Assembly: GCF_020990385.1 (NCBI RefSeq) | Contig: NZ_CP087598.1 | Span: forward strand, 354,001-418,000 | Source of the DNA: Paracoccus sp. MA | GTDB taxonomy: Bacteria; Pseudomonadota; Alphaproteobacteria; Rhodobacterales; Rhodobacteraceae | Direction of reading: 5' to 3' | DNA: 64,000 nt | Position numbers and translations under genes: made by a program | Shown here: positions 1 to 64,000 of the stretch, piece after piece | Layout of the letters: each line of letters starts with the position of its first letter | Position numbering within the stretch: the stretch's first letter is position 1 | The notes under the pieces: generated by a model | Told to the model about the DNA's origin: nothing | Database searches by the model: none | The model's input: the letters and a program-made list of their open reading frames with translations, nothing else

Positions 1-846
1 CTGGGCGAGCTGTTCCGCCGCCTCGCCGTCGAATACGCGCCTATGGCCGAGGCCAAGGGGCTGCGGCTCAGCTTCGCGCCGACCACGGCCGCGGTGGAAA
101 GCGACCCGACATTCCTGCGGCGGATCGCGCAGAACCTGGTCTCGAACGCGATCAAGTATACCGACCGGGGCGGGGTGCTGGTGGGCGTGCGCAAGCGCGG
201 CGAGCGCGCCTGGCTGGAGATCTACGACACCGGCATCGGCATCGCCGCGCCCGACCGCGCCCGCATCTTCGACGAGTTCCAGCGCATCGGCCGCGAGGGC
301 GGCGGCGTGCCGGGCATGGGGCTGGGCCTGTCGATCGTGCGCCGCGCCTGCGCCAAGCTGGGCCATCCTATCGCCATGGACAGCGAGCCGGGGCGCGGCA
401 CCGTGTTCCGCGTCAGCCTGCCGCTGGTCGCGCCGGGGGTCGAGCCGGCGCGGCCCGAGGGCGCCGGTCATGGCCCGTATCTGCGCGGCCGGGTGGCTCT
501 GGTGGTCGAGAACGACGACGCCATGCGCCGCGCCCTGCAACTGGTGCTGCAGGACAAGCTGGGCATGGTCGCCCGCGTCTCGGGCGGCATCGCCGAGGCG
601 CTGGCGCAGATGGGCGACGAGCCGCCGGACGTGGTGATCGCCGATTACAATCTCGACAACGGTGATACCGGGCTGGAGGCCATCGCCGCCCTGCGCGAGG
701 CTGCGGGACAGGCGGTGCCGGCCATCGTCGTCTCGGCCCGCCGCGCGCCGGAACTGGGCGCAAGCCAGCGGATGGGCGTGCCGGTGCTGGAAAAGCCGGT
801 CCGTCCCGAGGATCTGCAGGCCATGCTGCAGCAGATGCTGGCCTAA
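1..846 (+). CDS. Hybrid sensor histidine kinase/response regulator, 3' part only
   Basis: The frame is open from the first base, so the 5' part, with any sensor domain and the phospho-accepting His, lies outside the window. What remains is a HATPase_c domain with an N box (NLVSNAIKYT), a G1 box (DTGIGI) and a G2 box (GMGLGLSIV). A receiver domain follows, whose likely phospho-acceptor Asp lies in VVIADYNLD. A kinase fused to a C-terminal receiver usually passes phosphate on to a phosphotransfer protein or a further regulator. The arrangement resembles the NahK/ErcS group of PAS hybrid kinases, but the missing N-terminus prevents a firm subfamily call. The ligand is unknown, and nothing nearby identifies the partner regulator. 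Confidence 0.88.
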   Translation: MGELFRRLAVEYAPMAEAKGLRLSFAPTTAAVESDPTFLRRIAQNLVSNAIKYTDRGGVLVGVRKRGERAWLEIYDTGIGIAAPDRARIFDEFQRIGREGGGVPGMGLGLSIVRRACAKLGHPIAMDSEPGRGTVFRVSLPLVAPGVEPARPEGAGHGPYLRGRVALVVENDDAMRRALQLVLQDKLGMVARVSGGIAEALAQMGDEPPDVVIADYNLDNGDTGLEAIAALREAAGQAVPAIVVSARRAPELGASQRMGVPVLEKPVRPEDLQAMLQQMLA

Positions 847-930
847 GACCAAAGCACGAAAGTGCCGCCGGCGGGCTTTCGTCCCGACCCCGGCGGGGGC
901 AGGGTCGCAAACAGGAAAGGGAGGATCGGG

Positions 931-1545
931 ATGAGGATCTTGCGCGGCTTGGCGGTGATCGGATTGCTGGCTTCGCCGCTTGCGGCGGGCGAGGCGGGGG
1001 ATCTGGTCTTTGCCGAACGCGGCCCCTGGGACCTGTCGCAGGGCCCGCTGGTCTGGGCGCTGCGCCAGACCGGGCCCGAGGTCGAGGGCTTCACCCCGCT
1101 GGGCGAGGGCACGATCTCGCTCAGCCAGGTTGCCGATCCCTCGGACGGCCAGCCGGTTCTGGAACTGGCCGAGGAAACCGAGCGCATCCAGCGCAGGATC
1201 GGGCCCTTCCCGGTCTCGGGCGGCGATCCGGCGCTGACCTTCTTTCTGGAAACCACGGCGCGGGACATGGTCGCGCTGACCGGCGGCAGCCCGTTCTATA
1301 TCCGCAACCGGCTGAAGGATGCGCTGTTCCGGGGCGGCGAGGTCCGGCGCGAGGGCGAGGCGACCGTCGCCGTCTTCGCCCCCTTCCGCGAGGACGAGAA
1401 CCGCGAGCGCATGTTCGGCTTCGACACGCTTGAGCTGCGCTTCACCCTGGGCGATCCGAAGCGGCCGATCCGGCGCATGCTGGCCGAAACCGGCCCGCTG
1501 GCGGGCGGCCGGCCGGCCTATCACAGCGAGATGGTGTTGAAATGA
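931..1545 (+). CDS. Putative exported protein of unknown function
   Basis: A 204-residue protein. I chose the ATG at 931 because an AGGAAAGGGAGG ribosome site precedes it and because it begins with a signal peptide: positively charged MRILRG, then a hydrophobic stretch ending LAAGEAG. The longer open frame from 862 would bury that signal. The mature part is soluble-looking, with no membrane segment and no motif I recognise. Its stop overlaps the start of the next gene in ATGA, so the two are probably translationally coupled. Both products look periplasmic. No function is offered. Confidence 0.7.
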   Translation: MRILRGLAVIGLLASPLAAGEAGDLVFAERGPWDLSQGPLVWALRQTGPEVEGFTPLGEGTISLSQVADPSDGQPVLELAEETERIQRRIGPFPVSGGDPALTFFLETTARDMVALTGGSPFYIRNRLKDALFRGGEVRREGEATVAVFAPFREDENRERMFGFDTLELRFTLGDPKRPIRRMLAETGPLAGGRPAYHSEMVLK

Positions 1546-1880
1546 TCCGGGCAACCCTGACGGCAGCCCTGACGCTTTCGGCCGGCATGGCCGGGGCGCA
1601 GGCGGTGAACGACTATCCGACCAATGCGCGCGCCGATTACGTCTTCGTCTGCATGGCGACGAACGGCCATACCCGCGAGATGCTGGAGCGGTGCAGCTGC
1701 GCCATCGACCAGATCGCCGAAATCCTGCCCTATGACGATTACGTCAAGGCCGAGACGGTGCTGGCCATGCGCCAGACCGCCGGCGAGCGCGCCGGCATGT
1801 TCCGGCAGGGCGTCGCCGTCAACGAGATGATCGCCAATTTCCGCCGCGCCGAGGCCGAGGCCGAGATCCTCTGTTTCTGA
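1542..1880 (+). CDS. Small exported protein of unknown function
   Basis: A 112-residue protein starting in an ATGA overlap with the preceding gene. The N-terminus (MIRATLTAALTLSAGMAGAQA) is a typical cleavable signal peptide with an AQA processing site. The mature protein is about 90 residues with three cysteines, two of them in ERCSCAID, suggesting disulfide formation or metal contact in the periplasm. I do not recognise a named family. Coupling to the preceding exported protein suggests the two act together. Confidence 0.7.
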   Translation: MIRATLTAALTLSAGMAGAQAVNDYPTNARADYVFVCMATNGHTREMLERCSCAIDQIAEILPYDDYVKAETVLAMRQTAGERAGMFRQGVAVNEMIANFRRAEAEAEILCF

Positions 1881-1938
1881 ACTGGACAATCCGGCCGCCC
1901 CGCGCTTCCTTGTCGGCAAGCTGAACAGGAGGGAAGCC

Positions 1939-2721
1939 ATGGATCTGGGGATCAGGGGCAAGAAGGGCCTTGTCTGCGCCGCGTCGAAGGGCCTGGGCCG
2001 GGGCTGCGCCGAGGCGCTGGCCGAGGCTGGGGTCGATCTGGTCATCAACGCCCGCGGCGCCGAGGCGCTGCAGGCCACGGCCGAGGAGATCGCGGCGAAA
2101 CACGGCGTTTCGGTCACGCCGGTCGCCGCCGACATCACCACCGAGGCAGGCCGCGCCGCCGTGCTCGACGCGCTGGGCGGGCAGGCCGACATCCTGGTCA
2201 ACAATGCCGGCGGCCCGCCGCCCGGCAGCTGGACCGACTGGTCGCGCGAGGATTTCATCAAGGCCATCGACGCCAACATGCTGACCGCCATCGCGCTGAT
2301 GCAGGCGCTGGTGCCGGGCATGATGGAGCGCGGCTGGGGCCGGGTGGTCAACATCACCTCGCAATCGGTGCGCACGCCCATCGCCATCCTGGGCCTGTCG
2401 AACACCGCCCGCGCCGGGCTGACCGGCTTTGTCGCCGGCATGTCGCGGCAGGTCGCGCCGCATGGCGTGGTGGTGAACAACCTGCTGCCCGGCATCCATG
2501 CCACCGACCGGGCGGACAGCCTGGATTCCGGCGTCGCCAAGGCCGAGGGCATCGGCGTCGACGAGGCCCGCCGCAGGCGCGAGGCGACCATCCCGACCCG
2601 CAGCTACGGCCTGCCCGAGGATTTCGGCGCCACCTGCGCCTTCCTGTGCAGCCAGCATGCCCGCTTCATCGTCGGGCAGAACATCCTGCTGGACGGCGGG
2701 GCCTCGAACATCTCGATCTGA
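1939..2721 (+). CDS. Short-chain dehydrogenase/reductase family protein with divergent active site
   Basis: A 260-residue SDR-fold protein with an AGGAGG ribosome site just upstream. The Rossmann signature is ASKGLGRG (residues 15-22, the TGxxxGxG position) and the structural NNAG is at 88-91. The active-site Ser is kept around SQS (141-143). Where classical SDRs have YxxxK, this protein has SNTAR at 154-158, so both the catalytic Tyr and Lys are replaced. This Ser/Arg pattern occurs in a divergent SDR clade often labelled 3-oxoacyl-ACP reductase-like. Substrate and even oxidoreductase activity are therefore uncertain. It is transcribed toward the glycine riboswitch but has no obvious link to it. 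Confidence 0.85.
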   Translation: MDLGIRGKKGLVCAASKGLGRGCAEALAEAGVDLVINARGAEALQATAEEIAAKHGVSVTPVAADITTEAGRAAVLDALGGQADILVNNAGGPPPGSWTDWSREDFIKAIDANMLTAIALMQALVPGMMERGWGRVVNITSQSVRTPIAILGLSNTARAGLTGFVAGMSRQVAPHGVVVNNLLPGIHATDRADSLDSGVAKAEGIGVDEARRRREATIPTRSYGLPEDFGATCAFLCSQHARFIVGQNILLDGGASNISI

Positions 2722-2778
2722 GGGCGCGGCGGCGGGCCGGTCGGCCGGGCGGTCGGCGCGTCGGGCGCAGGAAGGCTC

Positions 2779-2807
2779 TTGCCAGAACCCCGCGGCCCGG
2801 CTACGAC
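2779..2807 (+). promoter_or_regulatory. Candidate sigma-70-type promoter of the gcv operon
   Basis: TTGCCA at 2779-2784 and TACGAC at 2802-2807 are separated by 17 bases. This would start transcription a few bases downstream, immediately before the first glycine aptamer, which is where a riboswitch-controlled promoter should lie. It is a pattern match only. Confidence 0.45.
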
Positions 2808-2814
2808 AAAAGTC

Positions 2815-2990
2815 GGAAATCGGGAGACATTGGCGCAAGCCAGGGCCGAAGGAGCAACCGCCCCGGGAATCTCTCAGGCAAAGGGACCGTTTTCCAATGT
2901 ACGCTCTGGAGAGAGGCGGCAGATGCCGTCCGCCGAAGGGATAACGATCTCAGGCGCCCCCGTTTCGGGGTAGGGACAGAGGGGGCATCT
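2815..2990 (+). promoter_or_regulatory. Tandem glycine riboswitch upstream of gcvT
   Basis: Two consecutive glycine aptamers. The first (about 2819-2891) carries the conserved GCCGAAGGAGCAA and ATCTCTCAGGCAAA blocks ending in GGACCG. The second (about 2902-2982) carries GCCGAAGGGATAA and ATCTCAGGCG, closed by pairing of CTCTG (near 2904) with CAGAG (near 2979). The linker is short, as in known tandem glycine sensors. It sits about 50 bases upstream of gcvT. In the known family glycine binding turns on gcv expression. I see no strong terminator hairpin between aptamer 2 and gcvT, so control may act on translation initiation. Confidence 0.93.
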
Positions 2991-3031
2991 AACCGGGCGG
3001 GATCGGTCCGTCCGCAAGACAGGGGATGCCC

Positions 3032-4144
3032 ATGGCCGAGCTTCGGCGCACGATGCTATACGACCTGCACCTTTCGCGCGGCGCGAAGATGGTGCCCTTT
3101 GCCGGCTGGGAGATGCCGGTGCAATATCCGATGGGCGTGCTGAACGAGCACCTGCACACCCGCGCCCATGCCGGCCTGTTCGACGTCAGCCACATGGGCC
3201 AGGTGATCCTGCGCGGCCCGGGCGCGGCCGAGGCGCTGGAGAGGCTGGTGCCCGCCGATATCGTCGGGCTGGCCGAGGGTCGGCAGCGTTACGGCCTGTT
3301 CACCAATGACGTGGGCGGCATCCTCGACGACCTGATGATCGCCAACAAGGGCGACCACCTGTTGCTGGTGGTGAACGCCGCCTGCGCCGAACAGGACATC
3401 GCCCATCTGCGCCGGCTGGAAGCCGCCGGCATCTCGGTCGAGCCGGTGACGGATCGCGGGCTGCTGGCCCTGCAGGGCCCCGAGGCCGAGGCGGTGCTGG
3501 CGCGGCTGGTGCCCGGCGCCCAGGCGATGAAGTTCATGGACGTGGCCGAGTTCGACTGGCAGGGCGCGACGCTCTGGGTCAGCCGCTCGGGCTATACCGG
3601 CGAGGACGGGTTCGAGATTTCCGTGCCCGGGGACCGCGCGGTCGCGCTGGCCGAGGCGCTGCTGGCCGAGCCCGAGGTCGCGCCCGTCGGGCTGGGCGCC
3701 CGCGACAGCCTGCGGCTGGAGGCGGGGATGCCGCTTTACGGCCATGACATGGATGCCTCGACCCTGCCGGGCGAGGCCGGGCTGGGCTGGTCGATCCCCA
3801 AGGTCCGCCGTGCGGGCGGCGCGCGCGCGGGCGGTTTCCCGGGCGCCGAGGCGATCCTGCAGGAACTGGCCGAAGGCCCCGCCCGCAGCCGCATGGGCCT
3901 GCGCCCCGAGGGCCGTGCGCCCATCCGCGAGGGGGTCGAGATCTTCGACGGGGCCGAGGGCTGCGCGGCGATCGGCACGGTCTGCTCGGGCGGCTTCGGC
4001 CCCTCGGTCGGCGGGCCGGTTGCCATGGCGGTCCTGCCCGCCGGGCTTGTCCCCGGCGCGACCCTTTGGGCCGAATTGCGCGGCAAGCGCATTCCGGTGA
4101 CGATTACTCCGCTTCCCTTCCACAAACCGAGCTACAAGCGCTGA
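3032..4144 (+). CDS. gcvT: Glycine cleavage system T protein (aminomethyltransferase)
   Basis: Transfers the methylene carbon from aminomethyl-lipoyl GcvH to tetrahydrofolate, releasing ammonia and giving 5,10-methylene-THF. At about 370 residues it matches the usual length. The N-terminus shows the T-protein pattern (LYDLHL, then VPFAGWEMPVQY, then GLFDVSHMGQ), and later GYTGEDGFEI and ARDSLRLEAGMPLYGHD line the folate and catalytic site. I prefer the ATG at 3032: AGGGG at 3021-3025 lies 6 bases ahead of it and directly abuts the alternative ATG at 3026. First gene of gcvT-gcvH-gcvP, under the glycine riboswitch. Confidence 0.96.
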   Translation: MAELRRTMLYDLHLSRGAKMVPFAGWEMPVQYPMGVLNEHLHTRAHAGLFDVSHMGQVILRGPGAAEALERLVPADIVGLAEGRQRYGLFTNDVGGILDDLMIANKGDHLLLVVNAACAEQDIAHLRRLEAAGISVEPVTDRGLLALQGPEAEAVLARLVPGAQAMKFMDVAEFDWQGATLWVSRSGYTGEDGFEISVPGDRAVALAEALLAEPEVAPVGLGARDSLRLEAGMPLYGHDMDASTLPGEAGLGWSIPKVRRAGGARAGGFPGAEAILQELAEGPARSRMGLRPEGRAPIREGVEIFDGAEGCAAIGTVCSGGFGPSVGGPVAMAVLPAGLVPGATLWAELRGKRIPVTITPLPFHKPSYKR

Positions 4145-4154
4145 GAGGCCAGGC

Positions 4155-4511
4155 ATGCTGAAATACACCGAAGACCACGAATGGCTGAAACAGGACGGCG
4201 ACGAGATCGTCGTCGGCATCACCGCCCATGCCAGCGAGCAGCTGGGCGATGTCGTCTTCATCGAGCTGCCCGAGGTCGGGCGCGAGGTCGAGGCGGGCGA
4301 GGAGATCGTGGTGATCGAATCGGTCAAGGCCGCCTCGGACATCGTGGCCCCGGTCGCCGGCGTGATCACCGCCGTCAACGAGGCGCTGCCCGACGCGCCC
4401 GGCGCGGTGAACGAGGACCCGATGGCGGCCTGGTTCTTCCGCATCAAGCCGGCCTCGGTCGACCTGTCCGGCTTCATGGACGAGGCGGGCTATCAGGCGC
4501 TGATCGGCTGA
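4155..4511 (+). CDS. gcvH: Glycine cleavage system H protein
   Basis: A lipoyl-carrier protein of 118 residues that shuttles the aminomethyl group from GcvP to GcvT. The lipoylation site is Lys58 in [11 protein letters not shown], and the N-terminal YTEDHEW is the family hallmark. It begins 10 bases after gcvT, consistent with one transcript. A hairpin-bearing intergenic repeat lies between it and gcvP and may adjust relative expression. Confidence 0.97.
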
Positions 4512-4600
4512 AGCTGCCGGGCCTTGCGGCCCGGCGGAAGCCGGGGGGCGCTTCGCCCCCCGGACCCCCCGAGGGTATTTGGAAAACGGAGAAAGGCGGG
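4512..4600 (+). repeat. Intergenic hairpin plus GGGTATTTGG repeat, copy 1
   Basis: After gcvH come two GC-rich hairpins, the second built from CCGGGGGGCG and CGCCCCCCGG around a TT loop near 4542-4563. They are followed by ACCCCCCGAGGGTATTTGGAAAACGGAGAA. Related tails occur at 49222-49240, 50214-50236 and as both arms of the inverted repeat at 62034-62104. Located inside the gcv operon, it could attenuate or stabilise mRNA between gcvH and gcvP. Confidence 0.65.
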
Positions 4601-4665
4601 GCGTTCCCGGCCCGTGCGATCCCGAAGGCAATGCTTGTGAACATTCTGACGCATCGAGGCCAGTG

Positions 4666-7494
4666 ATGGGTAAATGGACCCCGACCGACTATAATCCCGA
4701 CGATTTCGCCAATCGCCGTCACATCGGGCCTTCTCCGGCCGAGATGGCGGCGATGCTGAAGGTCGTGGGCGCCGAGACGCTGGAGGAGCTGATCGGCCAG
4801 ACCGTCCCGGCGAGCATCCGGCAGGCCGAGGCCCTGGACTGGCCGGCGCTGTCCGAGGCGGAGCTGCTGCAGCGCATGCGCGAGGTGGCGGCGAAGAACC
4901 AGGTCATGACCAGCCTGATCGGGCAGGGCTATTACGGCACCGTGACGCCGCCGGCGATCCAGCGCAATATTCTTGAGAACCCGGCCTGGTATACCGCCTA
5001 TACCCCCTATCAGCCCGAGATCGCCCAGGGCCGGCTGGAGGCGCTGCTGAACTTCCAGACCATGGTCGCGGACCTGACCGGGCTGCCGGTGGCCAATGCC
5101 AGCCTGCTGGACGAGGCGACCGCCGCCGCCGAGGCCATGGCCATGGCGCAGCGCGCGGCGAAGTCCAAGGCCCGCGCCTTCTTCGTCAGCGAGAACCTGC
5201 ACCCGCAGACCGTCGCCGTGATCGAGACCCGCGCCGCGCCCTTGGGCATCGAGATCGTCCGCGGCCGGCAATGCGACCCCTCGCAGGTCTTCGGCGCCAT
5301 CTTCCAGTATCCCGGCACTTTCGGCGAGATCCGGGACTACACCGCCGAGATCGCGGCGCTGCATGCGGCGGGCGCGGTGGCGATCATGGCCACCGACCTT
5401 CTGGCGCTTTGCGTGCTGAAGGAGCCGGGCGCCATGGGCGCCGACATCGCCATCGGCTCGGCCCAGCGGTTCGGCGTGCCCATGGGCTATGGCGGGCCGC
5501 ATGCCGGCTTCATGGCCTGCCGCGACGAGATGAAGCGCGCCATGCCGGGGCGGATCGTCGGGGTTTCCATCGACGCCAAGGGCAACCAGGCCTATCGCCT
5601 GTCGCTGCAGACCCGCGAGCAGCATATCCGGCGCGAGAAGGCGACCTCGAACGTCTGCACCGCCCAGGCGCTGCTGGCGGTGATGGCGAGCTTCTATGCC
5701 GTGTTCCATGGGCCGGTGGGCCTGCGCGCCATCGCCCAGCGGGTGCATCTGAACGCGGTGACGCTGGCCGATGCGCTGCGCGCCGCCGGGGCCGAGGTGC
5801 AGCCCGAGGCCTTCTTCGACACCATCACCGTGCGGGTGGGCGTGGGGCAGGCGGGCATCCTCGCCGCCGCCCGCCATCGCGGCATCAACCTGCGCAAGGT
5901 CGGGCGCGACCGGGTCGGCATCTCGGTCGACGAGACCACGGATGCGGATGTGATCGCCCGGGTGCTGGACGCTTTCGGCATCACCGATCCGGCCGCGCCG
6001 GCCAAGGTGCCGGCGATCCCCGAGGCGCTGATCCGCGAAAGTGACTACCTGACCCATCCGGTCTTTCACATGAACCGGGCGGAATCCGAGATGATGCGCT
6101 ATATGCGCCGCCTGTCGGACCGCGACCTGGCGCTGGACCGGGCGATGATCCCGCTGGGCAGCTGCACGATGAAGCTGAACGCGGCGGCCGAGATGATGCC
6201 GATCACTTGGCCGGAATTCGGCGCGCTGCATCCCTTTGCGCCCGAGGACCAGGCCGCCGGCTATCACGAGGTCTTTGCCGACCTGACCGAGAAGCTGTGC
6301 GCCATCACCGGCTATGATGCGTTTTCGCTGCAGCCGAACAGCGGCGCGCAGGGGGAATATGCCGGGCTTCTGACCATTGCCGCCTATCACGAGTCGCACG
6401 GCGAGGATCGCGATATCTGCCTGATCCCGGTTTCCGCCCATGGCACCAACCCGGCCAGCGCGCAGATGGCGGGGATGAAGGTCGTGGTGGTGAAATCGGC
6501 CCCGAACGGCGATATCGACCTGGAGGACTTCGCCGACAAGGCCGCGAAGGCCGGCGACAGGCTGGCGGCGGTGATGATCACCTATCCCTCGACCCATGGC
6601 GTCTTCGAGGACACCGTGCGCGAGGTCTGCCGCATCACCCATGAGCATGGCGGCCAGGTCTATATCGACGGCGCCAACATGAACGCGCTGGTCGGTCTGG
6701 TGAAGCCGGGCGAGATCGGCGGCGATGTCAGCCACCTGAACCTGCACAAGACCTTTGCCATCCCGCATGGCGGCGGCGGTCCTGGCATGGGGCCGATCGG
6801 GGTCAAGGCGCATCTGGCGCCCTTCCTGCCCGCCGACCCGCGCGAGGGTTCGGGGGCGGTCTCGGCGGCGCCCTGGGGCAGCGCCTCGATCCTGCTGATC
6901 TCCTGGGCCTATATCCTGATGATGGGCGGGGCGGGGCTGACTCAGGCGACGCGGGTCGCGATCCTGAACGCGAACTATGTCGCCAGCCGGCTGGCCGGGG
7001 CCTATCCGGTGCTGTTCATGGGCAATCGGGGCCGGGTGGCGCATGAATGCATCCTGGACACCCGGCCGTTCCAAGAGCATGGCGTGACCGTCGACGACAT
7101 CGCCAAGCGGCTGATCGACAACGGCTTCCACGCCCCCACCATGAGCTGGCCGGTCGCCGGCACGCTGATGGTCGAGCCGACGGAATCGGAGACCAAGGCC
7201 GAGATCGACCGGCTGATCACCGCCTTCCTGGCGATCCGCGACGAGATCACCGAGATTGCCCAGGGCAGGATCAGCGCCGAGGCCTCGCCGCTGCGCCATG
7301 CCCCGCATACGGTCGAGGACCTGGTCGCCGACTGGGACCGGGCCTATTCGCGCGAGCAGGGCTGCTTCCCGCCGGGAGCGTTCCGGGTGGACAAGTACTG
7401 GCCTCCGGTCGGGCGGGTGGACAATGCCTATGGCGACCGCAATCTGGTCTGCACTTGCCCGCCGCTCGAGGATTACGCCGAGGCGGCCGAGTGA
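4666..7494 (+). CDS. gcvP: Glycine dehydrogenase (decarboxylating), P protein
   Basis: PLP enzyme that decarboxylates glycine and loads the aminomethyl group on GcvH. About 942 residues, the size of the fused one-chain P protein rather than the split GcvPA/GcvPB form. The PLP lysine is in [17 protein letters not shown], with a glycine-rich loop after it; RHIGPS near the N-terminus is typical. The ATG at 4666 is chosen because RHIGPSP then falls near residue 20; the frame is open upstream to 4579 but that part is repeat-derived. Third gene of the gcv operon. Confidence 0.96.
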
Positions 7495-7500
7495 CCCTGT

Positions 7501-7527
7501 GCCCCCGCCGCTGTGGCGGCGGGGGCA
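7501..7527 (+). terminator. Hairpin terminator-like structure after gcvP
   Basis: GCCCCCGCCGC and GCGGCGGGGGC form an 11-bp perfect stem around a TGTG loop just after the gcvP stop. There is no U-run, so termination would need Rho or be partial, but this is the natural end of the gcv transcript. Confidence 0.6.
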
Positions 7528-7615
7528 AGCTGCCCGACGGGGCTGCAGAAAGCTGCGTGCGGGGTCTTTGCGGCTCTTGACAAGGCGCGGCGCTTCGGCG
7601 AGATAGCACGCCGAT

Positions 7616-7691
7616 GGGGCCGTAGCTCAGTTGGTAGAGCGCATCGTTCGCAATGATGAGGTCAGGGGTTCGATTCCCCTCGGCTCCACCA
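7616..7691 (+). tRNA. tRNA-Ala(CGC)
   Basis: A 76-base gene with CCA encoded. The acceptor stem GGGGCCG pairs with CGGCTCC, including the G3-U70 pair that marks alanine tRNAs. The anticodon loop TTCGCAA gives anticodon CGC for GCG codons, and the T arm GGGGTTCGATTCCCC is canonical. A broken integrase starts about 110 bases downstream pointing away, so the 3' end is the probable attachment site of the adjacent element. No second copy of the 3' end is seen within the window. Confidence 0.96.
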
Positions 7692-7769
7692 GTTCACTCG
7701 CTATGCAACTGTAAAATTCCCAGCATTTGCAGCATATTCGCCTTCCGCGCCCTTGAAATCGCTCTTAAA

Positions 7770-7793
7770 TCCCGGAACATGTCCCGGAACATG
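7770..7793. repeat. Tandem 12-bp repeat between tRNA-Ala and integrase
   Basis: TCCCGGAACATG occurs twice head to tail, ten bases before the integrase ATG at 7804. Together the copies form a near-palindrome (CATGTCCCGGAACATG). It is a plausible operator or an arm site for the integrase or an excisionase. Confidence 0.55.
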
Positions 7794-7803
7794 AGGCAGG
7801 GCG

Positions 7804-8214
7804 ATGGGCATCACCAAGGATCGCGGTTACTGGTATTTCGTGAAACGGGTGCCCAAAAGGTTCGCCCATGTCGATCCCCGGCAGAAGGTGACGCGGGCGC
7901 TCTGGACCGACTCCGAACGCGAGGCGAGGATCAAAGCCGCAGCGGTCGAGGCCGAAGTCATGGCCTATTGGGAAGCCTTGGCAGCCGGCCAAGCCGATGA
8001 TGCGGCTGCCGCCTATGAGGCGGCGCGGAGGCTGGCGCAGGCGCGCGGGTTTCCTTACCGCCCGGCGGCGGAACTGGCAGCCGGGACGATTGACAACCTG
8101 CTCACGCGGCTTGAGGCGCTTATCCGCTCCGATGGGACCTTCGCGCCTCTGGCGGAAGCCTCTGCCCTTCTCGGCGCAATGGACAAGCCCCCCGTCTCGA
8201 TCACGGCGGCGCTA
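7804..8214 (+). pseudogene. Tyrosine-type integrase, N-terminal fragment (DUF6538-like), truncated by IS
   Basis: About 136 codons encode the N-terminal part of a phage/island integrase: a GYWYFVKRVPKRF motif like the DUF6538 domain at the start of many alphaproteobacterial tyrosine recombinases. The core-binding and catalytic domains (R...HxxR...Y) are absent because an IS begins at 8215. The sequence after the IS does not continue this protein in any frame, so the rest was deleted, not merely displaced. Position next to tRNA-Ala fits an integrase at its attachment site. The element cannot excise with this gene. Confidence 0.75.
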
Positions 8215-9065
8215 GGTCGTGTTGACAAAAGGGATTCCTCTGGCAGTCGTCCTATGATTCAAGCTCATCTCTACGTGGGAGATGAACTTGGCACGCAACC
8301 TGATATCCGACGATGAGTGGACCTTCTTCGAGGGCTTCATTCGTGCCGTCCGGCACCCTAACGGGCGGAAACCTGCGGACCATCGTCTTGTTCTGAATGG
8401 TATATTCTGGATCGCAAGGACTGGTGCGCCATGGCGCGATCTGCCCGAAGAGTTTGGCAAGTGGTCCTCGGTCTACCGTCAGTTCCGCCGCTGGACTTTG
8501 GCGGGACTGTGGGAGGATATCCTGGATGCGCTGAACCACGCTGGGATCGCGCCAGACAAGCTCCAGATGGTTGATAGCACTGTGATCCGCGCCCATCATC
8601 ATGCGGCGGGCGCAAAAGGGGGACTCCGAAAGAGGCTCTTGGCCGTTCGAGAGGTGGCTTCTCGACCAAGATCCATCTCCGCGTCAACGGCGCAGGCCTC
8701 CCGATGAGGACCGAGATCACGCCGGGGCAGGATTCCGACTACACCGGCTATGATATGGTGATGGCCGACAACCTGCCGCAACCAGCAGTTCTGGTCGCCG
8801 ACAGGGGCTATGACTCTGATAAAATTCGGGAAGACATCGAGAGCCGCAACGCCCTGCCCATGATACCGATGCGAAGGAACCGAAGGGTGCGCAAGGCTGT
8901 CGACATGACCATCTACACCCTGCGCAACATGGTCGAGCGCTGCTTCAACAAGCTGAAAAATAGCCGCCGCCTTGCAACCCGCTACGACAAAACCGCCGAA
9001 AGCTTCCTTGGCTTCGTCGACGTCGCCTGCATCAGGCTCTGGCTCCGCCATTTGTCAACATGACC
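8215..9065 (+). mobile_element. IS5-family (IS427-like) insertion sequence, copy 1
   Basis: 851 bp with terminal inverted repeats GGTCGTGTTGACAAA on the left and, inverted, GGTCATGTTGACAAA on the right. It sits in a CTAG-type target with TA at both borders (8213-8214 and 9066-9067). It encodes a two-frame DDE transposase. A second copy follows 133 bp away in the same orientation and a third lies inverted at 28991. The three appear identical, implying recent spread. Confidence 0.93.
8282..9063 (+). CDS. IS5-family transposase, two overlapping frames (copy 1)
   Basis: Frame A (8282-8707) has the DUF4096-like N-terminus and the first catalytic Asp in MVDSTVIRAHH. Frame B (ATG at 8704 to 9063) has the second Asp in LVADRGYDSD and the Glu region RNMVERCFNKLK. 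The run A4G5 at 8614-8622 is where a -1 ribosomal frameshift would join them: after the shift the reading becomes TPKEALGRSRGG, which continues smoothly into frame B. The fused product is about 260 residues, the family's usual length. Neither frame alone has the full DDE triad. Confidence 0.88.
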
Positions 9066-9067
9066 TA

Positions 9068-9198
9068 GATACCATGCTGCCATTGAGGAGCTGACTGATG
9101 AGGTATTCCACGTCCTATTTAATGACCTGCAGTTCCTCCAGAGGTTTAACCAGTTGTGCGCGAACTACATCGAGGGTTCGGGCTTCGGCGAAGAGCTA
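9068..9198 (+). pseudogene. HNH endonuclease gene, 5'-truncated upstream piece
   Basis: The 131 bases between the two IS copies read from 9070 as one open protein segment (YHAAIEELTDEVFHVLFNDL and onward to FGEEL). This is not the frame of the upstream integrase fragment. Removing the second IS with one TA joins it to the HNH frame at 10052 without a shift (FGEEL then RTRKG). It is therefore the middle of the same gene, whose 5' end is missing, probably lost in a deletion ending at IS copy 1. Confidence 0.65.
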
Positions 9199-10049
9199 GG
9201 TCGTGTTGACAAAAGGGATTCCTCTGGCAGTCGTCCTATGATTCAAGCTCATCTCTACGTGGGAGATGAACTTGGCACGCAACCTGATATCCGACGATGA
9301 GTGGACCTTCTTCGAGGGCTTCATTCGTGCCGTCCGGCACCCTAACGGGCGGAAACCTGCGGACCATCGTCTTGTTCTGAATGGTATATTCTGGATCGCA
9401 AGGACTGGTGCGCCATGGCGCGATCTGCCCGAAGAGTTTGGCAAGTGGTCCTCGGTCTACCGTCAGTTCCGCCGCTGGACTTTGGCGGGACTGTGGGAGG
9501 ATATCCTGGATGCGCTGAACCACGCTGGGATCGCGCCAGACAAGCTCCAGATGGTTGATAGCACTGTGATCCGCGCCCATCATCATGCGGCGGGCGCAAA
9601 AGGGGGACTCCGAAAGAGGCTCTTGGCCGTTCGAGAGGTGGCTTCTCGACCAAGATCCATCTCCGCGTCAACGGCGCAGGCCTCCCGATGAGGACCGAGA
9701 TCACGCCGGGGCAGGATTCCGACTACACCGGCTATGATATGGTGATGGCCGACAACCTGCCGCAACCAGCAGTTCTGGTCGCCGACAGGGGCTATGACTC
9801 TGATAAAATTCGGGAAGACATCGAGAGCCGCAACGCCCTGCCCATGATACCGATGCGAAGGAACCGAAGGGTGCGCAAGGCTGTCGACATGACCATCTAC
9901 ACCCTGCGCAACATGGTCGAGCGCTGCTTCAACAAGCTGAAAAATAGCCGCCGCCTTGCAACCCGCTACGACAAAACCGCCGAAAGCTTCCTTGGCTTCG
10001 TCGACGTCGCCTGCATCAGGCTCTGGCTCCGCCATTTGTCAACATGACC
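9199..10049 (+). mobile_element. IS5-family (IS427-like) insertion sequence, copy 2
   Basis: The same 851-bp element as copy 1, same orientation, bordered by TA (9197-9198 and 10050-10051) in a CTAA target. It splits the HNH endonuclease gene. As direct repeats 133 bp apart, copies 1 and 2 can recombine and may have produced the deletion that removed the integrase 3' end and the HNH 5' end. Confidence 0.93.
9266..10047 (+). CDS. IS5-family transposase, two overlapping frames (copy 2)
   Basis: Translation is identical to copy 1: frame A at 9266-9691, frame B at 9688-10047, with the A4G5 slip site at the equivalent position (about 9598-9606). A -1 shift yields the complete DDE transposase of about 260 residues. 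Confidence 0.88.
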
Positions 10050-10051
10050 TA

Positions 10052-10333
10052 AGAACCCGAAAAGGTCACCTTAAACGAGTTGCCCTTCCGGTTTGGGTAC
10101 GAAAGGCGATTTTCCATCGAGACAAGGGTGAGTGTCGGGACTGCAAGCGCAGCCTCGCATTGACTGTGAACCAGATTGAGACGGAACGATACGATCATAT
10201 TGTTCCATTAGCTAGGTTCGGAGCCAATGACATTACGAACATCCAACTTCTCTGCGAGCCCTGCAATCTCAAGAAGTCGGCCAAAGATGTGTCGGTTTCG
10301 CCCCTGTATCCTAGAGCTATCTTGCCAGACTAA
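10052..10333 (+). pseudogene. HNH endonuclease gene, 3' piece
   Basis: About 93 codons encode an HNH domain: CRDC, then YDHIVPLARFGANDITNIQLLCEPCNLKK. This gives the paired cysteines (CxxC ... CxxC) and the DHI...N...H-type metal finger of McrA-like nucleases. The open frame seen upstream to 9956 belongs to the IS. The native upstream part lies at 9068-9198, on the other side of IS copy 2. The nuclease domain itself is intact, so a product started from within or near the IS end is conceivable but unsupported. Base composition is less GC-rich than the flanking genes. Confidence 0.72.
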
Positions 10334-10443
10334 CACACTTGACGCCGGAAGATGGCCCAGCTTCGTTGACAGAATCCATTTCCTTTTTTTCACTTGATTT
10401 GGGGCCATACACTTACAGTCAGCCGTCGGCGCGTTCCGCAGGT

Positions 10444-10680
10444 CTATCTTTCTCCATCGGCAGAGTGCTGCACCCGTATCGCCTCGAACAGCCGCCGCAG
10501 GACGTAGGACCGCGCGATGCTGACCACGGTGAAAACTGCGCCCATTTTCAGGTTCTGGGCCAGCGTCGTGTGCAGCCCGAAGATGGGGAAGATCAGGATT
10601 TGCGTGGTCACGGCAACGCTGTAGCCAACGATCACGTTGGCGACGGATTCGACCAGCGACATGTGACGCGACTGTTTCAT
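10444..10680 (-). CDS. Small membrane protein of phage-like element (DUF7220-like)
   Basis: A 78-residue protein with two hydrophobic segments (VANVIVGYSVAVTTQILIFP and MGAVFTVVSIARSYVLRRLF). It overlaps the preceding methyltransferase stop in ATGA. Similar short proteins accompany alphaproteobacterial phage DNA-modification genes, and the pattern of two helices ending in SYxLRRLFE matches my recollection of DUF7220. Function is unknown. Being last in the long leftward gene block, it may be co-translated with the methyltransferase. Confidence 0.65.
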   Translation of the reverse strand: MKQSRHMSLVESVANVIVGYSVAVTTQILIFPIFGLHTTLAQNLKMGAVFTVVSIARSYVLRRLFEAIRVQHSADGER

Positions 10681-12053
10681 ACTGCGGTCTTGCGCTTTCG
10701 AGCAGGTTCGGGTTCGGCGTCGACGTTGGTCATTGCCGAGGGCACGGTATCGTCGTCGCCCAGCCGCTCGGTCCTCACCTCAGCGAAGGTCCGACAATCG
10801 CCATCGAGGATCGCGTCGCGGCCGGTCTCGGCCTGCCAGCGTTCCACGGCGACATCGACATAGGCCGAACTGATCTCCATCGCGAAGACGCGGCGGCCGT
10901 TGGCCTCGCCCGCCATGATCTGCGAGCCGGAGCCCGAGAAGGGCTCGTAGCAGAGGCCGCCTCGCGCGACGTGCTGGCGCATCGGGATCCCGAAGGCGTC
11001 CAGCGGCTTCGGCGTCGGATGGTCGGGGCGGTCGTCCTTGGCGAAGGACGGCAATTCCCATGTCGATGGCAGCGTCTGCTCGGCCACCTTCGGCGGCCGG
11101 TTCGGGCGACGCCAGCCCATGAAACAGGGTTCGTGCTTCCAGAGGTAGTGCGATCGGGTCAGGACGCCGCGATCTTTCACCCAGATGATCTGCTGGTGGA
11201 CGAAAGCTCCTGCCTTCTCCCAGCACGCTTCCAGCATCGCCTGGCGGCGGGAGGCGTGCCAGCAATACCAGGCGGCGTCGTCCGTGATCGCTTCGGCAAC
11301 GGCCGCCGCGATGAAGCCGTCGTAGAGTTCAGCCCCCTGTGAACTGTCGTCCCAGGTCACGCCATAGGACTGCGACCAGTCCTTGTTCCGCGTCGGGTGG
11401 TTCGAGCCGTCGTAATCCACCAGATACGGCGGATCGGTCGCGAACAGCACCGCGCGCTCTCCGTTCATCAGACGGCGCACGTCGGCTGCGCTGGTGCTGT
11501 CGCCGCAGAGCAGCCGGTGATCGCCGAGGATCCAGAGATCTCCGGTGCGCGACGCCGGATTGCGCGGCGGTTCGGGGATGGTCACCGGCGGCACGGAGCC
11601 CCCGGTGCCACTTTCTTCACCGTCGTCTTCCGCGACGTAGGCCAGCAGCTTGTCCAGTTCGCCATCGGAAAACCCGACCAGCGACAGGTCGAAGTCTTCG
11701 GCCAGCAGATCGTTCAGTTCTGCCGACAGCAGCGCCTCGTCCCAGGTGCCGAGTTCCGTCAGCTTGTTGTCCGCAATCCGGTAAGCCCGCCGCTGCGCCT
11801 CGGTCAGATGCCCCAGCACGATCACCGGCGCCTCGGTCAGCCCGAGCTGCGTCGCGGCCAGCACGCGTCCGTGGCCTGCGATCAGTTCCCCGTCCTCGCC
11901 CACGAGGCACGGCACGGTCCAGCCGAACTCGGCCATGCTGGCGGCGATCTTGGCGACCTGGTCCGCGCCATGCGCCTTCGCGTTCTTCGCGTAGGGCTGC
12001 AGGCGCGAGAGCGGCCAGGTCTCGATCGCGTCCGGGGCGAAGCTCAGCGTCAT
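10677..12053 (-). CDS. ParB-like nuclease domain fused to DNA methyltransferase
   Basis: A 458-residue two-domain protein. The N-terminal ParB/sulfiredoxin-like domain has LQPYAKNAKAH, then ELIAGHGRVLAATQLG and the RIADNKL segment. The C-terminal domain is an N4/N6 amino-methyltransferase with the catalytic TDPPY motif and the SAM-binding YEPFSGSGS motif. DPPY preceding FxGxG indicates the beta class order. The ATG at 12053 is chosen because the ParB domain begins within 15 residues; the open frame to 12173 adds only proline/arginine-rich sequence. No restriction partner is seen, so it is probably an orphan phage-type methylase protecting element DNA. Confidence 0.87.
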   Translation of the reverse strand: MTLSFAPDAIETWPLSRLQPYAKNAKAHGADQVAKIAASMAEFGWTVPCLVGEDGELIAGHGRVLAATQLGLTEAPVIVLGHLTEAQRRAYRIADNKLTELGTWDEALLSAELNDLLAEDFDLSLVGFSDGELDKLLAYVAEDDGEESGTGGSVPPVTIPEPPRNPASRTGDLWILGDHRLLCGDSTSAADVRRLMNGERAVLFATDPPYLVDYDGSNHPTRNKDWSQSYGVTWDDSSQGAELYDGFIAAAVAEAITDDAAWYCWHASRRQAMLEACWEKAGAFVHQQIIWVKDRGVLTRSHYLWKHEPCFMGWRRPNRPPKVAEQTLPSTWELPSFAKDDRPDHPTPKPLDAFGIPMRQHVARGGLCYEPFSGSGSQIMAGEANGRRVFAMEISSAYVDVAVERWQAETGRDAILDGDCRTFAEVRTERLGDDDTVPSAMTNVDAEPEPARKRKTAV

Positions 12054-12369
12054 GGTGGGCAAGGTTCCTCGGTCGGGTGGATGCCGGTGGCTTCCGGACT
12101 CCGGATGCCGCGCTGGACTCCACACGGGGTCCAGCGGCCACCAGCGGTGTCCGGTCGGAAGGCCAGCGTTCATTGGTGTTTGCGCGGGGCGCGCGTGGCT
12201 CCGGCTTCCGGGTGGCTTCCCAAAAAACCGGCCCTGTCGCTGGCGATATTCCGCGCTTCGCCCGCCAGCATACGAATATCGCCAGGAAGGAACCGGAAAC
12301 TGCCGCGGGCTGGACCCCGGCCGGACCCTCGATGGATACCGGGGTCCAGGTGGCCCCCGTCAACGCAAA

Positions 12370-12401
12370 GGGGAGAGCGAGCTATCCAGCGCACTCTCCC
12401 C
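12370..12401 (-). terminator. Intrinsic terminator-like hairpin
   Basis: Read on the minus strand, GGGGAGAG (12394-12401) pairs with CTCTCCCC (12370-12377) and is followed by TTTG. This fits the end of the leftward transcript that includes the gene at 12470-12850. Confidence 0.6.
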
Positions 12402-12450
12402 ATCTTGCCTTCGGAATAGCACGATCATGTTGCAGATGTCGAAGGAAAAA

Positions 12451-12462
12451 GTGTTGCAACAC
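12451..12462. promoter_or_regulatory. 12-bp perfect palindrome GTGTTGCAACAC
   Basis: It lies between the DUF6362-like gene stop and the terminator hairpin, with a partial copy (TGTTGCA) at 12428-12434. Symmetric 12-mers of this kind are typical dimeric-repressor half-sites. No regulator is assigned. Confidence 0.4.
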
Positions 12463-12469
12463 ATTGGAG

Positions 12470-12850
12470 TCACTGCGCATTCAGGCGCGCAGCGATCTTG
12501 GTCAGCGCCAGCTGCCAGCGACGCCAGGCGGTCGTGCGGTCGCACCCCAGCTCGCCGCTGATCTGCTTCCATGGCACGCGGGCGGCGCGCGACCAGACCA
12601 GCTTGCGCTCCGCCTCCTCGATCCAGAGCACCCAGTCGAAGGTCTGCTCGAGCCGGGTGATCGCGGCGGCCGAGGGCCAGACCCGCATCGGCTGGGGTTC
12701 CATCGCCGCGATCTCGCGGCTGGTCCGCACGATGTCGGGCCAGGTGTTGAAGTAGCCCTGCGCCTTCACCGGCGGCAGCTTGCGCAGGGTGCGGAACGCC
12801 TCCTCGAAATGATCGGCGACGCACTCGGCGGTCCATTCGCGATCAGCCAT
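12470..12850 (-). CDS. DUF6362-like phage protein
   Basis: A 126-residue soluble protein. The part from PQPMRVWPSAAAITRLEQ through WKQISGELGCDRTTAWRRWQLAL looks like the DUF6362 family of alphaproteobacterial phages. Its C-terminal half contains a helix-turn-helix (QISGELGCDRTTAWRRW), suggesting DNA binding. Start at 12850 (MADREWTAE) rather than 12943, since the longer form adds low-complexity Ser/Ala/Arg sequence. Overlaps the preceding small gene by 8 bases. Role unknown; a regulator or small-terminase-like role is possible. Confidence 0.7.
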   Translation of the reverse strand: MADREWTAECVADHFEEAFRTLRKLPPVKAQGYFNTWPDIVRTSREIAAMEPQPMRVWPSAAAITRLEQTFDWVLWIEEAERKLVWSRAARVPWKQISGELGCDRTTAWRRWQLALTKIAARLNAQ

Positions 12851-13043
12851 GGCGCGCCTCCCTGTCGGAAGGGCGCGGGCCGTAGAGCTTCTCGCCGAGC
12901 TGGCGGACCAGTTCACGCTCGGGCCAGGTGAGGCGGTCGTCATCGGCGGAGACCGCGAGGACGCCCTGTTCCCGCCAGCCCTCGCGCTTGACCTGCTCGG
13001 GATCCCGGCGGCGGCCGCCGTAGCCGTGGGGATGCCATCTCAT
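12843..13043 (-). CDS. Small conserved element protein, unknown function
   Basis: A 66-residue basic/acidic protein beginning MRWHPHGYGGRRRDPEQVK and containing LTWPERELVRQLGEKLYG. It starts within the ATGA overlap region of the RuvC-like gene (stop 13040) and overlaps the next start by 8 bases. Tight packing supports a real gene. No family recognised. Confidence 0.55.
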   Translation of the reverse strand: MRWHPHGYGGRRRDPEQVKREGWREQGVLAVSADDDRLTWPERELVRQLGEKLYGPRPSDREARHG

Positions 13044-13579
13044 GCGACACCCCCGTTCGTCTCGATCGCCCAGAGCAGGAGCGCGATGGCGTCGGCCTCG
13101 TTGTCGTCGGCCGGGCTGAAGCCGCGAGCACGGACGGCGGCGACCATGGCGGCCTTGTCGGCGTTGCCCTTGCCTGCGGCATGACGCTTGATCGTGCCGA
13201 CCGGGACGCCCTCGTAGGGCACGCCGCGCAGTTCCGCCCATGCGGTCAGCGTGGCCATGAGCCCGCCGTAGATGTGGCTCGCATCGGTGCCGGCGTGGCG
13301 GCGGACTTCCTCGAACCAGATCGCGGCGACTGGACCGGACAGCCGGTCGACCTCGGTCAGCCAGTTAGTGAAGCGCAGGTAGCGCATGCCGCCGCCGTCG
13401 AAGCGGCCCGGGCGCAGCGAGACGGTGCCGCTGGTGATCAGACCGTCATGGCCGCGGATCGCCCAGCCGGTCGAGGTGCCGAGGTCGAGCGCGAGGATGC
13501 AGCGGTTGCGGGGGGTGTCGAGCGGCAGCGATTCAAACCTTGCGCCGTCGCAATTCGGGATCAGAGTCGGCTGAGCCAT
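13040..13579 (-). CDS. RuvC-like Holliday-junction resolvase family protein
   Basis: A 179-residue RNase H-fold protein. The first acidic residue is Asp32 in ILALDLGTSTGWAI, the second Glu lies in IWFEEVRRH, and the C-terminal Asp cluster is in DDNEADAIALLLW. This triad pattern is that of RuvC/phage junction resolvases. KAAGKGNADK-like sequence (HAAGKGNADKAAM) before the last motif is also typical. The start at 13579 has AAAGGAG upstream; the longer open frame (to 13753) would run through an inverted repeat. Likely processes recombination or replication intermediates of the element. Confidence 0.82.
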   Translation of the reverse strand: MAQPTLIPNCDGARFESLPLDTPRNRCILALDLGTSTGWAIRGHDGLITSGTVSLRPGRFDGGGMRYLRFTNWLTEVDRLSGPVAAIWFEEVRRHAGTDASHIYGGLMATLTAWAELRGVPYEGVPVGTIKRHAAGKGNADKAAMVAAVRARGFSPADDNEADAIALLLWAIETNGGVA

Positions 13580-13616
13580 GATGGGTCTCCTTTGCCGGTG
13601 GCCTGTGGTGGTGGAA

Positions 13617-13944
13617 GACGACGGCGGTCTGGTGCTTGGCGGTACGGGGCCGCCGTCGTCGGATCGGGAAGCACAACAGACCGTCACGGCGGCGCGCGCG
13701 GCTGACCCGGACGTATGGGAGGAGTGGCCAACCCTGTGGGGTGGCCCTCCCATACGTAGTATGGGGGTTTGACACCTAACTGTTCCGAGGCGTGCAAGTG
13801 GCTGAAATCATAGCGGAATAAGACTTCATGAAGTCTTCGGGCATGAGTTAGGGAGCTAACTCTTGTTTGCCCGTAACCCGTTGATTTCGTTGAGTGCACA
13901 GTTGGCGCTGTCATATGAGTCAGGCCTCACTCATATGAGTGAGG
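13617..13944. repeat. Cluster of five dyad symmetries between primase and RuvC-like genes
   Basis: Five perfect inverted repeats in 328 bp: GACGACGGCGG (13617-13627) with its complement at 13650-13660; ACGTATGGGAGG (13711-13722) with 13746-13757; the 18-mer AAGACTTCATGAAGTCTT (13820-13837); GAGTTAG (13845-13851) with 13856-13862; and the 20-mer CCTCACTCATATGAGTGAGG (13925-13944), with a further TCATATGAGT at 13911-13920. The 20-mer lies inside the last codons of the primase gene. No gene is convincing in 13580-13919. Candidate replication origin or operator array. Confidence 0.75.
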
Positions 13945-16241
13945 TCGTCCTCGAGCCCCTCCGGGTAGACCCAGACGGCGGGGTTTTCGACCTGCAGGCA
14001 GAGCCCGGACTGGGGGCATTTGAAGTGGCTGGGCAGGACCGGACGGGCGCTTGTGGTGACTTCGCCGGTGTCCGGATCGACATGCTCGACGGGCGCGCCG
14101 AACTGCATGCCTTCCACGCAGAGGTAGCCGAACCGGGACCGGGTGACGGGGAAGCCGAACCCCGAGGGGTCGCGCAGGAACTTCACGAAACCCTTGGTCG
14201 CCAGCACGCTGAGCCGCTCGCGGATGGTGTGCTTGCTGCCCAGACCGCCCTGGTTCTCGAAGGTCTCGGCAAACTGCATGGCGGTGTAGAGGCGCTCGCC
14301 CGCCGCCTCATCCAGCAGCATTCCGAGGATGACATCGTGCTTGCGCAGCCGTTCGGCATCGAGCCTGGCGCCCACCTCCTTGCGCACCAGGCGCTCGTTC
14401 AGCGGGTTCAGCTCGACCCATTCGCCCTTCACCTTGTCGATCAGCTTGCCCGGCAGCGCCGGTCCGTTCCGCAGCTCGATCTCCAGTCTGCGGACGGTGC
14501 TGTCCTCGTCAGGGCGATGCATGAGCAGCCCCGAGGTGTAGAAGCCGCGCAGCGCGCTGGCGCCGGAGAGGGCGAGGAACGGGTCGTCCTTGACCTGATG
14601 CTTGCTGGCCTTGCGGGTGTGGTGGGCGAGGATGACGCCCGCATCCGGATTGACGGCATCGCGGAGAAGCTCCACCCGGTCCTTCAGGAAGAACATCATG
14701 GCGGTGTTGTCGTTCTCGCCGCCACCCTCAGGTCCGCCGTCAAAGAGATTGCGGATCGGGTCGATGACGATGATGTCGGGTGGCGCGTCGGGAAATGCAG
14801 CCCGGATCGCCTCGGCCACGCGGGTGATCCCCTCCGCGTCGAGCAGCAGCTTCAGCTTCGGTGTGGCGATGAAGGTGTCGCGCGCGGCGGCGATCACGGT
14901 GGCGGGCAGCGCGATCTGCTGCATGCGCTCGCGCAGGTAGTGATACTGGATCTCGGCCTGCAGGTAGAACACGCGCAGCGGCCGGGGCGGCGTGAAGCCG
15001 AGGAACGGCACGCCCGCCGCCATGTGCACGAGCCAGGAGATCAGGAAGTCGCTCTTCCCGACCTTCGGCGCGCCCCCCAGCACCAGGAGACCGCCCGGCG
15101 TCAGTACGCGCGGCCCGATGACGTCCTCAGGCATCGGACTGGTGTCGTCCAGCAGCGCGCCGAGGCTGAAGGTCGGCAGCGGGCTGGCCGGGGCATCGAC
15201 ATGGGCTGCGCGCAGGAGCGGCGGACCGTTGCGCTTTACATGCAGCGCCCAGAGGCGTTCGGACTCGGCCATCAGCCGATCAAGCGGCCAGGACGGGCGC
15301 AGCATGGCGGCGTTGTAGCCGCAGATCGCTTCCCAGCCCGCGAAGGGGTCGAGGCGTCCCTCGTGCACAAGGCGGACGTAGTGGCCGATGGCGGCGCTGG
15401 CCCCCTGGAACCGGGACCAGTCGTCGACCGCGCCCTCCCGCACCGGCGTGGTGAGCACCGCGTCGATGCCGGGTTTCGCGGTCGGCGCGGTAGCGTCGCT
15501 GGCGAAGCCCACGCCCGGCAGCGGCGGCATGTCGGCGACCTTTTCCGCGAAATCGGCAAGATCCACCTCGACCTCTCGATGTTCGCGGATCTGCACGAGG
15601 CGTTGATGGCCGTGCTTGTGATAGACGGTGCCCGGCACACGGATCGGCTGGTGCGCCGAGCGGAAATGCGTGTCGCCGCCGACCTTCACGGCGATCTCGC
15701 CGCGCAGACGACAGAGGGTGGCCAGATCCTCGCCCTCGGCCGGTTCGGTCAACTGCCACCAGACATGGAGCTTCGCTGCACCCTCGGGCGTGCGCCCTCC
15801 GCTTTCGATGATGAGTGTGGGCGGGCCGAGGTAGCGCGTGACGTGATCCAGCTTGGCAGGGATGTCGCCCGCGTCGAGATCGACGACGATGGCCTGCATC
15901 TGCAGCACGTCGGCGGCGCGTGCCTGGCCCTGCTCGGCGACCGTGCCGGGGATGACATAGACGGCGGCGCCCTCGCGATTGGCCCATGCGGCAAAGGTCG
16001 CGAGCTTGTCGGGCGCGGTGTCGTCGGCGGGGATCCAGATGTTGTGCGGCTTGCCGTCCCGGCCCTGACCCTTGTCGACGAAGCCGCGGAGCGGGATCAG
16101 CCCCTCGCACCAGCTGAAGACCGTGTCGAGGAAGACGGCGATCTGCTCGGGGCCGGGGTCGCAGCCGAAGGGGTTCTCGGACGGCGGGCCGTCGTTGAAG
16201 TCCATCCAGGGGTTGAAGTGCAGGATGCCGTCGTCGCTCAT
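13920..16241 (-). CDS. Primase/helicase-like replication protein with AAA ATPase domain
   Basis: A 773-residue protein. The N-terminal third resembles a RepB/DNA-primase-type (prim-pol) domain: VVDLDAGDIP for metal binding, then FRSAHQPIRVPGTVYHK. The middle is a RecA-fold ATPase like RepA hexameric helicases, with Walker A GGAPKVGKSD, Walker B DIIVIDPIRN, and an AHHTRK sensor region. The C-terminus looks winged-helix-like. The start at 16241 overlaps the upstream gene in ATGA; the in-frame extension to 16286 is not needed. It is the best candidate replication initiator/primase of the element and its 3' end carries a palindrome. Confidence 0.8.
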   Translation of the reverse strand: MSDDGILHFNPWMDFNDGPPSENPFGCDPGPEQIAVFLDTVFSWCEGLIPLRGFVDKGQGRDGKPHNIWIPADDTAPDKLATFAAWANREGAAVYVIPGTVAEQGQARAADVLQMQAIVVDLDAGDIPAKLDHVTRYLGPPTLIIESGGRTPEGAAKLHVWWQLTEPAEGEDLATLCRLRGEIAVKVGGDTHFRSAHQPIRVPGTVYHKHGHQRLVQIREHREVEVDLADFAEKVADMPPLPGVGFASDATAPTAKPGIDAVLTTPVREGAVDDWSRFQGASAAIGHYVRLVHEGRLDPFAGWEAICGYNAAMLRPSWPLDRLMAESERLWALHVKRNGPPLLRAAHVDAPASPLPTFSLGALLDDTSPMPEDVIGPRVLTPGGLLVLGGAPKVGKSDFLISWLVHMAAGVPFLGFTPPRPLRVFYLQAEIQYHYLRERMQQIALPATVIAAARDTFIATPKLKLLLDAEGITRVAEAIRAAFPDAPPDIIVIDPIRNLFDGGPEGGGENDNTAMMFFLKDRVELLRDAVNPDAGVILAHHTRKASKHQVKDDPFLALSGASALRGFYTSGLLMHRPDEDSTVRRLEIELRNGPALPGKLIDKVKGEWVELNPLNERLVRKEVGARLDAERLRKHDVILGMLLDEAAGERLYTAMQFAETFENQGGLGSKHTIRERLSVLATKGFVKFLRDPSGFGFPVTRSRFGYLCVEGMQFGAPVEHVDPDTGEVTTSARPVLPSHFKCPQSGLCLQVENPAVWVYPEGLEDDLTHMSEA

Positions 16242-17008
16242 GCGGGCAGCCCCCAGCAGCGCTCGGCCCACGGGCAGAAGCGACATTCGAAGAAGTCGGA
16301 CGTGGTCGCGACGCGTGGAAGAAGCTCAGCCGCATCGGTCGCCTGCAGGATCCGCACGCCCCGGTCGGACATGCGCTGCGCGAGATCGGCATCGAACGCG
16401 ACCTGCTCGTGGTGCAGCTCGGCGGTGTCCTTGTTGATCGCGGTGAAGAGCGCAGGCGCGGCCGAGATGCCGGGGACCGTCCCTTCCATGTAGGCTTGGT
16501 AGACCGCGATCTGGGCGGCGTAGACCGGCTTGGACTTGGTCACGCCGTCCTTCACGCATGCGCGCCAGTTCTTCGCGTTCATGGTCTTGCATTCCCAGAG
16601 CGCGGGAACGGCCAGACCGAACTCCTCCGGCCCAGCAGCGATGATGCCGTCGACATGGCCGCGGATGCGTCCGCCCGCGACCGAGAAGCCGAACTGGCCG
16701 CCATCTGGCCGGTTGCCCCTCCGGGTGTAGAGGTCGAAGCCCGCGCCGCGCAGCCAGGCGACGGCCAGATCCTCGAGCGCGTGGCCGATCGCGAAGATGC
16801 GGAGCGACTGGCCGCTGAAGTCCTGGCCCTCGTCCTTCGGCGTCGCCGTGAACTCGAACTGAAGGGCACGCTCGCAGGCATGGCCGAGGCGCGAGCCGCC
16901 GAGATAGTCGCGGGGTGGCCGCGTCGCCTGATCGGCGGTGAGCACCCGATCGACGGCGGCGTCGACCTGCTCCGCGAAACTGGGCCGATGATTGTAATCG
17001 AGGGTCAA
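16238..17008 (-). CDS. PD-(D/E)XK nuclease, Cas4/RecB-like
   Basis: A 256-residue nuclease with the motif order GHVDGII then ALWECKTMNAKNW, giving the D...ExK active site, and a QIAVYQAYM motif as in RecB/Cas4 nucleases. Four cysteines, one near residue 48 (GHACERA) and three near the C-terminus (FECRFCPWAERCW), are placed like the Fe-S cluster ligands of Cas4/AddB-type enzymes. There is no CRISPR array nearby. In phage replication modules such proteins act as 5'-to-3' exonucleases for recombination. Overlaps neighbours by ATGA on both sides. Confidence 0.83.
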   Translation of the reverse strand: MTLDYNHRPSFAEQVDAAVDRVLTADQATRPPRDYLGGSRLGHACERALQFEFTATPKDEGQDFSGQSLRIFAIGHALEDLAVAWLRGAGFDLYTRRGNRPDGGQFGFSVAGGRIRGHVDGIIAAGPEEFGLAVPALWECKTMNAKNWRACVKDGVTKSKPVYAAQIAVYQAYMEGTVPGISAAPALFTAINKDTAELHHEQVAFDADLAQRMSDRGVRILQATDAAELLPRVATTSDFFECRFCPWAERCWGLPA

Positions 17009-17415
17009 AACGGTACCTCCGGCGTCTGTGCCCGGGCGATGTCGGACATGGCCTCGCGGAAGCCTTCGACGGCTTCCTCGATCAGCGCGCGCACCTGGGC
17101 CTCGGTCAGCTCGGCCAGCGGGGTGGCCCAGCCGATTTCGTCCATCAGCAGCGCCACGCGCTTCATGGTGGCGGTGATCGCGGCGCGCTCTTCCTCGGTC
17201 AGGTCAACCATGGCGAAACGCTCCCTGGCCAAGCGCGTCCAGAAGGACTGGCAGGGCATCGAGCAGAACCAGACCGAGGGCCGGGGCCGCTTCGACCGGA
17301 CCGGATCGAACCAGCCAAAACCACGGGTGGGTTGCCGGCAGACAGCACAGAGCGTTCCACGCGGATGCCAGAGCCGCCGCCGGTCCTCGGCGTTGATGGA
17401 TGTGAAGGGCATCAT
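17005..17415 (-). CDS. Zinc-finger phage protein (DUF6511-like)
   Basis: A 136-residue protein with a CxxC...CxxxC zinc site (LCAVCRQP and FCSMPCQSFW) in the first 60 residues and a helical C-terminal half. The architecture matches my memory of DUF6511 in alphaproteobacterial prophages. ATGA overlap with the Cas4-like gene implies coordinated translation. Function unknown; the finger could help loading on DNA. Either of two adjacent ATGs (17415, 17412) may be used. Confidence 0.68.
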   Translation of the reverse strand: MMPFTSINAEDRRRLWHPRGTLCAVCRQPTRGFGWFDPVRSKRPRPSVWFCSMPCQSFWTRLARERFAMVDLTEEERAAITATMKRVALLMDEIGWATPLAELTEAQVRALIEEAVEGFREAMSDIARAQTPEVPF

Positions 17416-17418
17416 GGG

Positions 17419-19107
17419 TCATGCCGCCCTCCGTTCGGGCCGGGCGGCCGTGTCAATCAACTGGCGGATGGCGCGCTTGTTGAAGCCGAAGGTCATCAGC
17501 GCCGAGGCGCGGTAACGCGTCAGCCCGAAGTCATGGCGGCACTCGGGCGGCAGGTACTGGAGCTGCTTTTCGGTCGGCGGCTGGCGCAGCCAGGAACGGG
17601 TCTTGAAGGCGCTTTCGTCGGTCTCATGGGTATTCAGCCAGTCGTCTGCCTGCGCGAGGCAGACCGTGCGCTCGCCCACGCCCAGCAGATGCGGGCGCTC
17701 GCCCTTCGCCCCGCCGATGGCGTACCAGACCCCGTCCAGCCAGAAGATGCCGCCCCAGGCTGCGAAGCCCGTGGCCATCAGCGCGTCGTCCGTGCCGTAG
17801 AGGTCGACCCACGCGAAGCTGGAGCGCTTCAGCAGGTCGATCTCGGTCATCATGAAACCCGAGAGCGGCGCGGCGTCCCCACCTTCGCCCGCATCCAGGT
17901 CCTCACGCGGGAACGCCTCGCCGCAGAGCGGGCATTCGGTGGCGGCCAGCGGGATGTCGGCGCCGCAGCCGGGGCAGGATTTCGTCGGGGCTTCACCAAC
18001 CTCGGTCTGGCCGTCGAGATCGACATCCTGTTCCAGCGTGCCGTGGATCAGGCTCGACGTCCCGAAATCCAGCACGACGCAGTCGGTCTTGACGATGCCG
18101 GGGTGTTCCTCGGGATCGACGGTGCGCAGCCCGCGCCCGACCATCTGGATCATGGTGGACTTGTAGGAGCTGGGCCGCAGCAGCACGACGCAGGAGGTGG
18201 GCGGATGGTCCCAGCCCTCCGTCAGCACCGCCACGTTGACGATGACGCGGATGTCGCTCGCCGCGTAGTCGGCGAGGATCGCCTTGCGGGTCTCGGCCGC
18301 CAGATCGCCGTGGATCAGCGCGGCGGAAACGCCCGCCGCCCTGAAGGCGTCGGTGACGTGTTCGGCATGGGCGACGGTGGAGCAGAACACCACGGTCTGC
18401 CGGTCAGCCGCCTTCTCCTTCCAGTGGCGGATCACCTCGTCGGTGACGGGGGCGCGGTCCATGATGCCCGCCACTTCCGCCATGTCGAAATCCGACATGG
18501 TCTTGCGGACCGAGCGCAGTTCGTCCTGCACGCCCACGTCGATGACGAAGGTGCGCGGCGGCACCAAGTGGCCCGAGGCGATCAGCTCGCCCAACCGCAC
18601 CTGATCGGCGACATTGTCGAAGACCTCGCGCAGGCCCTTCCTGTCGCCCCGGTTCGGCGTCGCCGTGACCCCGAAGATGCGGGCGTCTGGATTGGCCTCG
18701 CGCACGCGGTCGATGATGCGGCGATAGCTGTCGGCGACGGCATGATGCGCCTCATCCACGACCAGCAGGTCGAGGCGCGGCATGTCCGCGAGGTTCGAGG
18801 CCCGCGCCAGCGTCGGCACCATGGCGAAGGCGACCTGGCCACCCCAGGACTTCTCCGTGGCGTCGATGACCGACGTGGCGACGCCCGGCAGCACGCGCTG
18901 GAACTTGGCGCGGTTCTGCGCCGTCAGTTCGTCGCGATGGGCCAGAACGCAAGCCTTCGCGCCGTCGCCGATCATCTCGCCGGTGACCGCCGAGAGCATG
19001 ATGGTCTTGCCAGCACCCGTGGGCGCCACGCCCAGCGTGTTGCCGCGGGAGGCGAGCGCAGCCACGCTGCGCTCGACGAAGGTCTTCTGGCGGGGGCGCA
19101 GGCGCAT
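17419..19107 (-). CDS. DEAD/DEAH-box superfamily II helicase
   Basis: A 562-residue helicase. Walker A is GVAPTGAGKT (near residue 27), motif II is VVDEAHHAVADS, motif III is TATP, and the second RecA lobe has MIQMVGRGLRT (motif VI). Between residues 385 and 410 there is a four-cysteine zinc ribbon (CPGCGADIPLAATECPLCGE). This combination is typical of phage/plasmid replication helicases related to RecQ/RadD. Starts at 19107, only 14 bases after the preceding gene. Likely unwinds origin or recombination intermediates for the element. Confidence 0.9.
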   Translation of the reverse strand: MRLRPRQKTFVERSVAALASRGNTLGVAPTGAGKTIMLSAVTGEMIGDGAKACVLAHRDELTAQNRAKFQRVLPGVATSVIDATEKSWGGQVAFAMVPTLARASNLADMPRLDLLVVDEAHHAVADSYRRIIDRVREANPDARIFGVTATPNRGDRKGLREVFDNVADQVRLGELIASGHLVPPRTFVIDVGVQDELRSVRKTMSDFDMAEVAGIMDRAPVTDEVIRHWKEKAADRQTVVFCSTVAHAEHVTDAFRAAGVSAALIHGDLAAETRKAILADYAASDIRVIVNVAVLTEGWDHPPTSCVVLLRPSSYKSTMIQMVGRGLRTVDPEEHPGIVKTDCVVLDFGTSSLIHGTLEQDVDLDGQTEVGEAPTKSCPGCGADIPLAATECPLCGEAFPREDLDAGEGGDAAPLSGFMMTEIDLLKRSSFAWVDLYGTDDALMATGFAAWGGIFWLDGVWYAIGGAKGERPHLLGVGERTVCLAQADDWLNTHETDESAFKTRSWLRQPPTEKQLQYLPPECRHDFGLTRYRASALMTFGFNKRAIRQLIDTAARPERRAA

Positions 19108-19121
19108 GGCCGGTCTCCCCC

Positions 19122-19745
19122 TTACTGCGCCCAGCTCGGCCGACCGGCGGCGCCGGGGGCGGACGCGGGCTGGCTGGGCTGGGGCGCCGTGGTGGGCTGC
19201 TGCTGGGCGTGGCCCTGCGCCGGGGCGGCGGTGAATTGCGGCGCGACCGCGCCCATCAGCGCGGCGTAGTCGCGATGGTCGGGCGTGACGGCAGCGCGGA
19301 TCTCGTTCTTGTCCTCGCCGTTGGTGTCGGTGCCGATGTCGATGCGGGCGATGAACTCGACGCCCTCGAGATCGCCGAACCCGTTGATGCGGCGGCGGGC
19401 CTGCGCCTCGGGCGAGTTGTCCTTGTCGGACACGCCGCGCGCCGAGTTGAGGATGCCGCGGATCAGGCCGCGCCCCATGTTGGCCCAGTCAGGGCCCTTC
19501 GGGCTGTAGAGGCCGATCAGCGACCAGACCTTGCGCCGGGCATAGGGCCCCTCGACTACGGTGTATTCGGCGTCGAGATAGACGGCCCCGGTGGCGGCGC
19601 GGCGCGCCCAGCCGCCGGTCCAGCCCTGCGAGGGGTCGTCGAAGCCGCCCGGGCGGAGCGTCAGGCGCACCCTAGCGAGCGTGCCCTTCGGGATGACGTT
19701 GGTGTTGGATTGGGCGGAGTTGAAGTCGTTCCAGGGTCCGGACAT
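19122..19745 (-). CDS. Candidate single-strand DNA-binding protein of the element (uncharacterised)
   Basis: A 207-residue protein preceded by GAAAGGAG. The first 150 residues look beta-rich (VRLTLRPGGFDDP, YLDAEYTVVEGPYARRKVW, EFIARIDIGTD), and the last 50 are a Gln/Ala/Pro-rich disordered tail. Globular OB-like core plus disordered tail is the layout of SSB and DUF669/gp2.5-type proteins, and a position between the helicase and the Sak4-like ATPase is where phages carry an SSB. I do not recognise the family by sequence; the role is inferred from layout and context. Confidence 0.55.
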   Translation of the reverse strand: MSGPWNDFNSAQSNTNVIPKGTLARVRLTLRPGGFDDPSQGWTGGWARRAATGAVYLDAEYTVVEGPYARRKVWSLIGLYSPKGPDWANMGRGLIRGILNSARGVSDKDNSPEAQARRRINGFGDLEGVEFIARIDIGTDTNGEDKNEIRAAVTPDHRDYAALMGAVAPQFTAAPAQGHAQQQPTTAPQPSQPASAPGAAGRPSWAQ

Positions 19746-19756
19746 TGCGCGGCTCC

Positions 19757-19838
19757 TTTCAGTTGGAGGATGGGACGCGCAGCGGCGTCAGAGGAGAAAA
19801 GCCACCCCGGCGACCGGATCGGGACACGGGGCATGGCG
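19757..19838 (-). repeat. Recurring leader element, copy A
   Basis: Read on the minus strand: GTCCCGATCCGGTCGCCGG, then GGTGGCTTTTCTC, a GCGC-rich middle, and CATCCTCCAACTGAAAG, immediately before the ribosome site of the gene at 19745. The same blocks precede the gene at 21251. The CCGG...CCGG...CTTTT core is a weak terminator shape, so it may terminate or attenuate. Confidence 0.5.
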
Positions 19839-19846
19839 AGATGCGC

Positions 19847-20722
19847 TCAGCCATGGCCAGACTCCTGCGCGGGCGCGGGATCGGCCGGGATCACCGGCGG
19901 CCAGGTCAGGCGTTCGGAGGCTGGCGCCGCGGGGCGCTGGATCTTCTCCATCAGCCGGCCGAGATGCGGCGGCTCGACCCTGTCGAGGCGACCGGAGCGG
20001 TCCTTGGCCGGATAGCCCCAGGGGTTCAGCGTCTGGCAGACGAAGGCGCGCTGCGGCTGGCCGCCCGGGTCCGGGATGTCGGCCATGGTGATGACCTGGT
20101 CGACGATCCCGGGCAGTTCGAGCCCGGTCTTCGAGCCGTCGATCTGCGGCTGGAAGACCTTGCGATTGAAGTCATCGAGCCGCTCGTCGAGGATGCCCAC
20201 GAACCAGACATGCTTGTCGCGCGTGTGCTGCAGGTGGGTCAGCCAGCCGATCATCTCGCGGCCATGCAGACCGTAGGCGCCACGGATGTCGGGCTTGCCG
20301 GTTTTCTCGGAGAACGCCTCGGGCTGCCCACGGCACCACTGGAAGCAGAGCCGCCCGGCCACGGTGATCGAGTCGATGAAGACGGTCTCGTACTTCCCGA
20401 TCACCGCCGGATCGCCGTATCGGCCGCAGACCTCGTCGAAATGCGCCTGGCTGTAGGGCTGGTCCTCGCGCAGCGCCGGGTTCGGGCCGCCGATGAACAC
20501 CGCGAAATCGCGGCATTCCTTCCAGGTGCGGGGCCGGAGCGTGTCGATCTCCAGCCCCTCGACCGCCAGATCCCCAGCCTCGAGGTCGAGGAAGAGTGTG
20601 GTCGAGGCGTTCAGCGTCCAGAGCAGGCTGGTCTTGCCGATGCCGGACCGGCCAAAGATGACGCCCTTGATGCCCTTGCGCTGAGCGAGCCGCTCATCGG
20701 CGCCGATGATGGGAAGGGCCAT
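19847..20722 (-). CDS. AAA-type nucleotide-binding protein (Sak4/AAA_24-like)
   Basis: A 291-residue single-domain ATPase. Walker A is GVIFGRSGIGKTSLL (about residues 18-32), a LFLDLEAGD acidic motif follows, and Walker B is ETVFIDSIT. This short RecA-like core without further domains is the design of phage Sak4-type single-strand annealing/recombination ATPases. GAAGGAGGGCCAGTG ahead of the ATG at 20722 supports the start over a GTG at 20776. The stop of the preceding gene and this ATG share one base. Probably partners the SSB-like and Cas4-like products in recombination. Confidence 0.78.
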   Translation of the reverse strand: MALPIIGADERLAQRKGIKGVIFGRSGIGKTSLLWTLNASTTLFLDLEAGDLAVEGLEIDTLRPRTWKECRDFAVFIGGPNPALREDQPYSQAHFDEVCGRYGDPAVIGKYETVFIDSITVAGRLCFQWCRGQPEAFSEKTGKPDIRGAYGLHGREMIGWLTHLQHTRDKHVWFVGILDERLDDFNRKVFQPQIDGSKTGLELPGIVDQVITMADIPDPGGQPQRAFVCQTLNPWGYPAKDRSGRLDRVEPPHLGRLMEKIQRPAAPASERLTWPPVIPADPAPAQESGHG

Positions 20723-21018
20723 CACTGGCCCTCCTTCTTGATCACCGCCGCAGCGGCGCGATCTGCGCCGATGCACCCCGCCTCGCGGGCGAGCTTGTAG
20801 AGTCGCTTCAGCGCGTCGGCGCGGCGGTAGGCGGCCGAGCTCTCGCGCTCCGCCTCCACGATCGCGAAGGCGATCTCGTCGACGGTCGCCTCGACGACCG
20901 GCAGCGGCTCCCGCGGCTCGTCACCGGCGCGCTGCGGGAAGGCGATGGTTTCGGGGAGGTCTTCGAGGGCGTAGCTCGCGGCGCGAAGACGGGTGATGTC
21001 GTCCGGCTGGTCCGGCAT
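20722..21018 (-). CDS. Small helical element protein, unknown function
   Basis: A 98-residue protein, mostly alpha-helical by composition (ATVDEIAFAIVEAERESSAA, RRADALKRLYKLAREAG). The ATG at 21018 has GGAG in CACGGAGAACC upstream, whereas the frame open to 21309 runs through another gene. It is coupled to the ATPase gene by a TGATG junction. No recognisable family. Confidence 0.6.
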   Translation of the reverse strand: MPDQPDDITRLRAASYALEDLPETIAFPQRAGDEPREPLPVVEATVDEIAFAIVEAERESSAAYRRADALKRLYKLAREAGCIGADRAAAAVIKKEGQ

Positions 21019-21056
21019 GGCGGTTCTCCGTGAGATGATGTGATCGAGGCGGCCCA

Positions 21057-21251
21057 TCACGCGGCCTCGCGGACGTCGGGCGCGGGCTCGGCGACGTAGA
21101 TCGCCAAGAGCGGCGTCCCGTCGGCGTGGGCGCCGGCGTCCTCGATCTGATAGTTGCGGTTGGGCTCGCAGACCTCGGTCAGCTCCCAGCGGCGATAGAG
21201 CCCCGGAAGACGCCTGAAATCCTCGAGCGACAGATCGGCAGTGCGGTTCAT
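21057..21251 (-). CDS. Small element protein, unknown function
   Basis: A 64-residue protein (MNRTADLSLEDFRRLPGLYR...) with balanced composition and two aromatic-rich stretches, unlike the Arg/Pro-rich shadow frames around it. It is preceded by the recurring leader element copy B rather than a strong ribosome site. No family recognised. Confidence 0.5.
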   Translation of the reverse strand: MNRTADLSLEDFRRLPGLYRRWELTEVCEPNRNYQIEDAGAHADGTPLLAIYVAEPAPDVREAA

Positions 21252-21261
21252 GCGTGTCTGC

Positions 21262-21336
21262 TTTCGGTTGGAGGGAAGGCGCTCGGGGCGCTCGAATGGG
21301 AAAAGCCACCGGCGGGACCGGATCGGGACATCGGTT
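21262..21336 (-). repeat. Recurring leader element, copy B
   Basis: On the minus strand it shows GTCCCGATCCGGTCCCGCCGG, TGGCTTTTCCC, GCGCC and CTTCCCTCCAACCGAAAG, the same order and spacing as copy A. A shorter relative (GTCCCGTCGGGGGCGGCTGG then GTGGCTTTT) stands on the plus strand at 25034-25059. Confidence 0.5.
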
Positions 21337-22058
21337 CAGGGGATTTCCTGGAGGGCGCCGTGCAGCCGGCGCATGGCGCGCTGGTACCGCTTGCGGGCGG
21401 CCGCCTCGGTCAGCCCCAGTTCGACGGCGACCTCGGCCTGCGAGAAGCCCTCGATCGACACGCGGATCACCAGGAGGGCGTCGTCGCCGAGCAGCTTCCG
21501 CATGGCGCCGTTCAGCTTTGCGTACCCGGCCGCGCCGATCCCGCTTTCGCCGCTGTCCGCCACCTCGTCGGGGTCGGCGCCGCTGGCGAGATATTCGCGC
21601 GTCTGGTCGCGCTGGCGCATGCGGATCATGTCGCGCTCGACGTTGCGCAGCACCGTGGCCGCGATCCAGTTGACGCGACCGAGATCGAGGCCGCGGACAG
21701 CCTCGGTGGTGCGCGCCAGAACATCGGACGCGATCTCGTCGGCGGTGCCGAGCCTGCGCCAGAGCGACCGGCGGCGGATGGCGTCGAGGCCGGGCCAGAG
21801 CGCCAGCAACAGCAGCGTCAGGGCGCAGTTGAACGCGGGACCGTCGCCCTGCGCCGCCCCGACGAGCGCGGAGAGGATCCGGTTCTTCCGGTCCGGATCG
21901 CCGGGGGTGCGATGCAGACCGTCCAGCAGGGCCGCCGGATCACGGAACGCCGAAAGGGCGGCCTGTTCACGCCGGACGGCGTCGAAACTGCGCTGGAAGT
22001 GAAGGTTGGAGGATGAATGCATGAGGTGATCACGGATCTCGTGCCACGCGAAGGACAT
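21336..22058 (-). CDS. Sigma-70-like regulatory protein
   Basis: A 240-residue protein. The middle has a region-2-like helix (VNWIAATVLRNVERDMIRMRQR) and the C-terminus a region-4 helix-turn-helix (FSQAEVAVELGLTEAAARKRYQRAMRRLHGAL), the pattern of ECF-type sigma factors. The N-terminal 90 residues are not sigma-like. Located near the head of the leftward block, it may direct RNA polymerase to element promoters or act as a phage-style activator. No anti-sigma gene is seen beside it. Confidence 0.68.
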   Translation of the reverse strand: MSFAWHEIRDHLMHSSSNLHFQRSFDAVRREQAALSAFRDPAALLDGLHRTPGDPDRKNRILSALVGAAQGDGPAFNCALTLLLLALWPGLDAIRRRSLWRRLGTADEIASDVLARTTEAVRGLDLGRVNWIAATVLRNVERDMIRMRQRDQTREYLASGADPDEVADSGESGIGAAGYAKLNGAMRKLLGDDALLVIRVSIEGFSQAEVAVELGLTEAAARKRYQRAMRRLHGALQEIP

Positions 22059-22157
22059 TGGACGCCTGCCTTGCGGCCAGGCGTCCGGCGCCTTCTCGTG
22101 GCCAGGTCAGGACGTCGCGCGTCTCTGCGATTTCAGGGGATTGGGTGAATGCGCGCG

Positions 22158-22403
22158 TCAGCGCGCGGGCGCGGTCGCGTTGTTCAGCGTGCCGCAGCCG
22201 CGGCAGGTGGCCTGAACCGGGAAGCCCACGAGATACTCGTGCCCCCGCGCGAAGCGCAGGTGCATGCGGCCGTCCCGGCAGACGCCGAGCAGCTTGTCAC
22301 AGCGCGTGCAGCGCCATTCCGAGTTGTGGTTGGTGGGCTTGGTCTTCGCGGTGCCGGACCAGCTCGTCGGGGCTGCCTGGCGCGAGGGGAAGGGAGTCGG
22401 CAT
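22158..22403 (-). CDS. Com-like zinc-finger protein
   Basis: An 81-residue protein with a four-cysteine ribbon: WRCTRCDKLLG near residue 29 and TCRGCGTLN near residue 68. The CxxC-KLL...CxxC-TLN spacing closely resembles phage Mu Com, an mRNA-binding translational activator of the mom modification gene. The start at 22403 follows AGAGGAGCACTTCC. Because the element also carries a methyltransferase, a Com-type link to DNA modification is an attractive inference, but Com-like fingers occur in other contexts too. Confidence 0.65.
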   Translation of the reverse strand: MPTPFPSRQAAPTSWSGTAKTKPTNHNSEWRCTRCDKLLGVCRDGRMHLRFARGHEYLVGFPVQATCRGCGTLNNATAPAR

Positions 22404-22496
22404 GGAAGTGCTCCTCTGATCGATGGAGCACTCCCATTGGCCTGAGGAATCGGAGCCCGTCAGACCCCCCAATCGGAGCCGGATCGGAGCCAGCTG

Positions 22497-24704
22497 TCAG
22501 ATTGCGATCTCCCACGGCCCCTTGGCGCCAAGACTTCTCAGAAAGTTGGCCTTCAGCTTGTCCCACAGCGGCTGCTTGAAGATGTTCGACAGGGACTGGT
22601 CTTCAGCGATTCCCTTGACAAGATCCTTGGTCGACATCGGCGTCGGGCCGTTGTTGTGGGCATCGACCAGCCGCTGGATGATCTGGATGCGGTTTTCGCC
22701 CTTGATGTCGATGGTGCCTTTCCCTGGCACGAAGAGGGTCGCGATATCATCGCCGCTACGGGTGAGTCCGACCGTCATGCCTCCACGGGCCAATATCCGA
22801 TGTCGCCGGAACACGGACCGGAGCTTGTCTGCGACCAACGCGATTTCGGCTTGCTTGGTGTCGATCTGATCAACAAGCGGCGTCAGAACATTGGCCGCCA
22901 GGCACGGTCCAGGAGCGGTGCCGGCCTGCAGAACCAGTCCAATACCGAGGTTGTGGCGCGCCCGAAGTTCCGTATCGACGGCAGACCGGACCCTCTCCCG
23001 GTCGAGACCACGCGCAAGGTAGATCGGAACATCGCCGCCATCGATACTGAGCGTTCCAAGGTAGAGGAGATGATCGGTCAGCTTCTCGATGGCGGGCGCA
23101 TCGAGCGCCTTTTCGAGACGTTCCTTCAGGTGTTGCGCGACCCAGCCGTCACGCACCCGATAGATCCTGTAGCGATCCGGGTTGCCCGCAGACGTCGCCT
23201 GTCCCTCGGTGACCTTGAGGTCGGCCACCTTACGGTCTTCTTCCTCCGCATCTCCCTTCTCGATACGAACGACCACTTCGGCTGCCACCGGGCCGACCTC
23301 GTCTTCATCGTCGATCAGGTCGTCGCCTTCCCAGCCGGCCGGCACGAGGAAGCCCAGATCGTTCAGGAGGCCAGGATCGACACCGCGAGATTGGAGCCAT
23401 GCGCCGGTGACCCTGTCAGCTCCGATATCCCATATGGCCAGCAAGGCGGGCATGACAGCCATGCTCTCCTCATCGCCCGGTGCACGGCCATCACGGAGGA
23501 TGTTCCAGTGTCTGAGCAAGCGATGCCCCAGAACGCGCTCGAAAGGGTCGTCGATGCTGAGAAGGCTGCTCGTGTTGCGGTCGGTGAGCGTGAAGTTGAG
23601 GGTTTGCGCCTCATCTCGTCCCGCGCGGAAATACCGGACCGCAATCTCGACGAAGCGGATTGCGAGCGCCCGCTCGAAGATCCTCGGAAGGCCCGGATGG
23701 CTGTCGATGATCTCTGAGATGTCCTGGTCGATCGTGGTGGAAAGCGAGAGGCGGTTGGCGAGATTGCCGATGCTGATGTCAGCGCGGATCACCTGCGCGC
23801 GGTCGATCACCACGTCGTCAAGTTCCGGCGGTTCAAGATCGAGCCCCTGCAGGAACTGCGAAATGTCGTAGGCCTGAAAGTCGACGGGCTGGTTGGAGTA
23901 AGTCTGCTCGAGGGCAGTCTCGATGAAGCGTTCGGCAACTGTGTGCCTGAGCTTTCGGTTGCCTGCGCGGACATGGACCCGCCCAGTCGATGGCGTATAT
24001 ACGATCATCGCCTCTCCAGGCGGGCGGAAATAGATGCTCGACCGATTGCCATCGTCATCGATCTCCCGAACGCTCGTGGGGGGATCGGGATGGAACAGCA
24101 GGTACATCTCCGCCGCCGGTTCATCGCCGTCCTCGGGGATGTCGAACTTGTCGATGCTGTAGCCGTCGCCGCGATCGAGACGCTTGTTGAGGTCGACCAG
24201 AAGCTCGTCGAGCAATGCACTGCCGGCGTCGGGGCCCCCATCGACCGAAGGCTCGGCCGTGAAGGTCTGGTAGTGCTTGTCGTAGCGCCGGTAGAGACGC
24301 AGGTGCAGGCTGTTCTCCGCCGCTTCAAACAAGCCGTGTTCGTTGGCGTAAGCCCACAGGCTTCGCGCGAGCTTGTCCCGCCGGTTCAGAAGTTCCTTGG
24401 CGCGCTCGGGTTCGAGCGTGGTCTTGGCGAGACCTTCGAGGACATACTCGCCACGGTCGCTTGCGATTGTGACGATCCGGGCAGCTTCAGCTTCGAGAGG
24501 CCCCAGCCGGTCCTTCTTTTCCTGGGGCAGCATATTTCTGGCAACCGACGGACCGTCCGGATTCTCGGGGTCGAACCTGTAGGGCCCAAGCCAGCTCAGC
24601 CTCTCGAAAGCCTTGCTCTTGAGGAATCCGGACAGCAGTTCCGGCTCTGCATCGTCGAATAGCCGAGAAAGATTGGGGCAAGTTCTGGCCGGGGCGCGTA
24701 CCAT
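22497..24704 (-). CDS. Large protein of unknown function (735 residues)
   Basis: No family recognised. The frame is a clean 2.2 kb with visibly lower GC and different codon choice from the flanking replication genes, so it probably has a separate origin. The protein is acidic and soluble. The middle (LLFHPDPPTS... IYFRPPGEAMIVYTPSTGRVHVRAG) looks beta-rich, an Asp/Glu cluster (DDLIDDEDE) sits near residue 475, and the C-terminal 60 residues (GENRIQIIQRLVDAHNNGPTPM then KDLVKGIAEDQSLSNIF) look like a winged helix. No Walker, nuclease or methylase motif is apparent. Its accessory position beside a recombinase makes a cargo or defence role possible but unproven. Confidence 0.75.
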   Translation of the reverse strand: MVRAPARTCPNLSRLFDDAEPELLSGFLKSKAFERLSWLGPYRFDPENPDGPSVARNMLPQEKKDRLGPLEAEAARIVTIASDRGEYVLEGLAKTTLEPERAKELLNRRDKLARSLWAYANEHGLFEAAENSLHLRLYRRYDKHYQTFTAEPSVDGGPDAGSALLDELLVDLNKRLDRGDGYSIDKFDIPEDGDEPAAEMYLLFHPDPPTSVREIDDDGNRSSIYFRPPGEAMIVYTPSTGRVHVRAGNRKLRHTVAERFIETALEQTYSNQPVDFQAYDISQFLQGLDLEPPELDDVVIDRAQVIRADISIGNLANRLSLSTTIDQDISEIIDSHPGLPRIFERALAIRFVEIAVRYFRAGRDEAQTLNFTLTDRNTSSLLSIDDPFERVLGHRLLRHWNILRDGRAPGDEESMAVMPALLAIWDIGADRVTGAWLQSRGVDPGLLNDLGFLVPAGWEGDDLIDDEDEVGPVAAEVVVRIEKGDAEEEDRKVADLKVTEGQATSAGNPDRYRIYRVRDGWVAQHLKERLEKALDAPAIEKLTDHLLYLGTLSIDGGDVPIYLARGLDRERVRSAVDTELRARHNLGIGLVLQAGTAPGPCLAANVLTPLVDQIDTKQAEIALVADKLRSVFRRHRILARGGMTVGLTRSGDDIATLFVPGKGTIDIKGENRIQIIQRLVDAHNNGPTPMSTKDLVKGIAEDQSLSNIFKQPLWDKLKANFLRSLGAKGPWEIAI

Positions 24705-25099
24705 ATAAATCTCCCAAAATACTGAGCTGAACTATAGATCGCGACCGTAGTGCCTAGAACGGGGCTCGACACCGCGACGTCGCCTCAGGGGGCCGAGTTG
24801 ACTAACACCACCTTCCCGGGCCGAGAGAATCGTTAGGGCAAGATTCACGCGCGCGTCCTCGATCAGCGCCGAAATACGGGGACCGATCGGGCTTGCTTTG
24901 CACGGCATGAACTCACCTCATCGAACAACTGCTCTCGCTTGATTCAACTCCCGATGATCATGGACAAATCCGTGATCGGCAAGCCCTGATGTTCCCTTCC
25001 TGTTCGCATTCACTCATCTCGTTCAGCTGAGATGTCCCGTCGGGGGCGGCTGGGTGGCTTTTGATCGGTAACGACACCACCGAACACGGCTGCCGATAC
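24705..25099. other. 395-bp divergent intergenic region
   Basis: Gene-free space between the leftward 735-residue gene and the rightward recombinase operon; it must hold two divergent promoters. CATCTC-N8-GAGATG (25015-25034) is a perfect dyad, followed at 25034-25059 by a relative of the recurring leader element. No small gene on either strand is convincing. Confidence 0.5.
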
Positions 25100-25303
25100 A
25101 TGAAACGCCCGAACCCGCTCCCTCCCGACCAGATGACCGCCTCCGAGCGCCGCGCCGAGCTTTGCGGCCTGCTGGCGCTCGGGCTGGTTCGGCTGCTCGG
25201 GCAGGATGGACGCGAAGTATCTGACAATACTGGAGAACGTTGCCTACACTATCCCGACGACCAATGCCGTCATGCAACTCCAACTCACCGGAGAAACGCA
25301 TGA
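25100..25303 (+). CDS. Small conserved protein preceding the DUF2924-recombinase pair
   Basis: A 67-residue protein starting MKRPNPLPPDQMTASERRAE and ending HATPTHRRNA. The LPPDxMTxxERRAELCGLLALGLVRL pattern is, from memory, a recurrent short gene ahead of DUF2924 and serine recombinase genes in Rhodobacterales and Rhizobiales islands. Its stop overlaps the next start in ATGA. Function unknown; an accessory or regulator of the recombinase is likely. Confidence 0.7.
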   Translation: MKRPNPLPPDQMTASERRAELCGLLALGLVRLLGQDGREVSDNTGERCLHYPDDQCRHATPTHRRNA

Positions 25304-25755
25304 CGAAGCCCGATCCCATCCCCGCGCGCCTGGCCGCGCTGAAGTCCATGTCCGTCACCCAGTTGAAGGCGGAGTGGCAGACCATCTTTGCCACGGCGGC
25401 GCCAAACAATAGTCGGGCGTTTCTCGAGAGCCGGTTGGCCTACCGCATCCAGGAACTGACTTATGGCGGTCCTGATCGCGAAACCCGGCGCATGCTCGAC
25501 CTGCTAGCCGACGAGGTCGGCGGCAGCCTGACACGCAAGAGCCAGATCGCCGATCCTCGCAATCCCGTGGTCGGCACGAGGCTGATCCGAGAATGGAACG
25601 GGGTCGAGCACACGATCACGGTCTTGCGGGACGGATTCGAGTGGCAAGGGCGACCGTACAAATCCTTGTCCGCGATTGCGCGGGCGATCACCGGGACGCG
25701 CTGGAATGGCTACCGCTTCTTCGGGTTGCGCGAACGAAAGCGGGGGAATGATTGA
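25300..25755 (+). CDS. DUF2924 domain protein
   Basis: A 151-residue basic protein. LRLAYRIQEL-like text (SRLAYRIQELTYGG), GTRLIREWNGVEHTITVLRDGFEWQGRPYKSLSAIARAITGTRWNGYRFFGL is the DUF2924 signature, with the SLSAIARxITGTRWNGxxFFGL block best conserved. The ATG at 25300 follows CACCGGAGAAACGC. DUF2924 genes nearly always precede a large serine recombinase; a role as recombination directionality or DNA-binding partner is inferred. Confidence 0.88.
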   Translation: MTKPDPIPARLAALKSMSVTQLKAEWQTIFATAAPNNSRAFLESRLAYRIQELTYGGPDRETRRMLDLLADEVGGSLTRKSQIADPRNPVVGTRLIREWNGVEHTITVLRDGFEWQGRPYKSLSAIARAITGTRWNGYRFFGLRERKRGND

Positions 25756-27080
25756 TGGATCAGCGTCCAAATCCCGTCCGCCGCCAGCGCTGCGCTATCT
25801 ACACGCGCAAGTCGTCCGAGGAAGGGCTGGAGCAGGAGTTCAACAGCCTGCACGCCCAACGAGAGGCCTGCGAGGCCTACATCGCCAGCCAACGCTCCGA
25901 GGGCTGGGTTCTGGTCCGCGATCAGTATGACGACGGCGGCATCTCGGGCGGGACGCTGGAACGGCCCGGCCTTAAGCAGCTTCTGGCCGACATTGAGGAC
26001 GGCCTGATCGATGTGGTGGTCGTCTACAAGATCGACCGCCTGTCGAGGTCGCTGATGGACTTCTCGAAGCTGGTCGAGGTCTTCGACCGCAACGGCGTGA
26101 CTTTCGTGTCGGTCACGCAGTCCTTCAACACCACCACGTCCATGGGGCGGCTGACGCTGAACATCCTGCTCAGCTTCGCGCAGTTCGAGCGCGAGGTCAC
26201 GGCCGAGCGCATCCGGGACAAGGTCCGCGCCTCCCGTATGAAGGGCATGTGGATGGGCGGCTATGTCCCGCTCGGGTACGATGTGAAGGACCGCAAGCTC
26301 GTGGTGAATGAAAACGAGGCTGCCACCGTGCGGGGCATCTTCGAGAGGTTCGTCGAGGTCGGATCAGCGACCGTGCTGGCCCGCGAACTGCGCCGCAAAG
26401 GGCTCCGCAACAAGCAGGGCACCTTGGTCGACAAGGGATATCTCTACAGAGTGCTGGTGAACCGCGTCTATCGCGGCGAGGCGGTCCACAAGGGCAAGGC
26501 CTATCCCGGCGAGCATCAGGCCATCATCGACGAGCAGCTGTGGGATCAGGTCCATGCCATCTTGCGGCAGAATCCGCGAAAGCGCGCCAACAACACCCGC
26601 GCGCAGGCGCCAGCGCTGCTCAAGGGGCTGATCTTCACGGCCACGGGCGCCGCCATGACCCCGAGCAGCACGAAGAAGGGCGCGCGGCGATACCGGTACT
26701 ACGTCTCGATGGACGTCATCAAAAACCGCGAACCCAGCGATGAAGGCATCCCGCGCCGTCTTCCTGCCGACCTCGTGGAAGCGGCCGTGGTGACCGAGTT
26801 GCGGCGGGTGATGCGCGCGCCCTCGATCACGGCGCAGGTCATCGCCCACTTGGCGCGCGAGGGTCACGCCTTCGCCGAGGCCGACGTGATCTCCGCGCTG
26901 CAGACGTTCGATGACGTCTGGGCCCAGCTGTTCCCTGCGGAGCAGACCCGGATCGTACAGTTGCTGGTGCGCCGGGTCACTGTGACGTCCGAGGGGCTGG
27001 TGATCGATGTCCGGACCGACGGCGTCTCGGGCGTCATGCGCGACATGATGGCGCCACGAAAGAAGGTGGCGGCGGAATGA
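25755..27080 (+). CDS. Serine recombinase (resolvase/invertase family)
   Basis: A 441-residue site-specific recombinase. The catalytic Ser20 lies in YTRKSSEEGLEQEF; later landmarks are DGGISGGTLERP, VYKIDRLSRSLMDF and SFAQFEREVTAERIRDK. A recombinase domain (LVVNENEAATVRGIFERFVE) follows, but the C-terminal beta-ribbon lacks the usual zinc cysteines and there is no long coiled coil, making it shorter than typical large serine integrases. Starts in a TGATG junction with DUF2924. It may move the right part of the accessory region. Confidence 0.92.
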   Translation: MDQRPNPVRRQRCAIYTRKSSEEGLEQEFNSLHAQREACEAYIASQRSEGWVLVRDQYDDGGISGGTLERPGLKQLLADIEDGLIDVVVVYKIDRLSRSLMDFSKLVEVFDRNGVTFVSVTQSFNTTTSMGRLTLNILLSFAQFEREVTAERIRDKVRASRMKGMWMGGYVPLGYDVKDRKLVVNENEAATVRGIFERFVEVGSATVLARELRRKGLRNKQGTLVDKGYLYRVLVNRVYRGEAVHKGKAYPGEHQAIIDEQLWDQVHAILRQNPRKRANNTRAQAPALLKGLIFTATGAAMTPSSTKKGARRYRYYVSMDVIKNREPSDEGIPRRLPADLVEAAVVTELRRVMRAPSITAQVIAHLAREGHAFAEADVISALQTFDDVWAQLFPAEQTRIVQLLVRRVTVTSEGLVIDVRTDGVSGVMRDMMAPRKKVAAE

Positions 27081-28300
27081 TGAAACCCGACGAGTCCATC
27101 CAGATCTTCGTGCCGCTCAAGGTTCGCAAGCAGAACGGGCGGCCGAAGATCATGCCGCCCGCCACCTATCTGCCCAGCGAAGACCGAACGCAGGATCCGC
27201 ATATCCTGCGCGCCATTGGTCGGGCGTGGGGCTGGCGGCGGCGGATGGAGGCTGGCGAATTCAACACGGTCACCGATCTGGCGAAAGCCGTGGGGCTTGC
27301 CGAACGCCATGTCAGCCGACAGCTGCGGCTCGCCTATCTCGCGCCAGGTGTCCTCAAGCGACTGGTCTACAAGCGCGAGGTGCCCGCCGTGACCCTGTTG
27401 AAACTGACCGACGTCGCGGCCCTGCCATGGCACGAACAGCCGGGGCAGGTGTTCGACTGAGCCTCCGTGAAAGCTCGCCTGAAACGTCGTCGCGGTCAGC
27501 GAGACATGCGCGTCCAGCGGCGGGTGCAGTTCGAATGCCTTCGGCTCGCGTGAGAAATTCCACAGCCGGAACAGGCGCCATTCCGACCGGCGCTCCTCGG
27601 CCACGGCCAGCTCGTTGCGGGTGATGTGGAAGGGCGTGCGCTCCCATCCGTTCGTCGTCTTGACCTCGATCAGCCGCGGGAACCCGTCCGGAGCGAAACT
27701 CGCAATGTCGTAGCCCGCGCCGTCGCCATCCTCCTCCGACACCCAGCGCACTTTGCGCGCCAGATCGTCACGTCCTGCCGTCCGCAATGCCGCGCGCTCA
27801 TGCGCCAACACACGCTCCTCGCCCGCGCGCCCGAGGGCCCGGTTGCGCTCGTCCCGGCCCGCCACGTCGAACTTGCGGGCGATGTGCAGCATCTGCTCAA
27901 GTTCTTGCGGCGGCGGCTGGTTCGACAGCGTCGGCGGCGGACCCACCCAGATCTGCGCCGCCTCGCGCAAACCGCCTGCGGGTTGCAGGTCAGGTTGGCG
28001 CCCGAGCCAGGCCGGGTTCAGCGCCAGCCACCGCGCCACGGCATCCACCAAGGTCATCTGGAAGTTGAACGCGGGCTTGTAACCGGGGATCCAGTCCTCG
28101 CCGAGCCCCTTCAGCACCGCGCTGATATTCTGGTGCTTGAACTCGACGGACCCCTCGGACCGGTCGTTCAGGAGCGGGAGGAGTGCGCGGCGGTGTTCAG
28201 CCTTGCTGTAGCGGCGCCCGGAGACGTCATCGGCCAGCATCGCGAAGTAATCCGCGACGATCAGGTCATTCTCTTCATCCGTCCAGGGCCCGTTCGACAT
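26864..28300 (-). CDS. DUF3883 domain protein; 3' end antisense to the recombinase operon
   Basis: The open frame is 478 codons, but only about the first 280 read as a normal protein: MSNGPWTDEENDLIVADYF, then a DUF3883 nuclease-like domain with GRAGEERVLAHE, YDIASF and the PRLIEVKTTNG motif (E-x-K of a PD-(D/E)XK fold), ending at LTATTFQASF. From about 27463 downward the frame continues without a stop across the HTH gene and the last 220 bases of the recombinase, and that part looks like a shadow. The native stop is probably missing or the gene was truncated. Often found as standalone restriction-type protein. Confidence 0.65.
   Translation of the reverse strand: MSNGPWTDEENDLIVADYFAMLADDVSGRRYSKAEHRRALLPLLNDRSEGSVEFKHQNISAVLKGLGEDWIPGYKPAFNFQMTLVDAVARWLALNPAWLGRQPDLQPAGGLREAAQIWVGPPPTLSNQPPPQELEQMLHIARKFDVAGRDERNRALGRAGEERVLAHERAALRTAGRDDLARKVRWVSEEDGDGAGYDIASFAPDGFPRLIEVKTTNGWERTPFHITRNELAVAEERRSEWRLFRLWNFSREPKAFELHPPLDAHVSLTATTFQASFHGGSVEHLPRLFVPWQGRDVGQFQQGHGGHLALVDQSLEDTWREIGEPQLSADMAFGKPHGFRQIGDRVEFASLHPPPPAPRPTNGAQDMRILRSVFAGQIGGGRHDLRPPVLLANLERHEDLDGLVGFHHSAATFFRGAIMSRMTPETPSVRTSITSPSDVTVTRRTSNCTIRVCSAGNSWAQTSSNVCSAEITSASAKA
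27077..27460 (+). CDS. Helix-turn-helix protein downstream of the recombinase
   Basis: A 127-residue protein overlapping the recombinase stop (ATGATG; either ATG at 27077 or 27080). Residues about 60-95 form a helix-turn-helix (NTVTDLAKAVGLAERHVSRQLRLAYLAP) like those of ParB/KorB or excisionase-type proteins. Fourth member of the small protein-DUF2924-recombinase-HTH operon, so probably a DNA-binding partner or a regulator of it. The DUF3883 frame runs antisense through the whole gene. Confidence 0.75.
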   Translation: MMKPDESIQIFVPLKVRKQNGRPKIMPPATYLPSEDRTQDPHILRAIGRAWGWRRRMEAGEFNTVTDLAKAVGLAERHVSRQLRLAYLAPGVLKRLVYKREVPAVTLLKLTDVAALPWHEQPGQVFD

Positions 28301-28697
28301 TGCGCCAGGCTATGGGCGCGAAGTCTGTTTGTTATCAGAGACTTCCGGCAGGGATCTTGCTGCTGTTGCCGGCCCATGCACCAGCGCACCGGCCCGGTGA
28401 TCGGCCGCCACGGAGCCGTCCTTCTGACCGCCCTGCGCCTTCGTGTCGGTCTCCGTCACCGGATTATCTCGCGAACGGGGCGACCCCATGAACCCGGTAA
28501 CCCATTGGAAATGCGAGGATGTTTTGCGCCGTCCTGTGGCCGTCGAGGGGCGCTCGAAGAGAGACGCAGGCCATTCGGAGACCCTTTCTACGTCAAGCGC
28601 CGGGTCTCCGAAGGGCGGATGGCCCTGCCAACGCCCTTTGAAACAAAAAGAAAAAAGGCACCAATCGGGGCCCTTGGACGGATTCAGCATTTGAGTG
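28301..28697. other. 397-bp gene-free stretch before tRNA-Ser
   Basis: No persuasive gene; the plus-strand open frame 28443-28694 has no ribosome site and unusual composition. It contains the terminator of tRNA-Ser at its right end. The right boundary of the accessory element may lie here, but no repeat of the tRNA-Ala 3' end is visible. Confidence 0.45.
28645..28673 (-). terminator. Intrinsic terminator of tRNA-Ser
   Basis: On the minus strand GGCCCC and GGTGCC form a hairpin around GATT, with one mismatch, followed by six U and a second U-rich stretch. It lies 25 bases beyond the tRNA 3' end. Confidence 0.72.
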
Positions 28698-28787
28698 TGG
28701 CGGAGACGAAGGGATTCGAACCCTCGAGGCGGTTTCCCGCCTGCACCCTTAGCAGGGGTGTGCCTTCGACCACTCGGCCACGTCTCC
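28698..28787 (-). tRNA. tRNA-Ser(GCT)
   Basis: A 90-base class II tRNA with CCA encoded. Acceptor GGAGACG pairs with CGTCTCC, discriminator G. The anticodon loop CTGCTAA gives GCT (AGC/AGU codons). The long variable arm is GCAGGCGGGAAACCGCCT-like and the T arm GAGGGTTCGAATCCCTT is canonical. A second common integration target, at the right side of the accessory region. Confidence 0.96.
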
Positions 28788-28934
28788 GTCGCCCCGTATA
28801 TGGATCGGGCATCTCGGAAACAAGGGCTTTTTCGCAAGCAGAACCGGCGCCGGTCGCCCGCATTGAACCGCACCGGGTTTGCCGGGCGCTGATTTTGGTG
28901 AGTTACGGGACCATGGTTCAGTTCCAGGGTCGTA

Positions 28935-28988
28935 ATGAGCTTGAATCATAGGTCGCCGACCAGCGGAAGCCCTTTTGTCAACACGACC
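28935..28988 (-). mobile_element. Remnant left end of a diverged IS427-like element
   Basis: 54 bp match the left terminus of the 851-bp IS (ATGAGCTTGAATCATAGG at one side, CCCTTTTGTCAACACGACC at the other) but differ over about 18 bases in the middle. It therefore comes from a related, not identical, IS. It abuts IS copy 3 through the shared TA. Confidence 0.8.
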
Positions 28989-28990
28989 TA

Positions 28991-29841
28991 GGTCATGTTG
29001 ACAAATGGCGGAGCCAGAGCCTGATGCAGGCGACGTCGACGAAGCCAAGGAAGCTTTCGGCGGTTTTGTCGTAGCGGGTTGCAAGGCGGCGGCTATTTTT
29101 CAGCTTGTTGAAGCAGCGCTCGACCATGTTGCGCAGGGTGTAGATGGTCATGTCGACAGCCTTGCGCACCCTTCGGTTCCTTCGCATCGGTATCATGGGC
29201 AGGGCGTTGCGGCTCTCGATGTCTTCCCGAATTTTATCAGAGTCATAGCCCCTGTCGGCGACCAGAACTGCTGGTTGCGGCAGGTTGTCGGCCATCACCA
29301 TATCATAGCCGGTGTAGTCGGAATCCTGCCCCGGCGTGATCTCGGTCCTCATCGGGAGGCCTGCGCCGTTGACGCGGAGATGGATCTTGGTCGAGAAGCC
29401 ACCTCTCGAACGGCCAAGAGCCTCTTTCGGAGTCCCCCTTTTGCGCCCGCCGCATGATGATGGGCGCGGATCACAGTGCTATCAACCATCTGGAGCTTGT
29501 CTGGCGCGATCCCAGCGTGGTTCAGCGCATCCAGGATATCCTCCCACAGTCCCGCCAAAGTCCAGCGGCGGAACTGACGGTAGACCGAGGACCACTTGCC
29601 AAACTCTTCGGGCAGATCGCGCCATGGCGCACCAGTCCTTGCGATCCAGAATATACCATTCAGAACAAGACGATGGTCCGCAGGTTTCCGCCCGTTAGGG
29701 TGCCGGACGGCACGAATGAAGCCCTCGAAGAAGGTCCACTCATCGTCGGATATCAGGTTGCGTGCCAAGTTCATCTCCCACGTAGAGATGAGCTTGAATC
29801 ATAGGACGACTGCCAGAGGAATCCCTTTTGTCAACACGACC
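28991..29841 (-). mobile_element. IS5-family (IS427-like) insertion sequence, copy 3
   Basis: The same 851-bp IS in inverted orientation, bordered by TA at 28989-28990 and 29842-29843. It inserted into the CTAG formed by the end of the diverged IS remnant. With copies 1 and 2 in the opposite orientation 19 kb away, recombination would invert the whole accessory block between them. Confidence 0.93.
28993..29774 (-). CDS. IS5-family transposase, two overlapping frames (copy 3)
   Basis: Frame A is 29774 down to 29349 and frame B 29352 down to 28993. Both translations equal those of copies 1 and 2. The A4G5 slip site is retained, so a -1 shift can yield the full DDE transposase. Confidence 0.88.
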
Positions 29842-29843
29842 TA

Positions 29844-30345
29844 GATCGCGCCCATCTGCCCGGACAGGGCCTGGTACATCGCTGGCCGGATCTGCCGGCG
29901 CGTTCTCCAAGACCTTCAGGCTCGCCGGCCCCTTCGGCGCCACCAGTCCGAACTGGGCCAGATGCCCGCGGAGGGCGTTGATGAGTTGCTTGCGCTGCCG
30001 GACCAGGCGTTGATGCGTCCGAAACGGTCGTCCATCAGGGCGCCATCGGTTCAAGCCCGATGGACGACGCGCGACCCTGTGTGTCGGCACTCTTGATCGC
30101 CACGAACCGCATGGCCGGGCGCAGGGCTGCCTCCGCAATCGCCTCAGCATCAGCCCGGCCATGCTTCTGGCGCTTTACGAACGGCTTCACATACACAGCA
30201 GGCACCAGACGTATTTCGTGACCGTGGGATTGCGCCACGCGGCCCCGGTGACGCGACGTGGCGCAGGCCTCCATGGCCACCACGCACGCAGGTTGCTCCG
30301 CCAGTAGCGCTGCAAACCATCAAGGCATACAAGATGCCGTCGGGT
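29844..30345 (-). pseudogene. IS110-family transposase remnant, frameshifted and truncated
   Basis: Pieces of an IS110-type DEDD transposase appear in changing frames. ALLAEQPACVVAMEAC then HGHEIRLVPAVYVKPFVKRQKHGRADAEAIAEAALRPAMRF lies in one frame (around 30040-30315). FRTHQRLVRQRKQLINALRGHLAQFGLVAPKGPASL lies in another (around 29900-30030). At least two frameshifts are needed, and the C-terminal half is gone at the IS copy 3 border. No function is possible. Confidence 0.82.
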
Positions 30346-30578
30346 GGGGGCATCCACCGCATCGGTTCACATCACCTCTCGTCATGCGCCGGGTGTTGTG
30401 AAGGCCCCGCGCTTGGGCCTATCAATGGAACGCGAGCAGGAGGAACGCCGGTTGGCGCCGGGCAGCGCCCGCAAGGGCCTGGCACGGCGCGGTTACAGGG
30501 TTGGGAGGGGCAGGGGGCCATGCGTGATTCCTCTGACGGCAAGGTTTGGTCCGCATCCGGCGCGCAGGAGGGCGGGCG

Positions 30579-32027
30579 GTGACGGGGGCCGACGATCCGC
30601 TGCGCCACGAGCAGCGCGAGATGGTGACGCTGGTCACCGCGCGGGTGCGCGACGCCATCCTGCGCAAGCCGCATTTCGTCGATGCGGATACCGATCTGGT
30701 CACGCTCTGCGGCGAGCTGGCGGCGCGCGGCATCGCCGATGCGCTGGTGCGCGACGGCGACAGGCTCGGCATCTTCACCACGACGAACCTCGTGCAGGCG
30801 ATCCTGCGCGATGCGCCGCCCGCGGCGCTGAAGGTGCGCGACTTCACCAGCTTCAACCCCCGCTCGGTTTCGGTCGAGGACGACCTTTACGACGCGATGA
30901 TGCTGATGCTGCGGCACCGCATCCACCGCGTGCTGGTGCGCAAGGGCGACGAGGTGGTCGGCATCCTCAGCCAGATGGACCTGATGGGCTTCCTGGCCAA
31001 CCAGTCTCATCTGGTCTCGGCCGAGATCGCGCGGGCGACCAGCCCGGCCGAACTGGCCCGGCCCGCCGCCCAGGTCGAGGCGCTGATCCGCGTCCTGCAC
31101 GGCGACGGCGTCCGCATCGAGGTCATCGCCGGGCTGGTGGGCGGGCTGAACCGGCAGATCTTTCGCCGGCTGTGGCAGATGCTGGCGCCGCAGGCGCTGC
31201 GCGAGAACAGCTGCCTGATCGTCATGGGCAGCGAAGGCCGGTCCGAACAGATCATCCGCACCGATCAGGACAATGCGCTGATCCTGCGCGAGGGTTTTGC
31301 CTTCGACGGGCTCGACCGCGTGACGCGGGCCTTCACCGAGGCGCTGATCTCCTTCGGCTATCCGCCCTGTCCGGGCGGCATCATGCTGAGCCGGCCGCTG
31401 TGGTGCCAGGACGTGCGGGGCTTCGGCGACACGCTGCGCGACTGGATCCATGGCGACGACGCCGAGGGGCCGATGAACCTGGCCATCTTCCTCGACGCCG
31501 CCGCCGTCGCCGGGGACGAGAGCCTGCTGGCCGCGCTGCGCGAGCGGTTGCGGCGCATGCTGACCGGCAGCGACAGCTTTCACGCCCGCTTCGCCGCCGC
31601 GATCCGGCAGTTCGACAGCGGCGCCGAGGGCGGCTGGTGGCGCCGCCTGCCGGGCCTGCGCGGGCCCGAAGCGGCTGAGATCGACCTGAAGAAGCTGGGC
31701 ATCTTTCCGGTGGTGCATGGCACCCGGGCGCTGGCGCTGGAGCATGGCGTGGCCGCGACCGGCACCGCCGCCCGGCTGCAGGCGCTGTCCGCGGCGGGGC
31801 GCATCGACGCCGGGCTGGCCCGCGACCTGGCCGATGCGCTGCATTGCATGATGGCGCTGAAGCTGGACAGCAACCTGGCGCAGATCGCCCGCGGGCAGGC
31901 GCCCGACAACAGCATCCGCCCGGCCGAGCTGGGCCGGCTGGACCGGCAGGCCCTGCGCGATTCGCTGAACATCGTGCGGGACTTCAAGCAATGGCTGGGC
32001 CAGCATTACCGGCTGGACCTGCTATGA
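30579..32027 (+). CDS. CBS-pair / DUF294 nucleotidyltransferase-like protein
   Basis: About 482 residues: two CBS motifs (VRDAILRKPHFVDADTDL and HRVLVRKGDEVVGILSQMDL) followed by a DUF294 nucleotidyltransferase-like domain. LIVMGSEGRSEQIIRTDQDNALI gives the GSxxRxE...DxD active site of the GlnD/Pol-beta-like fold, and an alpha-helical C-terminal DUF294 domain follows. Many relatives also carry an N-terminal cyclic-nucleotide domain, absent here. I prefer GTG at 30579 with GGAGGGCGGGCG before it over TTG at 30546. Heads the transporter-kinase operon, where such proteins are thought to take part in acetate-type sensing. An IS110 scar ends about 230 bases upstream. Confidence 0.85.
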   Translation: MTGADDPLRHEQREMVTLVTARVRDAILRKPHFVDADTDLVTLCGELAARGIADALVRDGDRLGIFTTTNLVQAILRDAPPAALKVRDFTSFNPRSVSVEDDLYDAMMLMLRHRIHRVLVRKGDEVVGILSQMDLMGFLANQSHLVSAEIARATSPAELARPAAQVEALIRVLHGDGVRIEVIAGLVGGLNRQIFRRLWQMLAPQALRENSCLIVMGSEGRSEQIIRTDQDNALILREGFAFDGLDRVTRAFTEALISFGYPPCPGGIMLSRPLWCQDVRGFGDTLRDWIHGDDAEGPMNLAIFLDAAAVAGDESLLAALRERLRRMLTGSDSFHARFAAAIRQFDSGAEGGWWRRLPGLRGPEAAEIDLKKLGIFPVVHGTRALALEHGVAATGTAARLQALSAAGRIDAGLARDLADALHCMMALKLDSNLAQIARGQAPDNSIRPAELGRLDRQALRDSLNIVRDFKQWLGQHYRLDLL

Positions 32028-32269
32028 GGCGGCGCGACGGACCCCCGGCGCAGGTGCTGCTGGCGCTGTGCGGCGCCGGTTTCCTGCTGTTCAACTTTCC
32101 GCTGCTGCTGATCTGGGACCAGCCGCTGACGGTGCTTGGCCTGCCGCTTCTGCCGGTGGCGCTGTTCGTGATCTGGGCGGGGCTGATCGCGGCGCTGGCC
32201 TGGGTCAGCGCGTCGCGCGGCGGGCGGGGCGGCAAGGAGCCGGAGAAGCAGAAGGAGCGGGACGGATGA
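32024..32269 (+). CDS. Small two-helix membrane protein
   Basis: An 81-residue protein with two hydrophobic helices (VLLALCGAGFLLFNFPLLLI and LPLLPVALFVIWAGLIAALA) and a basic, charged C-terminal tail. It overlaps genes on both sides in ATGA. Small membrane partners of this size commonly precede solute:sodium symporter-type proteins, so it is probably an auxiliary subunit of the following transporter-kinase. No named family assigned. Confidence 0.72.
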   Translation: MRRRDGPPAQVLLALCGAGFLLFNFPLLLIWDQPLTVLGLPLLPVALFVIWAGLIAALAWVSASRGGRGGKEPEKQKERDG

Positions 32270-34971
32270 TCCAGCCCGGCCTCGTCCTTGCCGTCTCCTT
32301 CGGCTATCTGCTGCTGCTGGTGGCGGTGGCGGCGCATGGCGACCGCCGCGCCGATCAGGGGCGCTCGCTGATCGACAGCAGCTTTGTCTATGCGCTGTCC
32401 TGGGGGGTCTATTGCTCGGCCTGGACCTATTTCGGCAGCGTGGGCCGGGCGGCTTCGGGCGGGGTGTGGTTCCTGCCGATCTATCTGGGGCCGATGCTGG
32501 CCATGCTGCTGGCCTGGCTGGTGCTGCGCAAGATGGTGCGGATCGCGCGCAGCTACCGCATCACCTCGATCGCGGATTTCATCGCCAGCCGCTACGGCAA
32601 GAGCCCGCTGCTGGCGGCGCTGGTGACGCTGATCACCGTGGTCGGCATCCTGCCCTATATCGCCTTGCAGCTGAAGGCGGTCTCGGCCGGCTACGAGGCG
32701 CTGACCGGCGGCCTGGGCCAGTCCGATGCCGCCTGGTGGCGCGACGGCACGCTTTACATGGCGCTGTCGCTGGCCGGTTTCGCGGTGGTCTTCGGCACCC
32801 GCCACCTCGACCTGTCCGAGCGGCACGAGGGCATGGTCGCCGCCATCGCCTTTGAATCCGCGGTCAAGCTTGCGGCCTTTCTGGCGGTCGGCGTCTTCGT
32901 CACTTACGGGCTTTTCGGCGGCATGGGCGACATCTGGGCGCGCGCGCAGGCCCAGCCCGACATCGCCGGTCTCCTGCGCCTGGGCGGGGAGGGATTCGAG
33001 GGCTTCCAGGGCGCGCAATGGTTCGCGCTGACGCTTCTGTCCATGCTCTCGGTCCTGATGCTGCCGCGCCAGTTCCAGATGATGGTGGTCGAATGCGTGA
33101 ACGAGCGGCACATCCTGCGCGCTTCGTGGCTGTTTCCGGCCTATCTGCTGCTGATCAACATCTTCGTGCTGCCCATCGCCATCGGCGGCATGCTGATCCT
33201 TGGCGACGGCGGGGCGGGGGCGGAAAGCTACGTGCTGACGCTGCCCCTGTCGCAGGGCATGGAATGGCTGGCGCTGCTGGCCTATCTGGGCGGGCTTTCG
33301 GCGGCGACCGGCATGATCATCGTCGAGACCGTCGCCGTCTCGACCATGGTCTGCAACGACCTGGTGATGCCGGCGCTGCTGCGCGGCGGCCGCTTTGCCC
33401 GCACCGGCGGCGACCTGACCCGGCTTTTGCTGAACATCCGCCGCGCCGCGATCCTTCTGGTGCTGCTGCTGGGCTATCTGTATTTCCGCATCGCGGGCGA
33501 GGCCTATGCGCTGGTCTCGATCGGGCTGATCAGCTTTGCCGCGGTGGCGCAATTCGCCCCGGCGCTGCTGGGCGGCATGTATTGGCAGGGTGCGACGCGG
33601 GCCGGGGCGCTTGGCGGGCTGATCGGCGGCTCGCTGGTCTGGGCCTATACCCTGATGCTGCCCTCGCTGGCGCGTTCGGGCTGGATCGGGGCGGGCTTCC
33701 TCGACGGTCCCTTCGGCCTGGCCTTCCTTGCGCCGCAGCGCCTGTTCGGGCTGACCGGCTTTGACGAGCTGACCCATTCGCTGTTCTGGAGCCTGACGGT
33801 CAATATCGGGCTTTACCTCGGCCTGTCTCTCATGGGCCGCGCCTCGGCGCGCGAGGCCAGCCAGGCGCTGCTGTTCGTCGACGTGTTCGAGCGCGGAGAG
33901 GCGCAGCCGGTGTTCTGGCGCGGCCGGGCGCGGCTTGAGGATCTGCGCCGGCTGGCGGGCCGCTTTCTGGGCGCCGCGCGGGCCGAGGCGCTGTTTCGCG
34001 ACCACGCGCGCGAGACCGGCACCGCGCTGGACAGCCTGACCGCCGATGCCCGGCTGGTCGATCGGATCGAGCGCCAGATCGCCGGCGCCATCGGCACCGC
34101 CTCGGCCCGGGTCATGGTGGAATCGGTGGCGCAGGAGGAGCCGCTGAGCGTCGGCGACGTGCTGGAGATCATCGACGAGGCCTCGCAGGTGCGCAACTAC
34201 GCCCGAGAGCTGGAGGAAGCCACGGTCGAACTGCGCGCCGCCAATGAGAAGCTGAAAAGCCTCGACCAGCTCAAGGACGACTTCATGTCCTCGGTCACGC
34301 ATGAGCTGCGCACGCCGCTGACCTCGATCCGGGCACTGACCGAGCTGATGCTGGATACGCCCGACATCCAGCCGCAGGAGCGCGAGGAGTTCCTGAACAT
34401 CATCCTGTCGGAAAGCGAAAGGCTGAGCCGGCTGGTCAACCAGGTGCTGGACCTCGCCAAGATCGAATCCGGCATGGCGGAATGGCACAATACCGAGGTG
34501 GACATGAAGGCGCTGGTCGCGGCGGCCCTGCGCTCGACCGCCGAGCTGTTCCGCGAGCGCGGCGCCGAGGTGCTCGCCGACCTGCCCGACCGGGTGCCGG
34601 CGGTGCTGGCCGATCCCGACCGGGTGACGCAGGTTCTGGTCAACCTGCTGTCGAATGCCGCGAAATTCGTCCCCGAGGGCCGCGGCCGGGTCGAGGTGGC
34701 GCTGCGCCAGCGCGGCGACGAGCTGGTGGTCACGGTGCGCGACAACGGCCCCGGCGTCGCGCCCGAGGACCAGGCCGCCGTCTTCGACAAGTTCCGCCAG
34801 GGCGGCGAGGCCGGAAACCGCCCGCCCGGCACCGGGCTCGGGCTTCCGATCAGCCGGCAGATCGTGGTTAATCTGGGGGGCAGGATGTGGCTGGACAGCC
34901 AGCCGGGGCAGGGCGCGTGCTTCGCCTTCAGCCTGCCGCTTCACAGCAAGGGAGGATCCGATGACGGATAG
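32266..34971 (+). CDS. Solute:sodium symporter-fused sensor histidine kinase (CrbS-like)
   Basis: A 901-residue protein. The N-terminal ~520 residues form a 12-13-helix SSS/PutP-type transporter domain (SWGVYCSAWTYFGSVG near the start). A STAC-like linker follows (LRRLAGRFLGAARAEALFRDHA), then a coiled coil, HisKA with His679 in SVTHELRTPLTS, and HATPase_c with NLLSNAAKF, DNGPGV and GTGLGL. This is the CbrA/CrbS layout, in which the transporter part acts as sensor. Start in ATGA overlap with the small membrane gene, which justifies 32266 over the much longer open frame. The substrate is unknown; CrbS relatives control acetate use. Confidence 0.9.
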   Translation: MIQPGLVLAVSFGYLLLLVAVAAHGDRRADQGRSLIDSSFVYALSWGVYCSAWTYFGSVGRAASGGVWFLPIYLGPMLAMLLAWLVLRKMVRIARSYRITSIADFIASRYGKSPLLAALVTLITVVGILPYIALQLKAVSAGYEALTGGLGQSDAAWWRDGTLYMALSLAGFAVVFGTRHLDLSERHEGMVAAIAFESAVKLAAFLAVGVFVTYGLFGGMGDIWARAQAQPDIAGLLRLGGEGFEGFQGAQWFALTLLSMLSVLMLPRQFQMMVVECVNERHILRASWLFPAYLLLINIFVLPIAIGGMLILGDGGAGAESYVLTLPLSQGMEWLALLAYLGGLSAATGMIIVETVAVSTMVCNDLVMPALLRGGRFARTGGDLTRLLLNIRRAAILLVLLLGYLYFRIAGEAYALVSIGLISFAAVAQFAPALLGGMYWQGATRAGALGGLIGGSLVWAYTLMLPSLARSGWIGAGFLDGPFGLAFLAPQRLFGLTGFDELTHSLFWSLTVNIGLYLGLSLMGRASAREASQALLFVDVFERGEAQPVFWRGRARLEDLRRLAGRFLGAARAEALFRDHARETGTALDSLTADARLVDRIERQIAGAIGTASARVMVESVAQEEPLSVGDVLEIIDEASQVRNYARELEEATVELRAANEKLKSLDQLKDDFMSSVTHELRTPLTSIRALTELMLDTPDIQPQEREEFLNIILSESERLSRLVNQVLDLAKIESGMAEWHNTEVDMKALVAAALRSTAELFRERGAEVLADLPDRVPAVLADPDRVTQVLVNLLSNAAKFVPEGRGRVEVALRQRGDELVVTVRDNGPGVAPEDQAAVFDKFRQGGEAGNRPPGTGLGLPISRQIVVNLGGRMWLDSQPGQGACFAFSLPLHSKGGSDDG

Positions 34972-35326
34972 GGTGCTGATCGCGGATGACGAGCCGAACA
35001 TCGTCGTGTCGCTGTCCTTCATGCTGAAGCGCGAGGGTTACGAGGTGCTGGTGGCCCCCGACGGCACGCAGGCGCTGGCGATGATCCGCGGCGAGCGGCC
35101 CCGGCTGGTGCTGCTGGACGCCGCCATGCCGGGCATGACCGGATTCGAGGTCTGCGAGGCGGTGCGCGCCGATCCCGACCTCTCCGGCATCCGCATCATG
35201 ATGCTGACCGCCAAGGGCCGCGACACCGACATCGCCCGCGGCATGGGCGCGGGCGCCGACGCCTATGTGACGAAGCCCTTCTCGACCCGCGATCTGATCG
35301 TCCGCATCCGCGAGATGCTGGCATGA
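34961..35326 (+). CDS. Single-domain response regulator
   Basis: A 121-residue receiver-only protein: acidic pair DDE near residues 9-11, phospho-acceptor Asp53 in LLDAAMPGMTGF, and Lys105 in YVTKPFS. There is no output domain. It overlaps the kinase gene by 11 bases and the exonuclease fusion by ATGA, so it is the obvious partner of the transporter-kinase. CrbR regulators have a LuxR-type output domain, so signalling here must continue through protein contacts, perhaps with the downstream fusion. Confidence 0.92.
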   Translation: MTDRVLIADDEPNIVVSLSFMLKREGYEVLVAPDGTQALAMIRGERPRLVLLDAAMPGMTGFEVCEAVRADPDLSGIRIMMLTAKGRDTDIARGMGAGADAYVTKPFSTRDLIVRIREMLA

Positions 35327-37455
35327 AGCCCGGCCTGCGCCGCCTGTTGCTTGTCGCCGCGCCGGGACTGGCCCTGGCGCTTTGGGCGCTGGGCGGCGCG
35401 GTGCTGTTCGGGGCCGCGTTGCCGCCGGATCAGCGCGCCGGGCTCGGGGCGGCGCTTGCCCCGGCGCTGCATGGCAGCGGCGCGATCCTGTTCGGCTGGT
35501 GGCTGGCCGGCGCGGCGCTGGCCGGCTGGCTGGCCGTGCGGCTGCATGCCCGCCATGTGCGGGCCCCGGCGCGGCTGGCCGATGCGGCGCGGCTGCTGGC
35601 CGACAATGCCGATGCCCCGCTGCTTCAGGCCGACGTCCCCGGTGCCCCCGCCGCGCTGGCCGAGGCGGTGAACCGCTTGGCCGGTCAGCGCCAGACCCTG
35701 CGGACCGACATGGCCCGGCTGGTGGCCGAGGCGCAGCAGAAGGTGGCGCAGGAACGCGACCAGCTCGGCGCGCTGATGGCCGAGCTGCGCCAAAGCGTCG
35801 TCGTCTGCAATCTCGACGGCCGCATCCTGCTTTACAACGACCATGCCCGCGGCCTGTTTCATCGCGTCTCGGGCGGCCAGCCCATCGCCGGCGGGGCCGA
35901 GCTGATCGGGCTGGGACGCTCGATCCACGCGGTGATCGACCGGGCGCTGATCGACCATGCGCGCGAGACGGTGGACCGGCATATCGCCCGCGGCGACATG
36001 GCGGTTTCGGCGCAATTCGTCACCACCACGCCCTCGGGCAGCCTGCTGCATGTGGTGCTGGCCCCGGTGCGTCCGCAAGGCGGCGCACCCGATGCGATCA
36101 GCGGCTATGTGCTGCTGCTGGACGACATCACCCGCGACTACGCCGCCCAGTCCCGCCGCGACCGCAGCCTGACCGAGCTGACCGAGGCCAGCCGCGCCTC
36201 GCTGGCCAACATGCAGGCGGCGCTGGACATGCTGGACTATCCCGACCTGGAGCCGGCCGAGCGCGACGGTTTCCATGCCATCGTTCGCGACGAGGTGGCG
36301 GCCATGGGTCAGCGGCTGGCGGCGATGACGGCGGATGCCTCGCAAGAGATCCTGACCCGCTGGCCCCTGCAGGAGATGCTGGGCGACGACCTGCTGGCGG
36401 CGGCGGCCCAGCATGTGCTGGCGCAGACCGGGCGGGTGGCCAAGGTCGAGAATGCCGACGGGGAACTCTGGTTGCGGCTGGACAGCTTTTCGCTGATCCA
36501 GGCGCTTGGCGCGCTGGCGGAATCGCTGTCGGGGCCGCAGGGCATGCCGTCCCTGACGCTGCGCCTTGCGCCTGCCGCGACGCCGGGCTGGGCGCATCTG
36601 GATCTGGTCTGGCCGCTTGATCCGGCCGCGCCGTCTGCCGGCGCCAGCGGCGGCGCGCAGGCCGCCGCCCGCGACATCGCCGAGCGGCACGGCGGCGAGT
36701 TGTGGCTGGAGCAGGACCGCCCGGCGGGCCTGTCCTTCCTTCGTTTCCTGCTGCCCACCGCCGAGGCCGGACCCGAGGCCGCGGCGCTGGAGGCGCGGCC
36801 CGAATTCTACGATTTCGACCTGTTCGCGGCCAGCGATTCCAGCCGTTCTCTGGACGACCAGCCGCTGGAGCGGCTGGCCTATACCGTCTTCGACACCGAG
36901 ACGACCGGGCTGAACCCGGGTCAGGGCGACGAGATCATCCAGATCGGCGCGGTGCGCATCCTGAACGGCAAGCTTCTGGGGGGCGAGCGTTTCGACCAGC
37001 TGGTCGATCCGGGCCGCGAGATCCCGCCCGAGTCGATCCCCTATCACGGCATCCGCCCCGAGATGGTGCGGGGCCAGCCCCGCATCGCCGAGGTGCTGCC
37101 GGCCTTCCACGCCTATGCCTCGGACACGGTGCTGGTCGGCCATAACGTCGCATTCGACATGCGCTTCCTGCAAATGAAGGAGGCCGCGACCGGGCTGCGC
37201 TTCGACCAGCCGGTGCTGGACACGCTGCTTCTGGCCAGCATCGCCCAGCCGCACGAGCCCTCGCATTCGCTCGAGGCCATCGCGGCGCGGCTGGGGGTCG
37301 AGATCACCCACCGCCACAACGCCGCCGGCGATGCGCTGGTGACCGCCCAGGTCTTCCTGCGGCTTCTGCCGCTGCTCGGGGCGCGCGGCATCGTCACGCT
37401 GGGTCAGGCCCGGGCCGAGGCCGAGCATTCCTATTACGCCCGGCTGCGCTATTGA
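35323..37455 (+). CDS. Membrane-anchored PAS / degenerate kinase-like protein fused to DnaQ-type 3'-5' exonuclease
   Basis: A 710-residue fusion. Two N-terminal hydrophobic segments (residues about 8-30 and 45-72) anchor it. A HAMP/coiled-coil-like stretch leads to a PAS domain (LRQSVVVCNLDGRILLYNDHARGLF). A kinase-like region retains no clear HisKA His and a poor ATP site. The C-terminal ~190 residues are a DEDDh exonuclease: VFDTETTGLNPGQGDEIIQIGAV, then VGHNVAFDMRFL, and HRHNAAGDALVTAQVF. This is the epsilon-subunit family. A nuclease tied to a membrane PAS sensor in a two-component operon is unusual; the substrate nucleic acid is unknown. Confidence 0.87.
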   Translation: MKPGLRRLLLVAAPGLALALWALGGAVLFGAALPPDQRAGLGAALAPALHGSGAILFGWWLAGAALAGWLAVRLHARHVRAPARLADAARLLADNADAPLLQADVPGAPAALAEAVNRLAGQRQTLRTDMARLVAEAQQKVAQERDQLGALMAELRQSVVVCNLDGRILLYNDHARGLFHRVSGGQPIAGGAELIGLGRSIHAVIDRALIDHARETVDRHIARGDMAVSAQFVTTTPSGSLLHVVLAPVRPQGGAPDAISGYVLLLDDITRDYAAQSRRDRSLTELTEASRASLANMQAALDMLDYPDLEPAERDGFHAIVRDEVAAMGQRLAAMTADASQEILTRWPLQEMLGDDLLAAAAQHVLAQTGRVAKVENADGELWLRLDSFSLIQALGALAESLSGPQGMPSLTLRLAPAATPGWAHLDLVWPLDPAAPSAGASGGAQAAARDIAERHGGELWLEQDRPAGLSFLRFLLPTAEAGPEAAALEARPEFYDFDLFAASDSSRSLDDQPLERLAYTVFDTETTGLNPGQGDEIIQIGAVRILNGKLLGGERFDQLVDPGREIPPESIPYHGIRPEMVRGQPRIAEVLPAFHAYASDTVLVGHNVAFDMRFLQMKEAATGLRFDQPVLDTLLLASIAQPHEPSHSLEAIAARLGVEITHRHNAAGDALVTAQVFLRLLPLLGARGIVTLGQARAEAEHSYYARLRY

Positions 37456-37569
37456 CCCCCTGCCCGCGCCGGCGGGCCGGGCCGCCGCTATGGACCGGTG
37501 CGGGCGGATGCTCTAGACATTGCGGGGGCGGCAGGACTGCGGCCCGGGCTTTCCGGAGGAGCTGGGGAA

Positions 37570-38598
37570 TTGGCCACGCTGAAGGATGTCGCGCGCGCCG
37601 CCGGGCTGTCGATCACCCAGACCAGCCGGGCGCTGAACGACCATTCCGACGTGAACGAGATGACGCGCAAGCGGGTCAAGGCCGTGGCGCGTTCGCTGAA
37701 CTATCAGGCCAATATCTCGGCGCGCAAGCTGGTCACCGGGCGCTCGGGCATGGTGGCGCTGGTGGTGCCGCAATCGACCAATCTGGCCCAGGACGGGCTG
37801 TTCATCGAGGGCGTCGCCGGGCTGTCGGCGCAGTTCTCGGGCCGCGGCATGCAGTTCGTCCTGCATGTCGCGCGGCAGGACGCGCCGATCGTCGAGGTCT
37901 ATCAGCGCCTGATCGGCAACGGCATGCTGGACGGTTTCGTGCTGTTCAGCCCCTTGGACGACGACCCGCGCGCGGCGTTCCTGCGCCAGAACGACATCCC
38001 CTTCGTCGTGCATGGCCGCATCGGACCCGCGCCCGACCACGCCTATTTCGACATCGAGAACGAGGGCATCCTGCACCAGATGGCCAGCCACCTGACCGGG
38101 CTGGGCCACCGGCGCATCGCGCTGATCAACGGCCGGCAGGGGCTCAGCTTCGCCTCGGCCCGGATGCGCGGCTATCGCCGGGCGCTGGACGAGGCCGGCA
38201 TCGCCTTCGACCCGGCGCTGACCCGCCACGGCGAGATGACCGAGGCGCTGGGGCTGATCTCGACCGTCGAGATGTTCCGCCTGGGCGGCCCGCGGCCCAC
38301 CGCGATCATCTGCAGCCATGTCCATATCGCCAAGGGGGTCTACAAGGCGCTGGAGGCGCTGGAGCTGTCGATCCCCGGCGACGTCTCGGTCATGGCGCAT
38401 GACGACCACATGCCGGCGCTGCGGGCCTCGGCCTTCTTCCCGGCGCTCAGCGTGACCAAGGCGCCGCTGCGCGACAGCTGGGAGCCGCTGGCCGATTGCC
38501 TGGCCGGCCTGCTGGAGGGCCGGCCGCTGAAGGAATTGCAGCGCGTCGGCCCGCATGAGCTGATCATCCGCAACTCGACCGGCCCGGCGCCGGAATGA
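37570..38598 (+). CDS. LacI-family transcriptional regulator
   Basis: A 342-residue regulator. The N-terminal helix-turn-helix is ATLKDVARAAGLSITQTSRALND and the remainder is a periplasmic-binding-like sensor (SGMVALVVPQSTNLAQD, PRPTAIICSHVHIAKGVYKALE). The TTG at 37570 is chosen because GGAGGAG lies 8 bases ahead and the HTH then starts at residue 2. It overlaps kynureninase in ATGA. A sugar or related small-molecule effector is expected from the family; the link to kynurenine is only positional. Confidence 0.9.
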   Translation: MATLKDVARAAGLSITQTSRALNDHSDVNEMTRKRVKAVARSLNYQANISARKLVTGRSGMVALVVPQSTNLAQDGLFIEGVAGLSAQFSGRGMQFVLHVARQDAPIVEVYQRLIGNGMLDGFVLFSPLDDDPRAAFLRQNDIPFVVHGRIGPAPDHAYFDIENEGILHQMASHLTGLGHRRIALINGRQGLSFASARMRGYRRALDEAGIAFDPALTRHGEMTEALGLISTVEMFRLGGPRPTAIICSHVHIAKGVYKALEALELSIPGDVSVMAHDDHMPALRASAFFPALSVTKAPLRDSWEPLADCLAGLLEGRPLKELQRVGPHELIIRNSTGPAPE

Positions 38599-38615
38599 AC
38601 AGCCAAGGACGGACC

Positions 38616-39860
38616 ATGACCCTTCCCGACCGTGCCGCGATCGAGGCGATGGACGCGCAGGACCCGCTGCGCCATCTGCGCGACGCCTTCATCCTGTCCC
38701 CGGACGAGATCTATCTGGACGGCAATTCGCTGGGCGTCCCGACCCGCGCCGCGCAAGAGGAACTGCTGCGCGCCGCCCGCGACGAATGGGCGGGCGGGCT
38801 GATCCGCAGCTGGAACGGCGCCGGCTGGTTCGACCTGCCGGTCGAGCTGGGCGACCGCATCGGCGGGCTGGTCGGCGCGGCGCCGGGGCAGGTCGTGGTG
38901 GCGGACACCACTTCGGTCAACATCTACAAGGCGCTGCATGCCGCCATGGGCCTGCGGCCGGGGCGCCGCACCATCGTCGCGGAAAGCGGCAGCTTCCCGA
39001 CCGATCTCTATATCGCCGAGGGCGTGGTCTCGACCCTGCCCGGCGCGCGGCTGCGGCTGGAGGGCGTGGACGGCGCGACCATCGAGGACATGCTGGACGC
39101 CGATGTCGCCGCCGTGCTGGTCAACCATGTGAACTACAAGACCGGCGCATTGCGCGACATGGCCGCGCTGACCGCCCGCATCCAGGCGGCGGGGGCCGTC
39201 GCCGTCTGGGACCTGTGCCATTCGGCCGGGGCCCTGCCGGTCGAGCTGGACGCGGCCGGGGCGGATTTCGCGGTCGGCTGCACCTACAAATACCTGAACG
39301 GCGGGCCGGGCTCGCCCGCCTTCGTCTATGTCGCGCGCCGGCATCAGGGGCAGGCGCGCCAGCCGCTCAGCGGCTGGTGGGGCCATGCCCGGCCCTTTGC
39401 CTTCGAGACCGGCTACGAGGGCGATCCCGGCATCCGCCGCTTTCAATGCGGTACCCAGCCGATCCTGTCGATGCGGGCGCTGAAGGGCGCGCTGGCGATC
39501 TGGGACGGGGTGGACATGGCGGCGCTGCGGACGAAAAGCCTGGCCCTGACCGACCTGTTCATCCGGCTGGTCGAGGCGCGCTGCGCCGGGCTGGGGCTGG
39601 CGCTGGAAAGCCCGCGCGACGGCGCCCGCCGCGGCAGCCAGGTCGCCTTCCGCCACGACCACGCCTGGCCGGTGATGCAGGCGCTGATCGCGCGCGGAGT
39701 GATCGGGGATTTCCGCGCGCCCTCGACGCTGCGCTTCGGCTTCGCGCCGCTTTACCTGCGCCATGTCGACATGCTGCGCGCGGCCGAGCTGCTCGAGGAG
39801 GTCCTGCGCGGCGAAAGCTGGCGGGATCCGCGCTTCGCCCTGCGCGCGGCGGTGACCTGA
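38616..39860 (+). CDS. kynU: Kynureninase
   Basis: PLP enzyme that cleaves kynurenine to anthranilate and alanine (tryptophan catabolism). The 414 residues match the family: DEIYLDGNSLGVPT near the N-terminus, VWDLCHSAGALPVEL for the cofactor Asp, and the PLP lysine in CTYKYLNGGPGSP. I favour the ATG at 38616, with AAGGA 6 bases ahead, over the ATGA-overlapping ATG at 38595; either is possible. Other kynurenine genes (kynA, kynB) are not in this window, so the pathway is completed elsewhere or salvage only. Confidence 0.93.
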   Translation: MTLPDRAAIEAMDAQDPLRHLRDAFILSPDEIYLDGNSLGVPTRAAQEELLRAARDEWAGGLIRSWNGAGWFDLPVELGDRIGGLVGAAPGQVVVADTTSVNIYKALHAAMGLRPGRRTIVAESGSFPTDLYIAEGVVSTLPGARLRLEGVDGATIEDMLDADVAAVLVNHVNYKTGALRDMAALTARIQAAGAVAVWDLCHSAGALPVELDAAGADFAVGCTYKYLNGGPGSPAFVYVARRHQGQARQPLSGWWGHARPFAFETGYEGDPGIRRFQCGTQPILSMRALKGALAIWDGVDMAALRTKSLALTDLFIRLVEARCAGLGLALESPRDGARRGSQVAFRHDHAWPVMQALIARGVIGDFRAPSTLRFGFAPLYLRHVDMLRAAELLEEVLRGESWRDPRFALRAAVT

Positions 39861-39863
39861 AGC

Positions 39864-40637
39864 CTAGCCGCCGGCCGGCGGGCAGACCCGCACTGCGGTG
39901 CCCCATTCGGCGCAGCGCCGGGTCAGGTCCTCGGGCAGCGGCCGGTCGGTGAAGATCGTGTCCAGTTCGGACAGGCTGGCGATGCGGGCCGGGGCGGGGC
40001 GGCCCAGCTTGGAATGGTCGGTGACCAGGAAGGCCCGCCGCGACTGGCGCAGGATGGCGCGGCTGACCCGGACCTCGGCCAGGTCGAAATCCAGCAGGTC
40101 GCCGTCATGGTCCAGCGCCGAGGTGCCGATCACCGCGTAATCGACCTTGAACTGCTCGAAGAACTGGGTGGTCAGCTCGCCCACCAGCCCGCCGTCTGAA
40201 CGCCGCAGCGCGCCGCCCGCCACCATGATCTCGCAGCCCGGATTGGCCAGCAGGATATTGGCGACGTTCATGTTGTTGGTGACGACGGTGATGTTGGAAT
40301 GGTGGATCAGCGCCCGGGCCACCGCCTCGGTCGTGGTGCCCAGGTTCAGGATCAGGCTGCAATTGTCGGGAATTTCCGCCGCGCAGGCGGCGCCGATGGC
40401 GGCCTTGGCCGCGGCATTCATGCGCCGCCGCGCCTCATAGCCCAGGTTCACCGCGCCGGCGCGCGGCACCGCGCCGCCATGCACCCGGTCCAGAAGCCCG
40501 GCGCCCGCCATTTCGCCCAGGTCGCGGCGGATGGTCTGCAAGGTCACGTCGAAACGCTGCGCCAGGTCCTCGACCAGAACCCGCCCCTCGGCGCGGGCGA
40601 GTTCAAGGATTTCGCTCTGGCGTATGCTGAGGGCCAA
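39864..40637 (-). CDS. glpR: DeoR-family repressor, GlpR-like
   Basis: A 257-residue regulator: N-terminal HTH ([36 protein letters not shown]), then a DeoRC sugar-phosphate sensor ([35 protein letters not shown]). The start appears to be TTG at 40637, with GGAGAGC ahead. Divergent from glpK, so it probably represses glycerol use and responds to glycerol 3-phosphate. Convergent with kynU, four bases between the stops. Confidence 0.85.
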
Positions 40638-40827
40638 GGGCGCTCTCCATCGGCTGGACCGCGATCACTGTAAGCGATCCGCCCCCGCGCGCAAGCGTTC
40701 CCTGCCGGGCCGGGAGCCGTCGCGGATGTTCGGATCGCCGGCGCTCCGCCCGGAAACGAAAGCCGCTCTTGACCGCCTGTTTGCCGCGGTGCAGCCTGCG
40801 CATCACCCCCAAGCCAGCAGGCCGCCG

Positions 40828-42311
<1,484 letters not shown>

Positions 42312-42315
<4 letters not shown>

Positions 42316-43460
42316 GCGGGGACGGCATGAGCGGGTTTTCCTTTGCCCTGCCGGGCCGGGTGATCTTCGGCCGCGGCCAGGCGCAGAACGCCCCGGCGAT
42401 GATCCGGGTCCATGGATCGCGCGGCGTGCTGGTGCATGGCGCGAATCCGGCCCGCGCCGGCTGGTTGCTCGACGGGCTGCGCGAGGCGGGGGCCGAGGTG
42501 CTGGCCGTCGCCTGCGGGGCCGAGCCGAGCTTGCCGATGCTGGAGGCGGCGCTGGTGCAGGCCAAGGGCTTCGGCGCCGATTGGGTGGCGGCGCTTGGCG
42601 GCGGCGCGGCGCTGGATCTGGGCAAGGCCCTGGCGGCGCTGATCCCGGCGCCGGGCGGGATCATGGACCATCTGGAGGTCGTCGGCCGCGGCCTGCCGCT
42701 GGCCGCGCCGCCCCTGCCCTATGTCGCTTTGCCGACCACCGCCGGCACCGGGGCCGAGGCGACGCGGAACGCGGTGATCGGCCTGCCCGAGCATGGCCGC
42801 AAGGTCTCGATCCGCGACGAAAGGATGCTGCCGCGGCTTGCCATCGTCGACCCGGCGCTGACCGACCATTGCCCGCGCGCGGTGACGCTGGCATCGGGTC
42901 TCGACGCGCTGGCGCAGGTGATCGAGCCCTATGTCTCGGTCCACGCCACGCCCTTCACCGATGCGTTGACCCGTCCGGCCATCGGGCCGGGATTGCGCGC
43001 GCTGCTGCGGCTGATGCTGGCCGAGGATGCGCAGGCGCGCGACCGCATGGCCTGGGTCAGCCTGTCGGGCGGCATCGCCCTGGCCAATGGCGGGCTTGGC
43101 GCGGTGCATGGGCTGGCCGGTGTGATCGGCGGCGTGACGCCCGCCGCCCATGGCGCGGTCTGCGGCGCGCTGCTGGGCCCGGTGCTGGAGATGAACCGCG
43201 CCCATGCCCCCGAACCCGCCCGCATCCGCGAGGTCTGCGCCGAGATCGCTGCCGTGCTGGGCTGCGACGAGGCCGCGGCGCCGCAGGCCCTGGCCTGCTG
43301 GGCGCGCGAGGCCGGCCTGCCGGGCCTGCAAGCGCAGGGCCTGGACCCGGCGCGGCACGAGGCAGTGGCCGAGGCGTCGCTGGCCAGTTCCTCGATGAAG
43401 GGCAATCCCTTCCCGGCCACGGTCGCGCAGCTTTGCGAGGTCCTGCGCAAGGCAGGCTGA
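42312..43460 (+). CDS. Iron-containing alcohol dehydrogenase family protein
   Basis: A 382-residue Fe-ADH fold enzyme. The nucleotide-binding [14 protein letters not shown] and [16 protein letters not shown] loops are clear. Metal-ligand positions are D in [15 protein letters not shown] in [11 protein letters not shown] and H in [12 protein letters not shown]. The usual second ligand His after DAL is Gln (DALAQ). This variant is seen in a subset of the family and may change metal dependence. Coupled by ATGA to glpK and by TGATG to the M14 gene. It could oxidise a C3 alcohol or reduce an aldehyde; substrate unknown. Confidence 0.85.
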
Positions 43461-45184
43461 TGGACGACACCCGGCTGCTCTTTCAGGCGCGCTATCCCGC
43501 CACGCTGGCGCGGCTTGCGCGCGAGCTGACCTGCGCCCAGGCCGAGATCTGGAGCTTCGACGACGCGCCGACCCGCCGCGCGGCCGAGGCGGCGCTGGCG
43601 CTGCGCGGGGTGCGGGCGCATTGCCGCTCGGCCTACAAGCCGCTCTTGCACGCCTTCCTGGAAGAGATCGAGACCGCCGGCCTGGCCGAGGCGCGGATCC
43701 TCTGCCCGCGCCATCCCGAAGCCGCGCCGGGGCGCTTCCTGCTGGAAGCCTATCCGCTGCCGGCGCTGTTCCCCCTGACCGAATTCGACCTGCAGGAGGG
43801 GCCGGACAGCGCCGCCATGCCGGCCTATCGCCTGAGCCTCGGCTATGTCTCGGGCATGCGGCGCGAGATGACGGTGCTGGCGCCCAACCGCCTGCATCGC
43901 GACCACGCCATGCAGCCCGCGCTGTCGCCCTGCGGCTGGCTGATCCGGGACGGGCAGGGCGAGAAGCTGCTGACCGATTACGAGACCCTGTATCGCGACG
44001 CCATGCGCGCCGTCGCCGCCGCGCCCTGGCAGAAGGCGCCGTTCTTTCAGGAGCTGGAGATCTCGGCCACGCTGCCGGTCCGCGACCGGGCGCTGGGCTG
44101 GGGCGACGAGGCGGTGTCGCTGGTCGAGGCGCTGCACGAGGACCTGTATTTCTCGCTCATCGAGCATTTCCGGCACCGCTTGGGCCGACCCCCCGGTGAT
44201 CGCGGCCTGCGTCCCGGCCAGATCGTGCCACGCATCCGCCAGGGAGAGGGGCACAGCCTGCGCATCGAGACCCGCCCTTGGGGCCGCAGCGCCGGGGAGG
44301 GCGGCTGCCAGCCGCTCGACCGGGCCCGCGAGGCGCTGTCGCCGCAGCAGATCGCCGCCGAGCTGGCGGGCTTGCCGGGCCGGCCCTTTCATGCCCGCTC
44401 GGTCGCCGGGCGGGTGATCGAGGGGCGCTACCTGCCGGGGCGCGACCGGGCGGTGATGATCTCGGCCGGGCAGCATGCCAACGAGGTCTCGGGCCCCGTG
44501 GGCGCCCTGCGCGCCGCGCAGGAGCTTGCCGGGCGCGAAGGGGCGCATTTCTCGCTTTGCCCGCTGGAGAATCCCGACGGCTATGCGCTGCGCCAGCGGC
44601 TTGCCCGCGACAATCCGCGCCACATGCTGCATGCCGCGCGCTATACGGCGCTGGGCGACGACCTGGAATATCGCCAGGGCCCGCCCGATGCCGAGCGCGC
44701 GCTGCGCGACCAGGCCTATTGCCTGTCGGCGGCGCTGCTGCATGTCAGCCTGCACGGCTATCCGGCGCATGAATGGACCCGGCCGCTCAGCGGCTATGTG
44801 CCGCGCGGCTTCGAAGGCTGGACCCTGCCGCGCGGCTTCTTCCTGATCCTGCGCCATCATCCCGGCTGGGGCGCCGCCGCCGCGCGGCTGGCCGAGGCGG
44901 TGATCGCCCGGCTGCGCCAGGTGCCGGGCCTGGCCGAACGCAACGCCGCGCAGCTGGCGCTGGCGCGGCGGCATGGCGTGCTGCCGGAGGCGCCGCAGGG
45001 CTTCATCCGCATCCTGACCGAGGACCGGCGGGCGCCCGTGCCGCTGATGCTGATCACCGAATGCCCGGACCAGACGCTGCTGGGCGACGGCTTCGTCGCC
45101 GCGCACGAGGCGCAGCGCGCCGCCGTGATCGCCGCCTATGAAGCGTTCCAGCAGCTGGATCTGGGCGACCGCCCGCTCGTCTGA
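43460..45184 (+). CDS. M14-family zinc carboxypeptidase-like protein
   Basis: A 574-residue cytosolic-looking protein (no signal peptide). The first ~320 residues are of unknown type. From about 325 an M14 domain begins, with zinc ligands His and Glu in ISAGQHANEVSGP, the third His in LLHVSLHGYPAHEW, and a candidate catalytic Glu in MLITECPD. TGATG coupling with the alcohol dehydrogenase places it in the glpK operon, an unexpected association. The peptide or amide substrate is not evident. Confidence 0.8.
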   Translation: MDDTRLLFQARYPATLARLARELTCAQAEIWSFDDAPTRRAAEAALALRGVRAHCRSAYKPLLHAFLEEIETAGLAEARILCPRHPEAAPGRFLLEAYPLPALFPLTEFDLQEGPDSAAMPAYRLSLGYVSGMRREMTVLAPNRLHRDHAMQPALSPCGWLIRDGQGEKLLTDYETLYRDAMRAVAAAPWQKAPFFQELEISATLPVRDRALGWGDEAVSLVEALHEDLYFSLIEHFRHRLGRPPGDRGLRPGQIVPRIRQGEGHSLRIETRPWGRSAGEGGCQPLDRAREALSPQQIAAELAGLPGRPFHARSVAGRVIEGRYLPGRDRAVMISAGQHANEVSGPVGALRAAQELAGREGAHFSLCPLENPDGYALRQRLARDNPRHMLHAARYTALGDDLEYRQGPPDAERALRDQAYCLSAALLHVSLHGYPAHEWTRPLSGYVPRGFEGWTLPRGFFLILRHHPGWGAAAARLAEAVIARLRQVPGLAERNAAQLALARRHGVLPEAPQGFIRILTEDRRAPVPLMLITECPDQTLLGDGFVAAHEAQRAAVIAAYEAFQQLDLGDRPLV

Positions 45185-45275
45185 CGGTTGTATTTCCTCC
45201 GGGACAAATTAGGCAAATCGGCTTACCATCCTGAAGCAGAACGATTCCTTGCGACGGCACACCCTGGGGGACAGG

Positions 45276-48068
45276 ATGGACGAACGGATTACGGGCGAGG
45301 TGCGGTTCGCGGTCGTGCTTTACGGCGGCGTTTCGCTGGCGATCTACATGAACGGCATCGCGCAGGAACTCTTGCGCATGGTGCGCGGCAGCTCGGCCCT
45401 GCCCGAGGACGCGCTGGACGAGGGCGAGAAGATCTATCGCCGGCTGTCGCGGGAACTGGCGCGGCCCGGCGAGGGGCGCAGGCGCTTCGTCATCGACATC
45501 ATCTCGGGCACATCGGCGGGCGGCATCAACGGCGTGGCGCTGGCCAAGGCGCTGGTCGTGGGGGCAAGCAACATCGACGTGCTGCGCGACGCCTGGACGA
45601 ACGAGGCCGATATCGGCAAGCTGCTCAACGACCGCAGCGGCCTTTCCGGCAAGCTGCAGCCGGTCGAGTCGCTGCTGGACGGCGGCCATATGTTCAAGAT
45701 GCTGCACGACACGCTTGGCCGGCTGACCGGCGACGGCAAGGCGCTGACCGAGTCGATGGACCTGTTCGTCACCGCCACCGACCTGCAGGGGCGCTATGCG
45801 CCGATCCACCTGACCGGGGCGCGGCTGGATGAACGGGTGCATCGCAGCGTGTTCCACTTTGCCTTTGACGGTTCGGACAAGGAGGTGCGGCGCAACGATT
45901 TCGCCCCCGGCAACGAGGCCATGCTGGCCTTTGCCGCGCGCTGCACCTCGTCCTTTCCGGTGGCCTTTCCGCCGATGCGCTATGCGGACATGCCGGCCTC
46001 GGCGCAGGACCCGGGGCATCGGCGCTTCTTCGGCCATGATCCGGATTATTCCGGCCGGCTGTTCGCCGATGGCGGCTATCTGGACAACCGGCCCTTCAGC
46101 CATGCGATCGAGCTGATCCCCTTTCGGCCGACCACCCTGCCGGGCGCGCGCAAGCTGCTGTTCATCGACCCCTTTCCCGATGCCGGGCCGCAGCCCGACC
46201 GGCCGTCCGGACGGGTGGATTTCCTGCAGAACGCCCGGCTGGCGCTGACCGGCCTGCCGCGCTACGAGGTGATCCGCGACGATATCCGCGCCGTCGCCCG
46301 CATGAACCGGCGGCTGGAACGGCTGGGCACGCTGCAGGCGCGCTGGCGCCGGGATCAGGAACGGGTCGAGGCCGCCGGACGGGTGATGTGCCAGAAGCGC
46401 AAGCCGGACGATCTGGACCAGATGGATCTGGCCGACCTGATGACCGGCGAGCATGAATATCCGCAGAACTATCCGCTCTATCACCACCTGCGGGTCTATG
46501 GCACGACCGACAGGCTGACGGAAATCGTGGCAGGGCTGGCGGGCCACGAGCCGGAATCGGACGTGGCGCTGTATCTGCGCCAGATCCTGCGCGCCTGGCG
46601 CGACGCGAATTTCAGCGCCTATCGCGACGGGTCGCGCGAGACCGAGAACGCCTTCCTGTCGCGCCACGACCTGGATTTCCGGCTGCGCCGCCTGATCCAT
46701 CTGCGCGCCCATGTCGACGAGGCGCTGGACCGGCGCAAGCGCATCGAGGGCGACGAGGTCGCCCGCGGCATGCCGCCCGCGCAGCTGGTGCGGCTGCGCG
46801 AAAAGATCGAGGCGGAGCTGGCCGAGCTGCGCCGGCTGGGCAATCGCGACAGCAGCCAGGCGCGGGCGCTGCTGAGCGATGCCGAGATCGCGCGGCTGGA
46901 GCAGCTGAACTCGGCCGAATACAGCGCGGTGATGCGGCTCGCCACCCTGGACCAGCGTTACGACAGGGCGCGCGAGATCTATCGCCAGACCGAGATCAGG
47001 CCGCTGGTGGACAAGGCGCTGGCCGGGCTGGGCCGGGACATGCGCGCGGCCTTCGACGCCAGCAGCGCCGCCATGCGCGCCGAACTGGCCGCGCCCGCGC
47101 TGCAGCCGCTTCTGGATGTCTATGACGATTTCCACTGGCACGACGTCTTGACCTATCCCTTCCTCGAAGGCTCGGAGCTGCAGGAGCACGCGCAGGTCGA
47201 GGTGTTCCGCATCAGCCCCGCCGACAGCGGGCTGAACCCGCGCCCCGACAAGCTGGCGGGGATCGCGGTCGGCGCCTTCGGCGGCTTCCTGAACCGCGAC
47301 TGGCGCGAGCATGACATCCTCTGGGGCCGCCTCGACGGCGCCGAGCGCATCGTCGCCGCGCTGATGTCCGACCGTCCCGAGGCCGAGCGCAAGGCCTGGA
47401 TCGACGAATTGCAGGGCCGGATCCTGGCCGAGGAATATGGCGAGCCCGCCGGGCAGACGCGTCGTCTGGCGCTGCTGAAGGCCAAGCTGAGCGATGCCCG
47501 GATCGACGAGGACGCCTTCGAGGACACCGCCGCCCGGGCGCTGGGGGTCAAGGATGCCGCCGCGCTGGATCTCGGCCGCTTCGGGGCGCATTACAAGGAC
47601 CTCAAGCCCATCGGCCCGCGCCCGCGCGACATTGCCGCCTGGGGCAGCCGCAGCATGGCGATCCTGTCGCGCATGATCGACGATCTGCCCGATGACGGCA
47701 TCCTGCGCATCCTGGGCACGCGGGGGGCGACGGCGCTGCGGGCCGGGGGCGGGCTGGTCTCGGCCCTGACGCGCTTCGCCTTGCCGGGCAGCTACCGGCG
47801 CATGATGGCCGACCGCTTCCTGCTTCTCGCCATGCTGGCCGGCCTGCTGGTGCTGCTGCTCTCGCCCTGGCTGGGCGCAGGCGCGGCCGGGATCGGCATC
47901 GCGCTGGCCGGTGCTGCAGCCTGGGCCTGGCTGGTGGTCTACAGTTTCGGGCGCTGGCTGCGCGGCCGCAAGCGGGCCTTTGCGCTGCTGCGCGGCCTGC
48001 TGTTCCTTGCCGCGCTGGCGTTGATGGTCCTGGGCGTGGTCGCTGTCGCAAACTATCTGTCCGGCTGA
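45276..48068 (+). CDS. Patatin-like phospholipase with C-terminal membrane segments
   Basis: A 930-residue protein of the long patatin-related type. [23 protein letters not shown] carries the oxyanion loop, [16 protein letters not shown] the nucleophilic Ser, and [13 protein letters not shown] the catalytic Asp of the Ser-Asp dyad. The long middle is helical and charged. Near the C-terminus three hydrophobic stretches ([54 protein letters not shown]) would anchor it. Start at 45276 for the typical [12 protein letters not shown] start. Predicted membrane-bound lipid acyl hydrolase. Confidence 0.88.
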
Positions 48069-48204
48069 CGCAGCCCGCGCGCGCGCTCGTCGCAAAACGA
48101 CACCGGCCTGTCGCAATACGGCCGGACCCTTGCGGCTTGCGGTTGGAAAAAGACGGCAACGGGGATAGAGGCGAACCGGAGCGGGCAGGCGCGTCGATCT
48201 GGGC

Positions 48205-48232
48205 TTGCACATGCCGGCGCCTGCGCTATCCG
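48205..48232 (+). promoter_or_regulatory. Candidate promoter for folD
   Basis: TTGCAC at 48205-48210 and TATCCG at 48227-48232 with 16 bases between, about 60 bases ahead of the folD start in a 227-bp intergenic region. Pattern match only. Confidence 0.35.
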
Positions 48233-48295
48233 CGAGCGGGGCGGGCGGCCGATGCCATCCGCAACACGGTGCGGAACGCAAAGGAGATTGGGCGA

Positions 48296-49186
48296 ATGGG
48301 AGCAGCGATCATCGACGGCAAGGCTTTTGCGGCCGGGGTTCGGGCGCGGGTTGCCGGGCATGTGGGGCGGCTGCAGGCCGCGCACGGGGTGGTGCCGGGC
48401 CTGGCGGTGGTGCTGGTGGGCGAGGATCCGGCCAGCCAGGTCTATGTCAGGAACAAGGGCATCCAGACCCGCGAGGCCGGCATGGCGAGCTTCGAGCACA
48501 AGCTGCCGGCCGAGACCGCGCAGGCGGAACTGCTGGCGCTGATCGAAGGGCTGAATGCCGATCCGGCGGTGCACGGCATCCTGGTGCAGCTGCCGCTGCC
48601 CGCGCATATGGACGCCGATGCGGTGATCAACGCCATCGATCCCGCGAAGGACGTGGACGGGTTCCATATCTCGAATGTCGGGCTGCTGGGGACCGGGCAG
48701 AAGAGCATGGTGCCCTGCACGCCTCTGGGCTGCCTGATGCTGTTGCGCGACCGGCTGGGCGATCTGGCCGGGCTGAACGCGGTGGTGGTGGGGCGCTCGA
48801 ACATCGTCGGCAAGCCGATGGCGCAGCTGCTGCTGGGGGACAGCTGCACGGTGACCATCGCGCATTCGCGCACGAAGGACCTGGCCGGCCTGTGCCGGAC
48901 GGCCGATATCCTGGTCGCGGCGGTGGGCCGGCCGCGGATGATCCGCGGCGACTGGATCAGGCCGGGGGCGACGGTGATCGACGTGGGCATCAACCGCATC
49001 GCGGAGGAGGGCCGCTCGCGGCTGGTCGGCGACGTGGATTTCGAGGCTGCCGCGCAGGTCGCCGGCGCCATCACCCCGGTGCCGGGGGGCGTCGGGCCGA
49101 TGACCATCGCCTGCCTGCTGGCGAATACGCTGACCGCCTGCTGCCGGGCCAATGGCTGGCCCGAGCCCGAGGGCCTGACCGCCTGA
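48296..49186 (+). CDS. folD: Bifunctional methylenetetrahydrofolate dehydrogenase/cyclohydrolase
   Basis: Interconverts 5,10-methylene-THF, methenyl-THF and 10-formyl-THF using NADP. 296 residues, usual size. [14 protein letters not shown], the ILVQLPLP segment, KDVDGFH and [11 protein letters not shown] are all present. AAGGAG precedes the ATG at 48296. Followed by purU across a repeat element. Together with gcvTHP at the other end of the window these enzymes handle folate C1 units. Confidence 0.96.
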
Positions 49187-49189
49187 GCG

Positions 49190-49240
49190 CGCCGCCGGAC
49201 CGGGGCGCTGCCCCGGACCCCGGGATATTTGCACAAGAAA
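49190..49240 (+). repeat. Intergenic hairpin plus ATATTTG repeat, copy 2
   Basis: After folD: CCGGGGCG and CGCTGCCCCGG-type hairpin, then ACCCCGGGATATTTGCACAAGAAAGAAA. It has the same layout as copy 1 behind gcvH but with a diverged tail. Could act as a leaky terminator between folD and purU. Confidence 0.55.
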
Positions 49241-49276
49241 GAAATCAGGGCCTTTGCCCTCTCAGTGGAGAGCCAG

Positions 49277-50161
49277 ATGAAGAAATACACGCTGACGGTC
49301 GCCTGCCCCTCGACCCGCGGCATCGTCGCCACCGTGGCCGGCTTCCTGGCCGAGCACGGCTGCAACATCACCGACAGCTCGCAATTCGACGATACCGAGA
49401 CCGGGCGCTTCTTCATGCGCGTCAGCTTCGTCTCCGAGGAGGGCGTGGGGCTGGAGGAATTGCGCGCCGGGCTGGCCGAGCCGGCCAAGCCCTTCGGCAT
49501 GGACTATGCCATCCATGACGAGGCCGAGAAGATGAAGGTGGTGATCATGGTCAGCCGCTTCGGGCATTGCCTGAACGACCTTCTGTATCGCTGGCGCATC
49601 GGGGCCTTGCCGATCGACATCGTGGCGGTGATCAGCAATCACATGGACTATCAGAAGGTGGTGGTGAACCACGACATCCCCTTCCACTGCATCAAGGTCA
49701 CCAAGGAGAAAAAGCCGCAGGCCGAGGCGCAGCTGATGGCGGTGGTCGAGGATTCCGGCGCCGAGCTGGTGGTGCTGGCGCGCTACATGCAGGTGCTGTC
49801 GGATGCGCTGTGCAAGAAGATGTCGGGGCGGATCATCAACATCCACCATTCCTTCCTGCCGAGCTTCAAGGGCGCCAACCCCTACAAGCAGGCTTTCGAG
49901 CGCGGGGTGAAGCTGATCGGCGCGACCAGCCATTACGTGACCGCGGATCTCGACGAGGGCCCGATCATCGAGCAGGACATCATCCGGGTGACGCATGCGC
50001 AATCGCCCGAGGACTATGTCAGCCTCGGCCGCGACGTGGAAAGCCAGGTTCTGGCCCGCGCCATCCACGCCCATATCCACCGCCGGGTGTTCCTCAACGG
50101 CAACAAGACCGTCGTCTTCCCGGCGTCTCCGGGAAGCTACGCATCCGAGAGGATGGGCTGA
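49277..50161 (+). CDS. purU: Formyltetrahydrofolate deformylase
   Basis: Hydrolyses 10-formyl-THF to formate and THF, balancing folate pools with glycine. The 294 residues comprise an N-terminal ACT domain (YTLTVACPSTRGIVATVAGFLAEHGCNI) and a formyltransferase domain with active-site INIHHSFLPSFKGANPY and LDEGPIIEQD. The ATG at 49277 is preceded by GTGGAG and gives the standard N-terminus; the frame open to 49229 lies in the repeat. Ends in a clear terminator. Confidence 0.95.
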   Translation: MKKYTLTVACPSTRGIVATVAGFLAEHGCNITDSSQFDDTETGRFFMRVSFVSEEGVGLEELRAGLAEPAKPFGMDYAIHDEAEKMKVVIMVSRFGHCLNDLLYRWRIGALPIDIVAVISNHMDYQKVVVNHDIPFHCIKVTKEKKPQAEAQLMAVVEDSGAELVVLARYMQVLSDALCKKMSGRIINIHHSFLPSFKGANPYKQAFERGVKLIGATSHYVTADLDEGPIIEQDIIRVTHAQSPEDYVSLGRDVESQVLARAIHAHIHRRVFLNGNKTVVFPASPGSYASERMG

Positions 50162-50170
50162 AACAGCGCC

Positions 50171-50194
50171 GGGCGGCCATCGAGCCGCCCTTTT
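50171..50194 (+). terminator. Intrinsic terminator of purU
   Basis: GGGCGGC (50171-50177) and GCCGCCC (50184-50190) form a 7-bp stem with a CATCGA loop followed by TTTT, ten bases after the purU stop. Confidence 0.82.
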
Positions 50195-50213
50195 CGCGCC
50201 CGCCGCTTCACCG

Positions 50214-50236
50214 TTGGAAAAATACTCCCGCCGGAG
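50214..50236. repeat. GGGTATTTGG-family repeat, copy 3 (inverted, short)
   Basis: TTGGAAAAATACTCCC followed by GCCGGAGG. Read in reverse it gives GGGAGTATTTTTCCAA, a variant of the GGGTATTTGGAAAA core. It lies between the purU terminator and the convergent sulP gene. Confidence 0.45.
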
Positions 50237-50273
50237 GCAAGACCTCCCAGCAGGCACGGCGCGCGCAGAATCG

Positions 50274-51941
50274 CTATGACCCGTGACGCCGGCGCAGCGC
50301 CTCCTCGACCGTCGGCGCATAGCGCGCCAGCGGACGGCGCAGCCCATGCGTCAGCAGCACCCGGCGGATGTCGCGGCTGGTGCCGGTCAGCCACAGCGCG
50401 ATGCCGCGGCGCTGCGCCTTGTGCGCCAGTCCCTCGATCATGTTGGCGCCGGTGGAATCCAGGAAGGGCACGGCGCTGAAATCCACCACCAGCACCCGGA
50501 ACCCGTCCTGGATGCGATCCAGGACCGAGCCGATCGAGGCCGTGGCGCCGAAGAACAGTGCTCCCGAGATGCGATAGACCACCACGTCGCGCGGCTGCGG
50601 CTGGTCCGGGCGCGGCTGGGCGCTGTCGGCCGTGTCGGCGCCGACCAGCGCCTCGACCCCCACGGCCTGGCTCATGCGCTGGATGAACAGCACCGAGCCG
50701 AGCGCCAGGCCCACCACGATGGCCTCGGTCAGGTCGCGGAAGATCGTCAGCCCGAAGGTGACCAGCAGCACCGCCGCCTCGCCCCAGCCCGAGCGCAGCA
50801 GGATGGCGATGGCGGGTTTCTCGATCATGTTCCAGGCCACCACTGCCAGCACGCCGGCCAGCGCCGCCAGCGGGATATAAGACGCCAGCGGTGCCGCCAG
50901 CAGCATGAAGCCCAGCAGGAACAGCGCATGCAGCATCCCCGCCACCGGCCCATGCGCCCCCGCGCGCACATTGGTCGCCGTCCGCGCGATGGTGCCAGTG
51001 ACGCAGATGCCGCCGAACAGCGCCGAGCCCATATTGGCCACGCCCTGCGCCACCAACTCGCAATTCGAGCGGTGGCGGCGGCCGGTCATGCCATCCGCGA
51101 CCACCGCCGAAAGCAGCGATTCGATGGCGCCGAGCAGCGTCAGCGACAGGGCGGCGGGCAAGAGCGTCAGCACCCTGTCCAGCGACAGCTCCGGCAGCGC
51201 CGGGGCGGGCAGGGTCGAGGGGATGCCGCCGAAGCGGCTGCCGATGGTCGCGACATCCGCCCCCGTCGCCGCGGTGAAGCCCGCCGCCAGCGCCACGGCG
51301 ATCAGCATGCCGGGCCAGTGCGGCCGGGCGCGCTTCAGCCCCAGGATCACCGCGATCGTTCCCAGCGCGATCCCCAGCGCGGCGGGGGACAGGCTGGCGC
51401 GGGCTTGCCAGAGGGCGGGGATCTTTTCCACCAGCTCGCCCGGCTCATGGGCCAGGGACAGGCCGAAGATCTCCTTCAGCTGGCTGGTGAAGATGATCAC
51501 CGCGATGCCGGCGGTGAAGCCGACCGTCACCGGAAAGGGGATGAACTTGATGAAGGTGCCCAGCCTGAGCAGCCCGATGGCGACCAGCATCAGCCCCGAC
51601 AGGAAGGTCGCCAGGATCAGCCCCGACATGCCGTGCTGCGCCACGATGCCGGCGACCAGCACGATGAAGGCCCCCGCCGGCCCGCCGATCTGGTAGCGCG
51701 AGCCGCCAAGCGCCGAGACCAGGAAGCCGCCGACGATGGCGGTATAGAGCCCCTGCGCCGGCGAGGCGCCGGAGGCGATGGCGATGGCCATCGACAGGGG
51801 CAGCGCCACGATGGCGACGGTCAGCCCGGCCAGGGCATCGGCGCGCAGTTGGGCCGCGCCATAGCCCTCGCGCAGGACGGTGATCAGTTTCGGGGTGAAC
51901 AGCGGCGCAAATCCGGGCGCCGCGCTTGCCTGCTGGTTCAT
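50274..51941 (-). CDS. SulP-family inorganic anion transporter
   Basis: A 555-residue membrane transporter. About 10-12 hydrophobic helices cover residues 35-420, opening with the SulP signature (DALAGLTVAIVALPLSMAIAIASG and GLYTAIVGGF). A cytosolic STAS domain at the C-terminus has DFSAVPFLDSTGANMIEG, where DST is the anti-sigma-antagonist-like switch site. Substrate may be sulfate, bicarbonate or another anion; there is no adjacent carbonic anhydrase or cys gene to decide. Convergent with purU. Confidence 0.92.
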   Translation of the reverse strand: MNQQASAAPGFAPLFTPKLITVLREGYGAAQLRADALAGLTVAIVALPLSMAIAIASGASPAQGLYTAIVGGFLVSALGGSRYQIGGPAGAFIVLVAGIVAQHGMSGLILATFLSGLMLVAIGLLRLGTFIKFIPFPVTVGFTAGIAVIIFTSQLKEIFGLSLAHEPGELVEKIPALWQARASLSPAALGIALGTIAVILGLKRARPHWPGMLIAVALAAGFTAATGADVATIGSRFGGIPSTLPAPALPELSLDRVLTLLPAALSLTLLGAIESLLSAVVADGMTGRRHRSNCELVAQGVANMGSALFGGICVTGTIARTATNVRAGAHGPVAGMLHALFLLGFMLLAAPLASYIPLAALAGVLAVVAWNMIEKPAIAILLRSGWGEAAVLLVTFGLTIFRDLTEAIVVGLALGSVLFIQRMSQAVGVEALVGADTADSAQPRPDQPQPRDVVVYRISGALFFGATASIGSVLDRIQDGFRVLVVDFSAVPFLDSTGANMIEGLAHKAQRRGIALWLTGTSRDIRRVLLTHGLRRPLARYAPTVEEALRRRHGS

Positions 51942-52007
51942 CTGGGCCGCACCTTCGCGAAGGAGGCGGCGGGATCGTCGGCTGTCTGTCGGCGGTCGCC
52001 GTCGCGA

Positions 52008-52265
52008 TTACGTCTGCGGACCGGATTTCAGCCGCACGCCGCGCCCGCCCGAGGGGCTGGCGGCGCCCTCGCCGATCAGCTCGATCCCGGCGGCCTCCAG
52101 CGCCTCGACCACGCGGGTCAGGCTTTCGACCACGCCGCGCACATTGCCGTCGCTGGCCTCCATGCGCTGGATGGTCGGGACCGACAGGCCCGAGAGCTCG
52201 GCCAGGCGCTTCTGGTCGATGCCAAGCAGGGCACGCGCCGCACGCATCTGGGCCGAGGTCATCAT
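52008..52265 (-). CDS. Small XRE-family helix-turn-helix regulator
   Basis: An 85-residue protein, mostly a single Cro/C1-type HTH (MRAARALLGIDQKRLAELSGLSVPTIQRMEAS). Two adjacent ATGs (52265, 52262) fit; the longer frame to 52322 is not needed. It lies 66 bases upstream of sulP on the same strand, so it may control itself or sulP. Confidence 0.82.
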   Translation of the reverse strand: MMTSAQMRAARALLGIDQKRLAELSGLSVPTIQRMEASDGNVRGVVESLTRVVEALEAAGIELIGEGAASPSGGRGVRLKSGPQT

Positions 52266-52351
52266 GCAGTGATTTCCAATCCTTGATAATGGATGTCTAG
52301 CAGGGTGATAGTGATATTTCAAACATCATTTCTACCGGCTCAGCCATGGAA

Positions 52352-52377
52352 AAAGGCCCCCGCGGGCGGGGGCCTTT
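52352..52377. terminator. Bidirectional intrinsic terminator
   Basis: AAAGGCCCCCGC and GCGGGGGCCTTT form a 12-bp perfect stem with U-runs on either strand. It ends the TonB receptor gene on the minus strand; nothing on the plus strand approaches it. Confidence 0.85.
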
Positions 52378-52399
52378 CCTATGCGTCTGCCGGGCTGGA

Positions 52400-54442
52400 T
52401 CAGAAGTCCATCTTCACGCCCAGCGTGACGGTGCGGCCGGGGGCGTAGAGGGGGTCGATGATCCGGCTGCCCATGACGCGTTCGACATAGCTGCTGCGCT
52501 CGTAATAGCTTTCGTCGAACAGGTTATCGACGCCCAGATGCACGACCACGTTCTCGTAGTTCTGGGGACGCCACTGGCCATAGACGTTCACGATGGTATA
52601 GGAATCGTGGTCTTCGAAGCCGAGCGGGGCGCCACTCTCATCGACCAGTGAACCGCTGTTCAGCGAACCGGCCCATTCGACGGTGCCGCCGACCTTGAGG
52701 TTATACTGGGGGATCTCCTGGTCGATGAACAGGGTGGCCAGCTTGCCGACCGGCATCACGGTGCCGCCGTCCGGCACCTTGTCCTCGCCGTTCTGGGTTA
52801 CGTCGGCCTTGGTGAAGCTGGCGCCGATGCGGCCCGAACCCCAAGTGTAGCTGCCTTGCAAGGTAAAGCCCTTGCTGCGGTATTCGTCGGCATTGGTCAG
52901 ATAGCCGCTGGCAACATCATATTCGGCCAGCCCGTCCAGCCGCGTGTCGAAGAAGGTGATGTTTCCGGTCCAGTTGCCCTGATTGGCATTCAAGCCCAGC
53001 TTGACGTTGCGAGCCGTCGCCGGCTCATAGTCGGGGTCGGTGGTGAACGCATCGTTCCGCGCGTGCAGCAGACCGTATTCGCCGATTTCGTAACCCAGCC
53101 ATGTGCGCGATGCGCCGGCAAAGACCTCGTATCCTTCCGCGAATTCATACGAAATCGTGCCATTCACGCTGGCGCCGGTATCGGAATAGCTGTTGTTGTT
53201 CCAGTCGGTATAGCGGTGATGATCCAGCCGCAGACCTGTGGACAGGTCGATGCCGTTGTCGAACGCAAAGCGGCCCTGCACGAAAGTGCCGATCTGCATG
53301 GTGTCCAGGTTGAACGGACGCGTCCGCGCCGCCGAGTGGTCACCGTAGTTGTCGATGTGATAGTCGTCGTGCTGCCAATCTATCCCGGCGGTGATCCGGC
53401 CCTGGTCCAGCGTGTAGGTGTTCTTCAGAACGCCGCCGATGGTCGTGGTTTCAAGAATCATGTCGCCATTGGGGCGGGACGACGCGCCTGGATCGTCGCT
53501 GATCAGGTCGCCGACGGCATAGTTCGGGCGCCAATATTCGTTGCGGCTGACATAGACCGTCGCTTCGGGGTCCCAGGCATCGGTCGGCGCGGTCGAACTG
53601 TATTTCAGCTTCAGCGTGTTGCGCGTGACTTTCAGCGGATAGACAGCGTCGTCCGCATTCAGGTCCATGTTCATCTTGATGACGCGGTCGGCGTCGTCCT
53701 TGCTGTGGTCATAGGACAATTCGACGCGATGCGTGTCGAATTCATAGCCCAGCTTAAGCAATGCACCCCGGGTGGCCGGTTCGGTGCCCGGCATCTCGCG
53801 ACCGTTCGCGGCCTCGTAATTGTCGCCGTTCGCGCCGTGCACCATGGCAAACCAGTCGAAGCCCTCATAGACCCCATAGCCGGCCAGCGAACCCGCGACG
53901 CCGCGGCCGTTGCTGCCATAGGACAGCCCGACGCGGCCGCCCTGGGTCCTGCCATCGGTCAGCAGGTCCTTGGCGCCGACGGTTTCATAGCGCAGCGCGC
54001 CGGCGGCGGCGCCGAAGCCGGCATCGGCAGCGGCGGCGCCAGCCTCGACCTCGACCGATTTCAGGAAGGCCGGGTCGACGACGTTCGAGCCGGTATGATG
54101 CCAGCTGGTCGGCCCTTGCGGCACGCCGTCCACGGTGACGGCCAGGTTCGACTGCTCCATGCCGAAGACGTGGATGCGCTTGGACGGGCCGGCGCCGCCG
54201 GAAACGGTGATGGCGGAATCGCGGGCGAACAGCTCGGACACGTCGGCGGGCTGCATCGCCTCGATATCCTCCGGGGTGACCGACACGCCGCCGGTCGCCT
54301 CGACATTCTCCTGGCCGTCGGCGATCAGGGTGATCGGATTCAGGACGACGGCCTCGGCATTCTGACCCTCCTGGGCGTAAAGGGCTGTCGCGAGCGCAAG
54401 CGAGGATACGCCCGCCAGCGGGATGATACGGCGCATTTTCAT
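52400..54442 (-). CDS. TonB-dependent outer membrane receptor (iron/haem type)
   Basis: A 680-residue outer membrane receptor: signal peptide (MKMRRIIPLAGVSSLALATALYAQ), a TonB-box-like VVLNPITLIADG, a plug domain (VSVTPEDIEAMQPADVSELF, then VDGVPQGPTSWHHTG) and a 22-strand beta barrel ending in VTLGVKMDF with the C-terminal Phe. VDNLFDESYYERSSYV and LYAPGRTVTLG resemble HmuR/ShuA-type haem receptors. There are no transporter or haem genes nearby, so the ligand is unsure. The upstream gap is AT-rich and may contain an iron-responsive promoter; no clear Fur or Irr box was read. Confidence 0.88.
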   Translation of the reverse strand: MKMRRIIPLAGVSSLALATALYAQEGQNAEAVVLNPITLIADGQENVEATGGVSVTPEDIEAMQPADVSELFARDSAITVSGGAGPSKRIHVFGMEQSNLAVTVDGVPQGPTSWHHTGSNVVDPAFLKSVEVEAGAAAADAGFGAAAGALRYETVGAKDLLTDGRTQGGRVGLSYGSNGRGVAGSLAGYGVYEGFDWFAMVHGANGDNYEAANGREMPGTEPATRGALLKLGYEFDTHRVELSYDHSKDDADRVIKMNMDLNADDAVYPLKVTRNTLKLKYSSTAPTDAWDPEATVYVSRNEYWRPNYAVGDLISDDPGASSRPNGDMILETTTIGGVLKNTYTLDQGRITAGIDWQHDDYHIDNYGDHSAARTRPFNLDTMQIGTFVQGRFAFDNGIDLSTGLRLDHHRYTDWNNNSYSDTGASVNGTISYEFAEGYEVFAGASRTWLGYEIGEYGLLHARNDAFTTDPDYEPATARNVKLGLNANQGNWTGNITFFDTRLDGLAEYDVASGYLTNADEYRSKGFTLQGSYTWGSGRIGASFTKADVTQNGEDKVPDGGTVMPVGKLATLFIDQEIPQYNLKVGGTVEWAGSLNSGSLVDESGAPLGFEDHDSYTIVNVYGQWRPQNYENVVVHLGVDNLFDESYYERSSYVERVMGSRIIDPLYAPGRTVTLGVKMDF

Positions 54443-54685
54443 GGTCACTGCCTTGATTCGTTCGAAACTGGCGCGAGTTATATGGCCGGTCCCAAAATGC
54501 ACAAGTATTTTACTCGGATATTATGCCGGTCCAGAGAGAAACAATCGGGATTGTTGCGCTCCTGCGCCACCTTCCGGCGGGGATGCGGCGATGGGCCGCG
54601 GCCTGCCGACTTCCGACGCCGGGGCTGGCGCAGGCGGGGGCAAAGGGGTTACAGCAACCCAAACCCGCAGCCCGAGAAGCCACAG

Positions 54686-55300
54686 ATGACGATTACCCTT
54701 TACCACAACGACCTGCCGGACGATCTGGACCTGGGTCCGGTCGTGGCCATCGACACCGAGACGATGGGGCTGGACCCGCGCCGCGACCGGCTGTGCCTGG
54801 TGCAGCTGTCCTCGGGCGACGGCAACGCGCATCTGGTGCAGATCGCCCGCGGCCAGCACGAGGCGCCGAACCTGACCCGGATGCTGACCGATCCCGAGGT
54901 GCTGAAGCTGTTCCATTTCGGCCGTTTCGACATCGCCGCGCTGGAGGCGGCCTTCGGCGTGGTGACGAAGCCGGTCTGGTGCACCAAGATCGCCAGCAAG
55001 ATGGTGCGCACCTATACCGACCGGCACGGGCTGAAATACCTGCTGTCCGAACTGGTCGGCGTCGACATCTCCAAGCAGCAGCAGACCAGCGACTGGGGCG
55101 CGGCCGAACTGACGGATGCGCAGCTGGAATATGCCGCCTCGGACGTGCTTTACCTGCACGCGCTGAAGGCCGAACTGGAAAAGCGGCTGGCGCGCGAGGG
55201 GCGGCTGGGCCTGGCCGAGGCCTGTTTCGACTTCCTTCCTGCCCGGGCCCATCTGGACCTGCTGGGCTGGGGGGATGAAAACGACATCTTCCACCACTAG
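54686..55300 (+). CDS. RNase D-like 3'-5' exonuclease
   Basis: A 204-residue DEDDy exonuclease: VVAIDTETMGLDPRRDRLCLVQL (first Asp/Glu), FHFGRFDIAAL (Asp) and YAASDVLYLHAL (Tyr/Asp). It is only the catalytic domain, without the HRDC domains of full RNase D, as is common for the short alphaproteobacterial form. It lies 10 bases upstream of kdsD and is probably co-transcribed. Confidence 0.9.
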   Translation: MTITLYHNDLPDDLDLGPVVAIDTETMGLDPRRDRLCLVQLSSGDGNAHLVQIARGQHEAPNLTRMLTDPEVLKLFHFGRFDIAALEAAFGVVTKPVWCTKIASKMVRTYTDRHGLKYLLSELVGVDISKQQQTSDWGAAELTDAQLEYAASDVLYLHALKAELEKRLAREGRLGLAEACFDFLPARAHLDLLGWGDENDIFHH

Positions 55301-55310
55301 GTTGCGGGCC

Positions 55311-56258
55311 ATGAGCGCATATCTCGACACCGCCCGCAGGGTGATCCGCACCGAGGCCGAGGGGCTGGCCCTGCTGGCCGAGAGCCTTGGCGACAGCTTC
55401 GACCGCGCGGTCGAGACCGTCCTGGCCGCGCGCGGCCGGGTCGTGGTCTCGGGCATGGGCAAGTCCGGCCATGTCGGGCGCAAGATCGCGGCGACGCTGG
55501 CCTCGACCGGGACGCCGGCGCAATTCGTCCATCCGGCCGAGGCGAGCCATGGCGACCTGGGCATGGTGACGCAGGGCGACGTGGCGCTGGTGCTGTCCAA
55601 TTCCGGCGAGACGCCCGAGATCGCCGATATCGTCGCCCATACCCGGCGCTTCCAGATCCCGCTGATCGGCGTCGCCGGGCGGCCGCAATCGACGCTGCTG
55701 CGCCAGGCGGACGTGGCGCTGGTCCTGCCCGCGGCGCCCGAAGCCTGCGGCACCGGCATCGTGCCCACCACCTCGACCACCATGACCATGGCGCTGGGCG
55801 ATGCGCTGGCCGTGGCGCTGATGGAGCATCGCCAGTTCACGCCCGAGCATTTCCGCACCTTCCATCCCGGCGGCAAGCTGGGCGCGAAACTGTCGCGGGT
55901 GGCCGACCTGATGCATGAGGACATGCCGCTGGTCCCCGAGACCGCGCCCATGGCCGAGGCGCTGCTGACCATCAGCCAGAAAAGCTTCGGCGTGACCGGC
56001 GTCACCGATGCCGAGGGCCGGCTGACCGGCATCATCACCGACGGCGACCTGCGGCGGCACATGCAGGGGCTGCTGGACCATAGCGCCGCCGAGGTGATGA
56101 CCCGCAACCCGCGCACCATCGGCCCGGACGCGCTGGCCGAGGCGGCGCTGGCCGAGATGCAGGCGCGCCGCATCACCTGCCTGTTCGTGGTCACCCCCGA
56201 GGGGGCGCCGGCCGGGCTGATCCACATCCACGACTTCCTGCGCACGGGGCTTGTCTGA
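55311..56258 (+). CDS. kdsD: Arabinose-5-phosphate isomerase (KpsF/GutQ family)
   Basis: Makes arabinose 5-phosphate for Kdo, the inner-core sugar of LPS. 315 residues: SIS domain (VVVSGMGKSGHVGRKIAATLASTGTPA) followed by two CBS motifs (RVADLMHEDMPLV and EVMTRNPRTIG). Start at 55311 chosen to give MSAYLDTARRVI; the upstream part overlaps the RNase D gene. Directly followed by lptC, matching the known kds-lpt linkage. Confidence 0.93.
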   Translation: MSAYLDTARRVIRTEAEGLALLAESLGDSFDRAVETVLAARGRVVVSGMGKSGHVGRKIAATLASTGTPAQFVHPAEASHGDLGMVTQGDVALVLSNSGETPEIADIVAHTRRFQIPLIGVAGRPQSTLLRQADVALVLPAAPEACGTGIVPTTSTTMTMALGDALAVALMEHRQFTPEHFRTFHPGGKLGAKLSRVADLMHEDMPLVPETAPMAEALLTISQKSFGVTGVTDAEGRLTGIITDGDLRRHMQGLLDHSAAEVMTRNPRTIGPDALAEAALAEMQARRITCLFVVTPEGAPAGLIHIHDFLRTGLV

Positions 56259-56260
56259 CG

Positions 56261-56842
56261 GTGACCACCCGCTCGTGCATCGTGGCCTGGTTGCGGGTGA
56301 TCCTGCCGCTGACGGCGCTGGCGATCCTGTCGGTGCTGTTCCTTCTGGGCCGCAAGCCCGACCCCGAGGCCAGCATTCCCTATGCCGACGTGGACCCGCG
56401 CGAACTGGCCGAGCGGCAGGCGGTGACCAGCCCGACCTATGCCGGCGTGACCGAGGACGGGGCGCAGCTGAGCATCTCGGCCGCCGAGGCCCGGCCCGGC
56501 GCGGAACAGGGCGACGGCTTGGCGCAGGCGGTGCGCATGACCCTGCGCGCCCAGGACGGGCGGGCGGCGGATGTCAGCGCCGGCACGGCTGCGCTTGAGG
56601 GCGATCAGGTCCGGCTGGGCGAGGGGGTGCGCATGACCACCGCCGACGGCTGGGTGCTGACCGCGCCCGAGCTGCGGGCCTCGACCGGCGAGGGCAGGCT
56701 GGTTTCGGACGAAGAGGTCAATGTCCTCGCCCCCTTCGGCGATCTGACGGCGGGGCGGATGGAGCTGCGGCCCTCGGGGGAGGGCAGCGGCGATCACGTT
56801 CTTGATTTGAGCGGCGGAGTTCGCTTGATATACCGGCCATGA
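56261..56842 (+). CDS. lptC: LPS export protein LptC
   Basis: A 193-residue bitopic inner membrane protein: one N-terminal helix (VILPLTALAILSVLFLLG) then a periplasmic beta-jellyroll of OstA-type repeats (GVTEDGAQLSISAAEARPG, WVLTAPELRASTGEG). It bridges LptB2FG to LptA. The start is GTG at 56261, two bases after kdsD. The sequence of LptC is always divergent; identification rests on size, topology and position between kdsD and lptA. Confidence 0.88.
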   Translation: MTTRSCIVAWLRVILPLTALAILSVLFLLGRKPDPEASIPYADVDPRELAERQAVTSPTYAGVTEDGAQLSISAAEARPGAEQGDGLAQAVRMTLRAQDGRAADVSAGTAALEGDQVRLGEGVRMTTADGWVLTAPELRASTGEGRLVSDEEVNVLAPFGDLTAGRMELRPSGEGSGDHVLDLSGGVRLIYRP

Positions 56843-56894
56843 CCCGGCGCCGACTCCCGCGCAAGGGGCCCTCAGGCGCCAGAAAGGAAATCCG

Positions 56895-57380
56895 ATGATC
56901 CGGCCCGGACCGCTTTTGCCCGTGTTCCTGTCGCTTGCGCTGGCGGCGGGCGCGGCCATGGGCCAGACCACCGGCTTCGGCAATGCGCAGGATGTCAAGC
57001 AGCCGGTCGAAGTCACCGCCGATTCGCTGACCGTGGATCAGAAGACCGGCCAGGCGACCTTTTCCGGCAATGTTCTGATCGGCCAGGGCGCCATGCGGCT
57101 TTCGGCCGCGCGTGTGACGGTGACCTATGCCCAGGGCGACCAGCGCCGCATCAGCGCCCTGCATGCCGAGGGCGGCGTCACCCTGGTCAGCGGCGCCGAC
57201 GCGGCCGAGGCGCAGGCCGCCGAATACGATGTCGAGACCGGCACCGTCGTGCTGACCGGCGACGTGCTTCTGACCCAGGGCGGAAACGTGCTGGCCGGAG
57301 ACCGGGTGACGGTGAACCTGGAAAGCGGCACGGCCAATGCCTCGGGCCGGGTGCGCAGCGTGCTGCAGCCGGGGAACTGA
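56895..57380 (+). CDS. lptA: LPS transport periplasmic protein LptA
   Basis: A 161-residue exported protein: signal peptide ending AAMGQ, then an OstA domain (QPVEVTADSLTVDQKTGQATFSGNVLIGQGAMRL; then YDVETGTVVLTGDVLLTQGGNVLAGDRVTVNL). It forms the periplasmic bridge carrying LPS to LptD. AGAAAGGAAATCCG precedes the ATG. It stands between lptC and lptB as in other proteobacteria. Confidence 0.93.
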   Translation: MIRPGPLLPVFLSLALAAGAAMGQTTGFGNAQDVKQPVEVTADSLTVDQKTGQATFSGNVLIGQGAMRLSAARVTVTYAQGDQRRISALHAEGGVTLVSGADAAEAQAAEYDVETGTVVLTGDVLLTQGGNVLAGDRVTVNLESGTANASGRVRSVLQPGN

Positions 57381-57383
57381 CCG

Positions 57384-58118
57384 ATGGCGGGGGAACAGGG
57401 GCTGCGGGTCCGGGGCCTGCGCAAATCCTATCGCAACCGTCCGGTGATCCGCGACGTGGCGCTGGATCTGGACCGCGGCGAGGTGGTGGCGCTCCTGGGT
57501 CCGAACGGGTCGGGCAAGACCACCTGTTTCTATTGCGTGGCCGGGCTGGTCGCGCCTGATTCGGGCCAGGTGCTGATCGACGGGCAGGACGCCACCGCGC
57601 TGCCGATGTATCGCCGCGCCCAGATGGGCATCGGCTATCTGCCGCAGGAGATGTCGATCTTTCGCGGCCTGACGGTCGAACAGAACATCATGGCGGTGCT
57701 GGAACTGGTCGAGCCGCATGTGCACCAGCGCCGCGAGCGGCTGGAGGAGCTGCTGGGCGATTTCTCGATTGGCCATCTGCGCAATGCCTCGGCCATGGCG
57801 CTGTCGGGTGGCGAACGGCGGCGGGTCGAGATCGCCCGCTGCCTTGCGGCCGATCCGGCCTATCTGCTTCTGGACGAACCATTCGCCGGCGTCGATCCCA
57901 TCGCCGTGGGCGAGATCCGCGCCCTGGTCCACGACCTGAAAAGCCGCGGCATCGGCGTGCTCATCACCGATCACAACGTGCGCGAGACGCTGGAGATCGT
58001 GGACCGCGCCTATATCCTGCATGACGGCCACGTGCTGAAATCCGGCACCACCGCCGAGATCGTCGCCGATCCGCAGGTGCGCCGCGTCTATCTGGGCGAA
58101 ACCTTCCGCATGAACTGA
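57384..58118 (+). CDS. lptB: LPS export ABC transporter ATPase LptB
   Basis: A 244-residue ABC ATPase: Walker A GPNGSGKTT, signature LSGGERRR, Walker B YLLLDEPFAGVDP and H-loop LITDHNVRETL. It powers LPS extraction together with LptFG (not in this window). It starts three bases after lptA. In many proteobacteria rpoN follows; here hpf follows instead. Confidence 0.95.
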   Translation: MAGEQGLRVRGLRKSYRNRPVIRDVALDLDRGEVVALLGPNGSGKTTCFYCVAGLVAPDSGQVLIDGQDATALPMYRRAQMGIGYLPQEMSIFRGLTVEQNIMAVLELVEPHVHQRRERLEELLGDFSIGHLRNASAMALSGGERRRVEIARCLAADPAYLLLDEPFAGVDPIAVGEIRALVHDLKSRGIGVLITDHNVRETLEIVDRAYILHDGHVLKSGTTAEIVADPQVRRVYLGETFRMN

Positions 58119-58152
58119 ATGCGAGGTCCTGCCGATCCGCCGCGCGCAGCCG

Positions 58153-58181
58153 TTGACACAGCGCCGTGGCTGTCACCAAAT
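58153..58181 (+). promoter_or_regulatory. Candidate promoter for hpf
   Basis: A consensus TTGACA at 58153-58158; about 17 bases downstream is CCAAAT, a poor -10 match. The 165-bp gap between lptB and hpf suggests an own promoter, expected for a stress-induced hibernation factor. Confidence 0.35.
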
Positions 58182-58283
58182 GAGGGTATGGCCGGGCAAG
58201 ACCGCCCGGCCAGAGAAACCCGGACGCGACGCCCGCGCGAGGGCGTTGGCGACAAGATCGGGCAACCGAAAGGACGGACCACC

Positions 58284-58859
58284 ATGCGCTACCAGATCAG
58301 CGGAAAACAGATCGACGTGGGCGATGCGCTTTCGACTCACGTCAAGACCGAACTGGGTGAAACCGTTGAGAAATATTCGCAACGCCCGACGGATGCGACG
58401 GTCATCTTTTCCCGCAACGCGCATGAATTCATCTGCGATGCCGTGGTGCATCTCTCGACCGGGCTGACCGCCCAGGCCAAGGGCGCGGCCACCGATATCT
58501 ACGCGGCCTTCGAACAGTGCCGCGAGCGGATGGACAAGCAGCTGCGCCGCTACAAGCGCCGGCTCAAGGATCACTACAAGGATCGCACCCAGCCGGTTGA
58601 ATTCGAGCAGGCGGGCATGTATGTGCTGGCCGCCGATGAGGACGAATGGGAATCGCAGGGCGACGGCCTGCAGCCCATGATCATCGCCGAGATGGAGACC
58701 CGCGTGCCAACCCTCTCGGTCGGCGAGGCGGTGATGCAGATGGAACTGGCCGGCAGCCCGCTGCTGGTCTTTCGCAACGAGAAACATGGGGGCGTGAACG
58801 TGGTTCACCGCCGCGACGACGGCAACGTGGGCTGGATCGACCCCCGCAATCTGGGCTAG
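58284..58859 (+). CDS. hpf: Ribosome hibernation-promoting factor, long form
   Basis: A 191-residue protein: N-terminal ribosome-binding HPF domain (QISGKQIDVGDALSTHVKTEL and IFSRNAHEFICDAVVHLSTG, with basic RRYKRRLKDHYK) and a C-terminal dimerisation domain (MQMELAGSPLLVFRNEKHGGVNVVHRRDDGNVGWIDP). The long form makes 100S ribosome dimers directly. AAAGGACGG precedes the ATG. Between lptB and ptsN. Confidence 0.94.
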   Translation: MRYQISGKQIDVGDALSTHVKTELGETVEKYSQRPTDATVIFSRNAHEFICDAVVHLSTGLTAQAKGAATDIYAAFEQCRERMDKQLRRYKRRLKDHYKDRTQPVEFEQAGMYVLAADEDEWESQGDGLQPMIIAEMETRVPTLSVGEAVMQMELAGSPLLVFRNEKHGGVNVVHRRDDGNVGWIDPRNLG

Positions 58860-58941
58860 ACTGACGCAGAAGGGCAGTCTTGTTGAACCAAACGTCCCGG
58901 CTGCGCGGCCCGCAGCCGGGACCTGACAATTTTCGGGCGAC

Positions 58942-59406
58942 ATGCAGATCAGCGACATTCTCTCTCCCGCCGCCGTGCGGACGATGAGCCAGACCACCAG
59001 CAAGAAACGGTTGTTCCAGGAAATCGCCGAGCAGGCGCGCGCGGTCTATGGCGTGGACGCGCCGCAGACGCTGGACGCGCTGCAGGAGCGCGAAAGCCTG
59101 GGCCCGACCGGCGTCGGCCATGGCGTGGCGCTACCGCATGCGCGGCTGCACGGGCTCGACCGCGTGGTCGGCCTGTTCCTGCGGCTGGAAAAGCCGCTGG
59201 ATTTCGACGCGGTGGACCGCCAGCCGGTGGACCTGATCTTTGCGCTGCTGGCGCCCAAGAATTCCGGCGTCGATCACCTCAAGGCGCTGGCGCTGGTCTC
59301 GCGCACGCTGCGCGACCAGGACCTGCGCGCCAAGCTGCGCGCCAACGAGGACCCGGTGGCGCTGCACGCCATGCTGGCGGCGGCGCCCGGCATCAAGGCG
59401 GCCTGA
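58942..59406 (+). CDS. ptsN: Nitrogen PTS EIIA component
   Basis: A 154-residue EIIA-Ntr. The phosphorylated His is His66 in GHGVALPHARLHG, and the fold ends with HLKALALVSRTLRDQDLRAKL. It acts as a phospho-regulated signalling protein in nitrogen/potassium control rather than as a transporter. It closes the lpt-hpf-ptsN cluster. No hprK or npr gene follows here. Confidence 0.94.
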   Translation: MQISDILSPAAVRTMSQTTSKKRLFQEIAEQARAVYGVDAPQTLDALQERESLGPTGVGHGVALPHARLHGLDRVVGLFLRLEKPLDFDAVDRQPVDLIFALLAPKNSGVDHLKALALVSRTLRDQDLRAKLRANEDPVALHAMLAAAPGIKAA

Positions 59407-59481
59407 GGTCGCAGCCCGGCCGGCAGGGGGTGAAATGTCCCCGCATCCGCGCTATACTCGCGCGCGGGGAGGAAGACCGAA

Positions 59482-59673
59482 ATGACCAGACATATCGCAG
59501 ACCGCAGTCACGAAAGCAGTTCCGGCCGCACGCAATACTACACGCGGCAGGAACGCGAATCCGGCCTTCATCCGGCCATCGCCGCCCTGCGCATGCGGCC
59601 CCGCGTCCGCAGCGAGGCTGCGAATCGCCGGGCCGCCGAATTCGCCAGGATCGAGCGCGGCCATCGGGTCTGA
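59482..59673 (+). CDS. Small basic protein of unknown function
   Basis: A 63-residue Arg-rich protein (MTRHIADRSHESSSGRTQYY...). A strong ribosome site (GGGAGGAAGACCGAA) precedes the ATG, and a strong terminator follows 22 bases after the stop, so it is likely expressed on its own. No membrane segment or motif recognised; the composition suggests nucleic acid binding. Confidence 0.6.
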   Translation: MTRHIADRSHESSSGRTQYYTRQERESGLHPAIAALRMRPRVRSEAANRRAAEFARIERGHRV

Positions 59674-59695
59674 CCGCTGACCCGCCAATGCGGAA

Positions 59696-59725
59696 CCGGC
59701 CGGGCGCTGCCGCCCGGCCGGTTTT
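59696..59725 (+). terminator. Intrinsic terminator
   Basis: CCGGCCGGGCG and CGCCCGGCCGG form an 11-bp perfect stem around CTGC, followed by TTTT. It ends the small gene and shields the convergent ilvE. Confidence 0.88.
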
Positions 59726-59752
59726 CATTCCGTCCTTCGCCCGGGGCCGCGT

Positions 59753-60622
59753 TCAGCTGCGGACCAGCTGCTCGTAATCCTCGGCGATCTTGCGGGTGGT
59801 GTCGCCGACCTGGAAATGCCAGTCGCCGATCTGCCCGACCGGGGTGACCTCGGCCGCGGTGCCGGTCAGGAAGCATTCCTGGAAGCCCGCCAGCTCTTCG
59901 GGCTTGATGCGGCGCTCATGCACGGCGGTGCCGTTGTCCTTCAGCATCTGGATGACGGTCTGCCGGGTGATGCCGTTCAGGAAGCGGTCGGCCAGGGGCG
60001 TGTGCACCTCGCCATCCTTGACGAAGAAGATGTTGGCGCCGGTGGCCTCGGCGACATAGCCCTCCCAGTCCATGAACAGCGCGTCCGAGCAGCCCTTCTC
60101 CTCGGCGGCGTGCTTGGACATGGTGCAGATCATGTAAAGCCCGGCGGCCTTGGCGGCGGTGGGGATGGTCTCGGGGCTCGGCCGCTTCCACTTGGCGATG
60201 TCGAGCTTGGCGCCCTGCCATTTCGCCTCGCCGTAATAGCTGCCCCATTCCCAGGCGGCGACGGCCATGCGCACCGGGTTGCGGCGGGCGGAAACCCCCA
60301 TGTCCTCGCCCGAGCCGCGCCACATCACCGCGCGGACATAGGCGTCCTTGAAGCCGTTGGCGTTGAGCACCTCTTCCTTGGCGGCGTCGATCTCCTCGGC
60401 GGTATAGGGCGACTGCATGTCCAGCAGCCGGGCCGATTCGATCAGCCGCAGCGAATGCTCGTGTCCCTTGAAGATCTTGCCGCTGTAGCAGCGCTCACCC
60501 TCGAACACCGAGCTGGCATAGTGCAGGGCATGGGTCAGGATGTGGATGTTCGCATCGCGCCACTCCACAAGCTTGCCATCCATCCAGATCTTGCCGTCAC
60601 GATCGTCATATGCGCCCGCCAT
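59753..60622 (-). CDS. ilvE: Branched-chain amino acid aminotransferase
   Basis: A 289-residue fold-type IV PLP aminotransferase for Leu, Ile and Val. The N-terminus has IHILTHALHYASSVFEGERCY, the PLP Lys is in PTAAKAAGLYMI, and the later EATGANIFFVKDGEVHTPLADRFLNGITRQTV is the class IV signature. GGAGGGAAAA precedes the ATG at 60622. Divergent from petP with about 150 bases between. Confidence 0.94.
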   Translation of the reverse strand: MAGAYDDRDGKIWMDGKLVEWRDANIHILTHALHYASSVFEGERCYSGKIFKGHEHSLRLIESARLLDMQSPYTAEEIDAAKEEVLNANGFKDAYVRAVMWRGSGEDMGVSARRNPVRMAVAAWEWGSYYGEAKWQGAKLDIAKWKRPSPETIPTAAKAAGLYMICTMSKHAAEEKGCSDALFMDWEGYVAEATGANIFFVKDGEVHTPLADRFLNGITRQTVIQMLKDNGTAVHERRIKPEELAGFQECFLTGTAAEVTPVGQIGDWHFQVGDTTRKIAEDYEQLVRS

Positions 60623-60773
60623 TTTTCCCTCCGGCCGGTTCTGTTTGCGGAATGTTGCGTTGGTCTGCCGCGTCTGGCAAAGAAAGTTGCGCAACTTGCG
60701 GTCTGGGCTATCCATTCATGGTTGGAAAGTCAATAAGTCTGACGTAATAAGGGCCATGCATTACGGAGAGGTC

Positions 60774-61289
60774 ATGCAGAACAAGGGTGGCGTCGCCGCG
60801 GCAGGAAGCGAGAACCTGCTGTTTCTTACCGACGATCAGCTTCGCCGCGGGATCGAGGCGATGTTCTTTGCCTATCGCGCCTTCACCGCCGATCCCGACC
60901 TGATTCTGGCCGAGCTGGATTACGGCCGCGCCCATCACCGGGCGATCCATTTCATCAACCGCGAGCCGGGGCTGACGGTGACCGCGCTTCTGGACGTGCT
61001 GGGGGTGACCAAGCAGTCGCTGAACCGGGTGCTGCGCACGCTGATCGAGGACGGGCTGGTCGAAAGCCGCATCGGCCGCCGCGACCGGCGCGAGCGGCAG
61101 CTTTACCTGACCGAAAAGGGCGCGGCGCTGGAACGCCGGCTGTCCGAGGCGCAGCGCGCCCGCATGCGCGCCGCCTATCGCGCCGCCGGACCGCAGGCGG
61201 TGGCGGGCTTCCGGCAGGTGCTCGAGGCGATGATGGATCGCGAGACGCTGCGCCAGTATCGCGCCCTGAAGCAGCTGCCCGACGCATGA
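60774..61289 (+). CDS. petP: MarR-family regulator, PetP-like
   Basis: A winged-helix regulator of about 171 residues: PGLTVTALLDVLGVTKQSLNRVLRTLIEDGLVESRIGRRDRRERQLYLTEKG is the MarR recognition helix and wing. It overlaps the following regulator in ATGA. The MarR-OmpR pair is the petP-petR arrangement described in Rhodobacter capsulatus, where it affects cytochrome bc1 expression. ATG at 60774 has GGAGAGG ahead; an in-frame ATG at 60756 is an alternative. Confidence 0.85.
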   Translation: MQNKGGVAAAGSENLLFLTDDQLRRGIEAMFFAYRAFTADPDLILAELDYGRAHHRAIHFINREPGLTVTALLDVLGVTKQSLNRVLRTLIEDGLVESRIGRRDRRERQLYLTEKGAALERRLSEAQRARMRAAYRAAGPQAVAGFRQVLEAMMDRETLRQYRALKQLPDA

Positions 61290-62005
61290 CCTCGGCCGAC
61301 CTGCAGCCCGCCGCCCATATCCTTGTCGTCGATGACGACGAGCGCATCCGCAGCCTGTTGCGCCGCTTCCTGATGCGCAACGATTTCCTGGTGACCACGG
61401 CGCGGGACGCCGCCCATGCCCGGCGCCTGCTGGAGGGCCTGGATTTCGACCTGATCGTGCTCGACGTGATGATGCCGGGCGAGGACGGATTCTCGCTGAC
61501 CCGCGACCTGCGCAAGCAGATGACCACGCCGATCCTGCTGCTGACCGCCAGGGGCGAGACCGGCGACCGCATCGAGGGGCTGGAAAGCGGCGCCGACGAC
61601 TACCTGCCGAAACCCTTCGAGCCGCGCGAGCTGCTCTTGCGCATCGCCGCCATCCTGCGCCGTATCCCGGCGGCCGAACCCAAGGGGCCGAAGTTCCTGT
61701 CGCTGGGTCCTCTGCGCTACGACGCCGACAAGGGCGAGCTCTGGCAGGGCGACGCCCCCTTGCGCCTGACCGGGACCGAGCAGGCGCTGCTGAAGCGCCT
61801 GGCCGATACGCCGCGCCAGCCGGTCAGCCGCAGCGCGCTGATCGAGGATCTGGGCCGCAGCCCGTCGGAGGAGGCGGGCGAGAATTCCGAACGCGCCATC
61901 GACGTGCAGATCACCCGGCTGCGCCGCAAGATCGAGCCCGATCCCAAGGAGCCGCGCTACCTGCAGACCGTGCGCGGAACCGGCTACATGCTGGTGCCGG
62001 ACTAG
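61286..62005 (+). CDS. petR: OmpR-family response regulator, PetR-like
   Basis: A 239-residue regulator: receiver with DDDE at 16-19, Asp60 in LIVLDVMMPGEDGF and Lys109 in DYLPKPFEPREL; then a winged-helix output domain (RAIDVQITRLRRKIEPDPKEPRYLQTVRGTGYML). No sensor kinase is adjacent. The order petP-petR matches Rhodobacter. Followed by the large inverted repeat. Confidence 0.88.
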   Translation: MTSADLQPAAHILVVDDDERIRSLLRRFLMRNDFLVTTARDAAHARRLLEGLDFDLIVLDVMMPGEDGFSLTRDLRKQMTTPILLLTARGETGDRIEGLESGADDYLPKPFEPRELLLRIAAILRRIPAAEPKGPKFLSLGPLRYDADKGELWQGDAPLRLTGTEQALLKRLADTPRQPVSRSALIEDLGRSPSEEAGENSERAIDVQITRLRRKIEPDPKEPRYLQTVRGTGYMLVPD

Positions 62006-62033
62006 GAACCTTCCGCGCAGCTTTCGCGGCCGC

Positions 62034-62104
62034 AATGGGTATTTGGAAAACAGAGAAGATCCGAGCGAGGCGGCTCGTGCTTCTCTGTTTTCCAAATACC
62101 CATT
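62034..62104. repeat. Perfect 25-bp inverted repeat of the GGGTATTTGGAAAAC family
   Basis: Positions 62034-62058 and 62080-62104 are exact inverted copies, with a loop that itself contains a CGAGC/GCTCG hairpin. Each arm carries the core GGGTATTTGGAAAACAGAG found singly at 4575-4596. It stands between convergent petR and secA and could form a bidirectional terminator-like hairpin. Confidence 0.9.
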
Positions 62105-62157
62105 TGCCGAGTGCGCAATCCGCATGGTGCATGAAAAAGGGGCCCGAAGGCCCCAGT

Positions 62158-64000
62158 TCATGCGAGCGCGCCGTGGCAGTGCTTGAACTTCTTGCCCGAG
62201 CCGCAGGGGCAGGGATCGTTGCGCGAGGGGTTGCCCCAGGTCGTGGGGTCGGTCTCGTCGAAGCCGGCGACCCGGCCCGAGACCTCGCCGCCCTCGGCTT
62301 CCTCGTGTTCGGGATGCATCTGCGCCTCGGTCGCCGCCTGTTGCTGCTGGTATTCGCGCAGCATCTGCTCGCGCTCGGCATCGGTCAGCGGCCGGATGCG
62401 GGCCAGTTGCTGGGTCACGTCGAAGCGCAGCCCGTCCAGCATGGTCTCGAACAGCTGGAAGGCCTCGGTCTTGTATTCCGACAGCGGGTCGCGCTGTGCA
62501 TAGCCGCGGAAGCCCACGACCGAGCGCAGATGCTCCAGCGTGACCAGATGCTCGCGCCATTTGCTGTCGATCTGCTGCAGCAGCACCTGCTTTTCGATCT
62601 GGCGCATGTTCTCGGGGCCGAACTGTTCGGTCTTTTGCGCCATATAGGTATCGGTGGCCTGCTGGATGCGTTCGCGGATCGCGTCCTGGTCCACGCCGTC
62701 CTCGGCCGCCCAATCGGCGATGGGCAGGTCCATGTTCAGCTTGTCGACCACCGCGTCGTGCAGGCCCTGGACGTCCCATTGCTCGGCATAGGCGCGCGGT
62801 GGCAGGTGCTGGTCGATCAGGTCGTCGATCACCTGCGCGCGCATGTCGGCGGCGATGTCCCCGACCTCGTCGGTATGCATGATTTCCAGGCGCTGGCTGA
62901 AGATCGCCTTGCGCTGGTCGTTCATCACGTCGTCGAATTTCAGCAATTGCTTGCGGATGTCGAAGTTGCGGCCCTCGACCTTGGCCTGGGCGCGTTCCAG
63001 CGACTTGTTGACCCAGGGGTGGACGATGGCCTCGCCATCCTTCATGCCCAGCGTCGACAGCACCTTGTCCAGCCGTTCCGAGCCGAAGATGCGCATCAGG
63101 TCGTCTTCCAGCGACAGGAAGAACAGCGAGCGGCCGGGGTCGCCCTGCCGCCCCGAGCGGCCGCGCAGCTGGTTGTCGATGCGCCGGCTTTCGTGGCGTT
63201 CGGTCGCCAGCACGAACAGCCCGCCGGCGTCCAGCACCGCCTGTTTCTCGGCGGCGTGCTCGGCCTCGATCTGGGCGCGCAGCTCGTCCGGATGGGCCTC
63301 GGGGTCGGCGGCAAGCGCCTCCATCACCTTCATCTCGACATTGCCGCCCAGCTGGATGTCGGTGCCGCGGCCGGCCATGTTGGTGGCGATGGTCACCGCG
63401 CCCAGCTTGCCGGCATCGGCGACGATCTTCGCCTCCTGCTCGTGCTGGCGGGCGTTCAGCACGTTGTGCGGGATGCCTTCCTTGGTCAGCATCTGCGACA
63501 GCATCTCGGATTTTTCGATCGAGGTCGTGCCGACCAGGATCGGCTGGCCCTTGGCATGGGCCTCCTTGATCGCCTCGATCACCGCGGCGTATTTCTCGGC
63601 CGCGGTGCGATAGACGCGGTCGTGTTCGTCGATGCGCTGCACCGGGCGGTTCGTGGGCACCTCGACCACGCCGAGCTTGTAGATCTCGGCGAATTCCTCG
63701 GCCTCGGTGGCCGCGGTGCCGGTCATGCCGGACAGCTTGTCGTAGAGCCGGAAATAGTTCTGGAAGGTGACCGAGGCCAGCGTCACGTTCTCGGGCTGGA
63801 TCGCCACGCCCTCTTTCGCCTCGATGGCCTGGTGCAACCCGTCCGACAGCCGGCGGCCCTTCATCATCCGGCCGGTGAATTCGTCGATCAGCACCACCTC
63901 GTCGTCGCGCACGATATAGTGCTGGTCGCGCATGAACAGCTTGTGCGCCCGCATCGCCTGGTTGGCGTGGTGGACGATGGTGGTCGATTCGGGGTCGTAA
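62158..64000 (-). CDS. secA: Preprotein translocase ATPase SecA, C-terminal part
   Basis: Drives Sec-dependent protein export. The gene runs off the right edge, so its start and Walker A are outside. Visible are [12 protein letters not shown], the second nucleotide-binding fold ([67 protein letters not shown]), the helical scaffold and wing domains, and the C-terminal SecB/zinc-binding SEC-C motif [16 protein letters not shown]. About 614 residues of an expected ~900 are present. Confidence 0.97.

Follow-up and report, generated by a model that had tools for sequence, protein, structure and literature searches.

The C-terminal domain of SaPI Rep is described as reading iterons that lie directly 3' of its own gene (PMC7581432), and the same rep-ori layout, with two iteron sets flanking an A+T-rich stretch, is reported for PICIs (PMC6092414). 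In both, the initiator helicase is self-encoded and sometimes fused to a primase, and the iterons follow directly downstream of its gene (PMC6092414, PMC7581432). The satellite PLE RepA is reported to bind iterons as well (PMC7145576). The locus described here resembles the PICI/SaPI systems in layout, with a putative origin immediately 3' of the initiator gene and iteron sets around an A+T-rich stretch. It differs from them in the helicase, for which AAA_25 (RepA/DnaB type) was the only Pfam match here as against DUF927 or D5/Primase_Cterm there, in the addition of a pair of IHF-like sites and a hairpin, and in its carriers, which are phage-like elements mostly of Alphaproteobacteria.

The RSF1010 (IncQ) oriV is described as having iterons plus stem-loops that serve as priming sites (PMC4234260). 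Iterons and hairpins are present here too, the priming role of the latter being putative, and the primase and helicase resemble RepB' and RepA at the level of predicted fold only. RepA, RepB' and RepC are three proteins in RSF1010, whereas one polypeptide is found here, and the separate RepC contrasts with a predicted winged helix within the same protein. The pRN1 initiator is described with an AEP primase, a helicase and a C-terminal winged helix, and its origin lies 3' of the gene with a stem-loop conserved more in structure than in sequence (PMC4234260). Our locus shares these three domains and a candidate origin 3' of the gene with a stem-loop, but the pRN1 account gives an SF3 helicase and no iterons (PMC4234260). 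PrimPol-PV1 (PrimQH family) is described as combining an AEP primase, a P-loop helicase, including the RepA type, and a C-terminal WH, and its authors suggested that the C-terminal winged helix of AEP-helicase fusions may read the origin (PMC5862659). We liken our protein to these primases by description (AEP primase, RepA-type helicase, C-terminal WH) and not as a family assignment. Phage P4 alpha unites primase, helicase and origin binding in one protein, and its helicase is SF3. The present system resembles P4 alpha and ori/crr in joining primase, helicase and putative origin binding in one protein, and differs from it in the types of both enzymes. The P4 primase is given as Toprim (PMC4234260). 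Among open-licence titles on iteron origins in Rhodobacter/Rhodobacteraceae prophages, none concerned this family, of which a print account may exist.

Here we propose that a dyad-rich region of Paracoccus sp. MA is very probably the replication origin of a temperate-phage-derived element, placed immediately 3' of the gene for a one-polypeptide initiator. The proposal draws on repeat-word classes, their coupling to initiator residues 640-770, the spacing of IHF-like sites, hairpin pairing and predicted domain folds.

Results

Dyads between the initiator and RuvC-like genes

The window is the whole 64,000-nt stretch that was analysed (features in Table 1). The first-pass annotation had listed five dyads packed into 13617-13944, between the primase-helicase and RuvC-like genes, and had considered chance clustering very unlikely. 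Inspection of the sequence found every dyad in its place, with the two flanking genes both on the minus strand. A count of inverted repeats that required arms of 9 bp or more and allowed spacers of up to 24, which leaves the 7-bp dyad out, gave 32 in the window, a mean of 0.16 per 328 bp, and five of these fell inside this stretch. Among all 328-bp stretches of the window, only those starting at 13607-13638 held five; those with four all overlapped the cluster, and elsewhere none reached four. With 20 and 18 bp, the two intact palindromes of the cluster exceed every other perfect palindrome of the window, the next longest having 16 bp. The clustering is unusual, and the 20-mer does lie within primase codons, being covered by the initiator ORF. 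GC content falls to 48.6% over 13772-13919 (148 bp), with only 0.1% of the window's 148-bp windows lower. Far from the cluster, a perfect inverted repeat at 62034-62104 (25-bp arms, 21-nt spacer) is the window's longest at spacers up to 30.

Table 1. Positions of the features of the candidate origin and its neighbours in the window.
Feature	Position	Strand	Basis or detail
DEAD-type helicase	17419-19107	-	Pfam/PHROG
Cas4-type exonuclease	about 16238-16993	-	Pfam/PHROG
Initiator gene, primase-helicase with predicted C-terminal winged helix, 788 aa	13920-16286	-	ORF, AAA_25, phrog_239 'DNA primase/helicase', fold matches
N-terminal AEP-type primase domain, residues about 46-252	15531-16151	-	Foldseek; borders from predicted secondary structure
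RepA/DnaB-type helicase domain, residues 379-561	14604-15152	-	Pfam AAA_25 E 2.9e-22
Word-coupled C-terminal domain, residues 636-775 (predicted winged helix 636-724)	13962-14381	-	structure models, label-change step near 640
20-bp palindrome CCTCACTCATATGAGTGAGG, two head-to-head iterons	13925-13944		overlaps the primase's last codons
Third iteron CCTGACTCATATGA, extra half-copy	13911-13924	-	
IHF-consensus site 1, AATCAACGGGTTA	13874-13886	-	consensus match, exact
Inverted iteron pair AACTCAT / AAGAGTT	13843-13865		contains the 7-bp dyad
GAGTTAG/CTAACTC dyad	13845-13862		7-bp arms, 4-nt loop
18-bp palindrome AAGACTTCATGAAGTCTT	13820-13837		
IHF-like site 2, TTTCAGCCACTTG	13795-13807	-	consensus match, one mismatch; 79 bp from site 1
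Degenerate iteron CTAACTGTT, the last ahead of hairpin 1	13776-13784	+	sequence
Hairpin 1, long stem 13711-13757 or short stem 13749-13765, one arm shared	13711-13765	-	covariation; z -3.33
12-bp inverted arms ACGTATGGGAGG	13711-13722 / 13746-13757		23-nt spacer
Hairpin 2, upstream of RuvC-like gene	13617-13660	-	alignment; z -3.69
11-bp inverted arms GACGACGGCGG	13617-13627 / 13650-13660		22-nt spacer
RuvC-like resolvase gene, right flank	13040-13579	-	phrog_159 E 7.5e-29
ORF matching ParB-like families and N6/N4 DNA methyltransferase	10677-12173	-	

The initiator and its iterons

Foldseek matched the primase domain to 6zp9 (S-2L PrimPol) and to 3h20/3h25 (RSF1010 RepB'; 3h20 E 2.4e-7), and matches of the helicase domain included 1olo (E 4.2e-6), 1nlf and 1g8y, which are RSF1010 RepA. 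The model of the C-terminal domain matched winged-helix folds and resembled MarR/Fur-type repressor folds. By sequence, the initiator returned a single row from the PDB (E 0.22), with no RSF1010 chain among the matches at E up to 1.

The five dyads are real but do not form one feature; they represent at least two things, iteron pairs and two hairpins. The 20-mer, the partial copy beside it and the 7-bp dyad all consist of a single short repeat with the core ACTCAT (the iterons), and this word also occurs as single and direct copies. The 18-bp palindrome is perhaps a degenerate iteron pair of the same class (class A, below); ACTCAT copies occupy its place in three relatives (L329, L333 and L339). 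On the minus strand, starting at the primase end, the order of the parts is 20-mer pair, third iteron, IHF site 1, inverted pair, 18-bp palindrome, IHF-like site 2, degenerate iteron, hairpin 1, hairpin 2 and RuvC. An iteron-like copy ahead of hairpin 1 was seen by eye in many relative loci. In the window the best 8-mer was counted six times (at most one mismatch, both strands), and 100 shuffles gave at most five.

No DnaA box within two mismatches of the consensus TTATCCACA was found in 13500-14000. Such boxes are present in many iteron-type origins, and they are perhaps dispensable where the initiator supplies its own helicase. A clear GC-skew turn was not found in the window. A strong AT skew (-0.33) was seen at 32001-34000, where long open frames run on both strands.

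Repeat words and IHF-like sites in relatives

Relatives were drawn from five listings (best 80 each), and duplicate viral contigs were merged by sequence before counting. An early comparison had dropped 157 of 180 loci. We kept 360 of 397 loci with a complete ORF end, at least 330 bases downstream and no N, which gave 126 representatives; the 121 with a protein of at least 740 aa were used, 112 of them in the RuvC tree. Relatives are common, with at least 80 matches each among genome contigs and viral contigs, and the protein relatives listed are the best 120 of 622. The initiator query matched 47 of 296 genomes of the family, many of the matches being weak or covering part of the protein. No phage-collection record shared this DNA at blastn sensitivity; at the protein level, nine Wolbachia phage WO records matched the helicase part and four plasmid-collection records matched, one of them (Shinella) at full length.

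Clustering of the arrays in the 121 non-redundant loci, at a threshold of 0.72 chosen by us, gave 11 classes of repeat word. The conservation of the dyads that the first-pass annotation had proposed to look for was not found: 97 of the 121 representatives belong to other classes and carry other words in the same intergenic place, among them TTCGTCCTC, CAGTTTCGG, AAGTTGGGA, GAAATCTGG, AGAATCCGG and AACTCCTC, as well as CTGTCAT, CCTCATC, GACTTCG and ACCGCAA. In the first 64 loci, array length, counted from 30 bp before the primase stop up to the hairpin, hardly varied within most types: it was 182 bp in 29 of 30 arrays of type A, 208 bp in all 5 of B, 226 bp in all 3 of C, 311-313 bp in E (n = 15) and 206-208 bp in G (n = 4). 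It ranged over 304-334 in F and 134-190 in H. Repeat counts exceeded all 15 shuffles of the same array in 83 of the 121 loci and did not exceed the best shuffle in the other 38; over the first 220 bp, class E repeats did not exceed shuffles and class F was barely above them. A 76-aa ORF at 13684-13914 (minus strand) was rejected as a gene: it had no Pfam/PHROG match, and most of the stretch could not be aligned between word classes.

Sites similar to the IHF consensus WATCARNNNNTTR recurred as pairs. With at most one mismatch, pairs 79-81 bp apart on the primase-sense strand were present in 69 of the 121 loci, compared with none on the other strand and none in 605 shuffled arrays. Allowing two mismatches raised the number to 83 loci, but eight then appeared on the other strand and 10 among the 605 shuffled arrays. 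The pair occurred in nine of the 11 classes (A 23/24, D 17/27, H 8/9, K 8/9, G 4/5, J 4/4, C 3/3, B 1/3, I 1/1) and in none of the 36 loci of classes E and F. The spacing would correspond to about 7.5 helical turns between the putative IHF bends.

The genome from which the window comes carries a second initiator (G000:C2:1457202-1459391; L399, L430), 66% identical, of the TTCGTCCTC class and with the same hairpin 1 type. Ten genomes held two or three copies, and two of the 16 within-genome pairs were of like class (G023 A-A and G341 A-A). The avoidance of like classes by co-resident copies that we had expected beforehand was not seen when the 23 labels were permuted (mean 1.96, P(at most 2) 0.70), in a comparison in which G297b is only E-like and genomes with a fragmentary second match were left out.

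Two hairpins downstream of the array

Hairpin 1 was aligned for 34 sequences of classes A, B, C, G, H and I (33 hand-picked from 38, plus the window). In this alignment 95.1% of the cells of the long stem were paired, with 6 of 15 pairs changed on both sides, a level reached by none of 500 shuffles; the short stem was paired in 100% of cells and is mutually exclusive with the long one. In classes D, E, F, J and partly K, the array is followed by strong hairpins that differ from this one in sequence. Hairpin 2, aligned for 25 sequences (24 hand-picked from 28, plus the window), keeps the loop GTACCGCCAAGCAC in most of these loci, with variants such as GACCTGCCCAGGCA, and 3 of its 9 stem pairs are changed on both sides. 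Loop and variants were observed in the window and in L064, L091, L098, L094, L164 and L179; the loop GTACCGCCAAGCAC occurs once in its own genome, and hairpin 2 was not seen in some loci of other word classes.

The RuvC-like frame is open further upstream (13040-13753). We placed its start at 13579 for two reasons: many relatives align there with their first residue, and the interval from the primase stop changes by non-multiples of 3. Because of this variation we take the hairpins as non-coding.

It is possible that hairpin 2 is an RNA leader of the RuvC-like gene. More broadly, both hairpins could act in mRNA as an attenuator or leader of this gene and leave a replication role to the iterons only, which we regard as unlikely, though the strongest of the alternatives. 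Two stems that share one arm and exclude each other would suit such a role, as would a mostly constant loop on a stem with two-sided changes, the end of hairpin 2 about 37 nt ahead of the RuvC start, and the better folding of both hairpins than of shuffles. However, the transcript strand has no T-run after either hairpin, the sole terminator-like match lies on the other strand at the iteron pair, and no Rfam match was found here. The reading as priming sites within an origin, by analogy with the RSF1010 ssi and the pRN1 stem-loop, we hold with slightly less than even confidence.

Word class follows the C-terminal domain of the initiator

We counted changes of word class on trees of 55-residue windows of the initiator (121 loci). 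Eleven windows within residues 40-634 required 41-52 changes. The number fell to 37, 27 and 20 as the window start moved to 595, 610 and 625, and reached 13-15 in the six windows starting from 640 to 716 (residues 640-770), with 10 as the minimum; shuffled labels averaged 72-80. Longer segments behaved similarly (residues 20-350, 44 changes; 370-620, 45; 655-770, 13), and the RuvC tree (112 rows) required 42. The border of the coupling near residue 640 is the start of the predicted C-terminal winged helix. From these counts we infer that the C-terminal domain and the array form a module that recombination seldom breaks up, whereas on either side of it recombination is frequent.

Pairwise comparisons, in which array similarity was a label-free, strand-symmetric 6-mer measure, agreed with this. 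Across the 121 loci, iteron similarity had a partial rank correlation of 0.584 (0 of 1000 permutations) with the C-terminal part when the rest was controlled for, and of 0.069 with the rest when the C-terminal part was; the first 64 loci gave 0.757 (0 of 2000) and -0.017. Along the primase of these 64 loci, the rank correlation of its identity with the array lay at 0.24-0.37 over residues 1-640, rose to 0.50 over 640-680 and was 0.67-0.77 past that point. In the 121 loci, where the array segment was shorter, it was at most 0.25 before 640 and then 0.27, 0.42, 0.52 and 0.68, the last window including codons that overlap iterons in class A. In the 64 loci, hairpin-1 DNA and RuvC retained partial correlations of 0.51 and 0.27 with the C-terminal part. 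Thirty-seven of the top 40 class-diagnostic positions fell at residues 651-780.

Individual loci illustrate the exchange. In four relatives (L055, L059, L162 and L168), identity to the window protein stays at 0.86 or higher in each 50-aa window across residues 51-600 but is 0.52-0.61 after residue 700, and the words differ. Conversely, the bodies of L064 and L074 have diverged, yet their C-terminus remains similar (0.78-0.94) and their word is A. Among the 524 pairs whose C-termini were 0.8 or more identical, 521 shared their word class, and all three exceptional pairs involve L335, which has a changed word on a class-A-like C-terminus. L335 differs from L339 at 25 positions after residue 640; two of these changes, M670T and S693G, match the class with the more similar word, and a tie between them and the word change is suggestive only. 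In the course of evolution, the repeat motifs were apparently exchanged many times along with the part of the initiator that probably reads them.

Neighbouring words and C-terminal coding sequence could also recombine together by linkage only, with no functional link. The C-terminal codons do adjoin the iterons, and the pairwise correlation in the 121 loci climbs towards them. The label changes, in contrast, stay flat at 13-15 across residues 640-770 (~400 bp), they rise to 41 as the 55-residue window slides back by 60 residues to 580-634, and both flanks need many more (44-45 and 42). We believe linkage contributes to the coupling, but the flat level and the step near 640 argue against linkage alone, which we consider improbable.

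The reading as an origin remains the best supported, and its link to the neighbouring primase was rightly drawn by the first-pass annotation. The dyads as such are not the conserved part, but the word is replaced jointly with the initiator C-terminal domain. Because of this joint replacement, the absence of the same dyads in relatives, which the first-pass annotation had counted as a refutation, supports an origin.

Setting of the element

The cluster is surrounded by a minus-strand block of replication and recombination genes. A large serine recombinase with Resolvase and Recombinase domains (25752-27080), near a tRNA-Ser (28698-28787), could be the element's integrase. Copies of an IS4/5-type transposase ORF pair, three in all, lie on the two sides of the element block (8282-9063, 9266-10047 and 28993-29774). 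Since no tailed-phage structural gene was found among the element proteins scanned, the copy in the window may be a remnant or a truncated prophage. A glycine riboswitch aptamer lies at 2811-2899 (65 bits).

Discussion

In the origin that we propose, the winged-helix C-terminal domain of the 788-aa initiator would bind the iterons directly downstream of its own gene, and IHF, bending the DNA at the two sites 79-81 bp apart, would join the iteron groups. The RepA/DnaB-type helicase domain of the same polypeptide would then be loaded and open the duplex, for which the A+T-richer iteron stretch is the candidate site of melting. On single-stranded DNA, hairpin 1, joined in some of the relatives by hairpin 2, could fold and offer a start site to the RepB'-like primase domain, which is the least certain step. 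Several results speak against this reading: classes E and F have no IHF-like pair and weak repeats, 38 loci do not rise above their shuffles, hairpin-1 DNA and RuvC keep some correlation with the C-terminal part, L335 has a changed word, no DnaA box or clear GC-skew turn was found, and hairpin 2 is not seen in every locus.

Autoregulation is frequent in iteron initiators, and IHF sites occur in promoters too. The iterons might accordingly be operators, bound by the winged helix, with its resemblance to MarR/Fur-type repressor folds, or by an unrelated repressor, and regulate the RuvC-like operon or the initiator gene at the level of transcription. We find this quite unlikely: the region lies 3' of the initiator gene between co-directional genes, a search limited to sigma-70-like promoters found none, RuvC does not track word class (42 changes), and arrays mostly of 182-334 bp (class H 134-190), near-constant within most types, exceed the size expected of an operator. 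A role as parS-like centromere of the ParB-like/methyltransferase protein is highly improbable, since the word tracks another protein, the initiator, through its C-terminus (trees of initiator segments and RuvC), even though that ORF has ParB-like PHROG matches (phrog_620 E 1.2e-53) and inverted repeats are typical of parS.

An origin of this kind is known (PICI/SaPI, P4, RSF1010, pRN1); the combination of features with a swapping specificity cassette is, we believe, new. Judging from the comparative data, and tentatively, one phage replication module may have at least 11 origin-specificity types, its cassette of winged helix and iterons passing between replicons that are otherwise almost identical. 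Selection on phages that share a cell to keep their replicons independent may maintain these types. If this is true, they would be phage incompatibility groups with a recognition code readable from sequence. The finding bears on how an initiator may alter its origin specificity without killing the replicon, and it lends comparative support to the suggestion, as published, that the C-terminal winged helix reads the origin (PMC5862659). It also marks candidate origins in many prophage-like elements. With 11 word classes on related, partly near-identical bodies in 121 loci, the putative winged-helix-to-iteron code would be directly testable by binding.
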